Positions 1 through 64,000 of a stretch of DNA of 64,000 nt are shown piece by piece. Numbering within the stretch: the stretch's first letter is position 1; every line of letters starts with the position of its first letter. Below the pieces are notes generated by a model. That model saw only the letters and a list, made by a program, of their open reading frames with translations, searched no databases and had not been told where the DNA came from. The translations under genes and the position numbers were made by a program. Source of the DNA: Kaistia defluvii (GTDB lineage: Bacteria > Pseudomonadota > Alphaproteobacteria > Rhizobiales > Kaistiaceae); the NCBI RefSeq assembly GCF_026343955.1, contig NZ_JAPKNI010000002.1, positions 248,001 through 312,000 on the forward strand, written 5' to 3'.

Positions 1-244
1 CCTCGGCATGGCGATGCTGATGGGCCGCTTCCTGGTCATCATCCCGGCCATGGCGATCGCCGGTTCGCTGGTGACCAAGAAGGTCTCGCCCGCTTCGGCC
101 GGCACTTTCCCGACGCATGGGCCGCTCTTCGTCGGCCTGCTGGTCGGCGTCATCCTGATCGTCGGCGGCCTGACCTTCTTCCCGGCGCTGGCGCTTGGTC
201 CGATCGTCGAGCATCTCGCCATGATCCGGGCGCCGGGGCTGTGA
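1..244 (+). CDS. kdpA: Potassium-transporting ATPase subunit A, C-terminal fragment (5' end outside window)
   Basis: This is the last ~80 residues of KdpA, the K+-channel-like membrane subunit of the KdpFABC high-affinity potassium pump. The visible part holds the end of the protein: a GRF segment, a hydrophobic helix, the loop [13 protein letters not shown], then a final helix ending [14 protein letters not shown], which is the usual KdpA C-terminus. The reading frame is open from base 2, so the gene starts before the window; the ATG at 8 is internal. It is followed by a small ORF, kdpB, kdpC, kdpD and kdpE on the same strand, so family and operon context agree. Confidence 0.93.
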
Positions 245-253
245 GGAAGCATC

Positions 254-439
254 ATGAGCTACCGTTTCTGGCTGGCCAGCCCGGACCTCGCCCTCTCGCT
301 CCAATCTCCTCGCGCCGGTTTGGCGCGGGGGAAGCGGGGGGCTCCCCGCGTGTCGTCCCTCATCCTGGGGCTGACCGTTTCGATGTTCCTGCTCGCGCTG
401 GTCGTTGACCTTTTCAACCGGTGGATCGCGGCGACCTGA
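254..439 (+). CDS. Small single-pass membrane protein between kdpA and kdpB (possible KdpF-like peptide)
   Basis: This is a 61-residue ORF with a good ribosome binding site (GAGGAAG) before its ATG, ten bases after kdpA. The N-terminal half is Arg/Ser/Pro-rich and shows no fold I recognise. The C-terminal ~28 residues form one hydrophobic helix ([19 protein letters not shown]) ending RWIAAT, similar in size and character to KdpF, the small lipid-like stabilising subunit of the Kdp pump. KdpF is normally ~30 residues and encoded before kdpA, so both position and length are atypical. The bases coding the N-terminal half include a short GC-rich inverted repeat around GCGCCGG-ttt-GGCGCGG, which may be inserted repeat DNA. 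Function is inferred from position and the helix only. Confidence 0.45.
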
Positions 440-480
440 GGTCCAACCGCCTGTCCCGGAACTTCATGCTGGAGTCTCTG

Positions 481-2553
481 ATGAGCCAGTCCAAATCCGC
501 GAGCATAATGGACGCTCGCATCCTCGTTCCCGCCATAGGCGGCGCGTTCCGCAAGCTGGATCCGCGCAGCCTGGCGCGCAATCCGGTGATGTTCGTCGTC
601 GCCGTCGTCTCGGCGCTGACCACGGTGCTGTTCCTGCGCGATCTCGCCACCGGCGGCGCCAATCTCGGCTTCTCGCTGCAGATCGTCATCTGGCTGTGGT
701 TCACGGTGCTGTTCGCCAATTTCGCGGAAGCCGTCGCCGAAGGGCGCGGCAAGGCACAGGCGGAATCGCTCCGTCGCACCCGCACCGAGACGCAGGCCAA
801 GCTGCTTTCGGGCAACGACCCCGCCAACTTCAAGCTCGTGCCGGGCACCAGCCTCCGGGTTGGTGACGTCGTGCTGGTGGAGGCGGGGGATATCATTCCG
901 TCCGATGGGGAAGTCATTGAGGGCGTCGCCTCGGTCAACGAGGCGGCGATCACGGGTGAATCCGCGCCGGTGATCCGCGAATCCGGCGGCGACCGTTCGG
1001 CCGTCACCGGCGGCACGCAGGTGCTGTCCGACTGGATCCGGGTCCGCATCACGGCCGCCGCCGGATCGACCTTCATCGACCGCATGATCGCCCTGGTCGA
1101 GGGCGCCGAACGGCAGAAGACGCCCAACGAGATCGCGCTCAACATCCTGCTCGCCGGCATGACGCTGATCTTCGTGCTCGCCGTCGTCACCATCCCGAGC
1201 TTTGCGAACTACGCCGGCGGCTACATTCCGGTCGTCGTGCTGGTGGCGCTGTTCGTCACCCTGATCCCGACGACGATCGGCGCGCTGCTTTCAGCCATCG
1301 GCATCGCCGGCATGGACCGGCTGGTGCGATTCAACGTGCTCGCCATGTCGGGTCGCGCTGTCGAGGCGGCCGGCGATGTTGATACGCTGCTGCTCGACAA
1401 GACCGGCACGATCACCCTCGGCAACCGCCAGGCGACCGAGCTTCGCCCGGTGCGCGGCGTCACCGAGCCGGAACTGGCCGACGCGGCGCAACTCGCCTCG
1501 CTCGCCGACGAGACCCCCGAAGGCCGCTCGATCGTCGTGCTCGCCAAGGAGAAATACGGCATCCGTGCCCGCGACATGCAGAGCCTGCATGCCACCTTCG
1601 TGCCCTTCACGGCACAGACCCGGATGAGCGGGGTCGATTTCGACGGCTCGTCGATCCGCAAGGGCGCGGTCGATGCCGTGCTGAAGCATGTCGAGCAGGC
1701 CGGCGTGGCGGCCGGCGGCAGTCGGGCCATCACCGGCACGATCCGCGAACTGCAGACCATCGCCGACGAGATCGCCAAGACCGGCGGCACGCCGCTGGCC
1801 GTGGTCAAGGATGGCCGCCTGCTGGGCGTCGTCCATCTCAAGGACATCGTCAAGGGGGGCATCCGCGAGCGTTTCGCGGAGCTTCGCCGGATGGGCATCC
1901 GGACGGTGATGATCACCGGCGACAACCCGATGACGGCGGCGGCCATTGCGGCCGAGGCGGGCGTCGATGACTTCCTGGCCCAGGCGACGCCCGAGATGAA
2001 GCTCGCTCTGATCCGCGAGGAGCAGGCCAAGGGCAAGCTGGTGGCGATGTGCGGCGACGGCACCAACGACGCCCCGGCGCTGGCCCAATCCGACGTTGGC
2101 GTCGCGATGAACACAGGCACGGTGGCGGCGCGCGAGGCCGGCAACATGGTCGATCTCGACAGCGATCCGACCAAGCTCATCGAGATCGTCGAAATCGGCA
2201 AGCAATTGCTGATGACGCGCGGCGCGCTCACCACCTTCTCGATCGCCAACGACGTCGCCAAGTATTTCGCCATCATCCCGGCGATGTTCCTGGCCTTCTA
2301 CCCGCAGCTTGGCGCGCTCAACGTCATGGGGCTGGCCACGCCGCAAAGCGCGATCCTGTCGGCGATCATCTTCAACGCGCTGATCATTGTCGCCCTGATC
2401 CCGCTCTCGCTGCGCGGCGTCAAATACCGGGCCGTCGGCGCCGGCGCGCTGCTGTCGCGCAACCTGCTGATCTATGGCGTCGGCGGCCTCATCGTGCCGT
2501 TTGCCGGCATCAAGGCCATCGACATGGCCATTACGGCCCTCGGCCTCGTCTGA
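481..2553 (+). CDS. kdpB: Potassium-transporting P-type ATPase, catalytic subunit B
   Basis: KdpB hydrolyses ATP to drive K+ import through KdpA in the inner membrane. From the ATG at 481 (GGAG seven bases upstream) the protein has 690 residues, close to the usual ~682. Visible landmarks are the actuator TGES, the phosphorylation motif DKTGT with the acceptor Asp at residue 306, the nucleotide-binding KGA segment, the hinge motif [12 protein letters not shown], and hydrophobic segments at the N-terminus, around residues 220-290 and at the C-terminus. The frame is open back to a GTG at 421, which would overlap the preceding small ORF; 481 fits the family better. kdpC follows after 11 bases. 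Confidence 0.97.
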
Positions 2554-2564
2554 AGGATATTTCC

Positions 2565-3134
2565 ATGTTGAAACAGCTACGCCCTGCGATCCTGATGATC
2601 GTCGCGCTCACCGTGATCACCGGCCTGATCTATCCGCTGGGGATGACCGGCATCGCCCAGGCGCTGTTCCCGCGCCAGGCCAATGGCAGCCTGATCGAGC
2701 GCGAGGGCAAGGTCGTCGGTTCCGAGCTCATCGGGCAGAGTTTCACCACCGACCGCTATTTCCACGGCCGCCCCTCGGCCGCCGGCAAGGGCTATGACGC
2801 GGCGTCTTCCGGCGGCTCCAATCTCGGCCCGAGCAATCCGGCCCTGATCCAGCGCATCCAGGCCGAAGCGGAAAAGCTGAAGGCGGAAAACCCCGGCGCC
2901 GCCGTGCCGATCGACCTGGTCACCACCTCGGGCAGCGGCCTCGACCCCGATATCTCGCCGGAGGCCGCCCTGTTCCAGGTGCCCCGCGTCGCCAAGGCGC
3001 GCGGGCTGGACGAGGTCACCGTGAAGGCGCTGGTCACGGCGCATGTCGAGGATCGGCAGCTTGGCTTCCTGGGCGAGCCGGTCGTCAACGTTCTTGCCTT
3101 GAACCTTGCGCTGGACGCAGCCGGCGCGCCATGA
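2565..3134 (+). CDS. kdpC: Potassium-transporting ATPase subunit C
   Basis: This is a 189-residue KdpC, the single-pass subunit that sits beside KdpA/KdpB and raises the pump's apparent affinity for ATP. The N-terminus has one membrane segment ([19 protein letters not shown]) followed by a soluble domain with the family signature GSELIGQSF, a SNLGPSNP block, and a C-terminus ending [10 protein letters not shown]. The ATG at 2565 is preceded by AGGA. The gene lies 11 bases after kdpB, so it is co-transcribed with it. The frame extends upstream inside kdpB, but that extension is not coding. Confidence 0.96.
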
Positions 3135-3142
3135 CAGGCAGG

Positions 3143-3176
3143 GGCCGGAACCCGCGCTCCGGCGTCGGTTCCGGCC
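3143..3176 (+). repeat. Perfect 10-bp inverted repeat between kdpC and kdpD
   Basis: GGCCGGAACC at 3143-3152 pairs exactly with GGTTCCGGCC at 3167-3176 across a 14-base loop. There is no T-run, so it is not a typical terminator. It lies between the pump genes and the sensor genes and could be an intercistronic attenuator or mRNA-stability hairpin. Confidence 0.6.
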
Positions 3177-3200
3177 GTTCGGACAGATGGGGCGTGATTG

Positions 3201-5900
3201 ATGCCTGACGACAGTCGAGACGCGCCGAACCGGCCGTCCCCCGAGGCACTGCTGGAGCGGGCGACGCGCGAGACGCGCGGCCGGCTGAAGATCTTCCTTG
3301 GCGCGGCACCCGGTGTTGGCAAGACCTACGAGATGCTGATGTCCGGCCGGGCCCGCAAGGCCGATGGCGTCGATGTCCTCATCGGCGTGGTCGAGACGCA
3401 TGGCCGGGCCGAGACGGAGGCGCTGGTCGAGGGCTTCGAGGTCATTCCGCGCAGGACGGTCGACTATCGTGGCCGCGTGCTCGAAGAGATGGACCTCGAC
3501 GCCATCCTCGCGCGCCGGCCGGCGCTGGTGCTGGTCGATGAACTCGCCCATACCAATGCCGAGGGCAGCCGCCACCCCAAGCGCTATCTCGACGTCGAGG
3601 AGATTCTCGCGTGCGGCATCGACGTCTATACCACGCTCAACATCCAGCATGTCGAAAGCCTGAACGACGTCGTTGCCCAGATCACCCGGATCCGGGTGCG
3701 CGAGACGGTGCCGGATTCGATCATCGACCGCGCCGACGATGTCGAGGTCATCGACCTCACCCCCGACGACCTGATCAAGCGCCTGCATGAGGGCAAGGTC
3801 TATTTCGCCGGCACGGCGAAGCGGGCGATCGAGAACTATTTCTCGCCCGGCAATCTGACCGCGCTGCGCGAGCTGGCGCTACGCCGCACGGCGCAGAGGG
3901 TCGACGAGCAACTCGTCAGTCACATGCAGGCGCATGCTATCTCCGGGCCCTGGGCGGCGGGCGACCGCGTGCTGGTCTGCATCGACGAGCAGCCGCGTAG
4001 CGCGTCGCTGGTGCGCTATGCGCGCCGTCAGGCGGACCGGCTGCGGGCGCCCTGGGCGGCGATCCATATCGAGACGGCGCGTTCCGCCGGCCTGCCGGAG
4101 GCCGACAAGGACCGCATCGCCGCCACGCTGCGGCTGGCCGAGCAACTGGGCGGCGAGGCGATCACCCTGCCGGGGCAGGACGTAGCCCGGGACATTGTCC
4201 GTCATGCGCTGGCGGCCAATGCGACGCACATCATCGTCGGCAAGCCGGACAAGTCCCGCTGGCGCGAGGCGTTCGAAGGCTCGGTGTCGCATGAGCTGAT
4301 CCGGCTTGCCGGCGACATCAGCGTCCACGTCATCTCCGGCGACGACCGCGAGGCGCCGCCAGCACGCGGCGTGGCGTTGGCCACGCCGCGCCGGTTCAGG
4401 ATTGGCCCCTATGCGCTCGGCGTCGGCTATGTCGGCATCGGGCTCGCCTTCGCCATGCTGCTGCGCGTGCTCGACGTCCGCAATCTGGCGCTGGTCTTCC
4501 TGATGGCGGTGCTGACCTCGGCCGTAACGGCGGGTCTCGGGCCGGCTCTGTTCACCTCGGCCGTCGCCGCGCTCGCCTTCAACTTCTTCTTCCTGCCGCC
4601 GTTGTATACGTTCAACATCGGCGACCCGGAGAGCGTGATCGCCTTCGTGTTCTTCCTTGGCGTCGCGGTCATTGCCAGCAATCTCACCGCTCGCGTGCAG
4701 CGCCAGGCGGCGGCGGCGCGGCAGCGCGCCCGCACCACCGAAGGCCTCTATCTTTTCAGCAAGAAGCTGGCCGGCGCCGGCACGCTCGAGGATGTGCTCT
4801 GGGCGACGGTCTACCAGATCGCCTCGATGCTGAAGGTACGGGTCGTCGTGCTTCTGCCCGAAAACGGCACGATTGCGGTGCGCGCCGGCTATCCGCCGGA
4901 TGACACGTTGCTCGATGCGGATATCGCCGCGGCGCGCTGGGCCTGGGAGCACAATCGCCCGGCCGGGCGCGGCGCCGACACGTTGCCCGGCGCGAAGCGG
5001 CTCTATCTGCCGCTGCGTACCGGCCGCACGGCGGTCGGCGTCGTCGGGCTCGACGATGACGGGCAGGGGCCGTTGTTGACGCCCGAGGAACAGCGGCTGT
5101 TCGACTCGCTCGCCGACCAGGCGGCGCTCGCCATCGAGCGGATCGAACTGGTCGCCGATGTCGACCGAGCCCGTCTCGCGGCCGAGGCGGATCGGCTGCG
5201 CTCGGCGCTGCTGACCTCGATCTCGCACGACTTGAAGACCCCGCTTGCCGCGATCATGGGCGCGGCAGAGGCGCTGCGCGACTATCCGGACACCATTGCC
5301 GAGGCCGACCGGGTCGACCTGCTTTCGACCGTCATCGACGAATCCGAGCGGCTGCATCGCTTCATCGCCAATCTGCTCGACATGACGCGGATCGAATCCG
5401 GCGCGATGGCGCCGAATGCCTCGGCGCAATATGTCGGCGATGTCGTCGGAACGGCGCTGCGCCGCGCGGCCAAGATCCTGTCGCGCCATGTCGTCGAGGT
5501 CGACATCCCCGCTGACCTGCCGATGGTGCGGCTCGATCCCGTTCTGTTCGAGCAGGTGTTGTTCAACCTGCTCGACAATGCCGCCAAATACGCGCCCGAG
5601 GCCTCGACGGTGCGGATCCAGGGCTGGGCCGATGGCGGGATCGTGCTGCTGCAGGTGATGGACGAGGGGCCTGGCATTCCGTCGGCCGACCTTGAACGGG
5701 TCTTCGATACCTTCTATCGGGTGCGCAAGACCGACCATGTGCTGGCCGGAACGGGCCTGGGGCTGTCGATCTGCCGTGGCTTCGTCGAGGCGATGGGCGG
5801 GACGATAGAGGCCAGCAACCGTAACGGCCGCTCGGGCGCGGTCTTCACCATCAGGATGCCGGTCCCGGCCGACGCCGCCACGCTGGAAGAGCTGCCATGA
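3201..5900 (+). CDS. kdpD: Osmosensitive K+ channel histidine kinase KdpD
   Basis: This sensor kinase controls Kdp expression in response to K+ limitation or osmotic stress by phosphorylating KdpE. The protein has 899 residues from the ATG at 3201; a TTG just before it adds one codon. Domain order is: N-terminal KdpD domain with Walker A (GAAPGVGKTY) and Walker B (LVLVDELAHTN), a universal-stress-protein-like domain around residues 245-385, four membrane helices around 400-500, a GAF-like region, then HisKA with phosphoacceptor His676 (SHDLKTPLAAI) and a HATPase domain (FNLLDNAAKYAP, GTGLGLSI). Full length and intact. The stop overlaps the kdpE start (ATGA), indicating translational coupling. 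Confidence 0.97.
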   Translation: MPDDSRDAPNRPSPEALLERATRETRGRLKIFLGAAPGVGKTYEMLMSGRARKADGVDVLIGVVETHGRAETEALVEGFEVIPRRTVDYRGRVLEEMDLDAILARRPALVLVDELAHTNAEGSRHPKRYLDVEEILACGIDVYTTLNIQHVESLNDVVAQITRIRVRETVPDSIIDRADDVEVIDLTPDDLIKRLHEGKVYFAGTAKRAIENYFSPGNLTALRELALRRTAQRVDEQLVSHMQAHAISGPWAAGDRVLVCIDEQPRSASLVRYARRQADRLRAPWAAIHIETARSAGLPEADKDRIAATLRLAEQLGGEAITLPGQDVARDIVRHALAANATHIIVGKPDKSRWREAFEGSVSHELIRLAGDISVHVISGDDREAPPARGVALATPRRFRIGPYALGVGYVGIGLAFAMLLRVLDVRNLALVFLMAVLTSAVTAGLGPALFTSAVAALAFNFFFLPPLYTFNIGDPESVIAFVFFLGVAVIASNLTARVQRQAAAARQRARTTEGLYLFSKKLAGAGTLEDVLWATVYQIASMLKVRVVVLLPENGTIAVRAGYPPDDTLLDADIAAARWAWEHNRPAGRGADTLPGAKRLYLPLRTGRTAVGVVGLDDDGQGPLLTPEEQRLFDSLADQAALAIERIELVADVDRARLAAEADRLRSALLTSISHDLKTPLAAIMGAAEALRDYPDTIAEADRVDLLSTVIDESERLHRFIANLLDMTRIESGAMAPNASAQYVGDVVGTALRRAAKILSRHVVEVDIPADLPMVRLDPVLFEQVLFNLLDNAAKYAPEASTVRIQGWADGGIVLLQVMDEGPGIPSADLERVFDTFYRVRKTDHVLAGTGLGLSICRGFVEAMGGTIEASNRNGRSGAVFTIRMPVPADAATLEELP

Positions 5901-6589
5901 ACGGTCCGATGGTCCGAATCCTCATCGTCGACGACGAACCCCCGATCCGCCGCCTGCTGCGGGTCGGGCTGACGTCCGAGGGCTTTGCCGTCGACGAGGC
6001 GACCAATGCGCGCACGGCGATCGAGCATGTCGCGGCCGAAAAGCCGGACCTGATCCTGCTCGATCTCGGCCTGCCGGACATGCCGGGGCACGAGCTGATC
6101 GGCCGCTGGCGGACCGAGCTGCCGGATCTCCCGATCGTCGTGCTGTCCAGCCGCACCGACGAGGCCGGCATCGTGCGGGCGCTGGAACTCGGCGCCGATG
6201 ACTACATGAGCAAGCCCTTCGGGATGAAGGAACTGGTGGCGCGCATTCGTGTTGCTCTCCGCCACAAGTTGCAGCAGCAGGGCGAGAAGCCGATCTTTCA
6301 GACGGGCGAGCTTTCCGTCGATCTCGTCAAGCGGATTGTCAAGGTCGCCGACCGGGAGATCAAGCTGTCGCCGAAGGAATACGACATCCTGCGCGTGCTG
6401 GTGCAGCACGCCGGCAAGGTGCTGACCCATCAATATCTCCTGAGCCAGGTTTGGGGCGGCTCGACGGATGTGCAATACCTGCGCGTCTATGTGCGCCAGC
6501 TCCGCCAGAAGATCGAACGTCAGCCGGACCAGCCCGAATACATCACCACCGAAACGGGCGTCGGCTATCGGTTGCGCGACGTCGAATGA
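5897..6589 (+). CDS. kdpE: Response regulator KdpE
   Basis: This is a 230-residue OmpR-family response regulator. The receiver domain shows the acidic pair Asp12/Asp13, phosphoacceptor Asp56 (LLDLGLPD) and Lys106 (SKPFGM). The C-terminal winged helix carries LSPKEYDILRVLVQHAGKVLTH and ends with YRLRD. It overlaps kdpD by four bases and is its cognate partner, expected to activate the kdp promoter, which lies outside the window upstream of kdpA. Confidence 0.97.
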   Translation: MNGPMVRILIVDDEPPIRRLLRVGLTSEGFAVDEATNARTAIEHVAAEKPDLILLDLGLPDMPGHELIGRWRTELPDLPIVVLSSRTDEAGIVRALELGADDYMSKPFGMKELVARIRVALRHKLQQQGEKPIFQTGELSVDLVKRIVKVADREIKLSPKEYDILRVLVQHAGKVLTHQYLLSQVWGGSTDVQYLRVYVRQLRQKIERQPDQPEYITTETGVGYRLRDVE

Positions 6590-6651
6590 ATGAACTGGCA
6601 CAGGCCGTGCCGTGATCCGATGCGCACCTTGGTGCCGATGCGAGTGAGACG

Positions 6652-7104
6652 ATGATCCTTTCCCAATTCATCAAGCCCGAAAGCGTGATGATTGACCTTC
6701 CGGCCCCCTCGAAGGCGAAGTTGCTGCGCGGCCTGTCGGATCAGGCTGCGCAGGCGCTGGACCTGCCGGCGGATGACATCTTCCAGGCAATCCACAATCG
6801 CGAGAGGCTCGGGTCAACCGGCGTCGGAGAGGGCATCGCCATTCCGCATGCGCCGGTTCCCGGCCTCGAGACGCCGTTCGGCATGGTGATCCGGCTGAAG
6901 AAGCCGATCGATTTCGAGTCGATCGACGACATCCCGGTCGACATCGTCTGCCTGCTGCTGCTGCCGGGCCAGAGTTCCACGACTTATCTGAACGTGCTGG
7001 CCTCCTTGGCACGCAAGCTGCGTTCGCCCAAGGTGGTCAAGTCGATCCGCCAGGCGGTTCTGAACGAACAGGTCTATTCCGCGCTGTGCGACGAGGCGGC
7101 CTGA
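6652..7104 (+). CDS. PTS EIIA-Ntr-like regulatory phosphocarrier (PtsN paralogue)
   Basis: This is a 150-residue stand-alone EIIA type-2 domain. The active-site region GVGEGIAIPHAP places the phosphorylatable His at residue 66, as in EIIA-Ntr proteins. There is no sugar permease partner, so a regulatory role is likely. It lies 62 bases after kdpE on the same strand. In Escherichia coli, EIIA-Ntr is known to bind KdpD and modulate its kinase activity; linkage to kdpDE here suggests a dedicated PtsN paralogue for potassium control. The main ptsN usually sits beside rpoN/hpf, which are not seen here. Start chosen at the only ATG giving a full-length domain. Confidence 0.88.
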   Translation: MILSQFIKPESVMIDLPAPSKAKLLRGLSDQAAQALDLPADDIFQAIHNRERLGSTGVGEGIAIPHAPVPGLETPFGMVIRLKKPIDFESIDDIPVDIVCLLLLPGQSSTTYLNVLASLARKLRSPKVVKSIRQAVLNEQVYSALCDEAA

Positions 7105-7122
7105 CCGAAGGCGGCCTTGGCC

Positions 7123-7147
7123 GGAACTCCCCCGGCGCCGCTGCGTT
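7123..7147 (+). promoter_or_regulatory. Predicted EcfG-type (general stress) promoter
   Basis: GGAAC at 7123-7127 and CGTT at 7144-7147 are separated by 16 bases, matching the alphaproteobacterial EcfG consensus (GGAAC-N16/17-CGTT). It lies 31 bases before the start of the small stress gene at 7179 and probably drives that gene, the next small gene and ku. Confidence 0.75.
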
Positions 7148-7178
7148 GACCCCCGGTTGAAGCAAACGGAGGTGCAAC

Positions 7179-7496
7179 ATGCCCCGGGGCGACAAATCGA
7201 AATATACCGACAAGCAGGAACGCAAGGCCGATCATATTGCCGAGGGCTATGAAGAGCGCGGCGTTCCGGAGAAGGAAGCCGAGCGACGTGCCTGGGCTAC
7301 CGTCAACAAGGATGATGGCGGCGGCAAGAAGTCCGGCTCCGGCCGCGGGGCCGACACCGGCCACCCCGCCGCGCATAAGGGCGGCGAAAAAGGCGGTGCC
7401 GCGTCGGCAGCGCGCCCGGCGGCCGATCGCTCGGCTGCAGCCAGGAAGGCCGCGGCCACCCGGAAGCGCAATGCGGAGCATCGGGCGCATGGCTGA
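7179..7496 (+). CDS. Small Lys/Ala-rich stress protein (annotated 'plasmid stabilization protein' in relatives)
   Basis: This is a 105-residue hydrophilic protein. The N-terminal ~50 residues (MPRGDKSKYTDKQERKADHI, then ERGVPEKEAERRAWATVNK) form the conserved part of a small family widespread in rhizobia. The C-terminal half is low-complexity, rich in Lys, Ala, Gly and Arg, probably disordered and possibly nucleic-acid binding. A strong ribosome site (GGAGG) precedes the ATG. The family name 'plasmid stabilization' is historical; nothing here indicates a toxin-antitoxin function. An EcfG-type promoter lies directly upstream and a Ku gene downstream, pointing to stress-induced expression. Confidence 0.8.
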   Translation: MPRGDKSKYTDKQERKADHIAEGYEERGVPEKEAERRAWATVNKDDGGGKKSGSGRGADTGHPAAHKGGEKGGAASAARPAADRSAAARKAAATRKRNAEHRAHG

Positions 7497-7542
7497 GCGC
7501 ATGGCGACTGGTCCCCATTCCCCACGACCGAAAGAGGCGAGC

Positions 7543-7695
7543 ATGGACCGGCGAGCAGGACAGTCCTCCGAGGAACACGCGACAACGACGCAGGCCCGGC
7601 AGGCGATCACGCCGCATCGGCTGCGATACATGCTGCTGGCCGGTATCGTGGCGGTGGTGCTCGGATTCCTCGCCGTCTATTTCATGATTCCGTAA
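7543..7695 (+). CDS. Small single-pass membrane protein, function unknown
   Basis: This is a 50-residue ORF with a purine-rich ribosome site (AAAGAGGCGAGC) before the ATG. The N-terminal ~29 residues are polar; the C-terminus is one membrane helix (MLLAGIVAVVLGFLAVYFM). It lies 46 bases after the stress gene and 22 bases before ku, on the same strand, so it is probably transcribed with them. The frame is open upstream, but the upstream part overlaps the previous gene out of frame. I do not recognise the family. Confidence 0.55.
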   Translation: MDRRAGQSSEEHATTTQARQAITPHRLRYMLLAGIVAVVLGFLAVYFMIP

Positions 7696-7717
7696 CCTGC
7701 CAGCGGACGAGAACATC

Positions 7718-8518
7718 ATGGCGCCGCGTTCATTCTGGAAAGGCTATCTGAAGCTCTCGCTCGTCACCTGTCCGGTGGCGATGATCCCGGCCACCACCGA
7801 CAATGAAAAGGTGCGTTTTCACACGCTGAACCGCGCCACTGGCAACCGGGTCGTCAGCCAATATGTCGACACGGAAACGGGCGACCTCGTCGAGGATGAT
7901 GATCAGGTCAAGGGCTACCAGCGCGGCGAGCACGAGTTCCTGATGCTGGAGGATGACGAGATCGATTCCGTCGCTCTGGAAAGCACGCGCACGATCGATA
8001 TCGAGATGTTCGTGCCGGCGGATGACATTGACTGGATCTGGTACGACAAGCCGCATTATCTCGTGCCGGACGACCCGGTCGGCGAGGAGGCTTTCTCGGT
8101 CATTCGCGACGCCATGGCCGCGACGGGCACGGTCGGTATTTCCCGCTTGGTCCTCTATCGGCGCGAGCGGGCCGTGATGCTGAAGCCGCGTGACAATGGC
8201 ATCGAACTCTGGACCCTCCACTACGGTGACGAGATCCGCCCGGAGGATGATTATTTCGAGCCGATTGGCGACGCCAAGGCGGATGCGAAGCTGCTGGAAA
8301 TGATGCAGACCCTGATCAGGGAACGCATCAAGACCTGGTCGCCGGCCATGGTGAGCGATCCCGTGCAGGAGCGTCTCCTGGATATCATCGCGGCGAAGAA
8401 GAGGGGCAGGAAGCCCCCGGCCCGCAAGGAAGCGCCGGTCAGCCACGGCAACGTGGTCAGCATCATGGATGCGCTGCGCAAGAGCATCGCTTCCGAGTCC
8501 AAGCCGAAGGGGCGCTGA
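7718..8518 (+). CDS. ku: Ku protein (non-homologous end joining), copy 1
   Basis: This is a 266-residue bacterial Ku, a homodimeric ring that binds DNA double-strand ends and recruits LigD. The family core is clear: start MAPRSFWKGYLKLSLVTCPV, a beta-barrel region with FHTLNRATGNRVVSQYVD, the DDIDWIWYDKPHYLVPDD segment, and a basic C-terminus (AAKKRGRKPP). It is the last gene of a short cluster behind an EcfG-type promoter, and is separate from the second Ku-ligD operon at 17392. Two Ku paralogues in one genome are common in rhizobia. Confidence 0.95.
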   Translation: MAPRSFWKGYLKLSLVTCPVAMIPATTDNEKVRFHTLNRATGNRVVSQYVDTETGDLVEDDDQVKGYQRGEHEFLMLEDDEIDSVALESTRTIDIEMFVPADDIDWIWYDKPHYLVPDDPVGEEAFSVIRDAMAATGTVGISRLVLYRRERAVMLKPRDNGIELWTLHYGDEIRPEDDYFEPIGDAKADAKLLEMMQTLIRERIKTWSPAMVSDPVQERLLDIIAAKKRGRKPPARKEAPVSHGNVVSIMDALRKSIASESKPKGR

Positions 8519-8539
8519 GCCCCTGACCGGGGTCAAAAA

Positions 8540-8565
8540 GGCAGCGCGGAAGGATCCGCGCTGCC
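8540..8565 (-). terminator. Rho-independent terminator between convergent ku and oxidoreductase genes
   Basis: An 11-bp perfect stem (GGCAGCGCGGA / TCCGCGCTGCC) with a 4-base loop. The A-run at 8535-8539 becomes a U-run on the minus strand, so it terminates the leftward transporter operon; it may also slow transcription coming from ku. Confidence 0.85.
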
Positions 8566-8583
8566 CTCTTGTGTTCGTCGCGC

Positions 8584-9627
8584 TTAGACGCCGTCGGCGA
8601 GCGTAATGATCTTGCCCGTTGCGGCCGCCTCTTCGATCGCCGTCAGCACGCGGGTCACGCGCAGGCCGTCCTGCGCATCGGCCAGCAGCGGCGCGTCATG
8701 CGCGACTGAATCGATGAAGCGGGCGATCGCCTCCATGACGAAGCCGCCGATGCGCCCGCCCGCCGCCGGTGTCACGCCGAGCAGGTCATGGGCCCGCCGG
8801 CCGGAGCCGGTGTATTTGCTGAAGGCGCTGTTCTGCGCCGTGTCGGTCTGGATCGCACCCTTCTCGCCGATGAACTCGAGCCGGAAATCGACGACGCCGG
8901 GCATGTCGCGCGGCAGCACCCAGCTGTTTTCCATCTGGGCGATGGCGCCATTGTCGAATTCGAGGATCGAGAGATGGACGTCGGCGGTATCGACGCCATT
9001 CGACGCCAGGTAGCCGCGCCGCACCATCGCCTGCACCCGCTTCACTTCAGCGCCCATGATGAAGCGCAGCGCGTCGAGCGAATGGCTGCCCAGGAACCAG
9101 AGCGCCGACGAGCGGCCGGCCCAGGACAGCAGGTCATAGGGCACGAACACGGTGTTCGACAGCTTCGCGGAGGCATGCAGCGGCATGCCGATCTCGCCGG
9201 CGGCGATGGCGTCGCGGGCGGCGGCGATGGCCGGGTTCACGCGGTTGTGGAAGTCGACCATCACCTTGACGCCGGCCTTGTCGGCGGCGGCGGCGATCGC
9301 CTCGACCTCGGCCAGCGTGGTCGCGAGCGGCTTCTCGCTCATCACATGCTTGCCGGCCTGGATGGCGGCCAGGACGATGTCGCCATGGGCGAAATCGGGC
9401 GTCGCCACCGTGACGGCGTCGATATCGGGATCGGCCAGCAGCTGACGATAATCGGTATAGGTCTTGGCCGCGCCGAACTGCTTCTGCATGTCGGCGACGC
9501 GGGCGGGGTCGAGATCGCAGACCGCGGCGAGCTCGGCGCCCTCGATGGCGCTCAAGGTCTTGCAATGGAACGAGCCCCAGAGGCCCGCTCCCACCACGCC
9601 GAAGCGAACTTTACGCGATGACGTCAT
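8584..9627 (-). CDS. Gfo/Idh/MocA-family NAD(P)-dependent oxidoreductase
   Basis: This is a 347-residue sugar- or inositol-type dehydrogenase. The N-terminal Rossmann fold shows the dinucleotide motif GVVGAGLWGSFH and the family signature EKPLATTLAEVEAI. The C-terminal alpha/beta domain contains WFLGSHSLDALRFIMGAEV, with the catalytic-region His/Asp. Substrate cannot be read from the sequence. It is the last gene of a leftward operon with two sugar-type permeases and an SBP, so it probably oxidises the imported sugar or sugar derivative. The permease gene ends eight bases upstream. Confidence 0.9.
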   Translation of the reverse strand: MTSSRKVRFGVVGAGLWGSFHCKTLSAIEGAELAAVCDLDPARVADMQKQFGAAKTYTDYRQLLADPDIDAVTVATPDFAHGDIVLAAIQAGKHVMSEKPLATTLAEVEAIAAAADKAGVKVMVDFHNRVNPAIAAARDAIAAGEIGMPLHASAKLSNTVFVPYDLLSWAGRSSALWFLGSHSLDALRFIMGAEVKRVQAMVRRGYLASNGVDTADVHLSILEFDNGAIAQMENSWVLPRDMPGVVDFRLEFIGEKGAIQTDTAQNSAFSKYTGSGRRAHDLLGVTPAAGGRIGGFVMEAIARFIDSVAHDAPLLADAQDGLRVTRVLTAIEEAAATGKIITLADGV

Positions 9628-9634
9628 TTCCGTT

Positions 9635-10468
9635 TTATCCTTTCACGGAACCAAAGGTCAGGCCTCGGACGACATAGCGGTCGAGCACGAGGAAAATCAG
9701 CATGGGGGGGATCATGGCGGCGACGGCGGCCGAGGCGATGAAGCCCCAGGTGACGCCGGCGGTGCCGAAATATTGCAGCGTGCCGACCGGCAGCGTCGTC
9801 GTGCTGCGGTTGGCCAGCACCAGCGGGAAGGCCGCGTTGTTCCACGAGAACACGAAGGCGAACATCGAGGTGACGATCAGGCCCGGCATCACCATCGGCA
9901 GGATGAACTTGAGCAGGATCGTGGTCGTGCCCGCCCCGTCGATGCGCGCCGCTTCCTCGATCTCGATCGGCACCTCGTCGATGAAGCTCCGCATCAGCCA
10001 GACCGAGAACGGAATGGTCAGGGTCTGCGAGATCAGGATCATCGAGAAATACGTCCCCTTCACACCGGCAAGGCTGGCCAGGATCGAGTAGGGGATCAGG
10101 AAGGCGACGGGCGGCGCCATCAGCAGGCCGAGATACCAGAGCATGATGTGCTTGCGGCCGCGGATCTTGTAGCGCGACAGCGCATAGGCCGCCGGGAACG
10201 AGAACGGCAGGTTGAGCGCGACCGCGCCCACCGCGACGATCAGGCTGTTCATCAGCTGCGGCGCGTTGTTGCCGGGGTTGAAGAAGGTGTAGCGGATCGA
10301 TTCCCAGTTGGGCGTGAAGGACAGGACCGGCGGCATGGCGAAATAGGTTTCCGCCGGCCGGATCGCGAGCAGCACGAACCAGAGGATCGGGCCGATGAAG
10401 ATCAGCAGCAGCAGCCCCATGGCCGCATAGCCGAGCAGCCGGCCGGCGACGCTTTCCGAGCCTTCCAT
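9635..10468 (-). CDS. Carbohydrate ABC transporter permease (MalG-like)
   Basis: This is a 277-residue inner-membrane permease with six predicted helices and the EAA loop EEAARIDGAGTTTILLKFIL that docks the ATPase. It starts MEGSESVAGRLLGYAAMGLLLLIF. It lies one base from the end of the MalF-like partner gene, so the two are co-translated. No ATP-binding subunit is encoded in this operon; a shared MsmX/UgpC-type ATPase elsewhere is likely. Confidence 0.92.
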   Translation of the reverse strand: MEGSESVAGRLLGYAAMGLLLLIFIGPILWFVLLAIRPAETYFAMPPVLSFTPNWESIRYTFFNPGNNAPQLMNSLIVAVGAVALNLPFSFPAAYALSRYKIRGRKHIMLWYLGLLMAPPVAFLIPYSILASLAGVKGTYFSMILISQTLTIPFSVWLMRSFIDEVPIEIEEAARIDGAGTTTILLKFILPMVMPGLIVTSMFAFVFSWNNAAFPLVLANRSTTTLPVGTLQYFGTAGVTWGFIASAAVAAMIPPMLIFLVLDRYVVRGLTFGSVKG

Positions 10469-10469
10469 A

Positions 10470-11384
10470 TCAATCCCAATCCTTGAACGCGAAGAAGACG
10501 AAGAGGCCGATGATGGCGTTGACGACGATGACCATCATCCACGTCATGGCGCTGGAGAGGCCGATGTTGAAATCGACCATGCCGGCTTGATAGAGGCTGT
10601 AGCCAAGCGTCCGGCTCGACGTTCCCGGCCCGCCCTTGGTGAGCACCACGACCAGGTCGAAGGTGTTGAAGATCTGCATGAAGCGCAGCATCACCACGAT
10701 CATCGCCGTCTTGCGGATGAGCGGCAGCTTGATGTGCAGCAACTGCTTCCAGGGCGTGATGCCATCGATCTTCGCCGCCTCGACGATCTCGCCGGGCACG
10801 GCGAGCAGGGCGGCATAGAGCACGATGGCAAAGAACGGGGTCCACTGCCAGATATCGGCGAACAGCACTGCCCAGAGCGCCGTCGACGGCGAGCCGAGCA
10901 GACCGGCGGCCGGCAACGGGATGCCTGCCGAGGTCAGTAGCCAGGGGATCAGCCCGCCATTGGGATCATACATGTAGCGGAACAGGAAACCGACCACGAT
11001 CGGCGCAATGGTCGTCGGCATGATCAGCAGCACGCGGGTCAGCTTGATGCCGCGCAGCTTGCGCAGGAGCAGGAGCGCGATGGCGAGGCCGAGCGTGAAT
11101 TCCACCACCGTGCCGACGACGGTCATCATCAGCGTCGTCTTCAGCGAGTCGAGGAACATGCCGTTCGACAACGCCATCCTGTAGTTGTCGAAGCCGATGA
11201 AACCCATCGGCGAGGGGCCCATCTGCAGGTTCCAGAAGTAGAAGCTGTTCTTGAGCGCGAACAGCAGCGGGAACGCGATCAGCGCCACCAGCAGCAGGAT
11301 GGACGGGCTGATCAGCAGCCACGGCGTGTAATCGGGCAAGCGCCGTCGCGCCCGCGGCGGCGTGGCGATGGATACTGCGGACAT
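10470..11384 (-). CDS. Carbohydrate ABC transporter permease (MalF-like)
   Basis: This is a 304-residue permease from the ATG at 11384. After a short basic N-terminus comes the first helix (WLLISPSILLLVALIAFPLLFAL), the periplasmic FIGFDNYRMAL segment typical of MalF/UgpA proteins, and the EAA loop EIVEAAKIDGITPWKQ. The frame is open upstream into the SBP gene, but that part is a shadow of it. The gene is separated from the SBP by ~150 bases with three hairpins. Confidence 0.92.
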   Translation of the reverse strand: MSAVSIATPPRARRRLPDYTPWLLISPSILLLVALIAFPLLFALKNSFYFWNLQMGPSPMGFIGFDNYRMALSNGMFLDSLKTTLMMTVVGTVVEFTLGLAIALLLLRKLRGIKLTRVLLIMPTTIAPIVVGFLFRYMYDPNGGLIPWLLTSAGIPLPAAGLLGSPSTALWAVLFADIWQWTPFFAIVLYAALLAVPGEIVEAAKIDGITPWKQLLHIKLPLIRKTAMIVVMLRFMQIFNTFDLVVVLTKGGPGTSSRTLGYSLYQAGMVDFNIGLSSAMTWMMVIVVNAIIGLFVFFAFKDWD

Positions 11385-11403
11385 GGACGCTCCAATGGAA
11401 AAG

Positions 11404-11524
11404 AGAGTGGACGGGGCCGGGAGGGAAGTCCCGTCCACTCTTTGTCGAGCAAAGATCTTGGGCTCTTTGCTCTCAGGTAGAGGCTCTGCTTGAAGCCGGA
11501 ACCGCCTGGCAGGGAGGTTCCGGC
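11404..11524 (-). repeat. Cluster of three hairpins between SBP and first permease gene
   Basis: Three perfect inverted repeats occupy the SBP-permease gap: a 9-bp stem at 11495-11503/11516-11524 beside the SBP stop, a 9-bp stem at 11447-11455/11464-11472, and a 12-bp stem at 11404-11415/11430-11441. On the minus strand the last is followed by CTTTT and could partly terminate. This arrangement typically gives more SBP than permease mRNA. Confidence 0.7.
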
Positions 11525-11536
11525 CGGCCGCCGGAC

Positions 11537-12985
11537 TTAGGCGAGCGACTTGAGCAGGCTCTTGGTCGCGTCCAGCGTATCGTTGAACGATGCCTGCTGG
11601 TACGGGATCAGGAAGTTGCCCTTGAGGATGGTCTCGAAGAAGGTCGAGGTATCCGAGAGGCAGGCCTCGGGCGTCAGCTGGCCGGTCAGGACCTTGTTGA
11701 GGTTGAGGCCGTAAATGCCTTCGAGCGTCGTGTAGACCGGCACCGGCGGGCGGACGATCTTGCCGTTGCCGCGCTCCAGATCGCCGAGCTGGGCGGTCAG
11801 GTGCGGGTAGATCTTCAGCAACTCGGCATCCTTGTAGAGCGACGGCCGGGCGAAGTCGGAGAACTGGTAGCCATACTTGTTGTAGAGGCCCATCGCCTTC
11901 TGCGTCTTGGCCGATGTCGCCCATTTGACGAACTGCCAGGAGGCGTCGCGATTGGCGGTGTTGGCGGTGATGCCGAGGCTGTGGCCGCCGAGCGACACGA
12001 CCTGTTCACCCGGGCCCTTGGGCAGGCGTGCGATGCCGAGCTTGTCGGCGACGACCGAGTCCTTGCCGCTCATATAGCCGTCCTTCTTGCAAAGGTAGGC
12101 ATAGGGCGTCCACCAGTAGAACATGCCGACATCGCCCTTGGCGAAGCGCATGCCGGCGTCGAACCAGTTGTAGCCGACCGATTCAGCCGGCGCGTTCTTG
12201 TAGAGCTCGGCGAAGATCTTCAGCGCGGCGAGGTTTTCCGGGCTGTTGATGGTGGGCTGGAAATCCCAGGCCGTCGCGGCCGGGAAGTCCTTGAACCAGC
12301 GCGTGCCCATGCTGGCGGCGAGCTGCGAATACATGTGCACGACGGGGGCGGGCTGCTGTCCTGCCAGCACGGTGCCGCTCATCTTGTGGCCGTCGAAATC
12401 CTGGCCGTTCATCTTCTGCACGGCGGCGAGATAGTCGTTCCACGACCAGCTGCCATCCTCCGGCACGGCGATGCCGGCCTTGTCGGCGAAATCCTTGCGG
12501 TAGAGCACCATCTGGCCATAGGCGGCGACCGGCAGCGTGCCGATCTGGCCACGCCAGGTATTCAGCGAGTAGAGCACCTCGGGGATGTAGTCCTCGATAT
12601 GCGTGTCGCTATCCGCCTTGATGAACTCGTTGAGCGGGGTGATCCACTTGCTCTCGAGATACTGGCCGAGCCACATCTGGTCGACCGAAATGACGTCGGC
12701 GTCCGGCTCGTTGCTGATGAAGGACGAGGTCAGGCGCGCCTGCAGCGCCTCGAGCGAGATCGCCTCGATCTGCAGCTTGATGCCGGTTTCCTGCTCGAAC
12801 TGGTCCTTCAACCCCTCGATCGCATAGTAGAACGGGTCGCCGGCAAGCAGAACGCGCAAGGTCTTGTCGGCAGCCATGGCACGGCGCGGCATCAACCCGC
12901 CGCCGATAGCCGCGGTGCCAGCAAGCGCTGCGCTGCTTTTCAGCAGGCTTCGACGCGAAAGATTGAAATCGAATCCAGACTTCAT
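11537..12985 (-). CDS. Extracellular solute-binding protein, family 1 (sugar type), Tat-exported
   Basis: This is a 482-residue periplasmic binding protein delivering a carbohydrate-like ligand to the adjacent permeases. The start at 12985 (MKSGFDFNLSRR) is preceded by AGGAGAG and gives a twin-arginine signal (SRRSLLKSSAALAG, hydrophobic core, AMAADK cleavage region). The mature part begins KTLRVLLAGDPFYYAIEGL and carries the family-1 features VISVDQMWLGQYLE and KGDVGMFYWWTPYAY. The upstream in-frame extension to 13144 lacks signal-peptide logic. First gene of the operon, divergent from the ROK regulator across 299 bases. Confidence 0.92.
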   Translation of the reverse strand: MKSGFDFNLSRRSLLKSSAALAGTAAIGGGLMPRRAMAADKTLRVLLAGDPFYYAIEGLKDQFEQETGIKLQIEAISLEALQARLTSSFISNEPDADVISVDQMWLGQYLESKWITPLNEFIKADSDTHIEDYIPEVLYSLNTWRGQIGTLPVAAYGQMVLYRKDFADKAGIAVPEDGSWSWNDYLAAVQKMNGQDFDGHKMSGTVLAGQQPAPVVHMYSQLAASMGTRWFKDFPAATAWDFQPTINSPENLAALKIFAELYKNAPAESVGYNWFDAGMRFAKGDVGMFYWWTPYAYLCKKDGYMSGKDSVVADKLGIARLPKGPGEQVVSLGGHSLGITANTANRDASWQFVKWATSAKTQKAMGLYNKYGYQFSDFARPSLYKDAELLKIYPHLTAQLGDLERGNGKIVRPPVPVYTTLEGIYGLNLNKVLTGQLTPEACLSDTSTFFETILKGNFLIPYQQASFNDTLDATKSLLKSLA

Positions 12986-13284
12986 GTTCCCACTCTCCTC
13001 TTGGAAGCATTGTCCGGCGCCAGATCCATGACTGGCGCTCGTTGAGCACGACGAGCACGGCTGCTTACTGGCCGCTGCAGCCTCGGTTCCCATCGAAGGC
13101 TGTGGCGGCGACCGGATCGTCTTGTTAGTATGAGGCTCGCACAAACATTTTAACTCGTCAACGACCCGATGATCGGCTAAGAATTAATTCGGAGGTCGGA
13201 CTGGCAGCGCGCGCACCCAGCCGAGTTTCCGTATAGGAAGCGGAGGGCCGGCCATCCGGTCGCCGCGAGCACAACGAGGGCAGC
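12986..13284. promoter_or_regulatory. Divergent control region between SBP operon and ROK regulator
   Basis: This 299-base stretch holds no convincing gene. It separates the leftward transporter operon from the rightward regulator and must contain both promoters. The segment 13120-13190 is locally AT-rich (GTTAGTATGAGG, AACATTTTAAC, AAGAATTAATTC) and is the best candidate for promoter and ROK operator, but I cannot define a clear symmetrical operator. Confidence 0.4.
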
Positions 13285-14535
13285 TTGGAGCGCGAACCTT
13301 CCACCCAGCGTTGGTCCATGGACGAGGAAGATGTCTCCGGCGACGTGCGGATGGTGCCGCATGGCCGGTCGCTGCTGTCGTCCTCGATGGTCGGGTCCGC
13401 CAATCGGGGGCGGGTGCTGCAGACGCTGTTCGATCTCGGCCCGACCAGCCGGGCGGAGCTGGCGCGACTGGCCGGCGTCAACCGCACCACCATTTCCGGC
13501 ATCGTCCAGCCTTTGCTCGACCAGCAGGTGCTGGTGGAGGGGGAGCCGATCCGGCCGAGCGAGGCAGGCGGCAAGCCGGCGCGGCCACTGTGGTTTTCAC
13601 CGGATGCCCGGCCGATCTGCGGCATGATGCTGATGCCGGACGCGGTCCATACCTGCCTCGTCACCCTGGCCGGCACCCTCTCGGCCGAGCACAGCGTGCG
13701 GTTTCCGGATAATCCGAAGATCGCCGATATCGAGCGCGCCATCGAGCGCTGCACCTCGCGCACCCTGGCTTCCGCCCGGCGCGAGCCGCTCGGCATCGGG
13801 GTTGCGGTCGGCGGCATGGTCGACACCGATCGCCGCGCCATCATCGCCGTCAACCTGGCGCCGGTGATGAATGGCTTCGAGCTCGGCGACATGCTGGCTC
13901 GACGCTACGGCCTGCCGGCTTTGCTCGACCATCATCCGCGTGCCCTGCTGGTCGGCGATCGCTGGTTCGGCAAGGGGCGCGGCATGCAGAATTTCGCCGC
14001 TGTCTATACCGGCGAGGTGCTCGGCGGCGCGCTCTATCTCGGCGGCCATCTCTATCGCGGTCGCAGCGGCGCCGGCGGCGAACTCGGCCATACCTTCGTG
14101 CAGGTCGATGGCGAGATCTGTTCCTGCGGCCGGCGCGGCTGCTGGGAGACGATCGCGACCGTGGGCTGGCTGCGCCGCCAGGCGCGCGCCATCGGCATCG
14201 ACGCGCCCGACGAGATCAATTCGCGCCGCCTGGTCGCCCTGGCCGGCGCGGGCGCGCCGGGCGCGCGCGACCTGCTCGATCTCTACGCCCGCAACGTCGC
14301 CGTCGGCATCGCCAATCTGCAGCAGACCGTGGCGCCGAATTTCTACGTTTTGCACGGCGACGTCGTCGGCGGCGGGGAAATCATGGCCGAGGCGATTGCG
14401 GGACATGTCCGCGCGCTCGTACCATCGCGCAGCGGGGGAGAAATCAGCTTCGCGATCGGGGAGACGGAAGACCGCGCAGCGCTGCTGGGCGCGGCCGGTC
14501 TTGTCTTGTCGGAGTTGCTTCAGTTTCCATTGTAG
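13285..14535 (+). CDS. ROK-family transcriptional regulator
   Basis: This is a ~416-residue repressor-type ROK protein. It has an N-terminal winged helix (SRAELARLAGVNRTTISGIVQPL, split here as SRAELARLAG and VNRTTISGIV), then a sugar-kinase-like domain with GIGVAVGGMVD, the GRSGAGGELGH stretch and the ROK zinc motif CSCGRRGCWE. It probably binds a sugar or phosphosugar and controls the divergent transporter operon and the genes behind it. Start: a TTG at 13285 has GAGGG upstream; an ATG at 13318 would shorten the protein by 11 residues. The next gene starts 23 bases downstream. Confidence 0.92.
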   Translation: MEREPSTQRWSMDEEDVSGDVRMVPHGRSLLSSSMVGSANRGRVLQTLFDLGPTSRAELARLAGVNRTTISGIVQPLLDQQVLVEGEPIRPSEAGGKPARPLWFSPDARPICGMMLMPDAVHTCLVTLAGTLSAEHSVRFPDNPKIADIERAIERCTSRTLASARREPLGIGVAVGGMVDTDRRAIIAVNLAPVMNGFELGDMLARRYGLPALLDHHPRALLVGDRWFGKGRGMQNFAAVYTGEVLGGALYLGGHLYRGRSGAGGELGHTFVQVDGEICSCGRRGCWETIATVGWLRRQARAIGIDAPDEINSRRLVALAGAGAPGARDLLDLYARNVAVGIANLQQTVAPNFYVLHGDVVGGGEIMAEAIAGHVRALVPSRSGGEISFAIGETEDRAALLGAAGLVLSELLQFPL

Positions 14536-14558
14536 GGTTCGACGCAGGGGGAGTGCTC

Positions 14559-14879
14559 ATGGTCTACAAGATCGATCCGGAGATAGATCGACACTACATC
14601 GAGGAGTTCCGGCAGAAGCCGATCGGCGCGCACAGCCCCGGCCTGCAGCGGCTTCTCAATACCATGCGCCACGACCCTTCCGGCAAGCAGGTGGTGCTGG
14701 TCTGCAAGCGCCCGTTCGAGGAATGGGTGCTGGGGCTGATGCCGGCCGATCGTCGCGAACCGATCGCGATCGAGGACGGACCCGTCTTCACCGACATCGA
14801 AGAGGCGGAATGGGAAGTCTTCCGTCGCCGCTGGCGCCTGCTGACAGGCGAAAGCATCAACCGGCCGCTTCGCGACTGA
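14559..14879 (+). CDS. N,N-dimethylformamidase small-subunit-like protein
   Basis: This is a 106-residue soluble protein with a strong ribosome site (GGGGGAG) before the ATG. It contains HSPGLQRLLNTMR, then GKQVVLVCKRPFEEW and DIEEAEWEVFRRRW. Its size, its position directly before a dimethylformamidase-like large subunit and this central pattern match what is known of the DMFase small (alpha) subunit, which wraps around the catalytic subunit. I base the call on remembered family features and on context rather than on an alignment. It lies 23 bases after the ROK gene and 70 bases before the large subunit, so all three may be one operon. Confidence 0.65.
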   Translation: MVYKIDPEIDRHYIEEFRQKPIGAHSPGLQRLLNTMRHDPSGKQVVLVCKRPFEEWVLGLMPADRREPIAIEDGPVFTDIEEAEWEVFRRRWRLLTGESINRPLRD

Positions 14880-14949
14880 CCCTTCCCGTTCGAATCGCCG
14901 ATCGCTGCCACAGCGATCCCGTTTCCTGCGCCAATCCGGATTTCATTCC

Positions 14950-17211
14950 ATGCTCAAGATCGTCGGCTATCCCGACCGCTACAGCGTCGCCCCGGGCGAA
15001 GAGATCGCCTTCAAGATTTCACTGGAGGAAGGCGAGACCTTCGAGGCGCGGCTGGTCCGCGTCGTCAATGGCGACTGCAATCCCGCCGGCCCCGGCCTGA
15101 AGTTTCCCCACATCCCGACCGAGATCGACGGCATTCACGCCGGCAAGCCGCAGCGCATCGACGCCGGCTCCTACATGGTGGCCACGGAACTGCCGGCGGT
15201 GGCCGCTCAGACCTTCTCCTTCCTCGGCTTCGTCTGGCCGACGATGCCCGGACGCGGCGAGCAGGTGATCGCGGCGCAATGGGATCCCGCGACCCAGGCC
15301 GGCTTCCAGATCGGCATCGGCGACGAGGGCCGGCTTTCGCTGACGGTCGGCGACGGCAGCGGCGGCACCGAGACGGTCCGCGTCGATCATCCGATGCTGG
15401 AGCGCCAATGGTACCAGATCGCGGTCACCTTCGATCCGCCCAGCGGCGAGTTCACGCTCGACCAGCGTCCGCTCATCCCCTATGCGGTCGTCCGCGACCA
15501 TGGCCAGTATCGCGGCCGCATTCGCCTGGAAGTGCAGGCGCCGCCGGTCGCCTTCTATCTCGCCGGCCGCCCCGATAGCGACGGCACGGTCGGCCATCAT
15601 TTCGATGGCAAGATCGACGGTCCGATCCTGCTTTCGGGTGTGCGCACCCATGCCGATCATGATGGCCTGCTGGCTGGCAGCGCGCCGCAGGACGTGGTGA
15701 CGGCGCGGATCGCCCATTGGGATTTTTCCCGCGAGATCGAAAGCGTCAACGCCATCGACATCGGCCCGTCCGGCCGGCATGGCCGGCTGATGCAGATGCC
15801 GGCCCGCGCCATGAAGGGCCACAACTGGACCGGCGAGGAACAGGCCTGGCCGAACAAGCCCGAGCATTACGGCGCGGTGCATTTCCACCATGACGACATC
15901 TATGACGCGCAGTGGGAGACCTCGGTCTCGCTGAGCATCCCGGACGATCTGAAGAGCGGCGCCTATGCGCTGCATGCCTGGTCGGGCGACAGCGACGAGA
16001 CCGCGACGCGCGAGACCTACATTCCCTTCTTCGTCCGCCCGCCGCGCGACAAGGCGAAGCGCGGCAAGCGCCCGCCCGTCCTGGTGCTGGCGCCGACCAT
16101 GTCCTACCTCTCCTATTGCAACCACGCCGAGCACATCACGGCGCGCGGCGCGGAGCGGCAGATGGGCCGGCTGCTGACCTTCGGCCATACCGACCTCTAC
16201 ATGTACGACCACCCCGAACTCGGCGGTTCGCATTACGACACCCATGCCGACGGCTCGGGCGTCTGCTATTCGAGCCGCCTGCGGCCGAACCTCAACTTCT
16301 CGCCGCGCTATCATTCCTGGCTCGGCGGTCCCGGTTCGGCGCTCTACCAGTACAATGCCGACACGCATCTTTTCGACTGGCTCGACCACAAGGGCGTCGA
16401 CTACGACCTGATCACCGACGAGGACCTGCACGAGGAGGGCTATGACCTTCTCGCCGATTATCGCATCGTCATCACGGGCACCCATCCCGAATATCATTCG
16501 ACGGCGATGTGGGACGGGATGAAGGCGTGGATCGATCGCGGCGGCCGGCTCATGTATATGGGCGGCAATGGCTGGTACTGGCGCATCGGATTCCACAAGA
16601 CGGAGCCCGGCGTCATCGAGGTGCGGCGCGCCGAGGACGGCATCCGCACCTGGGCGGCCGAGCCCGGCGAATATTACCAGTCGTTCAACGGCGAGTTCGG
16701 TGGCCTGTGGCGGCGCATCGGCCGGGCGCCGAACGTCATGGCCGGCGTCGGCTTCATCGCCCAGGGCTTCGACATCTCGACCTTCTACCGGCGGGCGCCC
16801 GACGCGGACCATCCGCGCGCGGCCTTCATCTTCAAGGATGTGCCGGACGAAATCATCGGCGATTTCGGCCTGGTTGGCGGCGGCGCGGCGGGCATCGAGC
16901 TCGATTGCATCTCGGCCAATCTCGGCGGCCCCCCCAACATGCTGCGGCTCGCCTCGTCGGACGGCCACAGCGCCATGATGATGCTGGTCAACGAGGAATT
17001 CGGCGTCGTGCCGCCCAATCTCGGCGGTGACCAGAACGAGCGCGTGCATGCGGATCTCGCCTTCGGCGAAACGCCCTCGGGCGGCGCGCTTTTCGCCACG
17101 TCGTCGATCGCCTGGTGCGGCTCGCTCTCGCACAACGACTATGACAACAACGTCTCGCGCATCACCTGGAACGTGCTCGAGCGCTTCCTGGACGAGACGC
17201 CGTTCGTCTAG
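14950..17211 (+). CDS. N,N-dimethylformamidase large-subunit-like amidohydrolase
   Basis: This is a 753-residue soluble protein, close to the ~760 of characterised DMFase catalytic subunits, which hydrolyse dimethylformamide to dimethylamine and formate at a mononuclear iron held by two Tyr and one Glu. Residues ~85-230 look like a LamG/concanavalin beta-sandwich (AQTFSFLGFVWPTMPGRGE, WYQIAVTFDPPSGEF). The C-terminal catalytic part has APTMSYLSYCNHAEH (Tyr386/Tyr389), HYDTHADGSGVCYSSRLRP (Tyr429/Tyr440) and ITGTHPEYHS (Glu514), which are candidate iron ligands; the exact ones need alignment. No signal peptide, so cytoplasmic. Its link with a sugar-type transporter suggests the natural substrate may be an N-substituted amide of a larger compound rather than dimethylformamide. 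Confidence 0.8.
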   Translation: MLKIVGYPDRYSVAPGEEIAFKISLEEGETFEARLVRVVNGDCNPAGPGLKFPHIPTEIDGIHAGKPQRIDAGSYMVATELPAVAAQTFSFLGFVWPTMPGRGEQVIAAQWDPATQAGFQIGIGDEGRLSLTVGDGSGGTETVRVDHPMLERQWYQIAVTFDPPSGEFTLDQRPLIPYAVVRDHGQYRGRIRLEVQAPPVAFYLAGRPDSDGTVGHHFDGKIDGPILLSGVRTHADHDGLLAGSAPQDVVTARIAHWDFSREIESVNAIDIGPSGRHGRLMQMPARAMKGHNWTGEEQAWPNKPEHYGAVHFHHDDIYDAQWETSVSLSIPDDLKSGAYALHAWSGDSDETATRETYIPFFVRPPRDKAKRGKRPPVLVLAPTMSYLSYCNHAEHITARGAERQMGRLLTFGHTDLYMYDHPELGGSHYDTHADGSGVCYSSRLRPNLNFSPRYHSWLGGPGSALYQYNADTHLFDWLDHKGVDYDLITDEDLHEEGYDLLADYRIVITGTHPEYHSTAMWDGMKAWIDRGGRLMYMGGNGWYWRIGFHKTEPGVIEVRRAEDGIRTWAAEPGEYYQSFNGEFGGLWRRIGRAPNVMAGVGFIAQGFDISTFYRRAPDADHPRAAFIFKDVPDEIIGDFGLVGGGAAGIELDCISANLGGPPNMLRLASSDGHSAMMMLVNEEFGVVPPNLGGDQNERVHADLAFGETPSGGALFATSSIAWCGSLSHNDYDNNVSRITWNVLERFLDETPFV

Positions 17212-17220
17212 GCGACGGGG

Positions 17221-17242
17221 CGGCGGAGTCTTGGCTCCGCCG
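17221..17242 (+). terminator. Hairpin after the dimethylformamidase-like gene
   Basis: CGGCGGAG / CTCCGCCG is a perfect 8-bp stem with a 6-base loop, ten bases after the stop. The downstream tract has few T residues, so it is a weak or Rho-assisted terminator at best. Confidence 0.5.
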
Positions 17243-17300
17243 TCATTCATCGGGGGCGGTGCCCCGGTCCTGGCCTCCACCGGAGAGACTGTGCGAAACC

Positions 17301-17325
17301 GGAACTGAATCACGCAATGGTCATT
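17301..17325 (+). promoter_or_regulatory. Predicted EcfG-type promoter for ku-ligD
   Basis: GGAAC at 17301-17305, 16 bases, then CATT at 17322-17325. It lies 67 bases before the ATG of the second ku. Spacing is identical to the other six sites in the window; the -10 block is CATT rather than CGTT. Confidence 0.7.
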
Positions 17326-17391
17326 GGACTCTCCGTTCGCACCCCTTGCTAGGGTTGGCGGATCGTTCGGTGGTGCGTGGGAGTACGGAAG

Positions 17392-18258
17392 ATGGCTCCA
17401 AGGGCTATATGGAAGGGCTACCTCAAGGTCGCCGAGATCCTCTGTCCGGTGGCGCTGCACACCGCCGCTTCGACCTCCGACCGGATCGCTTTTCACACCC
17501 TCAATCGCGCCACCGGCCACCGTATCCGGCGTCAATTCGTCGACCAGGATACCGGCAAGCCCGTCGAGGCCGACGAGCAGATCAAGGGCTACGAGATCGC
17601 CGCCGGGGAATATGTCGAGATCGACCCCGAGGAAATCGCCGCCGCGACGCCCGAAAGCGACAAGACGCTGGCGGTCGAGACCTTCCTGAAGCTGGATCAG
17701 GTCGACGATGCTTATTTCGATCGGCCCTACTACCTGACGCCCGCCGATAAGGCGGCCATGGAGGCCTTCGTGCTGATCCGCGACGGCATGCGCAGGAGCG
17801 GGGCCGTGGCGATTGCCCGCGCCGTCCTGTTCCGCCGCATGCGCAGCGTCTTGATCCGGCCCGATGAGGAGGGACTGGTCGCAACGACTCTGAGCTTCGA
17901 CTACGCCGTTCGCCCGGCGCGCGAAGCGTTCGATCCGATCCCGAAGCTGAAGATCGAAGGCGAGATGCTGGAGCTCGCCAAGCACATCATCGAGACCAAG
18001 CGCGGCACCTTCGACCCCGCTGCCTTCGACGATCGCTACGAGGCGGCCCTGGCCGATCTGGTCAAGGCCAAGCTCGAAGGCAAGACCTTCAAGGCGCCGC
18101 CGCCGCGCAAGACCGCCAAGGTGGTCGACCTGATGGCGGCGCTGCGCGAAAGTGCAGGTGTGAAGGCCAAGGAGACCGTCCCGGCCAAGGCCAAGACCGC
18201 GAGCAAGAGCAAGACGGCGGCCAAGCCGGCGGCCGCGCCGCGCCGCAAGGCAAGCTGA
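17392..18258 (+). CDS. ku: Ku protein, copy 2 (LigD-linked)
   Basis: This is a 288-residue Ku. The start at the ATG 17392 (MAPRAIWKGYLKVAEILCPV) aligns with the other Ku; the in-frame GTG at 17377 is less likely. The barrel region has AFHTLNRATGHRIRRQFVD and the DAYFDRPYYLTPADK segment. The C-terminus is a long Lys/Ala tail (AKAKTASKSKTAAKPAAAPR), typical of Ku proteins that contact DNA beyond the core. The stop is one base from the ligD start, so Ku and LigD are made together. Confidence 0.96.
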   Translation: MAPRAIWKGYLKVAEILCPVALHTAASTSDRIAFHTLNRATGHRIRRQFVDQDTGKPVEADEQIKGYEIAAGEYVEIDPEEIAAATPESDKTLAVETFLKLDQVDDAYFDRPYYLTPADKAAMEAFVLIRDGMRRSGAVAIARAVLFRRMRSVLIRPDEEGLVATTLSFDYAVRPAREAFDPIPKLKIEGEMLELAKHIIETKRGTFDPAAFDDRYEAALADLVKAKLEGKTFKAPPPRKTAKVVDLMAALRESAGVKAKETVPAKAKTASKSKTAAKPAAAPRRKAS

Positions 18259-18259
18259 C

Positions 18260-21019
18260 ATGGCCGCGCCGCTCGAAGTCTATCGCAGCAAGCGCGATTT
18301 CAAGGTCACCGCCGAGCCGGCGGGAGGCAAGGCCTCCCGGAGAGGCAAGGCGACGAAGGGTCAGGCAGCGGGGCATAGTTTCGTCATCCAGAAGCATGAT
18401 GCGAGGCGGCTGCACTACGACTTCCGCCTGGAGATGGACGGCGTCCTGAAAAGCTGGGCCGTCACCCGGGGGCCAAGCCTGGATCCTTCGGAGAAGCGCC
18501 TTGCCGTGCATGTCGAGGACCACCCGCTCGAATATGGCGGCTTCGAAGGCACCATTCCGAAGGGCGAGTATGGCGGTGGCACCGTGCTCGTCTGGGACCG
18601 TGGCAGCTGGGAACCGGTCGGTGACCCGCACAAGGGCTACGCCAAGGGGCATCTGGAGTTCGAGCTTAAGGGCGAGAAGCTGCATGGCCGCTGGCATCTC
18701 GTGAAGATGCATGGCCGGCCCGGCGAGAAGCGCGAGAACTGGCTGCTGATCAAGGCGGAGGATGAGGCCGCCCGTCCTTCCGGCGCGCCGGATATTCTGG
18801 AGGAAATGCCGGATTCGGTGAAGAGCGGGCGCGCGCTGGAAGATGTCGAGGGCGAAGAGCCCGGCTGGTCGTCCAAGACCGGCAAGATCGAGCGCGACCA
18901 GGGCGAGGCGGACAAGGCCAAGCCCGCCCGCAACCCCCGGGCGAAGGCAAAGCCCGAGGCCCAGGCAAAGCCGGTGGTAAAGGCCAGGCCTTCGAGCAAA
19001 GCCAAAGCGCCGGCCAAAGCCAAGGCCGCCGTAAAGGAGGTTTCGGCAAAGACCGAACCGGCATCGGAGGGCGAAGCGGAACCCCCGCCGTCACTTCCGG
19101 ACCCCGCCCAGTTCGAGGGCGCCAGGAAGATGGCCATGCCGGCCTCCATAGAGCCGGAATTGGCGACGCTCACTGACGCGCCGCCCGCCGGCGAGCGCTG
19201 GATCCACGAGATCAAGTTCGACGGCTACCGGCTGCTCGCGCATGTCGCGGCCGGACGGGTCAAGCTGCTCACCCGCACCGGCCTCGACTGGACCAAGAAG
19301 TTCGGCAAGGAGGTCGCCGGCGCGCTGCAGGCGCTGCCGATCGGCACGGCCTGGATCGACGGCGAACTGGTGGTCGAGACGGATGGCGGCGCGTCGGATT
19401 TTTCGGCGCTGCAGGCCGATCTGAGTGAGGGGCGCTCGGATCGCTTCGTGTTCTATGTCTTCGACCTGCTCTATCTCGATGGCTACGATCTTCGCGACTT
19501 GCCCCTTACCCAGCGCCAGCAACTACTGGCCCAGGTCGTGGCGCAGGCTGGGCCCTGCCTGCGCCTCAGCCAGCATTTCGAGGAGGAAGGCGCTGTGGTG
19601 TTTCGCCATGCGAGCCGGCTCGGCCTCGAAGGCATCGTCTCCAAGGTCGCGGATTCACCCTATCGTTCGGGTCGCAGCAAGAGTTGGCTGAAGACGAAGA
19701 GTTCGAAGCGGCAGGAATTCGTCATCGGAGGCTATGTGCCGTCGACGACCTCGCGTCGCGCCATCGGTTCGCTGGTGCTGGGCGTGCAGGAGGGCGGCGC
19801 GCTTCAGCATGTCGGCCGCGTCGGCACTGGCTTTTCCGCGAGCGTGGCGGAGGATCTGTTCAAGACGCTCGAAAGGATGCGGACCAGCGAAAGTCCGTTC
19901 GGCTCGCCGCTCACGACGGAGGAGGGGCGAAAGGTTCGTTTCGTCCGGCCGGATCTGGTTGCCGAGGTCGAGTTTCGCGCCTGGACGGCGGATGGTCATC
20001 TCCGCCATGCTTCCTTCCGCGGCCTGCGCGAGGACAAGCCGGCCGTCGAGATTACCCGGGAGACCGCTGCCATGGATGAGAAGCCGGCGAGCAAGAAGAA
20101 GCCTGCGCGGGGAGAACCCGCGCGCTCAACCGTCAAGCTGACCCATCCCGACCGCGTGTATTGGCCGGATGCGGGGGTCACCAAGCAGGGGCTCGCCGAC
20201 TACTATGCCGAGATCTGGCCCTCGATCGCGCCCTATATCACCCACCGGCCCCTGTCATTGCTGCGCTGTCCGAGTGGCATCACGGGCGAGCAGTTCTTCC
20301 AGAAGAACGCCTGGAAGGGTCTGAACGAGGCGATCGTGCTGGTCGACGACCCGTCGACCCGGGACATCGAGCAGTTGATCAGCATCGAGGATCTCGACGG
20401 GCTGACGGCGCTGGTCCAATCGGCCGTGCTCGAAATCCATCCCTGGGGCTCGACGCTCGACGCCTGGGAGAAGCCGGACATGATCATCCTGGACCTCGAT
20501 CCCGGCGAGGGTATCGACTGGCAGGCCGTGATCGACGCGGCGCAGGAGGTTCGGCAGAGGCTGGCCGATGCGGGGCTCGACGCATTCGTGAAGACATCCG
20601 GCGGCAAGGGGCTGCACGTCGTGGCGCCGCTCGCGCCCAAGGCCGAATGGCCCGAGATCAAGGCCTTCACCAAGGGGCTTGCCGACGCGATGGCCTCCGA
20701 CAGCCCGGATCTCTACGTCTCGACCATCAGCAAGGCCAAGCGCCCCGGCAAGATCCTGATCGACTATCTGCGCAACCAGCGCGGCCAGACGGCGGTGGCG
20801 CCCTATTCGACCCGTGCGCGCCCTGGCGCGCCGGTCTCAGCGCCGCTCGCCTGGGAGGAATTGAGCCCGGCGATCGGGCCGGCCTACTTCACGGTTCTCA
20901 ACATGCCGACCCGTCTAGCCTCGCTCGGTACCGATCCCTGGGCCGACTTTCGCAAGGCGGCCAAGCCGCTGGAGATCGCTCCGGCCGGCAAAAAGAAGGT
21001 CCGGGCGCCCAAGAAGTAG
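18260..21019 (+). CDS. ligD: Multifunctional NHEJ ligase LigD (PE-ligase-polymerase)
   Basis: This is a 919-residue ATP-dependent DNA ligase D that processes, fills and seals Ku-bound ends. Domain order is: phosphoesterase (residues ~38-190; HDARRLHYDFRLE with His46, His52, Asp54, then His88), a Lys/Ala/Pro-rich linker (~200-285), ligase (~295-590; adenylation Lys319 in KFDGYR), a second short Lys-rich linker, and an AEP-type polymerase (~635-905; LDLDPGEG with Asp745 and Asp747). This is the Pseudomonas-type order, not the mycobacterial one. All three active sites look intact. It is co-transcribed with ku behind the predicted stress promoter. Confidence 0.97.
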   Translation: MAAPLEVYRSKRDFKVTAEPAGGKASRRGKATKGQAAGHSFVIQKHDARRLHYDFRLEMDGVLKSWAVTRGPSLDPSEKRLAVHVEDHPLEYGGFEGTIPKGEYGGGTVLVWDRGSWEPVGDPHKGYAKGHLEFELKGEKLHGRWHLVKMHGRPGEKRENWLLIKAEDEAARPSGAPDILEEMPDSVKSGRALEDVEGEEPGWSSKTGKIERDQGEADKAKPARNPRAKAKPEAQAKPVVKARPSSKAKAPAKAKAAVKEVSAKTEPASEGEAEPPPSLPDPAQFEGARKMAMPASIEPELATLTDAPPAGERWIHEIKFDGYRLLAHVAAGRVKLLTRTGLDWTKKFGKEVAGALQALPIGTAWIDGELVVETDGGASDFSALQADLSEGRSDRFVFYVFDLLYLDGYDLRDLPLTQRQQLLAQVVAQAGPCLRLSQHFEEEGAVVFRHASRLGLEGIVSKVADSPYRSGRSKSWLKTKSSKRQEFVIGGYVPSTTSRRAIGSLVLGVQEGGALQHVGRVGTGFSASVAEDLFKTLERMRTSESPFGSPLTTEEGRKVRFVRPDLVAEVEFRAWTADGHLRHASFRGLREDKPAVEITRETAAMDEKPASKKKPARGEPARSTVKLTHPDRVYWPDAGVTKQGLADYYAEIWPSIAPYITHRPLSLLRCPSGITGEQFFQKNAWKGLNEAIVLVDDPSTRDIEQLISIEDLDGLTALVQSAVLEIHPWGSTLDAWEKPDMIILDLDPGEGIDWQAVIDAAQEVRQRLADAGLDAFVKTSGGKGLHVVAPLAPKAEWPEIKAFTKGLADAMASDSPDLYVSTISKAKRPGKILIDYLRNQRGQTAVAPYSTRARPGAPVSAPLAWEELSPAIGPAYFTVLNMPTRLASLGTDPWADFRKAAKPLEIAPAGKKKVRAPKK

Positions 21020-21050
21020 CGTCGGTTTCTTGGAGGTGTGGCTGGGTAGC

Positions 21051-21185
21051 GAGACCCTCACCCTAACCCTTTCCCGCGTGCGGGAGAGGGGATCGAGCTG
21101 CGCTGGATAAACTCGCATTTGGGGAAGCCCGCCGACCGAAAAGCCCTCTCCCGCGCGCGGGAGAGGGTGGGGGTGAGGGACCTTG
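21051..21185. repeat. Inverted pair of REP-like palindromes
   Basis: Two units of the type CCCTCACCC...CCTTTCCCGCGTGCGGGAGAGG face each other at about 21055-21093 and 21145-21180. Each has a core hairpin CTCCCGC-gN-GCGGGAG with a CCCTCACCC flank. The same family recurs at 43870 and 47703. The pair fills the gap between ligD and the convergent permease gene and may act as a bidirectional transcription barrier. Confidence 0.75.
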
Positions 21186-21201
21186 CTTGAAGCTCGCTTG
21201 G

Positions 21202-22155
21202 CTACTTCACCGCGCCGGCCGTCAAGCCCTTGACGATGTAGCGCTCCAGGAAGATGCCGACGATGGCGAGCGGCGCGATCGCGGCCGTCGAGAGCGCGGC
21301 CATCGACCACCAGTTGATGCCCTGCGATCCGGTCTGGCTCGCCACCATCACCGGCAGCGTGTTGGCGTTGGTCGAGGTCAGCAGGGCGGCGAAGAAATAC
21401 TCGTTCCAGCAGAGCACCACCGACAGGATGAAGGCGGCGACCATGCCCGGCAGCGAGATCGGCAGCACGATGCGCATGAACGCGCCCCAGGTGGAGCAGC
21501 CGTCGACGAGGGCCGCCTGTTCGAGCTCGACGGGAATGCCGCGGAACTGGTCGCGCATGATCCAAATGACGATCGGCAGCACCATCAGCGTGTAGACGAC
21601 GATGAGGCCGATGCGAGTGTCGAGCAGCGCCAGTTCCTTGTAGAGAACGAGGAACGGCATGGCGAGCACGACGGGCGGCAGGATCAGCTGCGACAGGAAG
21701 AAGAACGAGATGTCGCGGTTGCGCCAGATCGCGAACTTGTAGTCGAAGCGGACCAGGCCGTAGGCGGCGAGCGAGCCGAGGATGACGGCCAGCAGCGAGG
21801 CGCCGATCGACATGATGGCCGAGTTCAGGAAGCGCTTCATGAACTCTTCGCGCACCGTGGAGGTGCTGAAGATCGTATCCGGAGACAGGCCGATCGAGCG
21901 CCAGCCACGCCAGTCGGGCGTGTAGTCGTACCAGGGAATCATGTGGCCCTGGGTGACGTCGACGGCGACCTTGAACGACGTCGTGATGGTCCAGTAGATC
22001 GGGAACAGCGCGATGAAGGTCCACAGGATCAGCAGCGTGTAGATCGCCACCTTGCCGGCGATGCGCTTCGAATTGCTGACGAGCTCGCTCGGCGGTTCGC
22101 GGTAGGCTTGATAGCGGGGGGCCATGGCGTTTTGTGCTTTCATGCTCGTGGCCAT
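21202..22155 (-). CDS. Carbohydrate ABC transporter permease (MalG-like)
   Basis: This is a 317-residue permease with about six helices and the EAA loop EQAALVDGCSTWGAFMRIVL. It ends KGLTAGAVK, a common ending of MalG-type proteins. The start at 22155 overlaps the stop of the preceding permease by one base (TAATG); a second ATG at 22143 is also possible. Last gene of a leftward SBP-permease-permease operon with no ATPase. Confidence 0.92.
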   Translation of the reverse strand: MATSMKAQNAMAPRYQAYREPPSELVSNSKRIAGKVAIYTLLILWTFIALFPIYWTITTSFKVAVDVTQGHMIPWYDYTPDWRGWRSIGLSPDTIFSTSTVREEFMKRFLNSAIMSIGASLLAVILGSLAAYGLVRFDYKFAIWRNRDISFFFLSQLILPPVVLAMPFLVLYKELALLDTRIGLIVVYTLMVLPIVIWIMRDQFRGIPVELEQAALVDGCSTWGAFMRIVLPISLPGMVAAFILSVVLCWNEYFFAALLTSTNANTLPVMVASQTGSQGINWWSMAALSTAAIAPLAIVGIFLERYIVKGLTAGAVK

Positions 22156-23270
22156 TATCCGGTCACCCGCTTCATCCAGCGGCTGGAACCCCAGAGCAGC
22201 AGGGCGATGAACAGGGCGATCAGGATGAAATAGAACTCCGCCACCATGGTGCCGTAGCCGACATTCGAACGGTCGCGATATTCGCGGAAGATGAAGCTCG
22301 ATACGGTGTCGGTCGAGCCGCCGGGCCCACCCGAGGTCACGGTGATGACGATGTCGGCCAGCTTCAGCTGGAAGATGACGCGGATGATGATGGCGGTGAT
22401 CGAAACCGGCAGCATCAGCGGAAAAACGATCTGCCAGAACGAGCGCCAGCCATTGGCGCCGTCAACCTTGGCTGCCTCCATGATTTCCTTGGGCAGCGCC
22501 TGCAGACCGGCGAGCAACAGGATCATCACGAACGGGATCCAGACCCAGGCATCCATCGCCATGATCGAGAAGCGGGCGATCCAGGGCGAGGCGAAGAATG
22601 CGGGGCTCTCCCAGCCGAGATGGCGCGCGAGGGTAGCGGCAGGGCCGAAGCGGTATTCCATCAGCGACTTGCCGACCATCCAGCCGACGGCGACCGGGCT
22701 CAGCATGAAGGGCATCAGGAAGGCGACGCGGAAGAATTTTCGCGCGCGGATTTCGGCGTTGAGGAGAAGCGCCAGGCCGAAGGCGATGGCGTATTGCAGC
22801 AGCACCGCCAGCACATAGAAGCCCATGTTGCGCAGCGCGTTCCAGAAATAGCCGTCGTTCATCAGCGCCCAGAAATTGGCGAGGCCGTTGAACGAGCGGC
22901 CCTCGAACGACGCGAGGTTCCAGTCGGTGAAGGCGATGTAGAGGCCGGCGATGGTGGGGAAGATCACCACGGCGACGGTGAACAGGATTGCCGGCAGTAC
23001 GAACAGCGCCCGTTTGCCGCCCTCGCCACGGATCATCACCTGGCCGACGCCGAGGGCGACGCCCCAGGCGAGATAGGCGTAGAGGACCGGACGCCAGTTG
23101 GCGAAGCCGGTTTCCGTCTGGCCGGCGGCGTACAGAATCTGGAACAGGACGATGGCGGCGAGCGCGAGCGTCGCCAGCGTGATCAGCCACTTGCCCGCCG
23201 CGCGGCGCGCGGGCGGTATGTCGTGCGTGGCGATCAGGTCCTGCGGCGCGGCAACTTGGGACGTCTGCAT
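22155..23270 (-). CDS. Sugar ABC transporter permease (MalF-like) with extra N-terminal helices
   Basis: This is a permease of 371 residues if it starts at 23270 (MQTSQVAAPQDLIATHD); the frame is open to 23351, and neither start has a clear ribosome site. Two N-terminal hydrophobic segments (LITLATLALAAIVLFQILYA and VLYAYLAWGVALGVGQVMI) precede the usual core that begins KRALFVLPAILFTVAVVIFP. The EAA loop is EIMEAAKVDGANGWRSFWQI. The extra pair of helices is a recurrent variation in MalF-type permeases. Paired with the MalG-like gene and the SBP on either side. Confidence 0.9.
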   Translation of the reverse strand: MQTSQVAAPQDLIATHDIPPARRAAGKWLITLATLALAAIVLFQILYAAGQTETGFANWRPVLYAYLAWGVALGVGQVMIRGEGGKRALFVLPAILFTVAVVIFPTIAGLYIAFTDWNLASFEGRSFNGLANFWALMNDGYFWNALRNMGFYVLAVLLQYAIAFGLALLLNAEIRARKFFRVAFLMPFMLSPVAVGWMVGKSLMEYRFGPAATLARHLGWESPAFFASPWIARFSIMAMDAWVWIPFVMILLLAGLQALPKEIMEAAKVDGANGWRSFWQIVFPLMLPVSITAIIIRVIFQLKLADIVITVTSGGPGGSTDTVSSFIFREYRDRSNVGYGTMVAEFYFILIALFIALLLWGSSRWMKRVTG

Positions 23271-23420
23271 AGAGGTTTGCTCATCAATGAACGTCGCGGA
23301 CGACGCTCCCAGAAAAAACCGGCTGGCGACGCATTCGCGCCGCCAGCCCATTACGTTCCGCTGGCATGTCCGCCGGCTTGCGGCCGATGGACGGTCTCCC
23401 GGCCCTGGGGCCGAAGAACC

Positions 23421-23446
23421 GCCTGCTGGCCCCGGAGCCGGCAGGC
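23421..23446 (-). repeat. Intercistronic hairpin after SBP gene
   Basis: GCCTGCTGGC / GCCGGCAGGC form a 10-bp stem with one T-G pair and a 6-base loop, eight bases after the SBP stop. There is no U-run. It probably protects the SBP message from 3' decay or attenuates permease expression. Confidence 0.65.
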
Positions 23447-23453
23447 GCCAGGC

Positions 23454-25130
23454 TTAGCCGCCGAGCGAGGCCTTGTAGAGCTCGATCTGCTTGTCGCGGC
23501 CGATCTGATCGGTCAGTTTCTCCCAGGCAGCGGCGATCCTGTCGGCGCCTTCCTGGGCGGTACCCTGACCCGCGAAGGTCTTGGCCAGTTCGTCCTCGGC
23601 GATCGAGTAGTACTGGAAGATGCCGGGGATGCGCGGCTCAATCGCCGCGTTGGGGTGATTGTAGCTGTCCTTGTTGGCATTGAGGTAGGCGGTGATGAAC
23701 GCCTCGTCATAGCCGGCAGCGACCCATTCCGGAATGTTGAACTGGCTGTTCCGGTAGGGCTGGAAGCCCGAGGGATAGGCCGACATCCAGAGTGCGATGT
23801 CCTTGCCGCCGAGATGGGCGGCAGCGGACCAGGCCGCCTTCTTCTTCTTCTCGTCGGCGTCGACGCGCGCCATGACATAGACGCCCCAGCCAAGGAAGGC
23901 CATGTTGGGCGCATAGTTCGGGCCGGAGGCGAGCTTGTCCCACTGGCCGGTCTTGGCGTTGTAGACGTCGTCCGAGCCCGGCAGGATCGAGAAGCCGGTG
24001 ACGTCGCCGACGACCGAGGTGTCGCTGGTCTTGGCGTTGGAGCCGACGTCGCCCCACCAGGAGACCATCGAGCCGGTGCCGCCCAGGAACTGCTGGAAGG
24101 CGGTGGTGTTCGGGTCCGCGTTGATCTGGTCGGCCGGCTCCGAGGGCAGCGCGTCGATCACGTCCTGGATGGCGCGCACCCAGGCCGGATTGTTGATGCG
24201 CGGCTTCATCGTGTCGGCATCGAAAAGCCAGGCCTTGTCGTCGGGATGCTTCGCATAGCCGGTGGCGCGGCTGCCGAGGAAGTAGAAGCCGAAACCGCCC
24301 CAGGCCTTCGGCGCGTCGAGATAGCCATAGAGGTCCTGACCGCCGAGCTTCTTGCCCTTGAGGAACTTGGTCGCGGCCTGAACCTGCTGCCAGGTCTTCG
24401 GCACGCCCCACTCGCCCTCATGGCCTTCGTCCTTCCACGCCTTGGCGAGGTCGGCATCGGCGAACACGTCGGTCCGATAGTTGAAGGTGTGGCAGTCGCC
24501 GTCGATCGAGACGCGATAGGTCTTGCCGTTCCAGGTGCCGACCGGCGCCTTGAGGTAGCCGACATAGTCGTCCATGTCGATCTGGGCCTTGACCCAGTCC
24601 GGCATCTCGGAAGCGAGACCCTTGCCGCAGACGTCGCCCTCGAAGGGAGCGCCCATCTCGATGACGTCGAAATCGACGGTGCCGGTGGCAATCGACTGCT
24701 GCAGGCGGGCGTTATAGTCGGCCTGGGCGAGGTCGATCCAGTTGATCTTGGCGCCGGTATAGGCCTCCCACGGCTTCAGGAAGCCGCGGAACAGCATGTT
24801 GTGCAGGTTCTGGTTGTTGAGCCCCATGAAGGTCAGCTCAACACCGGCGAACTCGCCTTCCTTGACGTTCTTCTTGGTCGCGTCGAGCACCATCTCGCCG
24901 ACCTTCTGCCAGTCGGCATCGGTGGGCGAACCCTTGCCGACGCCGGGAACCGCCAGAAGCTGGGCGCGAAGGTCGCCGGCCTGCGCCATGGCGGGCTGGG
25001 CGAACAGGCTGGCGCCGCCCATGCCGAGCGCGCCGGTCGCGGCGAGCGCGCCGAGGCCGGCGGCGCCCTTCAGGATGCCGCGGCGGCTGGCCAGCCACTT
25101 CGAATGCTGTTCGTAGTCCTGCGTCTTCAT
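23454..25130 (-). CDS. Extracellular solute-binding protein (sugar type), Tat-exported
   Basis: This is a 558-residue binding protein, long for family 1. The start at 25130 is preceded by GGAGGAT. The signal is of twin-arginine type (ASRRGILKGAAGLGALAATG) with cleavage near AQPAMAQA. The mature protein shows NIAFLGW-like and MVSWWGDVGSNAK segments (sequence: NMAFLGWGVYVMARVD), and ends DKQIELYKASLGG. Large SBPs of this kind accompany MalF proteins with added helices. Ligand unknown; the linked ribokinase and FucU mutarotase suggest a pentose or deoxyhexose. Confidence 0.92.
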   Translation of the reverse strand: MKTQDYEQHSKWLASRRGILKGAAGLGALAATGALGMGGASLFAQPAMAQAGDLRAQLLAVPGVGKGSPTDADWQKVGEMVLDATKKNVKEGEFAGVELTFMGLNNQNLHNMLFRGFLKPWEAYTGAKINWIDLAQADYNARLQQSIATGTVDFDVIEMGAPFEGDVCGKGLASEMPDWVKAQIDMDDYVGYLKAPVGTWNGKTYRVSIDGDCHTFNYRTDVFADADLAKAWKDEGHEGEWGVPKTWQQVQAATKFLKGKKLGGQDLYGYLDAPKAWGGFGFYFLGSRATGYAKHPDDKAWLFDADTMKPRINNPAWVRAIQDVIDALPSEPADQINADPNTTAFQQFLGGTGSMVSWWGDVGSNAKTSDTSVVGDVTGFSILPGSDDVYNAKTGQWDKLASGPNYAPNMAFLGWGVYVMARVDADEKKKKAAWSAAAHLGGKDIALWMSAYPSGFQPYRNSQFNIPEWVAAGYDEAFITAYLNANKDSYNHPNAAIEPRIPGIFQYYSIAEDELAKTFAGQGTAQEGADRIAAAWEKLTDQIGRDKQIELYKASLGG

Positions 25131-25356
25131 GAAAATCCTCCCGATTGAGACGACGTTTCGGTGATTGCCGCTGCTGGTGCCGGACCGTTGGACGGTTCAT
25201 CTGGCGAGCGCGTGCATTCACCTTCCTCCATGCAGCCTCGCGGCGGCACAATTCCCGATCTGGCCGGCGTTGCGCGAAGGATGCGCCTGCCGGGCTGGGC
25301 AACAACAAAAGCGGCAATCGCAGGCGGCGTCAACGGGTAAGTTTTTCTTCCTTGCA

Positions 25357-25386
25357 TTTTGCTTTTCATACATGAAAAAAGCAAAA
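25357..25386. promoter_or_regulatory. AT-rich palindrome, candidate operator upstream of the SBP operon
   Basis: TTTTGCTTTTCAT and ATGAAAAAAGCAAAA form an imperfect inverted repeat centred on an AC step, with inner arms TTTCAT/ATGAAA. It lies in the 358-base gap between the ribokinase stop and the SBP start, about 230 bases before the SBP. The rest of this gap shows no gene. Low GC and lack of a T-run argue for a protein-binding site rather than a terminator. Confidence 0.5.
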
Positions 25387-25488
25387 AGTATGGAAGCAAT
25401 ACTATCTGCCTCTGCGATATTCAAAGATTGCTGCTATCTTCGCTTGCTCGGCGCCCGTGCGGACTTCACAGGTGCCGGATCTGCCGCC

Positions 25489-26427
25489 TCATGCACCGCT
25501 CGCCTGAAGCAGGTCTTCGACCTCGGCCCGGTAGGGCATCGAGGGCGCCGTGCCCGCGCGCGTGACGGAAATGCCGGCAACGGCGCAGCCGAAGCGCGCG
25601 GCGGCGACCGGGTCCGCGCCGCCCGCCAGCGCCGCGGCGAAGCCGCCATTGAACGCATCGCCAGCGCCGGCTGTCTCGACGACCGGGCCGGCGTTCACGG
25701 CCGGGATGTGAATCGAGCCGCTGCGGCTGTGCAGCAGCACGCCGGCTTCGCCCAGCGTGATCAGTGCCGTGCCAACGCCCTTGGCGAGAAAGGCGTCGCC
25801 AGCCTGGCGCGCACTGGCGAGGTCCGTGACGGCGATGCCGGTCAGCAGCGCCGCTTCGCTCTCGTTGGGCGTGACATAGTCGCAAAGCGCGTAGAGCGCG
25901 TCGTCGAAGGCTTCGGCGGGGGCCGGGTTGAAGATCGTCACCACGCCGGCGGCGCGGGCGATCTCGAGCCCCCGTCGGGCGGCCTCGACCGGCTGCTCGA
26001 GCTGGGTGATGAACACCGCAGCCGTGCGGATCCCGTCCGCCGCCGCCTCGACATCGCCGGCGCTGATCGTCGCCGCGGCGCCGGGCACAACGATGATCGC
26101 GTTTTCGCCCGTCGCGTCGTTCACATAGATGAAGGCGGCGCCGGTCGGCTGGTCCGTCATCTCGGTGACCTGGGCGGCGATGCCCTCGGTCCGCCAGGTG
26201 TCGAGGGCCACGGCGCCGAATGCGTCCTTGCCGATCTTCGACAGGAAAGTGACCGGTGCGCCCGCCCGGGCCGCCGCGACGGCCTGATTGGACCCCTTGC
26301 CGCCCGGGCCCATCTTGAAGCCGGAGCCGGCGATGGTCTCGCCGACGGCCGGCATCCGGCCGGCACGAAACGCGAGGTCCGCCACGAAGATTCCGAGAAT
26401 GGCGACGCCGCGCCTCGTATCCGTCAT
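25489..26427 (-). CDS. rbsK: Ribokinase / PfkB-family sugar kinase
   Basis: This is a 312-residue PfkB kinase. The N-terminus holds the substrate motif (GPGGKGSNQAVAAARAG), and the C-terminus holds ETAGAGDAFNGGFAAAL with the catalytic Asp. These are ribokinase-type signatures, so D-ribose or a related free sugar is phosphorylated in the cytoplasm. It lies 13 bases after the FucU/RbsD gene, which supplies the right anomer, and upstream of the sugar transporter on the same strand. Confidence 0.9.
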   Translation of the reverse strand: MTDTRRGVAILGIFVADLAFRAGRMPAVGETIAGSGFKMGPGGKGSNQAVAAARAGAPVTFLSKIGKDAFGAVALDTWRTEGIAAQVTEMTDQPTGAAFIYVNDATGENAIIVVPGAAATISAGDVEAAADGIRTAAVFITQLEQPVEAARRGLEIARAAGVVTIFNPAPAEAFDDALYALCDYVTPNESEAALLTGIAVTDLASARQAGDAFLAKGVGTALITLGEAGVLLHSRSGSIHIPAVNAGPVVETAGAGDAFNGGFAAALAGGADPVAAARFGCAVAGISVTRAGTAPSMPYRAEVEDLLQASGA

Positions 26428-26440
26428 GTTGCGCCTCCGC

Positions 26441-26896
26441 CTAGCGCGCGTCGGGCGGAATGACGCCCTTCTTCAGGATGAAGCAGCCATAGAAGCGGCG
26501 CTCGCCGGTCTGGATGACGCAATAGGCGTTGCGGGCGCGCTCGTAGAAATCGAAGCGTTCGACCGAGCCCATCGGCCAGGAACGGCCTTCGGCGGCGTCG
26601 ATCTCGGCCTGTACTTCGTTCTGCACGTCGGGAAGCTGGTCGGGGCTGCCGACGATCTCCATCCGCAGTGCCGGCTGGTCGACGAAGCTGTCGAGCGGCA
26701 TGACGGAGAGGATCGCGCGCGCCGCCTCGGCGGCCGAGACATTGTCGATCCGCAGCAATTCGCCCAGCACGGTTTCGCGGGCGACGGAGTCGGCGGGAAA
26801 ATTGGTGTCGCAAATGACGAGGTCGTCACCATGGCCCATCGCCCTCAGGGCGTACAGCACGTCCGCGTTCAAAAGCGGGTCGATCGATTTCAGCAT
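26441..26896 (-). CDS. RbsD/FucU-family sugar mutarotase
   Basis: This is a 151-residue protein of the RbsD/FucU fold, which interconverts anomers of ribose or fucose. It contains the conserved GHGDDLVICDTNFP with the catalytic-region His, a VMPLDSF segment, and the terminal block ARNAYCVIQTGERRFYGCFILKKGV. Length is nearer FucU than RbsD (~139). GGAGGG precedes the start. It is co-transcribed with the ribokinase. Confidence 0.9.
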   Translation of the reverse strand: MLKSIDPLLNADVLYALRAMGHGDDLVICDTNFPADSVARETVLGELLRIDNVSAAEAARAILSVMPLDSFVDQPALRMEIVGSPDQLPDVQNEVQAEIDAAEGRSWPMGSVERFDFYERARNAYCVIQTGERRFYGCFILKKGVIPPDAR

Positions 26897-27150
26897 GAGT
26901 CCCTCCGTTGTCCGTCCGTTCGCGTGAGCAGATCTTGGCGTCGCCGACCGGCCGGTTACCGGGCCACTCTAGCGTGACACGAGCGGCGGCGGGAATGGCC
27001 AGAACGCTGATTCTGGCCCGACTCCGCCCTCCGATGCACAAAAAGAATCGCGGCTTTCCGCGCGTTGGAGCACGTTCGAGCGCGGTGACAGGTACGATCC
27101 ACAAAGGAGCGCAGGGCCGCTCGGCGAGGCCGGCGATGGCGTTGGCGAGT

Positions 27151-27948
27151 TCAGTCCGTCGCCAGCCGCTCCAATTGCGATGAGGCGAGCTTCTGCGAGA
27201 TCTGCGCCGTCGCTTCCTGAAGCCTGGCGATGAGGCGCGGGCGGATCTCCGCCGTGACACGACGCTCGGGCGCCGAGATGCTGATCGCCGCGACGGGATA
27301 GCCGGTCTCGTTCAGGATGGCGACGCCCATGCACATCGTGCCTTCCTCGTTCTCGCCGATCTCGATGGCGACGCCGGTCGCCGCCGCCTCGACGAGCTGC
27401 TTCTCGATCGTCTTCAGCTGCGTGATCGTGCGCAGCGTGCGCTGCGGCAGCGCGTCGGAGAGCAACTGCGTCCGTTCGTCGAGCGGCAACTGCGCCAGGA
27501 TCGCCTTGCCCAGCGCGGTCGAGTGCACGGGATCGCGGCTGCCGATGCGCGCCTGCATCCGCAGCGCGCGGGTCGATTCGATGATGTCGATATAGACGAC
27601 GTGGTTGTCGGCCAGCACGGCGAGGTTGGTCGTCTCGTTGAATTCGCGGTTGATCTCGGTCAGCGCCGGCAGCGCGCATTCGCGCAGCCTCTGGATGCTC
27701 TTGTCGGCAGTCGCCAGCGCGCGAAACCGGATGCCCACGCTGTAGCGGTCGCTGTTCGGGTCATAGGTGAGGAAACCTGCGGCGCTCAACGTGCGCAGAT
27801 AGCGGAACACGCTGGTCTTCGGCAGCCCCAGTTCGCTGGCGATCGTCGTCAGCGAGGCAGGATGGCCTTTCTGTGCAATCGCATCCAGTACCTTGAGGGC
27901 CTTCAGGACGGGCCCCACAAGATAACGCTCGTCCGTTTCCGTGCTCAT
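27151..27948 (-). CDS. IclR-family transcriptional regulator
   Basis: This is a ~265-residue regulator from the ATG at 27948 (an ATG at 27963 adds five residues). The N-terminal winged helix is LKVLDAIAQKGHPASLTTIA with SELGLPKTSVFRYLRTL. The C-terminal GAF-like effector domain contains RIGSRDPVHSTALGKAILA and GVAIEIGENEEGTMCMGVAI. It lies upstream of the mutarotase-kinase genes (254-base gap) and divergent from the aminotransferase. Two matching near-palindromes between the divergent genes (27970-28009) are likely its own operators, with a third before the amino-acid SBP. Confidence 0.92.
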   Translation of the reverse strand: MSTETDERYLVGPVLKALKVLDAIAQKGHPASLTTIASELGLPKTSVFRYLRTLSAAGFLTYDPNSDRYSVGIRFRALATADKSIQRLRECALPALTEINREFNETTNLAVLADNHVVYIDIIESTRALRMQARIGSRDPVHSTALGKAILAQLPLDERTQLLSDALPQRTLRTITQLKTIEKQLVEAAATGVAIEIGENEEGTMCMGVAILNETGYPVAAISISAPERRVTAEIRPRLIARLQEATAQISQKLASSQLERLATD

Positions 27949-27969
27949 TGCCGGTCGTCCCATTCTCGC

Positions 27970-28009
27970 TTCCGCCGCGCGGAAACTAGCTTTTTTCCGC
28001 CACGCGAAA
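27970..28009. promoter_or_regulatory. Tandem predicted IclR operators
   Basis: TTCCGCCGCGCGGAA (27970-27984) is a perfect 6-bp inverted repeat around CGC. TTCCGCCACGCGAAA (27995-28009) repeats it 25 bases on with one arm mismatch. They sit 22-61 bases before the IclR start and 68-107 before the aminotransferase start, and so could control both. A third copy is at 29466. Confidence 0.7.
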
Positions 28010-28076
28010 CAAGCGCTCGTTTACATGAAACGGACCTTCTGGCTTGGTGCTGGCATACCAAGCAGAGGAGCTAGCG

Positions 28077-29438
28077 TTGACCATCCACAACCAGGCGGCC
28101 AGCACGTCCACCGAAACCGCCCAGTCGTCCAAGCCGTTGACCTTCGAGCGTTCCGCGGAGGAGATCTGCCGCAATGCCCAGTGGATCGCCGGTGGCGTCA
28201 ACAGCAACTTCCGCCTGAACATCTCGCCGACGCCGCTCGTCTTCGAGAAGGCGGAAGGCCCCTATCTGTTCGATGTCGATGGCAACAAGCTCATCGACTA
28301 CTACCTCGGCATGGGGCCGATGATCCTCGGCCACAATCCGAAGGCGCTCACCGACGCCGTCACCGAGCAGATGCGGCACGGCATCCTGTTCGGAGGCCAG
28401 TCGAAGGTCGAAGTCGAGGCCGCGCGCCTCGTCTGCGAGATGGTCCCCAGCGCCGAGCGCATGCGCTTCGCCTCGTCCGGCTCGGAAGCCGACCAGGCCG
28501 CGCTGCGGCTAGCGCGCGCGGCCACCGGACGCCAGGTCATCATCAAGTTCGAAGGCCATTATCACGGCTGGTTCGACAACGTCCTGTGGTCGACCGCGCC
28601 GCCGCTCGACGCCGCCGGCCCGGCCGACAAGCCCGTGCCCTTCGCCGGCAGCAAGGGCCAGCTGCCGCAATCGGTCGAGGGTCTCGAAGTCCTGCCCTGG
28701 AACGATCTCGCGCTGCTGCAGCAGCGTCTCGCCAAGGGCGACGTCGCCGGCGTGATCATGGAAGCGACGATGTGCAATGCCGGCGCCATCCATCCGGCGC
28801 CCGGCTATCTCGAAGGGGTGCGCGAGGCCTGCACCAAGGCCGGTACGATCCTGATCTTCGACGAAGTCATCACCGGTTTCCGTCTCGGCGCCGGCGGCGC
28901 GCAGGCCCATTTCGGGGTCAAGCCCGACCTCTCCACCTTCGGCAAGGCGATCGCCAACGGCTTCCCGGTCGCGGCCATCGCGGGCCGCGCCGACCTGCTC
29001 GACATGTTCGTGTCCGGCGGCGTCGTGCATGGCGGTACTTACAACTCGCAGCCCCTGTCCATGGCGGCGACTGTGGCGACGCTCAAGTCGCTGACGCCCG
29101 AGCTCTATGCCACGATCGGCCGCAACGGCACGCGGCTCATGGAAGGCATGCGCGCCGTTTTCGACAAGGCCGGCGTCAAGGCCGTCGTCACCGGCTATCC
29201 GCAGATCTTCCACGTCGCCTTCGGCCTCGATGCGCCGGCGCATGACTATCGCGATCTCGCCCGCTCCGACAAGAAGGCCTACGTCGCCTTCACCACGGCC
29301 CTGCTGCAACGCGGCGTTCGCGCGCTCGAGCGTGGCGCCTGGTTCATGTCGGTGACCCATGACGAGGCCGTCGTCGACGCCACTTTGGCAGCCGTCGAGG
29401 GTGCTGTGAGCGAACTGAAGGGGCAGGGTATCCTTTAG
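28077..29438 (+). CDS. Class III aminotransferase (glutamate-1-semialdehyde aminomutase-like)
   Basis: This is a PLP-dependent enzyme of 453 residues if it starts at the TTG 28077, chosen because GAGGAG lies six bases upstream; the frame is open to a TTG at 28044. It shows GVNSNFRL, YLGMGPMILGHNPKALTDAV, the SSGSEADQAALRLARAATG cofactor region, IFDEVITGFRLG, and the PLP Lys at residue 290 (FGKAIANGFPVAAIAG). This resembles HemL, but the linkage to an amino-acid ABC transporter and an IclR regulator points to catabolism of an amino or beta-amino compound rather than haem synthesis. A 7-bp inverted repeat at 28042-28063 lies just before the ribosome site. Confidence 0.9.
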   Translation: MTIHNQAASTSTETAQSSKPLTFERSAEEICRNAQWIAGGVNSNFRLNISPTPLVFEKAEGPYLFDVDGNKLIDYYLGMGPMILGHNPKALTDAVTEQMRHGILFGGQSKVEVEAARLVCEMVPSAERMRFASSGSEADQAALRLARAATGRQVIIKFEGHYHGWFDNVLWSTAPPLDAAGPADKPVPFAGSKGQLPQSVEGLEVLPWNDLALLQQRLAKGDVAGVIMEATMCNAGAIHPAPGYLEGVREACTKAGTILIFDEVITGFRLGAGGAQAHFGVKPDLSTFGKAIANGFPVAAIAGRADLLDMFVSGGVVHGGTYNSQPLSMAATVATLKSLTPELYATIGRNGTRLMEGMRAVFDKAGVKAVVTGYPQIFHVAFGLDAPAHDYRDLARSDKKAYVAFTTALLQRGVRALERGAWFMSVTHDEAVVDATLAAVEGAVSELKGQGIL

Positions 29439-29465
29439 GTTGTAAAGCGCGGCGGTCGTGAAAAA

Positions 29466-29480
29466 TTCCACCACGTGAAA
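29466..29480. promoter_or_regulatory. Third predicted IclR site, upstream of amino-acid SBP
   Basis: TTCCACCACGTGAAA matches the two sites at 27970-28009 at all but transition positions (shared pattern TTCCRCCRCGYGRAA). It lies 27 bases after the aminotransferase stop and ~220 before the SBP start. Confidence 0.6.
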
Positions 29481-29520
29481 CGATGCCGTCTTGCTTTGCG
29501 TCCATCCGCAGGGGACGTTG

Positions 29521-29548
29521 TGCGCCGCAGCTTCGAAACTGCGGCGCA
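29521..29548 (+). repeat. Perfect 10-bp hairpin after the aminotransferase gene
   Basis: TGCGCCGCAG / CTGCGGCGCA enclose an 8-base loop. There is no T-run, so this is a possible Rho-dependent end of the aminotransferase message or a leader structure for the SBP operon. Confidence 0.55.
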
Positions 29549-29605
29549 GAGAAACGGCGTCAAGCCGCACCCGCGCCAGCAAAATCGAGAGTGAAATTTT
29601 GGGTA

Positions 29606-29623
29606 GGCGAAGTTTAATTCGCC
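29606..29623. promoter_or_regulatory. Palindrome before amino-acid SBP, candidate operator
   Basis: GGCGAA-gtttaa-TTCGCC is a perfect 6+6 inverted repeat about 76 bases before the SBP start, in the region where the promoter should be. It does not match the IclR-type sites, so a second regulator is possible. Confidence 0.4.
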
Positions 29624-29698
29624 ACGCAATCTTATCCATTCGCGGCGCGGCAGGGAAAGTCTTTGGACTAGTCGCGCTGCCTGACAGAGGGGAATAAT

Positions 29699-30544
29699 AT
29701 GCGCTCTACTGCATTGAAGGTTGCGGCGGGTCTTGGTGCCCTTTCGCTCGCTTTGTCTTTCACGCAGGTGGCTTCCGCCGCCGGCAAGCTCCAGGACGTG
29801 CTGAGCCGCGGCAAGCTCGTCGTCGGCACCGGGAGCACCAATCCGCCCTGGCATTTCCGCGATGAATCGGGCGAACTGGTCGGCTTCGACATCGACGTCG
29901 CCAAGATCATCGCCAAGGGCCTGTTCGACGACGACACCAAGATCGAGTTCGTGAACCAGGCGTCCGACGCCCGCATCCCGAACATCGTCACCGACAAGGT
30001 CGACATCAGCTGCCAGTTCATCACCGTGACGGCCGCCCGCGCCCAGCAGGTCGCCTTCACCGTTCCCTATTATCGCGAGGGCGTCAGCCTGATGATGGTG
30101 GCCGGCGGCAAGTATCCCGACTATGCCGCGCTCAAGGCTGCCGGTAATGCCGTGACCGTCTCGGTGCTGCAGAACGTCTTCGCCGAGGGCATGGTCAAGG
30201 CCGCGCTGCCCGACGCCAAGGTCGATCAGTTCGAGAGCGTCGACCTGATGTACCAGGCGCTGAATTCGGGCCGGGCCGACGCCGCGGCGACCGACACCTC
30301 GTCGCTCGCCTACTACATGAAGCAGAACGAGGGTCGTTACGTCGACTCCGGCTTCAGCTGGAACCCGCAGACCTATGCCTGCATCGTCAAGCAGGGCGAT
30401 CCGGACTGGCTGAACTTCGTCAATGTCGCGCTGCGCGAGTCGATGACCGGCACGACCTTCCCGATGTACAAGAAGGCGTATGAGCATTGGTTCGGCACGT
30501 CGCCGTCCGAGCCGACGATCGGCTTCCCGGCCGAATTCCGCTAA
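29699..30544 (+). CDS. Amino-acid ABC transporter substrate-binding protein
   Basis: This is a 281-residue SBP of family 3 (polar amino acids). A Sec signal peptide (ALKVAAGLGALSLALSFTQV, cleavage after ASA) precedes a mature part with KLVVGTGSTNPPWHFRDES, the ligand-loop segments GFDIDVAKIIAKGLF and NIVTDKVDISCQFITVT, and a C-terminal FGTSPSEPTIGFPAEFR. AGAGGGGA precedes the ATG. It heads a complete SBP-permease-permease-ATPase operon. The ligand is unknown; the linked aminotransferase suggests an amino acid or amine-bearing acid. Confidence 0.93.
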   Translation: MRSTALKVAAGLGALSLALSFTQVASAAGKLQDVLSRGKLVVGTGSTNPPWHFRDESGELVGFDIDVAKIIAKGLFDDDTKIEFVNQASDARIPNIVTDKVDISCQFITVTAARAQQVAFTVPYYREGVSLMMVAGGKYPDYAALKAAGNAVTVSVLQNVFAEGMVKAALPDAKVDQFESVDLMYQALNSGRADAAATDTSSLAYYMKQNEGRYVDSGFSWNPQTYACIVKQGDPDWLNFVNVALRESMTGTTFPMYKKAYEHWFGTSPSEPTIGFPAEFR

Positions 30545-30562
30545 GCCGGAGCCATTTCCGCC

Positions 30563-31222
30563 GTGAACTACACGCTGCACTTCGGTGCCGTCTGGGCGAG
30601 CTTCGACCATCTGCTGGGCGGGCTCGCCATAGGACTGGCTCTTGCCGTCGCCGCCGTGGCGGTCGGTACGGTTCTCGGGCTGCTTTCGGCCTTTGCCAGC
30701 GTGTCGAAATCACGCCTGCTGCGCGGGATCAGCGGGACCTATGTCCTGCTGATCCGCAACATTCCGCTGCTCGTTCTGGTGCTGCTGGTCTATTTTGCGC
30801 TGCCGGCGACCGGAATCCGGCTCGACAAATATGAGAGCTTCATCGGCTCGCTGGCGCTCTATGCCGGCGCCTATCTGACCGAGGTGTTCCGCGCCGGGCT
30901 GCTTTCCGTGCCGAAGGGCATCGTCGAGGCTGGCCGTGCGATCGGCTTGACGCGGATGCAGACCAATCTGTCGGTCGTCATGCCGGTGATGCTGCGAAAT
31001 TCGCTGCCTTCGCTCGGCAATACCTTTATCGGCATGTTCAAGGACAGCTCGATCGCCGCCGCGATCGCCATTCCCGAACTGACCTTCGAAGCCCGCAAGA
31101 TCAATGTCGACACGTTTCGCGTCGTCGAGACGTGGACGGTCGCGAGCGGCCTCTACATCGCCGCCTGCTTCACGATCGCCGCCCTGCTGCGAAGGCTCGA
31201 GCGCCGCTTCCCCAAATTCTGA
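30563..31222 (+). CDS. Amino-acid ABC transporter permease (HisM/GlnP type)
   Basis: This is a 219-residue inner-membrane permease starting at a GTG, 18 bases after the SBP. It has the family LIRNIPLLVLVLLVYFALP motif and the EAA-type loop SVPKGIVEAGRAIGLTRMQT. It pairs with the next gene to form the channel. Confidence 0.93.
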   Translation: MNYTLHFGAVWASFDHLLGGLAIGLALAVAAVAVGTVLGLLSAFASVSKSRLLRGISGTYVLLIRNIPLLVLVLLVYFALPATGIRLDKYESFIGSLALYAGAYLTEVFRAGLLSVPKGIVEAGRAIGLTRMQTNLSVVMPVMLRNSLPSLGNTFIGMFKDSSIAAAIAIPELTFEARKINVDTFRVVETWTVASGLYIAACFTIAALLRRLERRFPKF

Positions 31223-31240
31223 TCGGGTCACACCTATCCT

Positions 31241-31897
31241 ATGGACGCTTTTCTCGCCCAGCTCTGGATCGCCCGATGGCCGATATTCGACGGCTTCCTG
31301 ATGACATTGGGCATTTCGGCCGGGGCGATCGTGTTCGGCACGATCCTCGGCTGCATCGTCGGCATCCAGCTCGTTTTCGCGCCGCTCTGGCTCCGTCTTC
31401 CATTCCGCGCCTATGTCGACATCATGCGTGGAACGCCGCTGCTGGTCCTGATCCTCGCCGCCTTCTACATCCCGGCCGTGCTGGGGCTATCGCTGTCGGC
31501 GGCGCATGCCGGCACGCTGGCGCTTGGCCTGTTCGCCGGCGCCCATATCGGCGAGCTGCTGCGCGGATCGCTGCAGGCCATCCCGCCCGGCCAGATCGAG
31601 GCGGGGCGTTCGATCGGCCTTACCTTCCCGCAGATCCTCGCCAACGTGCTGCTGCCGCAGGCGCTCCGCATCTCGCTGCCGCCCTGGATCAATACCGGCG
31701 TCGAACTGATCAAGGGCTCCAGCCTGCTCTCGATGATCGGCGTCGGTGAACTGCTGCTGAAGACGCAGGAAGTGATCGGCCGCAATTTCATGACCATTCA
31801 ATTCTACGTCTTCGCCGGCGTCCTCTATCTGGTGGTGAATATCGCCCTGGACCTGCTCGGCAAGTCGATGGAACGCCGCCTCGGAGCCCGCCAATGA
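31241..31897 (+). CDS. Amino-acid ABC transporter permease (HisQ/GlnP type)
   Basis: This is a 218-residue permease, second half of the heterodimer. It shows YVDIMRGTPLLVLILAAFY, GAHIGELLRGSLQAIPPGQI, and the ATPase-docking loop EAGRSIGLTFPQ. Its end overlaps the ATPase start by four bases (ATGA). Confidence 0.93.
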   Translation: MDAFLAQLWIARWPIFDGFLMTLGISAGAIVFGTILGCIVGIQLVFAPLWLRLPFRAYVDIMRGTPLLVLILAAFYIPAVLGLSLSAAHAGTLALGLFAGAHIGELLRGSLQAIPPGQIEAGRSIGLTFPQILANVLLPQALRISLPPWINTGVELIKGSSLLSMIGVGELLLKTQEVIGRNFMTIQFYVFAGVLYLVVNIALDLLGKSMERRLGARQ

Positions 31898-32676
31898 CCA
31901 CGACAGACACCGCGCGACCGCTGCTCGACATTCGCGGGCTCCGGAAGAATTTCGGCGCCGTGGAAATCCTCAAGGGCGTCGATCTCAGCCTCCGTCCGAA
32001 GGACGTCGTCTCGATCATCGGCTCGAGCGGCTCCGGCAAGACGACGCTGCTTCGCTGCGTCAATCTGCTGGAGGAATTCCAGGGCGGCGACATCATTCTC
32101 GATGGCGAGACGATCGGCTACAAGACGGTCGGCGGCAAGCGGGTCCGGCTGCGCGACGCCGAGCTGTCGCGCCAGCGCGCCATGACCGGCATGGTGTTCC
32201 AGAGCTTCAACCTGTTTCCGCATCTGACCGCCGCCGGCAACGTCATGCTCGGCCTGCGCAAGGTGAAGAAGCTCGGCAAGGAGGAAGCCTTCGTCATCGC
32301 GGAAAAATGGCTGAACCGGGTCGGGCTCGGCGCGCGGCTCGAGCATTATCCGAGCCAGCTTTCCGGTGGCCAGCAGCAGCGCGTTGCGATCGCCCGCGCG
32401 CTGGCGATGAATCCGAAGCTGGTGCTGCTCGACGAGGTGACCTCGGCGCTGGATCCGGAATTGGTGCAGGAAGTGCTGACGACCATCAAGAGCATTGCCG
32501 ACGATGGCGCGACCCTGCTGATCGTCACGCATGAGATGCGCTTCGCCCGCGAGGTCTCCAGCCGCATTGTCTTCATGGAGCAGGGACGGATCGCCGAGGA
32601 AGGCACGCCTGCGGAGATCTTCGGCGAGGGCCGCAGCCAGCGTCTCAACGAGTTCCTGAAGAGCTCGCGCCACTGA
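31894..32676 (+). CDS. Amino-acid ABC transporter ATP-binding protein
   Basis: This is a 260-residue ATPase that powers the preceding permeases. It has Walker A GSSGSGKTTLL, the signature LSGGQQQRVAIARAL, Walker B LVLLDEVTSALDPE and the switch His (IVTHEMRFA). It has the GlnQ/HisP architecture without added domains. A good terminator lies 36 bases after the stop and closes the operon. Confidence 0.95.
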   Translation: MTTTDTARPLLDIRGLRKNFGAVEILKGVDLSLRPKDVVSIIGSSGSGKTTLLRCVNLLEEFQGGDIILDGETIGYKTVGGKRVRLRDAELSRQRAMTGMVFQSFNLFPHLTAAGNVMLGLRKVKKLGKEEAFVIAEKWLNRVGLGARLEHYPSQLSGGQQQRVAIARALAMNPKLVLLDEVTSALDPELVQEVLTTIKSIADDGATLLIVTHEMRFAREVSSRIVFMEQGRIAEEGTPAEIFGEGRSQRLNEFLKSSRH

Positions 32677-32711
32677 ACGGCGCTGCGCCGGACGTCCATC
32701 AAAATGACGGA

Positions 32712-32743
32712 AGCGGGCAGCCCTCACCGGCGCCCGCTTTTTT
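32712..32743 (+). terminator. Rho-independent terminator of the amino-acid ABC operon
   Basis: AGCGGGC (32712-32718) pairs with GCCCGCT (32732-32738), followed by a run of six T residues. Confidence 0.85.
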
Positions 32744-32860
32744 CATGGGGCAGGGCGGTGTCTCGCCCGAGGCGGGGTGCCAGGAAGCGGGTGCCATGTT
32801 AGGCCTGTGCGAGGGCGTCGTGGACCGATGCCGGCAGGATGGAATTGGACGGAGATCGAG

Positions 32861-33727
32861 ATGACGAAGGTAGCGTTCCTGGGCCTCGGCGTGATGGGCT
32901 ATCCGATGGCGCGGCATCTGCAGGCGAAGGGCCACGCGGTCACCGTCTACAACCGCAATGCCGCCAAATCGGCCAAGTGGGTCTCGGAATTCGGCGGCCG
33001 CGCTGCCGCGACGCCGAAGGAGGCCGCCGAAGGGCAGGACATCGTTTTCGCCTGCGTCGGCAATGACGATGATCTGCGCTCGGTCACCATCGGGCCGGAC
33101 GGGGCCTTTGCCGGGCTCGGCCAGGGCGCCGTTTTCGTCGATCACACGACCGCTTCCGCCGAGGTGGCGCGTGAACTGCACGCCGAGGCCGAGAGCCGCG
33201 GCTTCGCCTTCATCGATGCTCCCGTTTCCGGCGGCCAGGCGGGCGCGGAGAACGGCCTGCTGACGGTGATGTGCGGCGGCGATGCCGAGCCTTTCGCCCG
33301 CGTCGAGCCGGTGATCGCCAGCTACGCCCGCGCCTGCCGCCTGCTCGGACCCGTGGGCTCCGGCCAACTCGCCAAGATGATGAACCAGATCTGCATCGCC
33401 GGCATCGTCCAGGGCCTGGCCGAGGCGCTGCATTTCGGCAAGCGCGCCGGCCTCGACGTCGAGGCGGTGGTTGAGGTCATCTCGAAGGGCGCGGCGCAGT
33501 CCTGGCAGATGGAGAACCGCTACAAGTCGATGAATGCCGGCCAGTTCGAGTTCGGCTTCGCGGTCGACTGGATGCGCAAGGATCTCGGCATCTGCCTTGA
33601 CGAAGCGCGCAACAACGGCGCGAAGCTGCCGCTGACCGCGCTGGTCGACCAGTTCTACGCCGATGTCCAGGCCCTGGGCGGCAACCGCTGGGACACGTCG
33701 AGCCTGATCGCCCGGCTGGAGACGTAG
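32861..33727 (+). CDS. NAD(P)-dependent beta-hydroxyacid dehydrogenase (3-hydroxyisobutyrate dehydrogenase family)
   Basis: This is a 288-residue dehydrogenase from the ATG at 32861 (GGAG upstream); the frame continues upstream without a plausible start. It has the nucleotide motif FLGLGVMGYPMARHL, the substrate motif DAPVSGGQAGAENG, and the catalytic Lys region GSGQLAKMMNQI. Enzymes of this group act on 3-hydroxyisobutyrate, tartronate semialdehyde, 2-hydroxy-3-oxopropionate or similar. The terminator before it indicates separate transcription, though it may belong to the same catabolic theme as the aminotransferase. Confidence 0.9.
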   Translation: MTKVAFLGLGVMGYPMARHLQAKGHAVTVYNRNAAKSAKWVSEFGGRAAATPKEAAEGQDIVFACVGNDDDLRSVTIGPDGAFAGLGQGAVFVDHTTASAEVARELHAEAESRGFAFIDAPVSGGQAGAENGLLTVMCGGDAEPFARVEPVIASYARACRLLGPVGSGQLAKMMNQICIAGIVQGLAEALHFGKRAGLDVEAVVEVISKGAAQSWQMENRYKSMNAGQFEFGFAVDWMRKDLGICLDEARNNGAKLPLTALVDQFYADVQALGGNRWDTSSLIARLET

Positions 33728-33775
33728 GGGCCTTTTGGGGCCCGCGCTCCCGCCAACGCCCACCCTCCGCCGTCA

Positions 33776-33889
33776 TCCTCGCGAAGGCGAGGACCCATCC
33801 AGCCGTGAACTTGCCCATCCAGCCGTGAACTTGGGCGTTTGGCACGGCTGGCAACCCTGCTGAATGGATCCCGGGTCTCCGCCCGGGAT
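33776..33889. repeat. Inverted REP pair with a 20-bp tandem duplication
   Basis: Two related hairpins, TCCTCGC-gaag-GCGAGGA at 33776-33793 and ATCCCGGG-tctccg-CCCGGGAT at 33868-33889, face each other; both sit in the GTCATCC...GACCC-ATCCA context of a REP family common in rhizobia. Between them CCCATCCAGCCGTGAACTTG is repeated exactly at 33794-33813 and 33814-33833. This fills most of the 231-base gap between convergent genes. Confidence 0.75.
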
Positions 33890-33958
33890 GACGACTGAGG
33901 AGGGGCGGCGTGGGTATGCCACGCTTCCGGGAGGGGCTAGCGAAAAGGCGCGCCCCCC

Positions 33959-35383
33959 TCACACCCTCGCGTAAATATCCTCGATGCGGACGATGTCGTC
34001 TTCACCCAGATACGAACCCGTCTGCACCTCGATCAGTTCGAGCGGGATCTTGCCGGGGTTGGAGACGCGGTGGATGGCGCCGAGCGGCAGGTAGATCGAT
34101 TCGTTCTCGTTCACGGTCCTGATGGTGTCGTTGAGCGTCACCTCGGCGGTGCCACGCACGACGACCCAGTGCTCGGCGCGGTGATGATGCTTCTGCAGCG
34201 ACAGCTTGGCGCCGGGCTCGACCACGATCTTCTTCACATGGAATCGGTCGCCCCGGCAGATCGTCTGGTAGGTGCCCCACGGCCGGTGAATCTTGATGTG
34301 CTCGTTGGCTTCGTTGCGCTTTTCGGCCTTGAGGCTGGCGACCAGATGCTTGACGTCCTGGGCGCGGTCGGAGGGCATGATCAGGATCGCATCCTCGGAG
34401 GCGATGACGGTCATGTTGTCGAGGCCGATGCCGGTGACGAGCGGACCCTCGGAGTGGATGAAGGCGTTGTGGCTGTCGATCAGCGCGACGGGGCCGGAAG
34501 TGACATTGCCATGTTCGCCGGCCTCGCGGCTGTCGCGCACCGCGTCCCAGCTGCCGATGTCGGACCAGCTGAAGCGGCCCTCGATGACGGCGGCGCGGTC
34601 GGTGCGCTCGAGCACGGCATAGTCGATCGACTTCGCCGGCATCGACTTGAAGCTCGTCTCTTCCAGTCGAATGAAACCGAGGTCTTCATGGGCGCCGGCG
34701 ATCGTCCTGTCGGCGCCGGCCGCGATCTCGGGCTCGAACTTGGCGGCTTCCGCGAGCATCAGGGCGGCCGGGAAGATGAAATTGCCGGAGTTCCATAGAT
34801 AGCCGTCGGCGACGTAGCGCTCGGCGGTCTCCCGGTCCGGCTTCTCGACGAAGGAGGTGACGGCGAAGGCGCCTGGCGTGCCGAGCGGCTTGCCCGGCTT
34901 GATATAGCCATAGCTGGTGCGCGGTTCGGTCGGGGTGATGCCGAAGGTGACGATATGGCCTTCCTCGGCCGCGGCGGCGGCGTCCAGGCAGGCCTGCTGG
35001 AACAGGGCGACGTCAGGCACCAGATGGTCGGCGGCGAGCGCCAGCACCAGGCAATCATCGCCATGGATCTTCTGCGCATAGCGGGCGGCGACGATCAGCG
35101 CCGCGGCGGAATCGCGTCGCGCCGGCTCCAGGATAATGGTGACGTCGACGCCGATTTCCGCCGCCTGGCGACGGGCGAAGAAACGGAAGGCATCGGCGGT
35201 GATGATGATCGGATCCGTACCGCCCGCACTCTTCGGCGGCACCCGCAGCAGCGTGTCCTGATAGAAGGTGCGATCGGATCCGAGCGCCAAAAACTGCTTC
35301 GGCATGCTGTCGCGCGAGATCGGCCAGAGTCGTGTTCCCGATCCGCCTGCCAGAATAACCGGAACAATCTTCGAACCTGCCAT
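33959..35383 (-). CDS. manC: Mannose-1-phosphate guanylyltransferase / mannose-6-phosphate isomerase
   Basis: This is a 474-residue bifunctional enzyme supplying GDP-mannose for polysaccharides. The N-terminal nucleotidyltransferase has PVILAGGSGTRLWPISRD and the PKQFL signature, plus FVEKPDRETA. The C-terminal cupin has the isomerase motif LSLQKHHHRAEHWVVV. Length is standard. It lies 134 bases downstream of the Wzc/Wzz-like gene on the same strand, consistent with an exopolysaccharide function; other glycosyltransferase genes are not in the window. Confidence 0.95.
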   Translation of the reverse strand: MAGSKIVPVILAGGSGTRLWPISRDSMPKQFLALGSDRTFYQDTLLRVPPKSAGGTDPIIITADAFRFFARRQAAEIGVDVTIILEPARRDSAAALIVAARYAQKIHGDDCLVLALAADHLVPDVALFQQACLDAAAAAEEGHIVTFGITPTEPRTSYGYIKPGKPLGTPGAFAVTSFVEKPDRETAERYVADGYLWNSGNFIFPAALMLAEAAKFEPEIAAGADRTIAGAHEDLGFIRLEETSFKSMPAKSIDYAVLERTDRAAVIEGRFSWSDIGSWDAVRDSREAGEHGNVTSGPVALIDSHNAFIHSEGPLVTGIGLDNMTVIASEDAILIMPSDRAQDVKHLVASLKAEKRNEANEHIKIHRPWGTYQTICRGDRFHVKKIVVEPGAKLSLQKHHHRAEHWVVVRGTAEVTLNDTIRTVNENESIYLPLGAIHRVSNPGKIPLELIEVQTGSYLGEDDIVRIEDIYARV

Positions 35384-35517
35384 AGTGATCGCCTCTCAAA
35401 CGCAGCTTGCGCCTCATGCGCCTTTTGCCGGGGATGCCCCCTCGCTTTGCGGGGATGTTGCATGGCGGGGGGTACCAATTCAACGCGCCGGTCTCTCAGG
35501 AGTTCGGTTCGGACCGC

Positions 35518-37734
35518 TCAGTTTGGAACATTCTTTCCGAATGGTTGCGGTGGCGGCGCGGTGCGCGCTGTTCGGAAAGCGCGGCGTTGGGGGCGGGCGG
35601 CGCGGTTGAGCGCCAGCCAGAGATGCGCCGTGCCCCGTCCGCCGCGCGCCATCGCCCGGAGCGCGGCGCGGACATCACGGGCCGGCGTCGCGGCCTCGAC
35701 GATCATCACGATATCGTCGGCATGGCGTATCCAGAGCAGGGTGTCGACGACGCCAAGCATGGGCGAACTGTCGATGACGATCTGGTCATAAGACTGCCGC
35801 GCAGTCTGAAGCCAGTTGCCGAGGCGGCCGGATTGCAGCAGCGCGTCCACTTTGAGCCGCGCATCGCCGGGACCGGCGGCGACGGTGAGATGGGGCGTCA
35901 CGTCGTCGAACAGGAAGGCGTCGGCGGGCAGGACCGAGGCGATGCGTCCGGCCAGATGATCGGCGAGGCCATGGCGTCGATCGCGATCGAGCGCGGCGTG
36001 AATGCCGGGCTGGCGAAGATTGCCGTCGATCAGAAGGGTCCTGCGGCCGGACAATGCGAAGGATCGCGCCAGTGTGATCGCGGTCAGCGTCGCGCCCTCG
36101 CCGGGGAGAGCCGCCGTGACCAGCGCCACGCGGGTGATTCCCTGTGGTCGCGGAATGGAAGGGGCGAGATCGAGCCCGAACCGCAATTGCCGCACGCTTT
36201 CGGCATAAGGGCCGGCCGGATGCTCCAGGATCTCGTCCGCCGGCCTTTCCCCCGGGCGTCCGGGTCGCGTCTCGATGGCGGGAAGGGAGGCCAGCACCGG
36301 CACGCCGGAGAATGCCTCGAGCGCACTCTCGTCCACGAAGCCTCCGGAAACGCGGTCGCGCACGATGGCGGCCGAAACCCCGATCAGCAGCGAGAAGCCC
36401 ATGGCGAGGCCGGCGATCAGCGGCGTGTCGGGATAGTTCGGGGTGGAGGGCGGCAGGGCGGCCGAAACGATTCGGCTGTCGGGAAGCTGCAGGTCGATTT
36501 CGGCCGTGGCGGTCGTCGAATTGGTCGTCAGCTTGTCGACGACCAGGCGCAGCGCCGCCGCATCTCCCTCGACCTCGCGGAAATGCAGCACCAGGTCAGC
36601 CGGTACGTCGGGGGCCGTCAGCCGCTGGCTGAGGCGGTTGCGCAACTCGGCTTCGTTCTGCTGCGCCGTGCTCGCCTCGGCGGCGATCCGCGCGATCACG
36701 GCCTGGGCCTCCTTGTCGATCTGTCGGTCGAGTTGCGCGAGGCGGGCCTCGGTGTCCGCGCTGTTGGCAGGAGTCGGGCCCTGGCGGATCGCAGCGGCCT
36801 GGGCCTGGAGCCGCACCATACGCTCGGAATTGAGTTCGGCAATCAGCGCGTCCCATTCGCGCTTGCGGGCGCGCTCCCGGGATCGGCCGGCCAGCGCGTC
36901 ATAGCGAAGGCGGTTCGCCTCCTGCTCCTTGATGGCGGAGCGGATGTCTCTCAGCTCGGCGCGAAGCTCCGTGTCGTCGATCTGCAGGATGCTGTCGTCA
37001 AGGAAACTGTCGAGCTTGCGGTCGATCTCGCGCAGCGCGGCGCGCGCGCTTTCGAGCTGCTGGGCGAGCCGCTTCTGCATGTCCGCCGCGAAATCGACCT
37101 TGGCGCGGATCTGCGCGTCGATATAGGCGGCGGCCAGCTGGTTGGCGATCCGCGCCGCCTTGTCGGGATCCTGGGAGCGCGCCGCCACTTCGATGACATA
37201 GGTTGCCCCTCGCCGCGTCACCGCGATCGCCTGGCTCAGCCGTTTCAGGGTCAGCCGGGTGGCCTGCTCGGCGGAAAGCGTGGCTGACCCAAGCCCAGGC
37301 AGGCTTGCCAGACGCGCCCGCAAGCCCCGCTTCGGCGTGAATTCTGGGTCGCGGACCAGGTCCAGCGTGTTGACCACGGACAGCAGCACCGAGGGCGAGC
37401 GCAGGATCTCGACCTCGCTCTCGACCCGCGCCGCATCGGTCGGCCTGCCGCCGTCGGGTCCGCCCGCGTCCAGCATGCTGCGTTGCCAGGGATCGACAAT
37501 GACTAGCGCGGAGGCCTTGTAGGCCGGCGTCGCCTGCCAGAGGAACAGCGCGGCCAACAGGTTGATGGCAAGGACGACGCCGAGAAAGGTCCACGCCTGC
37601 CTGCGCAGCAGGCGGAACAGGCGCCAGGGATCGGGAGGCTCCGCGAGCGATGCGGCCGATGGCACGGAGGGCGGCGGCGCAGGCGAGTCCTGGCCATCCT
37701 CCGAAGCGAGGCGCAGGCCCCTGCCGTCCGACAT
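35518..37734 (-). CDS. Polysaccharide co-polymerase (Wzc/Wzz-like) with degenerate BY-kinase domain
   Basis: This is a 738-residue inner-membrane protein. A Wzz domain begins after the first helix (WTFLGVVLAINLLAALFLW); a long helical periplasmic region (about residues 170-400) contains coiled-coil-like segments; a second helix (LIAGLAMGFSLLIGVSAAIV) leads to a cytoplasmic ATPase-like domain. There Walker A reads LPGEGATLTAITLA, lacking the Lys of the normal GEGKST. Walker A' is LLIDGNLRQP and Walker B IVIDSSPML. The C-terminus has no Tyr cluster. It probably controls chain length or export without tyrosine kinase activity. The start at 37734 is preceded by CAGG; the frame runs on upstream only as a shadow of the helicase gene. 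Confidence 0.88.
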   Translation of the reverse strand: MSDGRGLRLASEDGQDSPAPPPSVPSAASLAEPPDPWRLFRLLRRQAWTFLGVVLAINLLAALFLWQATPAYKASALVIVDPWQRSMLDAGGPDGGRPTDAARVESEVEILRSPSVLLSVVNTLDLVRDPEFTPKRGLRARLASLPGLGSATLSAEQATRLTLKRLSQAIAVTRRGATYVIEVAARSQDPDKAARIANQLAAAYIDAQIRAKVDFAADMQKRLAQQLESARAALREIDRKLDSFLDDSILQIDDTELRAELRDIRSAIKEQEANRLRYDALAGRSRERARKREWDALIAELNSERMVRLQAQAAAIRQGPTPANSADTEARLAQLDRQIDKEAQAVIARIAAEASTAQQNEAELRNRLSQRLTAPDVPADLVLHFREVEGDAAALRLVVDKLTTNSTTATAEIDLQLPDSRIVSAALPPSTPNYPDTPLIAGLAMGFSLLIGVSAAIVRDRVSGGFVDESALEAFSGVPVLASLPAIETRPGRPGERPADEILEHPAGPYAESVRQLRFGLDLAPSIPRPQGITRVALVTAALPGEGATLTAITLARSFALSGRRTLLIDGNLRQPGIHAALDRDRRHGLADHLAGRIASVLPADAFLFDDVTPHLTVAAGPGDARLKVDALLQSGRLGNWLQTARQSYDQIVIDSSPMLGVVDTLLWIRHADDIVMIVEAATPARDVRAALRAMARGGRGTAHLWLALNRAARPQRRAFRTARTAPPPQPFGKNVPN

Positions 37735-37947
37735 CCTGACTTCCCCCGTCGAAGCCGATCCGTTTCGCAGATGCTGGGTACAGCGGTCCTGGGATGCAGG
37801 AAGCCGCCCGCACAACCCAAGGTGACGTAACGGAAATCGTGAGTCAACACCGGCCCATGCGGCGGTCGCCCGCATTGCGAACAAAACGGGAAACATGCTC
37901 CAATCCGGGACGATCCCGCCCTTGATTCGACGGAACCACGCATTTCC

Positions 37948-40008
37948 ATGACGGCTGCCCATCTCGCCCGGCTGAACGACGACCAGCGCCGCGCCGTCGA
38001 ATTCGGGGTCACCACGCCCGAGTGCGGCCCGCTGCTGGTGATCGCCGGCGCCGGCTCCGGCAAGACCAACACGCTGGCGCACCGCGTCGCGCACCTGATC
38101 CTGAACGGCGCCGATCCGCGCCGCATCCTGCTGATGACCTTTTCGCGCCGCGCGGCGAGCGAAATGGCGAAGCGGGTCGAGCGCATCGCGGCGAGCGTGC
38201 TCGGCGCCAAGGGCGGCGTGCTGACCGATGCGCTCGCCTGGTCCGGCACGTTTCACGGCGTGGGCGCCAAGATCCTGCGCGAGCACGCGCAATGGATCGG
38301 CCTCGATCCGGCCTTCACGATCCATGACCGCGAGGATTCCGCGGACCTGATGAACCTGGTCCGCCACGAGCGCGGGCTCTCGAAGAAGGAGAGCCGGTTT
38401 CCGGCCAAGGGCACCTGCCTCGCCATCTATTCGCGCGTCGTTAACTCCGAGACGACGATCGACGAGGTCCTGGTCCGCGTCTTCCCCTGGTGCGCCATGT
38501 GGAAGGACGAACTGAAGGCGCTGTTCGCCGCTTACGTCGAGGCGAAGCAGGCGCAGAACGTGCTCGATTACGACGATCTGCTGCTCTACTGGGCCTATCT
38601 GATGGCCGAGCCTTCGATCTCGGGCGAGATCGCCGCCCGCTTCGACCACGTGCTGGTCGACGAATATCAGGATACCAACCGCCTGCAGGCCTCCGTTCTG
38701 CTCGGGCTGAAGCCGAAGGGGGAGGGGCTGACGGTGGTCGGCGACGATGCGCAGTCGATCTATTCGTTCCGCGCCGCGACCGTGCGCAACATCCTCGATT
38801 TCCCCGGCCATTTCTCGCCGGCCGCCGAGATCGTCACGCTGGAGCGCAATTACCGTTCGACCCGGCCGATCCTCGCGGCCGCCAATGGCGTGATCTCGCT
38901 GGCGACCGAGCGCTTCACCAAGAACCTCTGGACCGAGCGTGAAAGCGGCGACAAGCCTCAGCTGGTGACCGTGCGCGGCGAGGCCGAGCAGGCGCGCTAT
39001 GTCGTGGAGACGGTGCTGGAGGCGCGCGAGCGCGGCGTCGCGCTGAAGGAACAGGCGGTGATGTTCCGCGCCTCGCATCACTCGGGCCCACTCGAATTCG
39101 AGCTGACCCGGCGCAATATCCCCTTCGTCAAGTTCGGCGGGCTGAAGTTCCTTGATGCGGCGCATGTGAAGGATCTGCTCGCCGTGTTGCGCTTCGTGGA
39201 AAATCCGCGCGACCGCGTCGCGGGCTTTCGTGTCGCGCAATTGCTGCCGGGCGTCGGGCCGGGCACGGCGGGCAAGATGCTGGAATCGATGGCCGGCGCC
39301 GTCGATCCAATGGCGGCGCTGGCCGAGTTCAAGCCGCCGCAGAAGACGGCGGCCGACTGGCCGGCCTTTGTCGAGCTGGTGGGCCATCTGCGCCAGGCGA
39401 AATTGGGCTGGCCGGCCGAGATCGAGGCGGTGCGCAGCTGGTACGAACCGCATCTCGAGCGCATCCACGACGACGCGACGGTGCGGCTGGCCGACCTGGT
39501 GCAGCTCGAGCAGATCGCTGCCGGCTTTGCCTCGCGCGAACGCTTCCTGACCGAGTTGACGCTCGATCCGCCGGATGCCACCAGCGGCGAGGCGGGCGTG
39601 CCGCTGCTCGACGAGGATTATCTGATCCTCTCGACCATCCATTCCGCCAAGGGGCAGGAATGGAAATCGGTGTTCGTGCTCAACGTCGTCGATGGCTGCA
39701 TGCCGATCGATCTGTCGACCGGCACGGCGGAAGAAATCGAGGAAGAGCGGCGGCTGCTCTATGTGGCGATGACGCGGGCCAAGGACGAGTTGCACCTCGT
39801 CATGCCGCAACGCTTCTTCGTCACGCAGCAGACCCGCGGCGGCGACCGCCACATCTACGCGACCCGCACCCGCTTCATTCCCTCCGCCATCATCGGCCTG
39901 TTCCAGCAGGTGATCTGGCCCCCGGCGCCGAGCGAGGTGGCGGGCGCGGCCGCGCAGCCGCGCGTCCCTGTCGACATAGCCGCCCGGATGCGGGGCATGT
40001 GGAAGTAG
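37948..40008 (+). CDS. UvrD/Rep-family ATP-dependent DNA helicase
   Basis: This is a 686-residue superfamily 1A helicase. Motifs in order: Walker A AGAGSGKTNTLAHR, motif Ia TFSRRAASEM, motif II VLVDEYQDTN, motif III VVGDDAQSIYSFRAA, motif IV NYRSTRPIL, motif V STIHSAKGQEWKSVFVL, motif VI LLYVAMTRAKDEL. All are intact. It is shorter than UvrD (~720) and lacks an extended C-terminal tail, so it may be a PcrA/Rep-type paralogue. Divergent from the polysaccharide gene across 213 bases; no SOS box was found upstream. Confidence 0.94.
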   Translation: MTAAHLARLNDDQRRAVEFGVTTPECGPLLVIAGAGSGKTNTLAHRVAHLILNGADPRRILLMTFSRRAASEMAKRVERIAASVLGAKGGVLTDALAWSGTFHGVGAKILREHAQWIGLDPAFTIHDREDSADLMNLVRHERGLSKKESRFPAKGTCLAIYSRVVNSETTIDEVLVRVFPWCAMWKDELKALFAAYVEAKQAQNVLDYDDLLLYWAYLMAEPSISGEIAARFDHVLVDEYQDTNRLQASVLLGLKPKGEGLTVVGDDAQSIYSFRAATVRNILDFPGHFSPAAEIVTLERNYRSTRPILAAANGVISLATERFTKNLWTERESGDKPQLVTVRGEAEQARYVVETVLEARERGVALKEQAVMFRASHHSGPLEFELTRRNIPFVKFGGLKFLDAAHVKDLLAVLRFVENPRDRVAGFRVAQLLPGVGPGTAGKMLESMAGAVDPMAALAEFKPPQKTAADWPAFVELVGHLRQAKLGWPAEIEAVRSWYEPHLERIHDDATVRLADLVQLEQIAAGFASRERFLTELTLDPPDATSGEAGVPLLDEDYLILSTIHSAKGQEWKSVFVLNVVDGCMPIDLSTGTAEEIEEERRLLYVAMTRAKDELHLVMPQRFFVTQQTRGGDRHIYATRTRFIPSAIIGLFQQVIWPPAPSEVAGAAAQPRVPVDIAARMRGMWK

Positions 40009-40022
40009 GGGCCCTCTTCTTT

Positions 40023-40181
40023 GAATCCTCCCCTTGAGGGAGGGTCGAAAACGCCATCGGCGTTTTCGGGGAGGGGGCGTTTCGACGGGAAGGGAACTAG
40101 CGTCTGGATTGGACGCGCCGAAGATCCCCTCCCCAAAACCGCTACGCGGTTTTGACCCTCCCTCGAGGGGAGGGTTCAAGG
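40023..40181. repeat. Inverted pair of REP palindromes with covarying tips
   Basis: Unit A (about 40023-40078) and unit B (about 40127-40181, reversed) share the outer stem CCTCCC...GGGAGG flanks and an A4/T4 inner stem. The tip differs: AAAACGCC-atc-GGCGTTTT in A and AAAACCGC-tac-GCGGTTTT in B. Base changes on one side are matched on the other. They fill the space between the helicase and the convergent VOC gene. Confidence 0.75.
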
Positions 40182-40188
40182 GACGGCC

Positions 40189-40563
40189 TTATTCGTCCTG
40201 CAGGCAGACCCGCAGGCGGTGGCCGTCGGGGTCGAGGGCGACGAAGGTCGGGCCGAAATCGAGGACGGTCAAGGCCTGCTCGATCCGGAGCCCGCGCTGC
40301 TGCCAGTCGGCATAGAGTGCGTCGATTTTCGGCTTGTTCTCGACCATGAAGACGATCTCGCCATTGGCGCCGTTTGCCGTGGCGGTGGTGGCAGGGTTGG
40401 CCTGGGCGCGGCCCCAGAGGCCGAGCGTCAGGCCGTTGTCGAGCGGCAGCGCGGCGAAGTTGGGCGACAGGCTCGCGGCCGGATGGCCGAGCAGGTCGCC
40501 ATAAAAGGCGGCGCTGGCGGCCGTGTCGTTCACATAGAGCAGGATCATGCTCGGGGTCGTCAT
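40189..40563 (-). CDS. VOC-superfamily (glyoxalase/bleomycin-resistance-like) protein
   Basis: This is a 124-residue single-unit vicinal-oxygen-chelate fold. It starts with ILLYVNDTAASAAFYGDLLG and ends GPTFVALDPDGHRLRVCL. Members bind a metal or a small molecule; the activity here is not predictable. It is followed upstream by a WYL regulator on the same strand; such VOC genes are often controlled by and adjacent to YafY/WYL regulators. Confidence 0.88.
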   Translation of the reverse strand: MTTPSMILLYVNDTAASAAFYGDLLGHPAASLSPNFAALPLDNGLTLGLWGRAQANPATTATANGANGEIVFMVENKPKIDALYADWQQRGLRIEQALTVLDFGPTFVALDPDGHRLRVCLQDE

Positions 40564-40614
40564 GGTGTTGCCTCCGTTGTCGATGAGGCAGATGTAGCGG
40601 GGCCTGCTGTCAGT

Positions 40615-41313
40615 TTATGACAGCAGTGTCGGATGGCTGATCCCCTCGGCGATCTTCCATTCCTTCAGCAGCGCCTGCCGGCGGCGCGGGTAGCGCGTTT
40701 CCGTGACGACGAGATCGGTCATCCGTTCGGTTCGGAAATGGCGGAAGTCTTCCCGTGTTTCGCACCAGGCGACGAGCACGCGCACCTTCTCGAAGAAGCC
40801 GAGCGCGAACGGCCACACTGTACGTTGCGAAGCGGCGCCGACCGCGTCGACATAGGCGAAGGCAAGCTTGCGCTCGCCGCGGATCGCCGCGCGGATTGCG
40901 GCCAGGTCGACGCCGGGTGTCTCGGTCGAGCTGGCGCCGACCAGAAGCGTCGAACTGTCGAGATCCTCGCGCAGATCCGCCGGCAGCACGGCGGCGATCT
41001 TGGCCAGCGCATTGCTGGCGGCGAGCGCCAGTCGGGGATCGGCGCGTTTCGAAACCCAGCGCGAGCCCAGCACCATCGCCTCGATCTCGTCCTCGGAAAA
41101 CATCAGCGGCGGCAGCATGAAGCCGGGCTTCAGGATATAGCCGATGCCAGCTTCTCCCTCGATCGAGGCGCCCTGCGCCTGGAGCGTGGCGATGTCGCGA
41201 TAGAGGGTGCGCAGGCTGATGCCGAGTTCCGTGGCCAACACCTGGCCGCTCACCGGCCGGCGATGACGGCGCAGGATCTGGATCAGGTCCAGCAGGCGTT
41301 GCGATCGCGACAT
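40615..41313 (-). CDS. WYL-domain (YafY-type) transcriptional regulator
   Basis: This is a 232-residue regulator. An N-terminal winged helix (LLDLIQILRRHRRPVSGQVL, TELGISLRTLYRDIATL) is followed by a WYL ligand domain (ERKLAFAYVDAVGAASQRTV, WPFALGFFEKVRVLVAWCE) that binds small molecules or nucleic acids. It probably regulates itself and the VOC gene, 51 bases downstream. Confidence 0.9.
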   Translation of the reverse strand: MSRSQRLLDLIQILRRHRRPVSGQVLATELGISLRTLYRDIATLQAQGASIEGEAGIGYILKPGFMLPPLMFSEDEIEAMVLGSRWVSKRADPRLALAASNALAKIAAVLPADLREDLDSSTLLVGASSTETPGVDLAAIRAAIRGERKLAFAYVDAVGAASQRTVWPFALGFFEKVRVLVAWCETREDFRHFRTERMTDLVVTETRYPRRRQALLKEWKIAEGISHPTLLS

Positions 41314-41518
41314 GGGGCATCCCTTTCATCCCATGATGCCATAAACTGGCAGCATTGGCACGGCGACCCGCGTCCTTTCGCCTTTTCATGACGCTCCAGG
41401 ATCTCCCCCGTAGGCGATCGCCCCCTCCGGATGACGGTACCCGTTCTGATACGCGACAGGCTGGGTAGTTCGCTTGCCGCGCGATTGACTCTTGCCGGAT
41501 TTGGAGTCGTATTGGATA

Positions 41519-41533
41519 GAACAAAACAGGAAC
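41519..41533 (+). promoter_or_regulatory. Alphaproteobacterial SOS box (LexA site) before imuA
   Basis: GAAC (41519-41522), seven bases, GAAC (41530-41533) exactly matches the direct-repeat LexA site of alphaproteobacteria. It lies 32 bases before the imuA ATG. A TTGACT at 41485-41490 could be the -35 box, placing the site over the -10/transcription-start region. Confidence 0.88.
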
Positions 41534-41565
41534 GATGGCGATCGGATCGGATAGCGACGACCAGG

Positions 41566-42399
41566 ATGGATACCGCAAGGACGACCCTTTCCGCATTGCG
41601 GCAGCGCATTGCCGCGCTGGAGACGACGGCCCGGCCCGCGCCGCCGGGCGGGGCCCTCTCGCCGAGGGCAACCGCGCGCGCGTCCCGGATCGCGCTCGAC
41701 AGGGATGCGGTCGACGCCGCGCTGGGGGGCGGGCTGGCGCGAGGCGCGCTGCATGAGATCCATGCCGCCTCGGGCGCCGATACCATGGCGGCGTCGGGCT
41801 TCTCGCTGGCTCTGGCGCTGGCGGCCGCTCCCCCCGGGCGACCGATCGTCTGGGTGCGGCAGGATTATGCCGCCCACGAGGGCGGTGACCTCCATGCCGA
41901 TGGCCTGCAGGCGCTGGGTCTCGATCCCTCCGCGCTGATCCTGGTGCAGTTGCGGGATGCGCTGGCCGTCTTGCGCGCCGGCGGCGAGGCGGCCCGCTGC
42001 GGCGCGCTGGGCGCCGTGATTATCGAGCCCTGGGGCGAACCGAAGGCGCTCGACCTCACGACGCAGCGCCGCTTTTCGCTGGCGGCGGAGGCTTCGGGCG
42101 TCACCGTCCTGCTGCTGCGGCCGGGCGCGCGGCCGATGCCGGGCGGGGCGGAGACCCGCTGGCTCGTGCGTTCCGAACCGGCCGCGCCGTTGGCGATGAA
42201 CGCGCCGGGCCATCCGACCTTTGACCTGACCTTGTTGCGCCATCGCCACGGACCGCCCGGCGGACCCTGGCGGCTGGAGTGGAACCGCGATGAAAAACTC
42301 TTCAAGCGCCCGGCGCTATTGCGCGATCCGGCTGCCCTTCCTCGCATCGAACCGGCTCCGAAACCTGCCGAACGCGCCCCATTCCGGCTTGCCGGCTGA
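41566..42399 (+). CDS. imuA: ImuA, mutasome accessory protein (RecA/SulA-like)
   Basis: This is a 277-residue protein from the ATG at 41566, just after the SOS box; the frame stays open upstream to 41431, but that would place the site inside the gene. It contains LGGGLARGALHEIHA and IVWVRQDYAAHEGG, then LLLRPGARPMPGGAETRW. ImuA works with ImuB and DnaE2 in damage-induced mutagenesis, probably by inhibiting RecA filament activity. Its 3' end overlaps imuB by 110 bases in another frame, typical of this cassette. Confidence 0.9.
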   Translation: MDTARTTLSALRQRIAALETTARPAPPGGALSPRATARASRIALDRDAVDAALGGGLARGALHEIHAASGADTMAASGFSLALALAAAPPGRPIVWVRQDYAAHEGGDLHADGLQALGLDPSALILVQLRDALAVLRAGGEAARCGALGAVIIEPWGEPKALDLTTQRRFSLAAEASGVTVLLLRPGARPMPGGAETRWLVRSEPAAPLAMNAPGHPTFDLTLLRHRHGPPGGPWRLEWNRDEKLFKRPALLRDPAALPRIEPAPKPAERAPFRLAG

Positions 42400-43855
42400 A
42401 GCGCCGCTGCTGATCGTCGAAAAGGCGAAGGGCGCGCTGGCACTCGCCGCGCCGGACCCGGCGGCGTTGCGCCAGGGACTTTGCCCCGGCCTGACGCTGG
42501 CCGAGGCGCGGGCGCGCATCGCCAATCTGGTGGTGGCCGAGCACGATCCCGCCGCCGACGAGGCCTTGGTGGAGCGGATCGCCGATTGGTGCGATCGTTA
42601 TACCCCGCTGGTCGCCCGCCATGGCGAGCGCGGCCTGATGCTCGACATCACCGGCGCCGCCCATCTCTTCCAGGGCGAGGCGGCGCTGCTCGAGGACCTC
42701 CTGACGCGGCTTGCCGGCTTTGGCCTCACGGCCCATGGCGCGATCGCCGGCGCGCCGGCAACCGCCCGTGCGCTGGCCCGTGGGCGGGATCGCGTGATCG
42801 TGCCGCCCGGCCGCGAGGCGGAGGCGGTAAGGCCCCTGCCCATCACGGCGTTGGGGCTGGACGCCGCGCGCGTGCAGGCGCTGCGACGGGCCGGGCTGAA
42901 GATCGTCGCCGATCTGATCGACCGGCCGCGCGCCCCGCTCGCCGCCCGCTTCGGCGCCGATTGCGTCGAACGGCTGGAACGGCTGGCCGGCATTGCCGAG
43001 CACCCGATTTCGCCGCGCCGGCCGGTTCCGGCGGCGCTCGCCGAGCGCATCTTCTTCCAGCCGATCGCCCATCAGGACGATATCGCGGCCACGCTTGCCC
43101 GCCTCGCCGCCGATGTCGCCTCGCTGCTGGAGGCGCGGGGCGAGGGCGGCCGCCATTTCGAGGCGAGCTTCTATCGCGTCGACGGCGCCGTGCGGCGGAT
43201 CGAGGTTGCGACCGCGCGGCCCAACCGGGCGCCGAAGGCGATCGCGAGACTGTTTCACGAGAAACTGGACGCGCTTTCCGATCCGCTTGATGTCGGCTTC
43301 GGCTTCGACCTGATCCGTCTCGGCGCCTTTCGCACCGAGCCTTTCCTGGCCGCGCAGTCGAGCCTCGAGGGTCATGCGCTCGACGACGAGGCGGTGGCCG
43401 ATCTGGTCGATCGTCTCGGCGCCCGTTTCGGGCCCGAGCGGGTGCAGGGCTTCCTGCGGGAAGACACGCATATTCCCGAGCGGCGGGCGAGGCGGGTGCC
43501 GGTCTTCGCCATGAGCGGCAATCCGGCTCTCTGGCAGGACGAACTGGAGCCCGGCGACCCGCCGCTCCGGCCACTCAGCCTGTTCGACCCGCCCGAACCC
43601 ATCGAGGCGATGGGCGAGGTGCCGGACGGCCCGCCGCTCAGCTTTCGCTGGCGCCGCGTGCTGCACCAGGTGACCCGCGCCGAAGGACCGGAGCGGATCG
43701 CGCCGGAATGGTGGCGCGCCGGGGGCGATTGGCCCGACCGCGATTATTTCCGCGTCGAGGATCGCAATGGAGGGCGCTTCTGGCTCTACCGGGAAGGGTT
43801 TTATGCGGCCGACCGGCCGCAGCCGCGCTGGTTCCTGCATGGATTGTTCGCATGA
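42290..43855 (+). CDS. imuB: ImuB, Y-family polymerase-like mutasome adaptor
   Basis: This is a 521-residue Y-family homologue. It starts RRYCAIRLPFLASNRLR, where active polymerases carry the DxD catalytic motif; that acidic motif is absent here, as in other ImuB proteins. Conserved parts are RYTPLVARHGERGLMLDITG and the helix-hairpin-helix around LRRAGLKIVADLIDRP. The C-terminal region ends FRWRRVLHQVTRAEGPERIAPEWW and WFLHGLFA, which links to the beta clamp and DnaE2. The ATG at 42290 lies inside the end of imuA, coupling translation. Confidence 0.94.
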   Translation: MKNSSSARRYCAIRLPFLASNRLRNLPNAPHSGLPAEAPLLIVEKAKGALALAAPDPAALRQGLCPGLTLAEARARIANLVVAEHDPAADEALVERIADWCDRYTPLVARHGERGLMLDITGAAHLFQGEAALLEDLLTRLAGFGLTAHGAIAGAPATARALARGRDRVIVPPGREAEAVRPLPITALGLDAARVQALRRAGLKIVADLIDRPRAPLAARFGADCVERLERLAGIAEHPISPRRPVPAALAERIFFQPIAHQDDIAATLARLAADVASLLEARGEGGRHFEASFYRVDGAVRRIEVATARPNRAPKAIARLFHEKLDALSDPLDVGFGFDLIRLGAFRTEPFLAAQSSLEGHALDDEAVADLVDRLGARFGPERVQGFLREDTHIPERRARRVPVFAMSGNPALWQDELEPGDPPLRPLSLFDPPEPIEAMGEVPDGPPLSFRWRRVLHQVTRAEGPERIAPEWWRAGGDWPDRDYFRVEDRNGGRFWLYREGFYAADRPQPRWFLHGLFA

Positions 43856-43869
43856 GGAGTCGAGCAAGG

Positions 43870-43993
43870 CTCTCACCCAGCCCTCTCCAAAGGGGAGAGG
43901 GCTTTGGGCGGCGTCCGGCATGGACGATGAGCGCGGCAATCTGCATAGGCGCGCTCCCTCTCCCGCGAGCGGGAGAGGGTTGGGGTGAGGGTT
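43870..43993. repeat. REP-like palindrome pair between imuB and dnaE2
   Basis: Unit 1 (about 43871-43912) has CTCACCC-AGCCCTCTCC-aaa-GGGGAGAGGGC. Unit 2 (about 43954-43993) has CCCTCTCCCGC-ga-GCGGGAGAGGG and GGGGTGAGGG in the opposite orientation. Same family as at 21051 and 47703. It separates two genes that otherwise form one cassette. Confidence 0.75.
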
Positions 43994-44024
43994 TCTTCTG
44001 CCGCTTCCTGAGGATGGAGGCTGC

Positions 44025-47000
44025 ATGAGCCCCTATGCCGAACTCGCCGTGATGTCGAACTTCTCCTTCCTGGAGGGCGGGTCGCATGCCCATGAACTGA
44101 TCGTCCAGGCGCATGCGCTGGGGCTGAAGGGCATCGGCATCGCCGACCGAAACACCTTTGCCGGCATCGTCCGGGCACATGATGCCTGGTCCAGCGAGGA
44201 CTATGGCAACACGCGGGTTGCCGGATTCCGCCTCGTCGTCGGCGTCCGGCTGGTGTTTCGCGATGGCACCCCCGATATCCTCGCTTATCCCGCGGATCTC
44301 GCCGCCTATAGCCGGCTTTGCCAGTTGCTGAGCCTCGGCAAGCGCCGCGCGCCGAAGGGCGAGTGCCATCTCGATTTCGACGATCTGGCCGGGCATGCGG
44401 AGGGGGCGCTCTTCATCCTGATGCCGCCGGCTCGGGTGCCGGGAGATTTTGGCGCGGCGGCGCGAAAGCTCGCCGATCTCGCGCCCGGCCGGGCGTGGAT
44501 CGCCGCCGTGCTCTACCGCAAGGGCGACGACCGCCGCCGGCTCGCCGCCCTGTCGGAGCTTTCGCGGGAATGCCGGCTGCCGCTCATCGCCGTCAACGAC
44601 GTGCTCTATCACGCGACCGAGCGGCGTCCGCTGCAGGACGTTTTGACCTGCATCCGCCACAAGACGACGATCGAGACGGCGGGGCGCTTGCTGGAGGCCA
44701 ATGCCGAGCGGCATCTGAAGCCGGGCCTCGAAATGGCGCGGCTGTTTCGCGATTTTCCAAGAGCCGTCGGCGAGACGATGCGATTTCTGAAGCGTATCAC
44801 CTTCACCCTCGACGAGATAAAATACGAATATCCGCATGAGGCCGTGCCGGAAGGCATGAGCCCGCAGGACTATCTCGAGATCCTGACATGGCAGGGGGCG
44901 GAGCGCCATTATCCCCAGGGCATCCCCGCCGAGGTCCGCGCGACGCTCGCCAAGGAATTCGCGCTGATCCGGGAGCGTAACTACGCCGCCTATTTCATCA
45001 CGGTGCATGACATCGTCGTCTTTGCGCGCGGCGTCGGCATCCTGTGCCAGGGGCGCGGCTCGGCCGCCAATTCCGCCGTCTGCTATTGCCTGGGCGTCAC
45101 TTCGGTCGACCCGGTCCAGCATCAGTTGCTGTTCGAGCGCTTCCTGTCGTCGGAGCGTGAGGAGCCGCCCGATATCGACGTCGATTTCGAGCATGAGCGG
45201 CGCGAGGAGGTGATCCAGTTCATCTATGAGCGCTATGGCCGCGACCGCGCCGCGATCTGCGCCACCGTCATTTCCTACCGGACGAAGAGCGCCATTCGCG
45301 AGGTCGGCAAGGCGCTGGGGCTTTCGGAGGATGTCATCGTCGCGCTCGGCGGCACCGTCTGGGGCGGCGGCTGGGGCTCGGACATCCAGAACAAGCACAT
45401 CACCGATTCCGGCCTCGATCCGAAAAACCCGGAGATAGAGCGCGCGGTCAGGCTTGCCATGGAACTGCGCGGCTTTCCGCGCCACCTCTCGCAGCATGTC
45501 GGCGGTTTCGTGCTGACGCAGACGCTGCTGAACGACCTCGTGCCGAGCGGCCCGGCGGCGATGAAGGATCGCAGCTTCATCGAATGGGACAAGGACGACA
45601 TCGATACCGTCGACATGATGAAGGTCGATATCCTGGCGCTCGGCATGCTGACCTGCATCCGCAAGGCTTTCGACCTGATCGCGGAGGCGGGCGGAGAACG
45701 TCACGAACTCCACACCTTGCCCTCCGAAGATCCGGCCGTCTACGACATGCTCTGCAAGGGCGACTCGATCGGCGTCTTCCAGGTCGAGAGCCGGGCGCAG
45801 ATGAACATGCTGCCGCGCCTGCGGCCCCGCCGGTTCTACGATCTCGTCATCCAGGTGGCGATCGTTCGCCCAGGCCCGATCCAGGGCAACATGGTGCATC
45901 CCTATCTGAAGCGCCGCGCCGGCCTGGAGGAGGCGACCTATCCCTCGCCATCGCCGGAGCATGGCCATCCCGACGAACTGAAGGAGGTCCTGTCGCGGAC
46001 GCTGGGCGTGCCGATATTCCAGGAACAGGCGATGAAACTCGCCATGGTCGCGGCGAAATTCACCGGCGACGAGGCGAATGGCCTGCGCCGTGCCATGGCG
46101 ACCTTCCGGCACAATGGCACCATCCATCGCTATGAGGAAAAGATGGTCAGCCGCATGATCGCGCGCGGCTATGACCCCGCCTTCGCCAACAGCTGCTTCG
46201 AGCAGATCAAGGGGTTTGGCGAATATGGCTTCCCCGAAAGCCATGCCGCGAGCTTCGCCCGGCTTGTCTATGTCTCGGCCTGGATCAAGTGCCATCACCC
46301 GGCCGCCTTCGCCGCGGCGCTGCTGAACTCGCAACCCATGGGCTTTTACGCGCCGGCGCAGATCGTGCGCGACGCCGCCGATCACGACGTGCCGATCCAT
46401 CCTGTCGATATCAATGCAAGCCTTTGGGACAACACGCTGGAGCCGACGGAAAAAGGGCTGGCGCTGCGGCTTGGCTTTCGCCAGATCGACGGCTTTCGCA
46501 AGGATTGGGCGGAGACGATCGCGTCGCGGCGGGGCGAGGCCGGTTTCGCGGCAATGGACGATCTCGTCCGCCATACGGGGCTGGAGCGGCGGGCTTACGA
46601 AAAGCTTGCCGACGCCGATGCGCTGCGCTCGCTCGGGCTCGACCGGCGGCAGGGGCTCTGGGAAGTGCGCCGCCTGCCCAGTTCCGACATCCTGCCGCTC
46701 TTCGCCGCCGCCGATGCGGCTGAACTGGGCCGCGAGCAGGATATGCCGCTACCCGCCATGCCGCTTTCCGAGCATGTCGTTGCCGATTACCAGACGCTGC
46801 GCCTGTCGCTGAAGGCGCATCCGATGCGTTTCCTGCGCGAGCGCTATACGAGCGAGCGCATCCTGTCCGCCGCGGCGATGGCGGCGCTGGCCGATGGTGC
46901 CTTCGCGCGGACGGCGGGCGTCGTTCTGGTCCGCCAGCGTCCCGGCAAGGGCAATGTCGTGTTCATGACGCTCGAGGACGAGACCGGCATCGTCAATGTC

Positions 47001-47285
47001 GTCGTCTGGACGCGGCTGTTCGACGAGTTCCGCCGCACCATCATCGGCGCCAAACTGGTTCTGGTCGAGGGCAATATCCAGAAGAGCGCGGAGGGCATCG
47101 TCCATCTCGTGGCGAAGAAGCTGATCGACCGCACGGGCGACCTCGATCACCTCGACGAAGACCGCCGCCCGAACCTTGCTCTGTCGCGGGCCGACGAATT
47201 CGTCCACCCGCAACAGCCCCGCCACCCCGGCGGCAGCCACCCGCGCAACGTCCGCATCATCCCGAAATCGCGGGATTTTCACTGA
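44025..47285 (+). CDS. dnaE2: Error-prone DNA polymerase DnaE2
   Basis: This is a 1086-residue C-family polymerase that performs translesion synthesis with ImuA/ImuB. The N-terminal PHP domain reads YAELAVMSNFSFLEGGSHAH, with the usual HxHxxxS metal motif altered, as typical for DnaE2. The catalytic Asp residues are in PDIDVDFEHERRE. The finger region has FQEQAMKLAMVAAKFTGDEA and the C-terminal OB domain GVVLVRQRPGKGNVVFMTLE. It is shorter than replicative DnaE and lacks the tau-binding tail. It lies 169 bases after imuB; whether the imuA SOS promoter reads through the REP pair is open. Confidence 0.96.
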   Translation: MSPYAELAVMSNFSFLEGGSHAHELIVQAHALGLKGIGIADRNTFAGIVRAHDAWSSEDYGNTRVAGFRLVVGVRLVFRDGTPDILAYPADLAAYSRLCQLLSLGKRRAPKGECHLDFDDLAGHAEGALFILMPPARVPGDFGAAARKLADLAPGRAWIAAVLYRKGDDRRRLAALSELSRECRLPLIAVNDVLYHATERRPLQDVLTCIRHKTTIETAGRLLEANAERHLKPGLEMARLFRDFPRAVGETMRFLKRITFTLDEIKYEYPHEAVPEGMSPQDYLEILTWQGAERHYPQGIPAEVRATLAKEFALIRERNYAAYFITVHDIVVFARGVGILCQGRGSAANSAVCYCLGVTSVDPVQHQLLFERFLSSEREEPPDIDVDFEHERREEVIQFIYERYGRDRAAICATVISYRTKSAIREVGKALGLSEDVIVALGGTVWGGGWGSDIQNKHITDSGLDPKNPEIERAVRLAMELRGFPRHLSQHVGGFVLTQTLLNDLVPSGPAAMKDRSFIEWDKDDIDTVDMMKVDILALGMLTCIRKAFDLIAEAGGERHELHTLPSEDPAVYDMLCKGDSIGVFQVESRAQMNMLPRLRPRRFYDLVIQVAIVRPGPIQGNMVHPYLKRRAGLEEATYPSPSPEHGHPDELKEVLSRTLGVPIFQEQAMKLAMVAAKFTGDEANGLRRAMATFRHNGTIHRYEEKMVSRMIARGYDPAFANSCFEQIKGFGEYGFPESHAASFARLVYVSAWIKCHHPAAFAAALLNSQPMGFYAPAQIVRDAADHDVPIHPVDINASLWDNTLEPTEKGLALRLGFRQIDGFRKDWAETIASRRGEAGFAAMDDLVRHTGLERRAYEKLADADALRSLGLDRRQGLWEVRRLPSSDILPLFAAADAAELGREQDMPLPAMPLSEHVVADYQTLRLSLKAHPMRFLRERYTSERILSAAAMAALADGAFARTAGVVLVRQRPGKGNVVFMTLEDETGIVNVVVWTRLFDEFRRTIIGAKLVLVEGNIQKSAEGIVHLVAKKLIDRTGDLDHLDEDRRPNLALSRADEFVHPQQPRHPGGSHPRNVRIIPKSRDFH

Positions 47286-47309
47286 GGACGGTGGGCAGGA
47301 GCAAGAGCC

Positions 47310-47618
47310 TCAATGCTCGAGGTCGTAGACCAGGATGCCGTCGATGCCGCCTTCGGCGGCGGCGACAATGGCGGCGCCAACCTTGGCGTGCTCTTCATCG
47401 GCCAGATACTGGTCCCGCGCCGCGACGTCGCGGAAGGTCACGATGAAGCCTTCGGAAAAGCCCTTGTCGAGCCCTTCGGGGCTCATGTTGTTGCCGACGA
47501 TGATGTTGATCAGGCCGTCGATGCGCGGGCGCAGCGCCAGCAGCGCGTCGAGGATCGCCACCTTAGTCTTGGCGGTGGTGTCGGCGCGGTAATTGATGAA
47601 GACGCAGTGGGTGATCAT
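47310..47618 (-). CDS. Dabb-family stress-responsive alpha/beta-barrel protein
   Basis: This is a 102-residue ferredoxin-like dimer protein from the ATG at 47618. It has MITHCVFINYRAD, INIIVGNNMSPEGLDKG, and FIVTFRDVAARDQYLADEEH, the standard Dabb pattern. Function in bacteria is mostly unknown; plant homologues are stress induced. Convergent with dnaE2 (24-base gap). GGAGGAAA lies 11 bases upstream of the start. Confidence 0.87.
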   Translation of the reverse strand: MITHCVFINYRADTTAKTKVAILDALLALRPRIDGLINIIVGNNMSPEGLDKGFSEGFIVTFRDVAARDQYLADEEHAKVGAAIVAAAEGGIDGILVYDLEH

Positions 47619-47702
47619 GATTCTGGGTTTCCTCCGTGGCCCGCAGGATAGGCGGTCGGAGGACAGGGCGTCACGCTGTTTCGATCGGCGGCTTGAAAGC
47701 AA

Positions 47703-47860
47703 GACCCTCACCCAACCCTCTCCCGCGAGCGGGCGAGGGCCTTGGGCCGAGGCGGCTAAAGGGTGAGGTCCAGTGCCAGGCACGAACCGGAAGTCGATGC
47801 ACAGCGCCGCGGAGGGAAGACTCCCTCTCCCGCGCGCGGGAGAGGGCTGGGGTGAGGGGC
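47703..47860. repeat. REP-like palindrome pair, inverted
   Basis: Unit 1 (about 47704-47740) carries CCCTCACCCAACCCTCTCCC and GCGAGCGGGCGAGGG. Unit 2 (about 47821-47858) carries CCCTCTCCCGCGCGCGGGAG and GGGGTGAGGG in opposite orientation. They occupy most of the 267-base gap between the Dabb gene and the RND pump gene, in which I see no gene. Confidence 0.75.
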
Positions 47861-47885
47861 TTCGAAACAGCCGGGAATCGCGGCC

Positions 47886-50800
47886 CTACTCCGCCGCGAT
47901 CCGCAGTTCCTTCGAGAGCGGCGGCGCGGCCGGGGTCGGCTTGTGGCCGGCATGGGGCTCGTCTTCGTCGACCTCGTTCGGCGCGAAGGCGTGATGGAAC
48001 AGGTGGCCGACGAGCCGGGAGAGGTCGTCCATGATCGTGTAGACCGACGGGATGAAGACCAGCGACAGGATCGTCGACAGGAACAACCCGCCCATCACGG
48101 CGATTGCCATCGGCGCGCGGAATTCGCCGCCCTCGCCAAGCGCCAGCGCCGCCGGCAGCATGCCGGCGCCCATCGCGATGGTGGTCATCACGATCGGTCG
48201 GGCGCGCTTGCGGCCGGCGTCGATGATCGCCTCCTTGCGGTCCATGCCGTGCTTGACCTGCTCGACCGCGAAATCGACCAGCATGATCGCGTTCTTGGTG
48301 ACGATGCCCATCAGCATCAGCATGCCGATGATCACCGGCATCGAAAAGGCGTTGTTGGTGAGCAGCAGCGCCGCCACCACGCCGCCGATCGAAAGCGGCA
48401 GCGAGGCAAGGATGGTGAGCGGCTGGAACACGCTGTTGAACAGGATGATCAGCACGACGAAGACCAGCAGGATGCCCGAGCCCATGGCGACGCCAAAGGC
48501 GGAGAACACCTCGGCCTGCGCCTCGGCATCGCCGGTTTCCTGCAGGCGGACGCCCTCGGGGAAGTTCTTGACGGCGTCCATCGTCTTGATGCGCTCGGTG
48601 CCCTGGCCCGACGTAAAGCCATGCGCCATGTCGGTGCCGACCTTGACCAGCCGTTCGCGGTCATAGCGCTCGATCGTTGCCGGACCCTGGCCGAAGCTGA
48701 CATCGGCAACCGTCGAAAGCGGCACCGAGCCGCCGGCCGGCAAGGGAACCCGCAGCGCCGACAGCACCGAAAGATCGGAGCGGGCGACGCGGTCGAGTTC
48801 GACCCGGATCGGCACCTGACGGCCATCGACCGTGAACTTGGCGAGATTGGCGTCGGCGGCGCCGGTCGTGGCGACGCGGATCGTCTCCGAGATCCGGTCC
48901 GGCGCGATGCCGAGCGCGGAAGCCTCGTCAAGTTTCGGCACGATGCGGATTTCCGGACGCGCGAAGGAGGAGAGCGCGACCGGGTTCAGGAACATCGGGT
49001 CGGCCTTCATCGCCGCTTCGAGGTCGCCCGACGCCCTGGCGACGCCGTCGCCATCCGGTCCGGTGACGGCGATCGTGGTTTCGCGGTCGCCGCGTTCGTT
49101 GACGACGTAAAAGCGGATGTCGGGAATGGTCGAGAGGACCGAGGCGACGATCGGCTTCATGTCCTTCTGGCTGACGCTGCGCTCCTTCTTCGGCACGAGT
49201 TCCAGGATGACGGCGGCGCGGCGGGTTTCGAGTGTGCCGGTCGGCGATGTGCCGCCCATGACGAACACGCGCTGGATCTCCGGCAATTGCCCGAGCGCCG
49301 CGGCGATCTTGTCGGTGGTGACGGTGGTTTCGTCGAGCCCGGTGCCCGGCGGCAGCTCGACCGAGACCATCAGCCGGCCCTCGTCGCCTTCGGGGATGAA
49401 CTCGGACGGCAGCAGGCCTGTCGCCCAGATCGAGACGGCGAAGGTGGCGATGCCGATGCCGAGCGTCACCCAGCGCATGCCGCGGGCGAGGGTCGCCCGG
49501 AGCAGGCCGGTATACATCCGCATGACGAGACCATCATGCTCCTCGGCCGGGTGCGGCTGGCCAAGCCAGGCGCGCACCAGGGCGAAGCCGGCGGCCAGCG
49601 CCAGCGCGCCGAGCGCGATCTTGGTCCAGCCGATCGAGGCGACGCGTTCGGCGAGCGTGCCGAGCAGCGGCACGCCGACGAGCGCTTCGCCGGTGATCTG
49701 CAGCACGAGTGCGCCGAGCCCCATCACCACGGCGATGGGGATCATCGCGCGGAGCTTGCGGCCGAGATCGTTCCGGAAGCCGCCATAGACGGGCTCGCCG
49801 TCCGAGCCGTCGCCGAGATAGGGCGCGCGCATGAAATAGGCGGCCATCATCGGCGTGATCAGGCGGGCGACCAGCAGCGAGAAGAATACGGCGACGGCGA
49901 CCGTCAGGCCGAACTGCTTGAAGTACTGGCCGGCGATGCCGCCCATGAACGAGACCGGCGCGAAGATCGCCATGATCGTCGCCGAGATGGCGATGACGGC
50001 GAGGCCGATCTCGTCGGCGGCCTCGAGCGCCGCGCGATAGGGCTTCTTGCCCATGCGGGTATGGCGGACGATGTTCTCGATCTCGACGATGGCGTCGTCG
50101 ACGAGGATGCCCGTCACCAGCGTGATGCCGAGCAGGCTGACGAGATTGAGCGAGAAGCCCAGCATCGACAGCGCCCAGAAGGTCGGGATCGCCGAAAGCG
50201 GAAGCGCGATCGCCGCGACCAGCGTCGCGCGCCAGTCGCGCAGGAACAGCAGCACGACGAGGATGGCGAGGATCGATCCCTCATAGAGGGTATCCATCGC
50301 GCTTTCGTAATTGCCGTAGGTGTAGTGGACGGTGTTGTCGATGACCGAGAAGGTGACGTCTGGATGCGCCTGGCCGATCTCGGCGATCTTGGCGTCGACG
50401 ACCTCGGCGACGGAGGCATCGCTGGCGCCCTTGGCGCGATAGATCGCCAGCGCCACGACCGGCTTGCCGTCGAGGCGGGCAAAGGATTTCGGCTCTTCCC
50501 AATGGTCCTCGACCGTGCCGAGACTGCCGAGCCGGACCTCGCGGCCGCCGGAAATCACGATGCGGGCGTTGGCGAGATCCTCGATCGACTTGGCGCCCGC
50601 CAGGGTGCGGATGGTCTGCTCCTGGCTGCCGACTTCGCCCTTGCCGCCGGCGAGGTCGACATTGGTGATCTGCAGCTGGCGATTGACGTCCGCCGCCGTG
50701 ACGCCGAGCGCCATCAGGCGGTCGGGATCGAGACGGATCTGGATTTCGCGGGTGACGCCGCCCATGCGTTCGACGCGGCCGACGCCCTTCAGCGCCTGCA

Positions 50801-51299
50801 GGTCGCGGATGACGCTGTCGTCGATGAACCAGGAGAGCTGCTCCGGCGACATGGTCGGCGCCAGCGCGCCATAGGTGATGATCGACTGGCTTTCGACGTC
50901 GATTCGCTGGACGATCGGTTCGTCCACCGTGCGCGGCAGGTCGCCACGGATCTTCGCGATCGCGTCCTTGACGTCGTTCAGCGCGCGGTCGGTATTGACC
51001 TCGAGGCGGAATTCGATGGCGGTCGTCGACTGGCCGTCGGTGATGGTCGAGGAGACGTGCTTGACGCCGGTGATGGCGGCAACCGCGTCCTCGACCTTCT
51101 TGGTGATCTGGGTTTCCAGCTCGGCCGGCGCCGTGCCGGCATCGGTCACGGTGACCGAGATGATCGGCACGTCGATGTTGGGGAAGCGCGTGATCGGCAG
51201 TCCCATGAACGAGACGATGCCGAAGGCACAGAGCACGACGAACAGGAGGATCGGCGGAACCGGATTGCGGATCGCCCAGGCGGAGAAGTTCCAGTTCAT
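47886..51299 (-). CDS. RND multidrug efflux transporter (AcrB/HAE1 type)
   Basis: This is a 1137-residue proton-driven pump in the inner membrane. It starts NWNFSAWAIRNPVPPILLF; the fourth helix has the proton-relay pair in GILVDDAIVEIENIV; porter domains follow. It is about 80-100 residues longer than typical HAE1 pumps. The surplus lies around residues 505-590, between TM6 and TM7, and contains two hydrophobic stretches (MIPIAVVMGLGALVLQITG and IALGALALAAGFALVRAWL). The gene overlaps the adaptor gene by four bases. The C-terminus is charged and His-rich (HAFAPNEVDEDEPHAGHKP). Confidence 0.95.
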   Translation of the reverse strand: MNWNFSAWAIRNPVPPILLFVVLCAFGIVSFMGLPITRFPNIDVPIISVTVTDAGTAPAELETQITKKVEDAVAAITGVKHVSSTITDGQSTTAIEFRLEVNTDRALNDVKDAIAKIRGDLPRTVDEPIVQRIDVESQSIITYGALAPTMSPEQLSWFIDDSVIRDLQALKGVGRVERMGGVTREIQIRLDPDRLMALGVTAADVNRQLQITNVDLAGGKGEVGSQEQTIRTLAGAKSIEDLANARIVISGGREVRLGSLGTVEDHWEEPKSFARLDGKPVVALAIYRAKGASDASVAEVVDAKIAEIGQAHPDVTFSVIDNTVHYTYGNYESAMDTLYEGSILAILVVLLFLRDWRATLVAAIALPLSAIPTFWALSMLGFSLNLVSLLGITLVTGILVDDAIVEIENIVRHTRMGKKPYRAALEAADEIGLAVIAISATIMAIFAPVSFMGGIAGQYFKQFGLTVAVAVFFSLLVARLITPMMAAYFMRAPYLGDGSDGEPVYGGFRNDLGRKLRAMIPIAVVMGLGALVLQITGEALVGVPLLGTLAERVASIGWTKIALGALALAAGFALVRAWLGQPHPAEEHDGLVMRMYTGLLRATLARGMRWVTLGIGIATFAVSIWATGLLPSEFIPEGDEGRLMVSVELPPGTGLDETTVTTDKIAAALGQLPEIQRVFVMGGTSPTGTLETRRAAVILELVPKKERSVSQKDMKPIVASVLSTIPDIRFYVVNERGDRETTIAVTGPDGDGVARASGDLEAAMKADPMFLNPVALSSFARPEIRIVPKLDEASALGIAPDRISETIRVATTGAADANLAKFTVDGRQVPIRVELDRVARSDLSVLSALRVPLPAGGSVPLSTVADVSFGQGPATIERYDRERLVKVGTDMAHGFTSGQGTERIKTMDAVKNFPEGVRLQETGDAEAQAEVFSAFGVAMGSGILLVFVVLIILFNSVFQPLTILASLPLSIGGVVAALLLTNNAFSMPVIIGMLMLMGIVTKNAIMLVDFAVEQVKHGMDRKEAIIDAGRKRARPIVMTTIAMGAGMLPAALALGEGGEFRAPMAIAVMGGLFLSTILSLVFIPSVYTIMDDLSRLVGHLFHHAFAPNEVDEDEPHAGHKPTPAAPPLSKELRIAAE

Positions 51300-52522
51300 C
51301 CCTTCGCTCCCTCGCTGTCGCCTTCGCGCTTGGCTTCCACCGGGGTCACGGCATCGCCGTCCCGTACGAACGTGCCGGCGCGCAGCACCACGGCGTCGCC
51401 CACCGAAATGCCTTCGACGACCTCGACCAGTCCCTTGCCGGAAATGCCGGTCTTGATCGGCCGCGTCTGGATCTTGCCGTCGACGACGACCTGCGCGGTC
51501 GCTTCACCGGCCGTGGTGACGACGGCGGAGACGGGGATCGTCACGCCTTCCCGGCGGGCGAGTTCGACCGTGCCGCGCGCAAAGGCGCCGGCATTGACCT
51601 TGATGCCGGCCGGCAGCGCGACGCGCAGGCGGCCAAGCCGGCTCGCATTGTCGATGCGCGGAGCGACGAGGCGCACCGTGCCGGGAATGCCTTCCGGCAC
51701 GCCCTGGACGGTGACCAGGACCGGCTGGCCGACCGCGATCTGCGCCAGTTCGGCTTCCGGCACCTGCGCTTCCAGCTCGATGGCGCCATCCTCGGCCAGG
51801 CGGAACAGCGGTTCGCCGCCGCCGGAGACGATCGCGCCGATGCGGGCCGAGCGCGACAACACGAGCCCATCGGTCGGCGCCTTGATCTCGGTCTTGGCGA
51901 CGCGCAGTTCCAATTCGCGGCGTTGCGCCTCGGTCAGAGTCTTGTCGGCCTCGGCAAGCGCCAGGCCCTGGGCGGCGGCGTCGCGGCGGGCGGCGGCCGT
52001 CTTGGCGGTCGATTCCCGCAGGTCGAGCGTGTCCTGGGCGACGATGCCCTTGGTCTTCAGCGACTGGCCGCGATCGAAGGAAGCGTTGGCCTGCGCCTCG
52101 ATGGCGGTCGCCTCGGCGATCTGGCTCTTGGCCTGGGCGATCGCCGCGTCGTTGCGGGCGAGGGACGAGGCGTTCTGCGCAAGCTGGACATCCAGCATGT
52201 CGGTCGAAAGCCGCGCCAGAACCTGGCCGGCCTTGACGTGGTCGCCTTCCTCGGCCGAAAGCTCGGTCAGCCGGTAGCCGTCGAGATCGACGCCGACCAG
52301 CACTTCCTCGCGCGGCACCAGCGATCCGATGACGATGGCGGTCTGCACGACCTCCTTGCGCGCCGCGGGAATGACGGTGATCGCCGGCGGCTTGGGGGCT
52401 TCCGTGGACGGCCTGGGCTCGTTGGCCGACGCCGGGAACATCGAGTCCGGCAGGGCGAGCGCCCCGGCGGCGATGGCGGCGACGAAGGCGGCCGAAGCCG
52501 CGAGACGGGTCATACGCTTCAT
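51296..52522 (-). CDS. RND efflux periplasmic adaptor (membrane fusion protein)
   Basis: This is a 408-residue adaptor linking the RND pump to an outer-membrane channel. The N-terminal signal (LAASAAFVAAIAAGALAL) is followed by a lipoyl-like half (VLVGVDLDGYRLTELSAEEG, DHVKAGQVLARL), an alpha-helical hairpin (residues ~105-185, Ala/Gln-rich), the second lipoyl half (KTEIKAPTDGLVLSRSARIG) and beta-barrel domains. No outer-membrane factor is encoded nearby, so a shared TolC-type channel is expected. Confidence 0.94.
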   Translation of the reverse strand: MKRMTRLAASAAFVAAIAAGALALPDSMFPASANEPRPSTEAPKPPAITVIPAARKEVVQTAIVIGSLVPREEVLVGVDLDGYRLTELSAEEGDHVKAGQVLARLSTDMLDVQLAQNASSLARNDAAIAQAKSQIAEATAIEAQANASFDRGQSLKTKGIVAQDTLDLRESTAKTAAARRDAAAQGLALAEADKTLTEAQRRELELRVAKTEIKAPTDGLVLSRSARIGAIVSGGGEPLFRLAEDGAIELEAQVPEAELAQIAVGQPVLVTVQGVPEGIPGTVRLVAPRIDNASRLGRLRVALPAGIKVNAGAFARGTVELARREGVTIPVSAVVTTAGEATAQVVVDGKIQTRPIKTGISGKGLVEVVEGISVGDAVVLRAGTFVRDGDAVTPVEAKREGDSEGAKG

Positions 52523-52594
52523 ATTCGTTCGGCCGCCTCAAGCGGCCCCTCTGGTCAGGTTGGCGCGGGCGGTCTCACGCCGCCGTCATGCCGC

Positions 52595-53230
52595 TCAGGC
52601 TTTCATTCCCAAAACACCGGCGACGAGCCGCCGCAGCAGCGGCTCGACCCGGGCAAGCGATAGGTCGGGGTCGTTGATCTGGCGCAGCGCAATGCCGTCG
52701 ACGGCGGCCTGCAGCATGCTGATCGTTGCATCGAGATCGGCGTTCGGCGGCATTTCGCCCGTCTCGATCGCCTCGAGGAAAACTTCGCGCATGATGTCGC
52801 GCACGCTGTCGTCGATCTGGGCAAAGCGCTTGCCGATCTCGGAATTGCGCAGGCTTTCCGCGCTGATTTCCGCCATCAACTCGCAGGCGCCGGGATCGCG
52901 CATATAGGCGAAATAGCCCATGGCGCAGCTCATCATCCGATCCAGCAGCGGCCCGGTTCCGCGCATCGTCTCGATCAGTTCGGCCGCGCCGCAGCGTTCC
53001 TCCTGGGCGATGGCCTCGATGATCGCTTCCTTGGAAGGGAAATAGCGATAGAGGCCGCCGGGGCTCATCTTGGCTTCGAGGCAGATCTCCTGCATTGAGG
53101 CGCCGCGAAACCCGGAGCGGGCAAAGCAGGTGCGGGCCGCGTCGAGGATCTGCGTGCGTCGGGCATCCTGCGCGCTTTCGCGCGGCGAGAGGTCGGTGAC
53201 TTCAGGTTGCGCGAGCTGGGTCATTGGCAT
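52595..53230 (-). CDS. TetR-family transcriptional regulator
   Basis: This is a 211-residue regulator (ATG at 53230; ATG at 53224 also possible). The N-terminal HTH reads ILDAARTCFARSGFRGASMQ and AKMSPGGLYRYFPSKEAII. The C-terminal ligand-binding part is variable. It is the first gene of the same-strand tetR-adaptor-pump array, with 72 bases to the adaptor, so it probably represses its own operon. A palindrome sits just upstream of its start. Confidence 0.92.
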   Translation of the reverse strand: MPMTQLAQPEVTDLSPRESAQDARRTQILDAARTCFARSGFRGASMQEICLEAKMSPGGLYRYFPSKEAIIEAIAQEERCGAAELIETMRGTGPLLDRMMSCAMGYFAYMRDPGACELMAEISAESLRNSEIGKRFAQIDDSVRDIMREVFLEAIETGEMPPNADLDATISMLQAAVDGIALRQINDPDLSLARVEPLLRRLVAGVLGMKA

Positions 53231-53242
53231 CCGGACTTACTT

Positions 53243-53258
53243 GCGAATGAATGTTCGC
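53243..53258. promoter_or_regulatory. Candidate TetR operator
   Basis: GCGAA-tgaatg-TTCGC is a perfect 5-bp inverted repeat with a 6-base centre, 13 bases before the regulator start. Size and position fit autorepression of the efflux operon. Confidence 0.6.
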
Positions 53259-53511
53259 TCGCAGCAGATGCTGTCGCCATGCCGCTAAGTCAAGATGGGG
53301 CTGGAAGCGCCGCTGTCGAATCTTCGTCCGGCCCGCCAATCTGCGGCAAATCCGTCACAACTCGCCCGGCGCTGCCGCGCTGGATGGAGAGATTGGGAGT
53401 GAAGAGGGCGCCTGCAAGGGCGCCGATCGCGGTGAGTCGTCCCGCCGGCGACTTTTTCGGTTGCGTCGGAAGCACGGTGCTCCGTCCGCGCAAGGCCGGG
53501 TGCAAGCCAAT

Positions 53512-53546
53512 AAAAAACCTCCGCCCCGCTGCGGGGCCGGAGGTTT
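53512..53546 (-). terminator. Rho-independent terminator of the SDR gene
   Basis: On the minus strand a long GC stem (AACCTCCGGCCCCG / CGGGGCGGAGGTT) is followed by a run of six T residues (A residues at 53512-53517). It lies 19 bases after the SDR stop. The rest of the 53259-53511 gap shows no gene. Confidence 0.88.
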
Positions 53547-53564
53547 GCTGGGAAAGCGCGATGA

Positions 53565-54314
53565 TCAGTAGGTAGCGCGGCCGCCCGAAAGATCGAACAC
53601 GGCGCCGGTGGTGAAGGAGCATTCCTCGCTGGCGAGCCAGGTCAGGATGGCGGCGGCTTCCTCGACCGTGCCGAAGCGGCCCATCGGGATCTTCGACAGC
53701 ATGTAGTCGATATGCGCCTGGCTCACCTGCTTGAGGATGGGCGTGTCGATCGTCGCCGGCGTGATGGCGTTGACCGTGATGTTGTCCTTGGCCAGTTCCT
53801 TGCCGAGCGACTTGGTGAAGCCGATGACCGCGGCCTTGGCGGCCGAATAGGCCGATGCCGTCGGATTGCCTTCCTTGCCGGCGATCGAGGCGACATTGAC
53901 GATGCGGCCGTAGCCGTTTTTCTTCATCAGCGGCGCGACGAAGCGGTTGCAATAGAACAGGCCGTGGACGTTGATCTCGAACACGCGCTGCCATTCCTCG
54001 ATCGGATAATCGACGACGAGCGCGTTCTTGCCGGCGATGCCGGCCGAACAGATCAGGATGTCGATCTTGCCGAGATGGCTTTCGGCGGTCTTGGCGGCGG
54101 CTTCGACCTGTTCCGGCTTGGAAATATCGAGCTGCACGCCATGCGCCTTCGGGCCCAGTGCGGCCTTGGCGGCGTCGATTCGGGCTGCGTCCACGTCCCA
54201 GATACAGACTGTTCCGCCCTCGGAGACAATGCGCTCGGCGGTCTTGAACCCGATTCCCGAAGCGCCGCCCGTCACGATCGCTCCCCGACCGGAAAAACGC
54301 TTGATATCTGCCAT
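53565..54314 (-). CDS. Short-chain dehydrogenase/reductase (SDR)
   Basis: This is a 249-residue classical SDR from the ATG at 54314. It shows the NAD(P) motif TGGASGIG, the ICSAGIAG segment, catalytic Ser in NVASIAG, YxxxK as YSAAK, and the C-terminal GAVFDLSGG. It is close to FabG/sugar-dehydrogenase types; an Asp after the second strand (CIWDVDAARID) suggests NAD preference. Substrate unknown. Divergent from ribB and ended by a strong terminator, so it is monocistronic. Confidence 0.9.
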   Translation of the reverse strand: MADIKRFSGRGAIVTGGASGIGFKTAERIVSEGGTVCIWDVDAARIDAAKAALGPKAHGVQLDISKPEQVEAAAKTAESHLGKIDILICSAGIAGKNALVVDYPIEEWQRVFEINVHGLFYCNRFVAPLMKKNGYGRIVNVASIAGKEGNPTASAYSAAKAAVIGFTKSLGKELAKDNITVNAITPATIDTPILKQVSQAHIDYMLSKIPMGRFGTVEEAAAILTWLASEECSFTTGAVFDLSGGRATY

Positions 54315-54480
54315 TCGTCTATTCTTCCTCTGTCCGCGTCCGAACAACGCCGCCTCTACGGTGGCGATACTGGTAAGGCCCATATGGTCATCAGACAACC
54401 CGTTTTGCGCGCTTGCGGAGTGGCACTCCGTGGTTGATTGCTTATAAGGACAGGATCTTTTCCGCTCACGGACATGGTTC

Positions 54481-55584
54481 ATGGCCCTCAATACGATTGA
54501 AGAAGCCGTCGCCGCGATCGCTGCCGGCGAACTGGTTGTCGTCGTCGACGATACGGATCGCGAGAACGAGGGCGACCTGATCATGGCCGCGTCGAAGGCA
54601 ACGGCCGAGAAGGTCGCCTTCATGATCCGGCATACCAGCGGCATCATCTGCGTTCCCGTCCATGCCGATCGCGCCGAGGCGCTGCATCTGCCGCCGATGG
54701 TCGCCAACAACCGCGATCCGATGCGCACTGCTTTCACCGTCACGGTCGATTACAAGGTGGGCCTCACCACCGGAATTTCCGCCGAGGAGCGCGCCAACAC
54801 GATCCAGGCGCTTGCCAACGACAATTGCACCGCATCGGACTTCCTCCGTCCCGGCCATATCTTCCCGTTGATCTCGCGCGAGGGTGGCGTGCTGATCCGT
54901 TCCGGCCATACCGAGGCGGCGACCGACCTGTCGCGCCTGGCCGGGCTGGAGCCGGCCGGCGTGCTGGCCGAGGTCGTCAATGACGATGGCACCGTCAAGC
55001 GCCTGCCGGAATTGCTGGAGTTCGCCAGGGAGCATGGTCTGAAGATCGTCTCGATCGAGGATCTGATCGCCTATCGGGCCCGCACGGAAAACTTCGTCAA
55101 GGTCGTCGACAGTTTCCAGGTTCCGGTCGGCGGGCGCACCGCGACGGCCTTCGTGTACGAGACCCCTTTCGATCCGCTGCAGCATCTGGCTATCGTCTTC
55201 GGCGACGTCGCCGAGCAGGCCGACGTGCTGGTTCGCATCCATCGTGCCAATCCGATCTCCGACCTGATCTCGCGCGGCCCGGACTCCAAGGGCTGGCTCG
55301 AAACGACCTTGCGCAAGGTTGGCGCCGCCGATCGCGGTGTCTTCGTGCTGATCCGCGATCCCGCGGTGGTGCGTCCGGATGGCTCGGCCGCCGGCGATGG
55401 CGAGGAGCGCCATATGTCGGCCCGGCAGCGCAAGGAGCGCTGGCGCGAGATCGGCGTCGGCGCTCAGATCCTGCGGGATCTCAAGGTCCGTTCGATCCGC
55501 CTGCTGTCGTCGCAGGAGCGCCAATATGTCGGCCTGCAGGGGTTCGGCATCGCCATTACCGGCCGCGAGCATTCGGATGAGTGA
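54481..55584 (+). CDS. ribB: 3,4-dihydroxy-2-butanone-4-phosphate synthase with degenerate GTP cyclohydrolase II-like domain
   Basis: This is a 367-residue protein. Residues 1-~205 are a complete DHBP synthase (VVDDTDRENEGDLIMAA, TASDFLRPGHIFPL, RSGHTEAATDL), making the four-carbon precursor of riboflavin from ribulose 5-phosphate. The C-terminal ~160 residues resemble GTP cyclohydrolase II (RIHRANPISDLISRG, ERQYVGLQGFGIAITG), but the zinc-binding Cys cluster and the usual catalytic motif are absent, so it is unlikely to hydrolyse GTP. Such RibB-X fusions are common in alphaproteobacteria. No RFN (FMN riboswitch) motif is apparent in the 166-base upstream gap. Confidence 0.9.
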   Translation: MALNTIEEAVAAIAAGELVVVVDDTDRENEGDLIMAASKATAEKVAFMIRHTSGIICVPVHADRAEALHLPPMVANNRDPMRTAFTVTVDYKVGLTTGISAEERANTIQALANDNCTASDFLRPGHIFPLISREGGVLIRSGHTEAATDLSRLAGLEPAGVLAEVVNDDGTVKRLPELLEFAREHGLKIVSIEDLIAYRARTENFVKVVDSFQVPVGGRTATAFVYETPFDPLQHLAIVFGDVAEQADVLVRIHRANPISDLISRGPDSKGWLETTLRKVGAADRGVFVLIRDPAVVRPDGSAAGDGEERHMSARQRKERWREIGVGAQILRDLKVRSIRLLSSQERQYVGLQGFGIAITGREHSDE

Positions 55585-55621
55585 TTTCCTGGCCCGGAAG
55601 GCATAGCGGGTTTTCGCGGAG

Positions 55622-55646
55622 GGAACCGCATCGCTCATTCTGCATT
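55622..55646 (+). promoter_or_regulatory. Predicted EcfG-type promoter for the DUF1328 gene
   Basis: GGAAC at 55622-55626, 16 bases, CATT at 55643-55646; 46 bases before the ATG at 55693. It separates expression of this small gene from ribB. Confidence 0.72.
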
Positions 55647-55692
55647 GGATGCTTGAGCGGCCTGAAGCCGCGTGCACCCATGGAGAATTTTG

Positions 55693-55857
55693 ATGCTGAG
55701 CTGGGCGATTTTCTTTCTCGTAGTCGCGCTTGTCGCTGCCGTTCTTGGTTTCGGCGGCATCGCTGGTACCGCCATTGGCATCGCGAAGATCATCTTTGTG
55801 GTCGCGATCGTTCTGTTCCTGATCTCCGGTGTCATGCACCTGATGCGTCGGGCCTGA
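55693..55857 (+). CDS. DUF1328 small membrane protein (YtjA family)
   Basis: This is a 54-residue protein with two membrane helices ([20 protein letters not shown] and [20 protein letters not shown]) and the terminal HLMRRA. It matches the DUF1328/YtjA family, whose members are often stress induced. Start at 55693 with GGAGA upstream; an in-frame ATG at 55672 would add seven polar residues. Its promoter is of EcfG type, and it faces ecfG across a bidirectional terminator. Confidence 0.9.
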
Positions 55858-55880
55858 ACGCTCGAAGGCGACGTCACAAA

Positions 55881-55909
55881 AAACCCCGCGATCTCGGATC
55901 GCGGGGTTT
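55881..55909. terminator. Bidirectional terminator between DUF1328 gene and ecfG
   Basis: A perfect 13-bp stem (AAACCCCGCGATC / GATCGCGGGGTTT) with a 3-base loop is flanked by A-run and T-run, so it functions for both converging genes. Confidence 0.93.
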
Positions 55910-55934
55910 TTTTGTTGGGCTATCGGGGAGCGGT

Positions 55935-56480
55935 TCAGCCGGCGCGCAGAGCCATTGCCTGTTCGATCTCGTCGGCGGAGCGCTTGGCCGTTTCGGCCGG
56001 CGGCAGGGGAACGCCGCCGCTCATGATCTCCTCCAGCCGGGCGCGGGCGCGGGAGACGCGGCTCTTCACCGTGCCGACCTTCACGTCGCAGATCTCGGCC
56101 GCTTCTTCGTAGGAGAAGCCGCTGGCGCCGATCAGGACGAGCGCTTCGCGCTGTTCGTCGGGCAGGAGCTGCATGGCGCGCAGGAAGTCGTCCAGTTCCA
56201 GATGGCCGTGCTGGGCTCCGATATCGGACAGACGGGCGGCGTGCGTGCCTTCCGCGTCCTCGACCTCGCGCCGACGTTTACGGCCTTCCGAATAGTACTG
56301 ATTGCGCAGGATCGTCACCAGCCAGGCGTGCAGGTTCGTGCCGACCTGGAACTTGTCCTTGTTGGCAAGGGCGCGCATGACGGTTTCCTGCACGAGGTCG
56401 TCAGCGCGATCGCGATTGCCGCTGATCGAGCGAGCGAAGGCGCGAAGCATGGGCAGTGCGTCGACCAGTTCATTCTTCAT
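55935..56480 (-). CDS. ecfG: General stress response ECF sigma factor EcfG
   Basis: This is a 181-residue sigma factor of the EcfG (RpoE2/SigT) group. Region 2 reads ARSISGNRDRADDLVQETVM and LVTILRNQYYSEGRKRRRE; region 4 reads LPDEQREALVLIGASGFSYE and EICDVKVGTVKSRVSRARAR. It directs RNA polymerase to GGAAC-N16-CGTT promoters. It is kept inactive by NepR, encoded 57 bases upstream in the same operon, and released when phosphorylated PhyR binds NepR. Confidence 0.96.
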   Translation of the reverse strand: MKNELVDALPMLRAFARSISGNRDRADDLVQETVMRALANKDKFQVGTNLHAWLVTILRNQYYSEGRKRRREVEDAEGTHAARLSDIGAQHGHLELDDFLRAMQLLPDEQREALVLIGASGFSYEEAAEICDVKVGTVKSRVSRARARLEEIMSGGVPLPPAETAKRSADEIEQAMALRAG

Positions 56481-56537
56481 GTCTGTCTCCGTGGCAATCC
56501 ATGCCTTGGGGCAGTTTCAGGATATGCGGCAGTCGTC

Positions 56538-56762
56538 TCACGGGGTGCCCTTGGGTGGTGGCGGCGGCTCGGACTTCACGGGCTCGTCGTCGATCCTGTC
56601 GAGAAGGGACATGATGTCGTCGGGGAGAGGTTCGCTCAACGAATTGTCGAAGACACGGCGCAACTGCCGGCCGATCCAGTCCTCTTTTTCGCCCTGGCTG
56701 TTGGCCGAAGGGGGCGCGGAGCGAAACTCGGCGCTTTTCGCGTTGCTATCGTTGTTGTCCAC
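56538..56762 (-). CDS. nepR: Anti-sigma factor NepR
   Basis: This is a small protein of 74 residues if it starts at the GTG 56762 (AGGACAAG upstream); the frame is open further to 56843. The conserved core is WIGRQLRRVFDNSLSEPLPD followed by DIMSLLDRID, the two helices that clamp the sigma factor or PhyR. The tail is Pro-rich. It forms an operon with ecfG and is divergent from phyR. Confidence 0.92.
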   Translation of the reverse strand: MDNNDSNAKSAEFRSAPPSANSQGEKEDWIGRQLRRVFDNSLSEPLPDDIMSLLDRIDDEPVKSEPPPPPKGTP

Positions 56763-56828
56763 GTTTCTTGTCCTGGCTGTGCCCAATTTGCGCTCCGTTG
56801 GTGAGTGCGGTGCGTCTCTGTCGGTGCC

Positions 56829-56853
56829 AATGCGGCACCCCAAAAAAGGTTCC
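56829..56853 (-). promoter_or_regulatory. Predicted EcfG-type promoter for nepR-ecfG
   Basis: On the minus strand GGAAC (56853-56849), 16 bases, CATT (56832-56829), 67 bases before the nepR GTG. This implies autoregulation of ecfG. Confidence 0.75.
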
Positions 56854-56862
56854 TGAATTTTT

Positions 56863-56887
56863 GGAACCGAATCGAACCGACTGCGTT
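56863..56887 (+). promoter_or_regulatory. Predicted EcfG-type promoter for phyR
   Basis: GGAAC (56863-56867), 16 bases, CGTT (56884-56887), 36 bases before the phyR ATG. It lies back to back with the nepR promoter, only nine bases between their -35 blocks. Confidence 0.82.
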
Positions 56888-56923
56888 CTCTCGTCTGGAA
56901 CGATCCTTTTGAAGGGGGAATAG

Positions 56924-57727
56924 ATGCCCGAAAGTCTGTCGCAGGCGCTTGCGCCGCATCTGCCGTTTCTGCGGCGCTACGCGCGCGCCCTGACCGGCGG
57001 CCAGATCAGCGGCGATGCTTATGTCCGGGCTTGCCTGCTCGCGATTGTGAACGCGCCCGCGATCATCGATCGCTCGGTCCATCCCAAGATTGCTCTCTAT
57101 CGCCTGTTCCACGCCATCTGGTCGGGAACGCAGCTTGGTAGCGACGTTGTCATCGACGGCCTGAGCCGCCAGGAGACGACGGCGCAGCAGCGTCTTGCCG
57201 CCATGACGCCGGAAAGCCGGCAGGCCCTCCTTCTGACCACGATGGAAGGTTTTTCCGACGAGGACGCCGCCGCCGTCATGGGCATTCCGGCCGAGCGAGT
57301 CCAGCCGCTGCTGAGCGACGCGCTCGCGGAGATCGATCGCCAGACCCGCACGCGGGTGCTGATCATCGAGGACGAGCCGCTGATCGCGATGGATCTCACC
57401 GGCATCGTTCAGGAACTGGGTCACGAGGTCGCCGCCGTGGCGCGCACTCGCACCGATGCGGTCGAGGCTGCCGCGCGCGAGCAGCCCGGTCTGGTGCTGG
57501 CCGACATCCAGCTTGCCGACGGCTCCTCCGGCATCGATGCCGTGAAGGACATCCTCTCCGGTTTCACGCTTCCCGTTATCTTCATCACGGCGTTCCCCCA
57601 GCGTCTGCTGACGGGCGAACGCCCGGAGCCGACCTTCCTGTTGACCAAGCCTTTCGATCCCCGCACCGTCAAGGCGGCGATCAGCCAGGCTCTGTTCTTC
57701 AACTCGACAGCGTCGGTGGCAGCCTGA
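56924..57727 (+). CDS. phyR: PhyR, response regulator with sigma-like domain
   Basis: This is a 267-residue master regulator of the alphaproteobacterial stress response. Residues 1-~135 mimic an ECF sigma factor (LAPHLPFLRRYARALTGGQ, TMEGFSDEDAAAVMGIPAER), binding NepR. Residues ~143-260 are the receiver, with Glu149/Asp150, phosphoacceptor Asp194 (VLADIQLADG) and Lys242 (LLTKPFD). Phosphorylation exposes the sigma mimic, sequesters NepR and frees EcfG. GGGGGA precedes the ATG. Confidence 0.97.
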   Translation: MPESLSQALAPHLPFLRRYARALTGGQISGDAYVRACLLAIVNAPAIIDRSVHPKIALYRLFHAIWSGTQLGSDVVIDGLSRQETTAQQRLAAMTPESRQALLLTTMEGFSDEDAAAVMGIPAERVQPLLSDALAEIDRQTRTRVLIIEDEPLIAMDLTGIVQELGHEVAAVARTRTDAVEAAAREQPGLVLADIQLADGSSGIDAVKDILSGFTLPVIFITAFPQRLLTGERPEPTFLLTKPFDPRTVKAAISQALFFNSTASVAA

Positions 57728-57735
57728 GGCGAGAG

Positions 57736-57756
57736 GGCCCGGCGTCAAGCCGGGCC
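57736..57756. terminator. Hairpin terminator between phyR and csbD
   Basis: GGCCCGGC / GCCGGGCC is a perfect 8-bp stem with a 5-base loop between convergent genes. There is no clear U-run on either strand, so efficiency is uncertain. Confidence 0.6.
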
Positions 57757-57766
57757 TCCCCCCGCA

Positions 57767-57967
57767 TCATGACAGCCGCTTCATCCATTCATCGACTTCG
57801 GCCTCTGCCTTTTCGCGCGCGATGCCGTAGCGCTCCTGAAGCCGGCCGGCCAATTCCTCGCGTTTGCCGGCCGCCACGGTGAGGTCGTCATCAGTGAGCT
57901 TTCCCCACTGCTGGCGGGCCAAGCCCTTGAACTGCTTCCAATTGCCTTGGACTGCGTCCCGGTTCAT
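57767..57967 (-). CDS. CsbD-family stress protein
   Basis: This is a 66-residue hydrophilic helical protein from the ATG at 57967 (GAGGAGA upstream). It starts MNRDAVQGNWKQFKGLARQQ and has WGKLTDDDLTVAAGKREELA, the CsbD signature. CsbD-like proteins are among the most strongly induced general stress genes in many bacteria; molecular function unknown. An EcfG-type promoter precedes it. Confidence 0.93.
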   Translation of the reverse strand: MNRDAVQGNWKQFKGLARQQWGKLTDDDLTVAAGKREELAGRLQERYGIAREKAEAEVDEWMKRLS

Positions 57968-58004
57968 TGTCCGTCTCCTCTTTCGGGTGGAGTAGTGGAA
58001 GGTC

Positions 58005-58029
58005 AATGGCCGGTCGGCCGGATCGTTCC
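58005..58029 (-). promoter_or_regulatory. Predicted EcfG-type promoter for csbD
   Basis: On the minus strand GGAAC (58029-58025), 16 bases, CATT (58008-58005), 38 bases before the csbD start. Confidence 0.75.
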
Positions 58030-58061
58030 CGCATTTACGCAGCGCGAAGAAGGACCATTCC

Positions 58062-59873
58062 ATGGACTGGCTGCTCAACATCCTTTCTCAGGGTTCGGAT
58101 GCGCTGGGCGGAAATCTGTTGCGATCGATCCCGAGGCTGATGGTTTCGGTCAGCACTTTTGCGATCGCGGTGGCCGCGATATCGTTTCTGTGGCGTCGCC
58201 GCGATCTTCCCACCGTCTATCGGCGCGTCGCGCTGTCGCTCATCCTGCTGCTGTTGGGAATCGCGGTCTCCTATCTGATTGCGGCCTTTCCGGTGCTGCG
58301 ACCGTCGATCTATGCGCGGGTCTTCGAGATCGTCGCCGCCCTGAGCGCGCTGGTGGCGGTATTCCTCATCCGATACGTTCTTCCGGAGCTGCTCGCTTTG
58401 CCGTCGCCTCGGCTGCTGGAGCGCAACAACCGCCATCTCAAATCCGAGATCGACGCGCATATCGACACGATGCGGCAGCTGACCGACATCCGCAGCGAGC
58501 TCGAGGAGAAGGTATATGTCCGCACGCGCGAGCTGACGGCGACCAAGCAGCGCTTCGAAGCAGCGCTCTCCGGCTCGGATATCGCGGTCTTCAACCAGGA
58601 TACGCGGCTGGTCTTCACCTGGGCCTATGACCCGCGGCGCGGCCTGACGCCGGAAGAGGTGGTCGGCAAGACGGACGCGGACCTGTTTCCCGAAGATGTC
58701 GCCCAGTCCGTGGCGGACGCCAAGCGCAACGTGGTCGAGAGCGGCAAGGGGACGTCGCTCAACGTCGTGGTCAAGACCGATGGCGCGTCCCAGTATCTGC
58801 GCCTTTCGATCGAGCCGCTGCGGGACGGGTCGGGCGAGATCATCGGCCTGACGTCCGCGGTCGTCGACCTCACCGAGCGCCATGACTACGAGACGCGCCT
58901 GTCGGCGCTGACCTCCGGACTGGCCGAGGCCAATGCCCGGTTCGACATGGCGCTGCGGGGATCCTCGATCATGGTTTTCAGCCATGATCGCGACCTGCGC
59001 TACAACTGGGTCTACAATCCGGCGATCGGCCTCAATGCCGATGACATGATCGGCCGCACCGACGAGGAATTCTGGCAGGACGAAGGCAGTCAGTCGATCG
59101 TCGACATGAAGAAGGCGGCAGTGGCCTCCGGCGAGGCGCAGCATGGCGAGATCGTCATGACGCTCGATGACAAGCCACGCTATTTCCAGCTACGGCTGGA
59201 GCCGATCCTCGGGCGGGATCGCAGCATCCAGGGACTGGCGGGCGTGGCGGTGGATGTCACCGAGGCGCATCAGCAGGAACTGCATCTGCGGCTGGTCATG
59301 CGCGAACTGACCCACCGCTCCAAGAACCTGCTCGCGGTGATCCAGGCCATGGCGCGCCAGACCGCCGCCCGCTCGGACGATCCGCAGACCTTCGTCACCC
59401 GTTTCTCCGCCCGGCTGCGGGCGATGGCGGCGTCGCACGACCTGCTGGTCGCCCGCGAATGGCACGGCGCCACGCTGAAGGACCTCGTCAGCGCCCAGCT
59501 TTCGCAGGCGATCGATCCGGGTTCCGACCAGCTCGTCATCGAAGGACCGATGCTGAGTCTTCGCCCGGATGCCGTGCAGAATATCGGCCTGGCCTTGCAT
59601 GAGCTGACAACCAACGCGGCCAAGTACGGCGCGCTTTCGGTTCCGGACGGGCGCATCTCGCTAAACTGGGGCATCCGCAACGGCGATCGGCTTCACCTCC
59701 GCTGGGAGGAGACCAACGGGCCGATGGTGCAGCAGCCGGAGAAGACTGGCTTCGGTGTCACGTTGCTGGAGCGCAGCGTCGGCCAGGCGCTCGACGGCAT
59801 CGTCACGCTGGAGTTCACGCCGGGCGGCGTGGTGTGCGAGATCGACATCCCCTCGAGCCACGCGCTGGACTGA
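58062..59873 (+). CDS. Membrane-bound PAS-containing HWE-family histidine kinase (candidate PhyR kinase)
   Basis: This is a 603-residue sensor kinase. About three N-terminal helices (residues ~25-115) lead to a coiled coil (~120-165), two PAS-type domains (~168-280 and ~300-410), then an HWE kinase core: phosphoacceptor His in RELTHRSKNLLAVIQAMARQ, N-box HELTTNAAKYGAL, and LRWEETNGP with the Trp-x-Glu that names the family. HWE/HisKA2 kinases next to phyR are the usual PhyR kinases (PhyK-like), so it probably feeds the stress response. The start is 34 bases after the -35 block of the opposing csbD promoter. No EcfG site found in its own direction. Confidence 0.92.
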   Translation: MDWLLNILSQGSDALGGNLLRSIPRLMVSVSTFAIAVAAISFLWRRRDLPTVYRRVALSLILLLLGIAVSYLIAAFPVLRPSIYARVFEIVAALSALVAVFLIRYVLPELLALPSPRLLERNNRHLKSEIDAHIDTMRQLTDIRSELEEKVYVRTRELTATKQRFEAALSGSDIAVFNQDTRLVFTWAYDPRRGLTPEEVVGKTDADLFPEDVAQSVADAKRNVVESGKGTSLNVVVKTDGASQYLRLSIEPLRDGSGEIIGLTSAVVDLTERHDYETRLSALTSGLAEANARFDMALRGSSIMVFSHDRDLRYNWVYNPAIGLNADDMIGRTDEEFWQDEGSQSIVDMKKAAVASGEAQHGEIVMTLDDKPRYFQLRLEPILGRDRSIQGLAGVAVDVTEAHQQELHLRLVMRELTHRSKNLLAVIQAMARQTAARSDDPQTFVTRFSARLRAMAASHDLLVAREWHGATLKDLVSAQLSQAIDPGSDQLVIEGPMLSLRPDAVQNIGLALHELTTNAAKYGALSVPDGRISLNWGIRNGDRLHLRWEETNGPMVQQPEKTGFGVTLLERSVGQALDGIVTLEFTPGGVVCEIDIPSSHALD

Positions 59874-59927
59874 GGCCATTCGAGGTTCCCGGTCGGACGG
59901 CCACTCCGCCGAAGCCCGCAACAAAAA

Positions 59928-59948
59928 AGGAGCCTGTGAAAGGCTCCT
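59928..59948. terminator. Terminator between kinase and small-protein operon
   Basis: AGGAGCC / GGCTCCT is a 7-bp stem with a 7-base loop; the A-run at 59923-59928 gives a U-run on the minus strand, so it mainly ends the leftward small-protein operon. Confidence 0.82.
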
Positions 59949-60000
59949 CTCCGTTTCCGCAATTTGGATGTCTAGCCGCGGCGCGGGGCCGGGCTGGAAT

Positions 60001-60342
60001 TCAGCGCTTGCGCGCCAGGCCGCCCAGAAGGCCCATGGCGAAGGCAAGGGCGACGCTGGTGGTGCCGACCTCCTGCTGCTGGCGGCGGCCGTTACGCCAG
60101 TTCGCCACCAGCAGGATGATCAATCCAACCACCAGGAACGCTCCGCCCACGACCATCTTGGCGACCAGCGATCCATAGCTGTAGGCCAGTGCCTGGTACC
60201 CGGCAGCCACGCCGAAGCAAACGCCGACAATAATGAACACCCCCGCGAGGGCCAGAAGGCCGACTCGCTTGAGGGTGCGCACGGTGGTTTGCGTGGCGGC
60301 AGCGGCCGCCACGCTTGTCAGGGCCTGGAACAGGCCGCTCAT
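60001..60342 (-). CDS. Small two-helix membrane protein (phage-holin-like family)
   Basis: This is a 113-residue protein from the ATG at 60342. Two hydrophobic helices (VGLLALAGVFIIVGVCFGVA and KMVVGGAFLVVGLIILLVAN) are followed by a basic tail ending GLLGGLARKR. Similar proteins are named phage-holin-superfamily, but the context is a stress operon, not a prophage. Overlaps the DUF883 gene by four bases. Confidence 0.78.
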   Translation of the reverse strand: MSGLFQALTSVAAAAATQTTVRTLKRVGLLALAGVFIIVGVCFGVAAGYQALAYSYGSLVAKMVVGGAFLVVGLIILLVANWRNGRRQQQEVGTTSVALAFAMGLLGGLARKR

Positions 60343-60644
60343 CGCCGGCCTATGAGCGCACCGATGAACAGGCCGATGCCGGCTGCGATCAGCACGGCGG
60401 GAACCGGATTGCCGGTGATCTGGCCTTCGATATCCTCGGCGACCCTTTGCCCGCGGCGGCGTGCCTCGTCGGCCGAGGCGCGGAAGGTCTCGCTGGCCCG
60501 GCCGGCGGCATTGTGCAGCGCGTCCGCTCCGGCGCTCGCCTGTTCCGAACCGAATTTGCGGATCGTATCCGTCAGCGAGGCCAATTCGGCCTGGATGGCC
60601 TTCACCTGGTCGGAGAGGTCCGAACCGTCTGTCTTGGTCACCAT
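60339..60644 (-). CDS. DUF883 protein (ElaB/YqjD family)
   Basis: This is a 101-residue protein with a long amphipathic helical N-terminal region (LSDQVKAIQAELASLTDTIR, ASETFRASADEARRRGQRVA) and a C-terminal membrane anchor (VPAVLIAAGIGLFIGALIGRR split after VPAVLIAAGIGLFIGAL). This is the ElaB/YqjD pattern; E. coli relatives are stationary-phase inner-membrane proteins that bind ribosomes. Second gene of a three-gene operon. Confidence 0.9.
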   Translation of the reverse strand: MVTKTDGSDLSDQVKAIQAELASLTDTIRKFGSEQASAGADALHNAAGRASETFRASADEARRRGQRVAEDIEGQITGNPVPAVLIAAGIGLFIGALIGRR

Positions 60645-60671
60645 TTTGGCACTCCTGTTCGTTGCTCAAGT

Positions 60672-60938
60672 TTAAGAAGGCTTGAGAGATCTACCCGGAA
60701 GTATATGCGGCGCGGGCATCGAGTTGTCGACATGTTTCAGCGCGGTGGAGAGTTCCATGGTTAGCTTTTTATAAGCTTCCCGCTCCTCGGCTGAAGCAAG
60801 GGGCGCCAGCCTGCTGACCGCTCGTCGCCAATGCAGCAGCGTTTCCGCCTTTTGGCTGTCCGAGAGAACCTTGTCCTCGACGATATCCCCGGGCCGCCAA
60901 AAGCCGGCATATCCCTGATATGCGATCATTTGTTCCAT
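60672..60938 (-). CDS. Hypothetical small protein heading a stress-type operon
   Basis: This is an 88-residue soluble ORF (MEQMIAYQGYAGFWRPGDIV start). It has no membrane segment; the middle is helical (SRLAPLASAEEREAYKKLTM). I do not recognise the family. It counts as real because an EcfG-type promoter lies 31 bases upstream and the DUF883 and holin-like genes follow 27 bases later on the same strand. Confidence 0.65.
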   Translation of the reverse strand: MEQMIAYQGYAGFWRPGDIVEDKVLSDSQKAETLLHWRRAVSRLAPLASAEEREAYKKLTMELSTALKHVDNSMPAPHILPGRSLKPS

Positions 60939-60968
60939 CCTGGTTCATTCCAAGCGACCCGCAGAGAG

Positions 60969-60993
60969 AACGGCCCAAATCGCCAATGGTTCC
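60969..60993 (-). promoter_or_regulatory. Predicted EcfG-type promoter for the three-gene small-protein operon
   Basis: On the minus strand GGAAC (60993-60989), 16 bases, CGTT (60972-60969), 31 bases before the ATG at 60938. Full consensus in both blocks. Confidence 0.78.
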
Positions 60994-61047
60994 AGTGGGA
61001 TCGCGACCGCTCTTCGCCGCACGATGGCAAGCCTGCTCCAATGCAAT

Positions 61048-61117
61048 CCGCCGCGCCCGGGTGACCCGGACGCGGCGGAAGTCTGTCATTTCGACAAGAA
61101 CCGGGGTCGTGCCCCGG
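61048..61117 (-). terminator. Two GC hairpins downstream of the polyamine-type ABC operon
   Basis: CCGGGG-tcgtg-CCCCGG (61101-61117) and a longer stem CCGCCGCG...CGCGGCGG with inner CCGGG/CCCGG (61048-61078) lie between the last permease stop and the stress promoter. U-runs are poor, but two hairpins in series should limit read-through into the stress operon. Confidence 0.55.
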
Positions 61118-61124
61118 CGTCCTG

Positions 61125-62084
61125 TCAGGTCGTGCCCTTGCCCGCGTCGGAGCCATGACGCTTGCGGCGATGCTGGGCGATCAGCATGGCGAGGATCGCC
61201 AGGCCGATGACGGCGAAGGAGACCGCCGTCGTCACGGTGCCGAGCGCGTAGATCACGGGTGTGGTCACCGTGGTGGTGAGGCCGCGCAGCGTCAGCGGCA
61301 GGGTATTGACCGAGCCGACCGTCTGGCTGGAGCGGGCGATCTCGTCCCAGGACAGCGTGAAGCCGAACAGCGCGACGCCAACCAGCGACGGTGCAATCAT
61401 CGGCAGCACGACATAGCGGAAGGTCTGCCAGGACGAGGCGCCGAGGTCGCGCGCCGCTTCCTCATAGGCCGGGTTGAATCGGTTGAAGACGGCGAACATG
61501 ATGAGCAGGCCGAAGGGTAGCGTCCAGGTCAGATGCGCGCCGAGGCCGGAGGTGAACAGCCCCATCAGGGTCTGGAAATTGTCCTGGATCAGGATGCCGA
61601 TATTGCCGAGGAAGTTCGTCCACATCGTCGGGTCGGGGATGTCGACATAGTTTTCGACCAGACGGTCACCGAGGCCGGTGATGGTCTGGTTGAACAGCTG
61701 GAATTCCAGCGCGATGCCGAGCGACACGACGATCGAGGGCAGGATCAGGCTGGCGATCGCCGTGAAGAACAGGATGTTGGAACCCTTGAACTTCTGGCGG
61801 AAGGCATAGCCGGCCATCACCGAGATCACGACGGTGACCAGCGTCACGACGAGGCCCAGCTTCAGCGAGTTGATCAGCGCGTCGACGACGTTGGGCACGC
61901 CGATGCCGGCCCACAGATTGTGGAACCAGTGCAGCGAGACCCCATTCATCGGAAAGGTCATGCCGCCGTTCGGGCCCTGGAACGACAGCACCAGGATGGT
62001 GATCGTCGGGCCGTAGAGGAACAGCACATAGAGGGCGAAAACCGCCGACAGCACGTAGAATGCGCGGGAGCGTCCTTCGGCCAT
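61125..62084 (-). CDS. ABC transporter permease (PotC-like, spermidine/putrescine type)
   Basis: This is a 319-residue permease from the ATG at 62084. It has about six helices and the EAA-type loop EEAARDLGASSWQTFRYVVL, with Asp-Leu-Gly-Ala typical of the polyamine/iron/sulfate (CUT-unrelated) group. It also has the family FTLSWDEIARSSQTVG segment, where PotC has a similar SxDE motif. Two bases separate it from the PotB-like gene. Confidence 0.92.
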   Translation of the reverse strand: MAEGRSRAFYVLSAVFALYVLFLYGPTITILVLSFQGPNGGMTFPMNGVSLHWFHNLWAGIGVPNVVDALINSLKLGLVVTLVTVVISVMAGYAFRQKFKGSNILFFTAIASLILPSIVVSLGIALEFQLFNQTITGLGDRLVENYVDIPDPTMWTNFLGNIGILIQDNFQTLMGLFTSGLGAHLTWTLPFGLLIMFAVFNRFNPAYEEAARDLGASSWQTFRYVVLPMIAPSLVGVALFGFTLSWDEIARSSQTVGSVNTLPLTLRGLTTTVTTPVIYALGTVTTAVSFAVIGLAILAMLIAQHRRKRHGSDAGKGTT

Positions 62085-62086
62085 GC

Positions 62087-62968
62087 TCAGAGCTCCTTGC
62101 GAATGTCGACGAAGCGCAGCAGCGTCCAGATGATCATCAGCACGATGGCCAAAAGGACGACGGCGTTGGCGGCGGCGATCGGGAATTGCAGCGCGTTGAT
62201 CTGGCTTTCGATCACCTTGCCGGCGGAGGCGATCTGCTGGCCGCCCATCAGGCCGATCGAGATGAAGTCGCCCATCACCACCGTGATGACGAAGATCGAG
62301 CCGATGGCGATGCCGGTCTTGGATAGCGGGATGATGACGTTCCACAGCGTCTGCCAGCCCGAAGCGCCCGTGTCATAGGCGGCCTCGACGAGCGATTTGT
62401 CGATGCGCGACATCGAGTTCAGGATCGGCACGATCATGAAGACGGTATTGAGGTGGACGAGCGCCAGCACCACGGAAAAATTGGAATAGAGCAGCCAGTC
62501 GAGCGGCTCGGAAGTGAGGCCGACGCCCATCAGCCACTGGTTGACGACGCCATTGCGTCCCAGCAGCGGGATCCAGGAGATCATGCGGATGACATTGGAG
62601 GTCCAGAACGGGATCGTCGTGACCAGCGCCAGGATCAGGCGCATGTTGTTGGACTTGATCTCGAAGACGAGGAAATAGGCGATCGTGAAGCCGAGCACGA
62701 GCGTGATCAGCCAGACCATCAGGCAGAATTTCAGCGTCGACAGATAGGTGCGGAAGGTGGTGCAGAGGTCCGGCAGCGAGGCGAGGCACTTGTCGAAGGC
62801 CGTGGCGTAGTTGTCGCCGACAAAGGCCGGTTCGATCGAGTAGCCCGTATAGGTCCAGAAGCTGACGGCAAGCGTTACCAGGAGCGGCAGCACGAAGAAG
62901 ATCAGGAAGACGATCGCGAGCGGCGCGGCCTGCCAATAGGGTGCCCAGCGCGATTTCATTTCCAGCAT
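62087..62968 (-). CDS. ABC transporter permease (PotB-like)
   Basis: This is a permease of about 293 residues from the ATG at 62968; alternative starts are 62959 and 63019. The first helix is LAIVFLIFFVLPLLVTLAVS, then RMISWIPLLGRNGVVNQWL and the loop EAAYDTGASGWQTLWNVIIP, all of PotB type. It forms the channel with the downstream PotC-like protein. The ATPase is not in the window and may lie beyond 64000. Confidence 0.91.
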   Translation of the reverse strand: MLEMKSRWAPYWQAAPLAIVFLIFFVLPLLVTLAVSFWTYTGYSIEPAFVGDNYATAFDKCLASLPDLCTTFRTYLSTLKFCLMVWLITLVLGFTIAYFLVFEIKSNNMRLILALVTTIPFWTSNVIRMISWIPLLGRNGVVNQWLMGVGLTSEPLDWLLYSNFSVVLALVHLNTVFMIVPILNSMSRIDKSLVEAAYDTGASGWQTLWNVIIPLSKTGIAIGSIFVITVVMGDFISIGLMGGQQIASAGKVIESQINALQFPIAAANAVVLLAIVLMIIWTLLRFVDIRKEL

Positions 62969-63101
62969 GGTCGGGCAGGCTCCATTTCGATGGAAGAAGG
63001 CGGAAAGCCGGGATCGCATGACTCTGCGCCGACGGGCAGGGGCATTGCGGGGGCGACCGGGCTAGGAACGGCGGGCGGGCGCGGTCGTCTGGTATCGCAG
63101 T

Positions 63102-63140
63102 TTGCCTGCGGGCGGGGGTTGGGATCCCGCCCGCAGGCAA
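63102..63140 (-). repeat. Perfect 15-bp hairpin between SBP and permease genes
   Basis: TTGCCTGCGGGCGGG (63102-63116) pairs exactly with CCCGCCCGCAGGCAA (63126-63140), 9-base loop, 13 bases after the SBP stop. No U-run follows on the minus strand. Probably a 3' stabiliser or attenuator of the SBP message. Confidence 0.75.
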
Positions 63141-63152
63141 GGTCATGGCCGA

Positions 63153-64000
63153 TCAGGCGGCGATGAACTCGTTCCACTTCTGGATCATGTAGGCGTTCTC
63201 ATCCATGATCGAGTTCCAGCAGGCCACGGCACCCATGCGGGTGTTGTAGGAGCCGCCGTCACGGATCGAGCCGGCCTTCTCGAGCAGGCCGCCATCCGGA
63301 CCGAGAATGTCCTTCTCGGCCGGCTTGCCTTCCATCCAGAACGCCCATTCATAGGGTTCCATGCTCTGCTGCGCGGTATCGAGCACGGCGGCGTAGTAGC
63401 CCTGGCGGTTCAGATAGGCGCCGGCCCAGCCGTCGAGGAACCAGTTGATGAACTCGTAGGCGGCGTCGAGCTTCTTGCCCTTCAGCGTCTTCGGCAGGCC
63501 GAAGCCCGAAGCCCAGGCGCGATAGCCTTCCTTCAGCGGCTGGAAGGTGCAGGGGATGCCCTTCAGGCGGACGGCGGTGACGGCCGGCGACCACATCGAC
63601 TGGATGACCGTCTCGCCCGAGGCCATCAGATTGACGCTCTCGTTGAAGTCCGACCAGAAGGCGCGGAACTGGCCGGCCTTCTTGGCTTCGATCAGGGTCG
63701 CGATCGTCTTGTCGATCTCTTCCTTGGTCATGTTGCCCTTGTCGCCGTACTTCACGGTGCCGAGGGCTTCGTTGACCATCGCGGCGTCCATGATGCCGAT
63801 CGACGGGATGTTGAGGATCGAGGTCTTGCCCTTGAATTCCGGGTTGAGCAGCTCAGCCCAGCTTTCGATCGGGCGCTTGATCAGGTCGGGACGGATGCCG
63901 AGCGTGTCGGCGTTGTAGGTCGTCGGTATCAGGGTGATCCACTCGGTCTGCTCCTTGGCGAACTCCTTGCCGCGCTGCTTCTCGAGATACATCACCTTGT
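63153..64000 (-). CDS. Extracellular solute-binding protein (PotD-like), N-terminus outside window
   Basis: These are the C-terminal ~282 residues of a periplasmic binding protein. It contains WITLIPTTYNADTLGIRPDL, SWAELLNPEFKGKTSILNIP, and AYEFINWFLDGWAGAYLNRQ, the last resembling the PotD/PotF FINFL region. The C-terminus ends IQKWNEFIAA. The signal peptide and start lie beyond base 64000. It heads the PotB-PotC genes, from which it is separated by a strong hairpin. Ligand could be a polyamine or other small cation. Confidence 0.9.
   Translation of the reverse strand, partial: KVMYLEKQRGKEFAKEQTEWITLIPTTYNADTLGIRPDLIKRPIESWAELLNPEFKGKTSILNIPSIGIMDAAMVNEALGTVKYGDKGNMTKEEIDKTIATLIEAKKAGQFRAFWSDFNESVNLMASGETVIQSMWSPAVTAVRLKGIPCTFQPLKEGYRAWASGFGLPKTLKGKKLDAAYEFINWFLDGWAGAYLNRQGYYAAVLDTAQQSMEPYEWAFWMEGKPAEKDILGPDGGLLEKAGSIRDGGSYNTRMGAVACWNSIMDENAYMIQKWNEFIAA

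Follow-up and report, generated by a model that had tools for sequence, protein, structure and literature searches.

Dimethylformamidase (DMFase) has so far been known from the breakdown of a synthetic solvent. The Paracoccus enzyme (PDB 6lvb; DmfA1-DmfA2 of pAMI2) has two subunits encoded in the order small-large, and its iron site, where Y399, Y440 and E521 are the ligands and H519 is essential, has an architecture that its describers called unique (PMC7686228). A further solved relative, 8huy, is named as an N-acetyl-(R)-beta-phenylalanine acylase; a literature search yielded no paper describing it. Nor was a natural sugar setting for DMFase found to have been proposed in the open-access literature searched. 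The BtpA/SgcQ family, which recurs below, includes SgcQ of the E. coli sgcABCEQX genes, the substrates and functions of which were called not established in July 2026 (PMC13343008).

The stretch analysed here, referred to as the window, comprises 64,000 nucleotides of Kaistia defluvii DNA. It contains a gene pair that shares with the Paracoccus enzyme the two-subunit composition, the small-large order, and the two tyrosines, glutamate and essential histidine. However, whilst the pAMI2 genes lie on a plasmid with a LuxR-type regulator and IS elements, those of the window accompany a sugar transporter and a ROK-family regulator (Table 1).

Table 1. Positions of the features of the locus within the window
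Feature	Position	Strand	Basis
Gfo/Idh/MocA-family dehydrogenase	8584..9627	-	Pfam GFO_IDH_MocA
ABC permease 2	9635..10468	-	Pfam BPD_transp_1
ABC permease 1	10470..11384	-	Pfam BPD_transp_1; probable start, from 304-aa relative in L054
Solute-binding protein, sugar-type ABC transporter	11537..12985	-	Pfam SBP_bac_1, E 5.5e-33; probable start, from sequence
Candidate ROK operator TGTTAGTATGAGGCTCGCACAAACA, imperfect palindrome, 25 bp	13123..13147	.	Lies between divergent units
ROK-family regulator, first gene of ROK-small-large unit	13318..14535	+	Pfam ROK, E 4.9e-39
DMFase-like small (alpha) subunit, 106 aa	14559..14879	+	hhalign, blastp, AlphaFold fold match, homologues
DMFase-like large (beta) subunit, 753 aa	14950..17211	+	Pfam, PDB matches, ligand columns

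A two-subunit relative of DMFase

An earlier note on this DNA had described a 753-residue DMFase-like protein with a LamG-like domain and candidate Tyr/Tyr/Glu iron ligands, preceded by a small-subunit-like gene. Its coordinates were right, and each part of the description is upheld by the comparisons that follow. The large protein matches DMFA2_C (PF20254) over residues 286-733 (E 1.4e-89; 301.6 bits against a cut-off of 27) and, in the LamG-like region, Laminin_G_3 over residues 74-170 (E 6.9e-7). Its PDB matches include the Paracoccus DMFase 6lvb over residues 3-751 (E 1.2e-153) and, with a similar score, 8huy, which is alignable over residues 1-747 and keeps the ligands (E 6e-151; 508 bits, versus 517 for DMFase). 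Identity to the pAMI2 large subunit is about 39%. As judged by these comparisons, the likeness of the window genes to DMFase is far beyond chance.

Alignment with the Paracoccus enzyme places Y399, Y440, E521 and H519 at Y389, Y429, E514 and H512 of the large protein; the register is fixed by differences from 6lvb at Y440 and E521 in two chains, 6lvd and 6lve. All four are kept in 47 of 47 aligned rows, the pAMI2 DMFase among them; the ligand columns are invariant in a smaller alignment (10 of 10 rows), and N540 is likewise kept. F693 of the Paracoccus enzyme, which is considered to shut larger amides out of the pocket, corresponds to V686 in the window protein. At this position the 21 rows of the window's clade have valine (17), proline (3) or isoleucine (1), and phenylalanine is found in five of the 25 other rows. 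Residues specific to the clade cluster at 394-417, beside ligand Y389, and again at 681-694, the loop that bears F693 in the Paracoccus enzyme. In this residue the window protein departs from DMFases in the narrow sense, those for small N-alkyl formamides, which would have phenylalanine at 693. An AlphaFold model of the large subunit, made from 10 sequences, was unusably poor (mean pLDDT 58.7) and was discarded.

The small gene lies directly upstream, 70 bases from the large one; its ATG is five bases 3' of GGGGGAG, and the reading frame extends without a stop back to a GTG at 14553. The encoded protein had no match at E <= 0.001 in Pfam and NCBIfam, and none at E <= 10 in a phmmer search of the PDB. 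A nine-sequence profile, however, aligned to DmfA1 of pAMI2 with an E value of 4.7e-7 in hhalign, blastp gave 28% identity to DmfA1 over 88 aa, and the folds closest to an AlphaFold model were 6lvb_B, the best, 6lvv_B and 6lvd_B. By profile and fold comparison the small protein is hence a homologue of the DMFase small subunit, though it does not have some 30 residues found near the N-terminus of DmfA1.

The earlier note had described DMFases as known from solvent-degrading strains, which is not quite right for the family as a whole. Among 397 genomes from the order to which Kaistia belongs, 68 have a match at E <= 1e-90, counted by hand, and the solved relative 8huy is named as an acylase. The family is widespread, includes an N-acyl-beta-amino-acid acylase and is not restricted to solvent degraders.

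The regulator, transporter and dehydrogenase

Coordinates and Pfam matches agree with the reported arrangement of a ROK gene 23 bases upstream of the small gene, with sugar-type ABC transporter and Gfo/Idh/MocA genes divergent from it. The ROK reading frame is open from 13285, with 13318 as its probable start, and the match of the protein's N-terminus to HVO_A0261_N is sub-threshold (24.8 bits, cut-off 35). The transporter at 9635-12985 is presumably of the CUT1 class; TAT_signal falls barely below threshold in its solute-binding protein (22.0 against 22.7 bits). For the dehydrogenase, the best curated model is inositol 2-dehydrogenase (NCBIfam TIGR04380), at 167.6 bits against a cut-off of 355.

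The ROK and ABC genes diverge around the palindromic site, and their regulation through it is predicted. The palindrome is conserved across 13 aligned rows drawn from 12 genomes; outside the genus its ends carry substitutions. At up to three mismatches it has a single site genome-wide; a reversed-pattern control gave none.

Partner genes in other genomes

The clade was sampled at 21 loci including that of the window, eight of Kaistia type and 13 from outside the genus, several of the genomes being near relatives. A homologue of the small gene is present at all 21, and ROK, sugar ABC and Gfo/Idh/MocA orthologues at 12, so that the conserved neighbourhood anticipated in the earlier note does exist elsewhere. 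In the other 11 of these 12, the solute-binding protein is 72-99% and the dehydrogenase 73-99% identical to that of the window. Near the pair in the 13 loci outside the genus are an FGGY kinase (12), a DeoR regulator (11), BtpA/SgcQ (10), an SDR at the level of at least 60% (10) and a HAD phosphatase (9). Of these, FGGY, DeoR, BtpA/SgcQ and SDR are the core partners of BtpA/SgcQ-FGGY-SDR-DeoR sugar loci, which themselves have no DMFase-like pair in the stretches read. Four genomes (G247, G198, G121 and G150) carry both sets in one region, with window-type ABC, Gfo/Idh/MocA and ROK genes alongside DeoR, BtpA, FGGY, HAD, small and large genes and an SDR; c36, which adjoins the large gene in G121, has no match in Pfam or NCBIfam. 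At eight remoter DMFase-like loci, FGGY, BtpA, HAD, DeoR, ROK, solute-binding protein and Gfo/Idh/MocA are all absent from the stretches fetched, and SDR matches are weak. Reading frames at unannotated loci were chosen crudely and include some shadow frames, and reading by eye may miss genes.

FGGY and BtpA genes do not adjoin the pair in the window, and FGGY, BtpA, HAD and DeoR are found at none of the eight Kaistia-type loci; hence the Kaistia link to FGGY and BtpA rests on other genomes. Kaistia homologues of the two lie elsewhere in the genome under DeoR-type regulators, and those of the window's genome, at C1:256 kb and C12:623 kb, are outside the window. Its BtpA shares 81% identity, and its FGGY 61%, with the DMFase-linked proteins at loci L008 and L005. 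FGGY is also present in all five Kaistia relatives without the DMFase clade. By the tree it is inherited across Kaistia with or without the pair, and so gives no evidence for a link there. In the trees the DMFase-linked BtpA proteins are split between clades, as are the FGGY proteins linked to DMFase, indicating that the partners did not simply travel together. In the BtpA tree, the six DMFase-bearing Kaistia genomes differ in BtpA type from the three without DMFase; a group of all six is weakly supported (0.60), and one of them (G334) has both types. A PDB search with BtpA returned three weak matches and no lead. No paper joining BtpA/SgcQ with FGGY was found, and a wider literature search gave no pathway.

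For comparison, 16 BtpA-FGGY loci outside Kaistia, without the DMFase pair, were read by hand with no null model. At seven, a gene for amide cleavage lies no more than about 5 kb away: an amidase (L128, L129), a gamma-glutamyltransferase family member (L108, L110 and L123, of which L123 has biuret-hydrolase-like and allophanate hydrolase genes as well), an amidase with an allophanate hydrolase (L109) or an asparaginase (L111). L108/L110 and L128/L129 are close pairs. Three others (L131, L132, L134) have an amidohydrolase- or amidase-like gene only at greater distance, and no amide hydrolase was noticed by eye at six (L124, L125, L127, L130, L133, L137).

A possible route and its alternatives

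The retention of a DMFase relative amongst conserved sugar uptake and processing genes suggests a natural role on amide-bearing sugars. We consider it reasonably probable that the window belongs to a clade of iron amidohydrolases serving such a sugar, through ROK-controlled import, amide cleavage, and then oxidation, kinase and BtpA processing. The small and large proteins are predicted to form an alpha/beta amidohydrolase of DMFase type, with mononuclear iron on two tyrosines and one glutamate, in a separate clade that may be specialised for a polar, sugar-like, amide-bearing substrate. The divergent transporter would import this compound, ROK would co-regulate import and amidase via the one operator, and the amidohydrolase would cut the amide bond. 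The sugar part could then be oxidised by the Gfo/Idh/MocA protein and, at other loci, by SDR dehydrogenases, and phosphorylated by the FGGY kinase, with BtpA/SgcQ acting in some manner on the phosphorylated product, if the steps follow this order. The import, cleavage and oxidation suggested in the earlier note fit the genes but are an incomplete account; given the linkage elsewhere to FGGY, BtpA/SgcQ, SDR and HAD genes, phosphorylation and a BtpA step are probably part of the route.

A broader proposal, which we advance only tentatively, is an undescribed amide-sugar pathway combining the two-Tyr, one-Glu iron amidohydrolase with FGGY and BtpA/SgcQ, in which the amide-cutting enzyme (DMFase type, amidase or gamma-glutamyltransferase type) is exchanged according to the acyl group. 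Tying a DMFase-type enzyme to BtpA/SgcQ would, if correct, provide a natural role for the DMFase fold as well as for the SgcQ family. The conserved locus offers candidates for the transporter, the regulator, the operator and the enzymes that follow, making the natural substrate searchable by ordinary ligand screens.

The same genes could be read differently. The substrate might be a sugar-acid/amino-acid conjugate or another N-acyl amino acid, from which the enzyme would free the amino acid, while the sugar genes would deal with the remaining half or with a compound imported alongside. The name of 8huy and its near-equal score accord with this, as do two remoter DMFase-like genes adjoining an annotated D-amino-acid dehydrogenase and aminotransferase (one near an alanine racemase), and, within the clade, a gene directly after the dehydrogenase in G071 that passes the NCBIfam cut-off for threonine dehydratase, and an M20-family gene with a weakly BhcC-like one (85.5 bits, cut-off 690) at L010. 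Yet the neighbours in Kaistia, G247, G198, G121 and G150 are sugar genes among those reading frames that were identified, a part of the total, and we regard this reading as unlikely. Rather improbable, in our view, is an N-glycosyl amide or ureide derived from nucleoside-like breakdown, from which BtpA or spontaneous loss of ammonia would release the sugar once the amide was cut. In Rhizobium leguminosarum pRLN4 and in Salipiger, BtpA-FGGY operons do adjoin isochorismatase-family and allophanate hydrolase genes, in Salipiger oxalurate genes too, and the isochorismatase-family gene of L123 is the biuret-hydrolase-like one, below the model cut-off. However, none of these ureide genes was noticed in reading the DMFase-linked loci, and free triuret could explain the triuret/biuret genes (PMC7948467).

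A plain hydrolase of DMF or small N-alkyl amides, located in a sugar locus by chance, would account for the shared subunit plan, ligands and sequence family, but the distance from the pAMI2 enzyme, the lack of phenylalanine at the 693 position throughout the clade and the conserved sugar linkage make it very improbable. It is harder still to credit that the amidase is a passenger sharing a promoter with a ROK-transporter system for an ordinary sugar. The separate location and DeoR-type regulators of the Kaistia FGGY and BtpA homologues would suit such an arrangement, whereas transporter, ROK and amidase genes keep to one region across genera and the candidate operator matches once in the genome.

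For the amide-bearing sugar itself, the acetamido-type substrate of the earlier note gains some support from two relatives, although not for the window. The sialic acid/N-acetylmannosamine genes for NanK, NanE, NagA and NagB were not seen at its locus, and among the genes recognised there was no sialic acid lyase. The term dimethylformamidase does not occur in the main text of a study of sialic-acid transport (PMC11801797). In G071, the cluster with the DMFase-like pair contains NanE, a NanK-like kinase, NagB and NagA, all four kinds, and G231 likewise, in part by eye. The presence of NagA itself rules out the DMFase-like enzyme as its replacement in G071.

A probable dimethylformamidase-type amidohydrolase

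The large-subunit gene encodes a LamG-type domain (Pfam, 30.0 bits against a cut-off of 27.6) in addition to the domain listed in the table. Residues 3-751 of its product match the large subunit of Paracoccus dimethylformamidase (DMFase; 6lvb, E 1.2e-153, phmmer against the PDB), and 8huy, an N-acetyl-(R)-beta-phenylalanine acylase, is also matched (E 6e-151). The iron ligands of the Paracoccus enzyme are Y399, Y440 and E521, and H519 is essential (PMC7686228); their aligned counterparts are Y389, Y429, E514 and H512, and the register of this alignment is confirmed because chains 6lvd and 6lve differ at Y440 and E521. The two tyrosines and the glutamate, put forward as candidate ligands in the earlier note, are present together with the histidine in all 47 rows of an alignment of ORFs from the fetched loci (at least 600 aa with a long match; 46 distinct, one row duplicating the window), whilst N540 (N547 in Paracoccus) is asparagine in 42 rows and aspartate in five.

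The small-subunit product had no match in Pfam, NCBIfam or the PDB (phmmer). It can be aligned with DmfA1, the small subunit of the DMFase of plasmid pAMI2, both by hhalign with a nine-sequence profile (E 4.7e-7, probability 92.5) and directly by blastp (28% over 88 residues). In a structure search with its AlphaFold model, which is moderate in quality (mean pLDDT 72.8), ranks 1-3 were taken by the DMFase entries 6lvb_B, 6lvv_B and 6lvd_B, with E below 0.001 at rank 1 only. By homology, the two genes almost certainly encode a DMFase-type alpha/beta iron amidohydrolase.

DMFase-like matches were found in 91 of 397 genomes of the order at E <= 1e-3, and hand counts gave 68 at E <= 1e-90 and 15 carrying the clade of the window protein (59-100% identity); therefore the family is common and this clade a small part of it. 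The clade makes up one long-stemmed branch (FastTree, midpoint-rooted, 47 rows). In the large subunit, 25 columns are invariant across the 21 clade rows and rare among 25 others; in stretches chosen after inspection of the column list, seven lie at 394-417, next to ligand Y389, and four at 681-694, the loop that bears F693 in the Paracoccus enzyme. The F693 side chain has been offered as the cause of larger amides being poor substrates (PMC7686228); this position in the clade is valine in 17 of 21 rows, proline in three and isoleucine in one.

Features of the window, its genome and the compared loci (L numbers; C1 and C12 positions refer to the window's genome)
Feature	Location	Remark
Ku genes	7718-8518; 17377-18258	Pfam; bracket the locus
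Divergent ABC unit	8584-12985	ATPase gene not seen
Candidate ROK operator	13123-13147	
Small-subunit gene	14559-14879	106 residues
Large-subunit gene	14950-17211	DMFA2_C, 301.6 bits (Pfam cut-off 27)
Multi-domain DNA ligase D gene	18260-21019	Pfam; beyond second Ku gene
Second transporter-like set	21202-26427	
Two BPD_transp_1 permeases	21202-23351	second set
558-aa ORF	23454-25130	second set; no Pfam match
PfkB kinase gene	25489-26427	second set
DeoR-BtpA pair	C12:623 kb	
SDR-DeoR-FGGY group	C1:256 kb	
AAC(3)-IV-like gene	L005:12275-13054; L006:12425-13213	
Cluster c36 ORF	L044:7893-8846	also L043, L045
Amidase-signature enzyme	L128, L129	within ~5 kb of BtpA-FGGY
Gamma-glutamyltransferase family	L108, L110, L123	within ~5 kb
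Two biuret-hydrolase-like genes (below model cut-off), allophanate hydrolase	L123 (R. leguminosarum pRLN4)	directly 5' of BtpA-FGGY
Amidase, allophanate hydrolase	L109	oxalurate genes further off
Asparaginase	L111	within ~5 kb
Amidohydrolase- or amidase-like gene	L131, L132, L134	farther away
NanE, NanK-like, NagB, NagA, SIS, two FGGY, threonine dehydratase	L049, L138 (G071); L048, L139 (G231)	hexosamine set

A conserved sugar-type locus

The DMFase-like pair sits in a conserved sugar-type locus. Across the 21 clade loci, window included, which are partly non-independent (L005/L008, G150/G121/G198 and G231/G071 being close relatives), tblastn found a small-gene homologue in every case. The ROK regulator, solute-binding protein (SBP), both permeases and Gfo/Idh/MocA dehydrogenase (GFO) occur at >=60% identity in 12, namely all eight Kaistia-type loci and those of G247, G150, G121 and G198. 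Queries from L005, L006 and L008, which match themselves or near copies, detected FGGY in 12, DeoR in 11, BtpA in 10, SDR (>=60%) in 10 and HAD in nine of the 13 non-Kaistia loci; a different FGGY gene (29%) is present in L010, a MAG locus. FGGY, BtpA, DeoR and HAD were found in none of the Kaistia-type loci within the sequenced stretch examined. In G247, G198, G121 and G150, SDR and DeoR-BtpA-FGGY-HAD-small-large adjoin window-type ABC-ROK genes, in which an ATPase gene and GFO accompany the permeases, SBP and ROK; the ATPase gene adjoins the dehydrogenase gene. Eight more distant DMFase-like loci (40-48%) all have a small-subunit homologue; ROK, SBP, GFO, DeoR, BtpA, FGGY and HAD were absent from their fetched stretches, and three gave weak SDR matches (33-36%).

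Alignment of the ROK-SBP gap (13 rows, 12 genomes, G150 twice) revealed one strongly conserved block, approximating TGTTWGT-N11-ACAAACA in Kaistia and substituted at both ends in the other rows. A whole-genome search allowing up to three mismatches returned this site only, and the reversed control none; we infer a candidate local ROK operator.

Ku and LigD homologues likewise flank the sugar/amidase locus in L002, L003 and L004. Homologues of the second transporter-like set lie near the first in L003 (permeases, 558-aa ORF and PfkB) and in L002 and L004 (permeases and 558-aa ORF); the ORF may encode the binding protein of this set.

Partner genes and candidate substrates

The BtpA partner belongs to the BtpA/SgcQ family (TIGR00259, above cut-off), and the FGGY partner is a carbohydrate kinase whose best model, XylB, falls below cut-off; the others are an HAD phosphatase, an SDR and a DeoR regulator (Pfam and NCBIfam). 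Both BtpA and FGGY homologues occur in every one of the 12 genomes searched, namely G087 and 11 Kaistia genomes, five of which lack the DMFase clade, hence FGGY within Kaistia is no evidence of a DMFase link. Neither the DMFase-linked BtpA proteins nor the FGGY proteins form one clade in trees. For SgcABCEQX, induced under nitrogen-containing conditions, substrates and functions are described as still to be established (PMC13343008).

Sixteen BtpA-FGGY loci outside Kaistia, lacking the DMFase pair, were read by hand with no null model, and seven have an amide-cleaving gene within ~5 kb; none was noticed by eye in six (L124, L125, L127, L130, L133 and L137). The gamma-glutamyltransferase-family gene of L123 follows BtpA-FGGY. 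A PIG-L deacetylase gene lies near BtpA in Sinorhizobium fredii L126, where there is no FGGY, and the DMFase-linked G015 and G293 also have an amidase and an M20-family gene.

The gene order in G071 is BtpA-FGGY-small-large-GFO-threonine dehydratase-NanE-NanK-like kinase, then one reversed gene, a second FGGY, SIS isomerase, NagB and NagA; NanE, NagB, NagA and threonine dehydratase exceed NCBIfam cut-offs, and NanK models fall below. G231 has dehydratase-type, NanE and ROK genes (Pfam), with the other genes in the same order (blast and by eye). This clustering of NanE, NanK-like, NagB and NagA genes with the pair favours a hexosamine-type substrate in G071 and G231, which is not carried over to the window. 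For the DMFase-like enzyme itself, gene context inclines us towards an amide-bearing sugar as substrate, in line with one suggestion of the earlier note; the reaction order, the substrate and the BtpA step we infer.

Judged by title and abstract opening, none of the papers on dimethylformamidase found in an open-access collection, which leaves subscription papers mostly outside, proposes a sugar role for it, and the term is absent from the main text of PMC11801797, on sialic-acid transport; any novelty of the sugar setting extends no further than this literature. An annotated DMFase has been noted in a rhodopsin gene cluster (PMC10308929).

In three genomes a conserved ORF (c36) is convergent with the large gene, its L044 copy having no Pfam or NCBIfam match. 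Directly 3' of the large gene in L005 and L006 lies a gene above the NCBIfam cut-off for AAC(3)-IV aminoglycoside acetyltransferase, the product of which may be a sugar-amine acetyltransferase.
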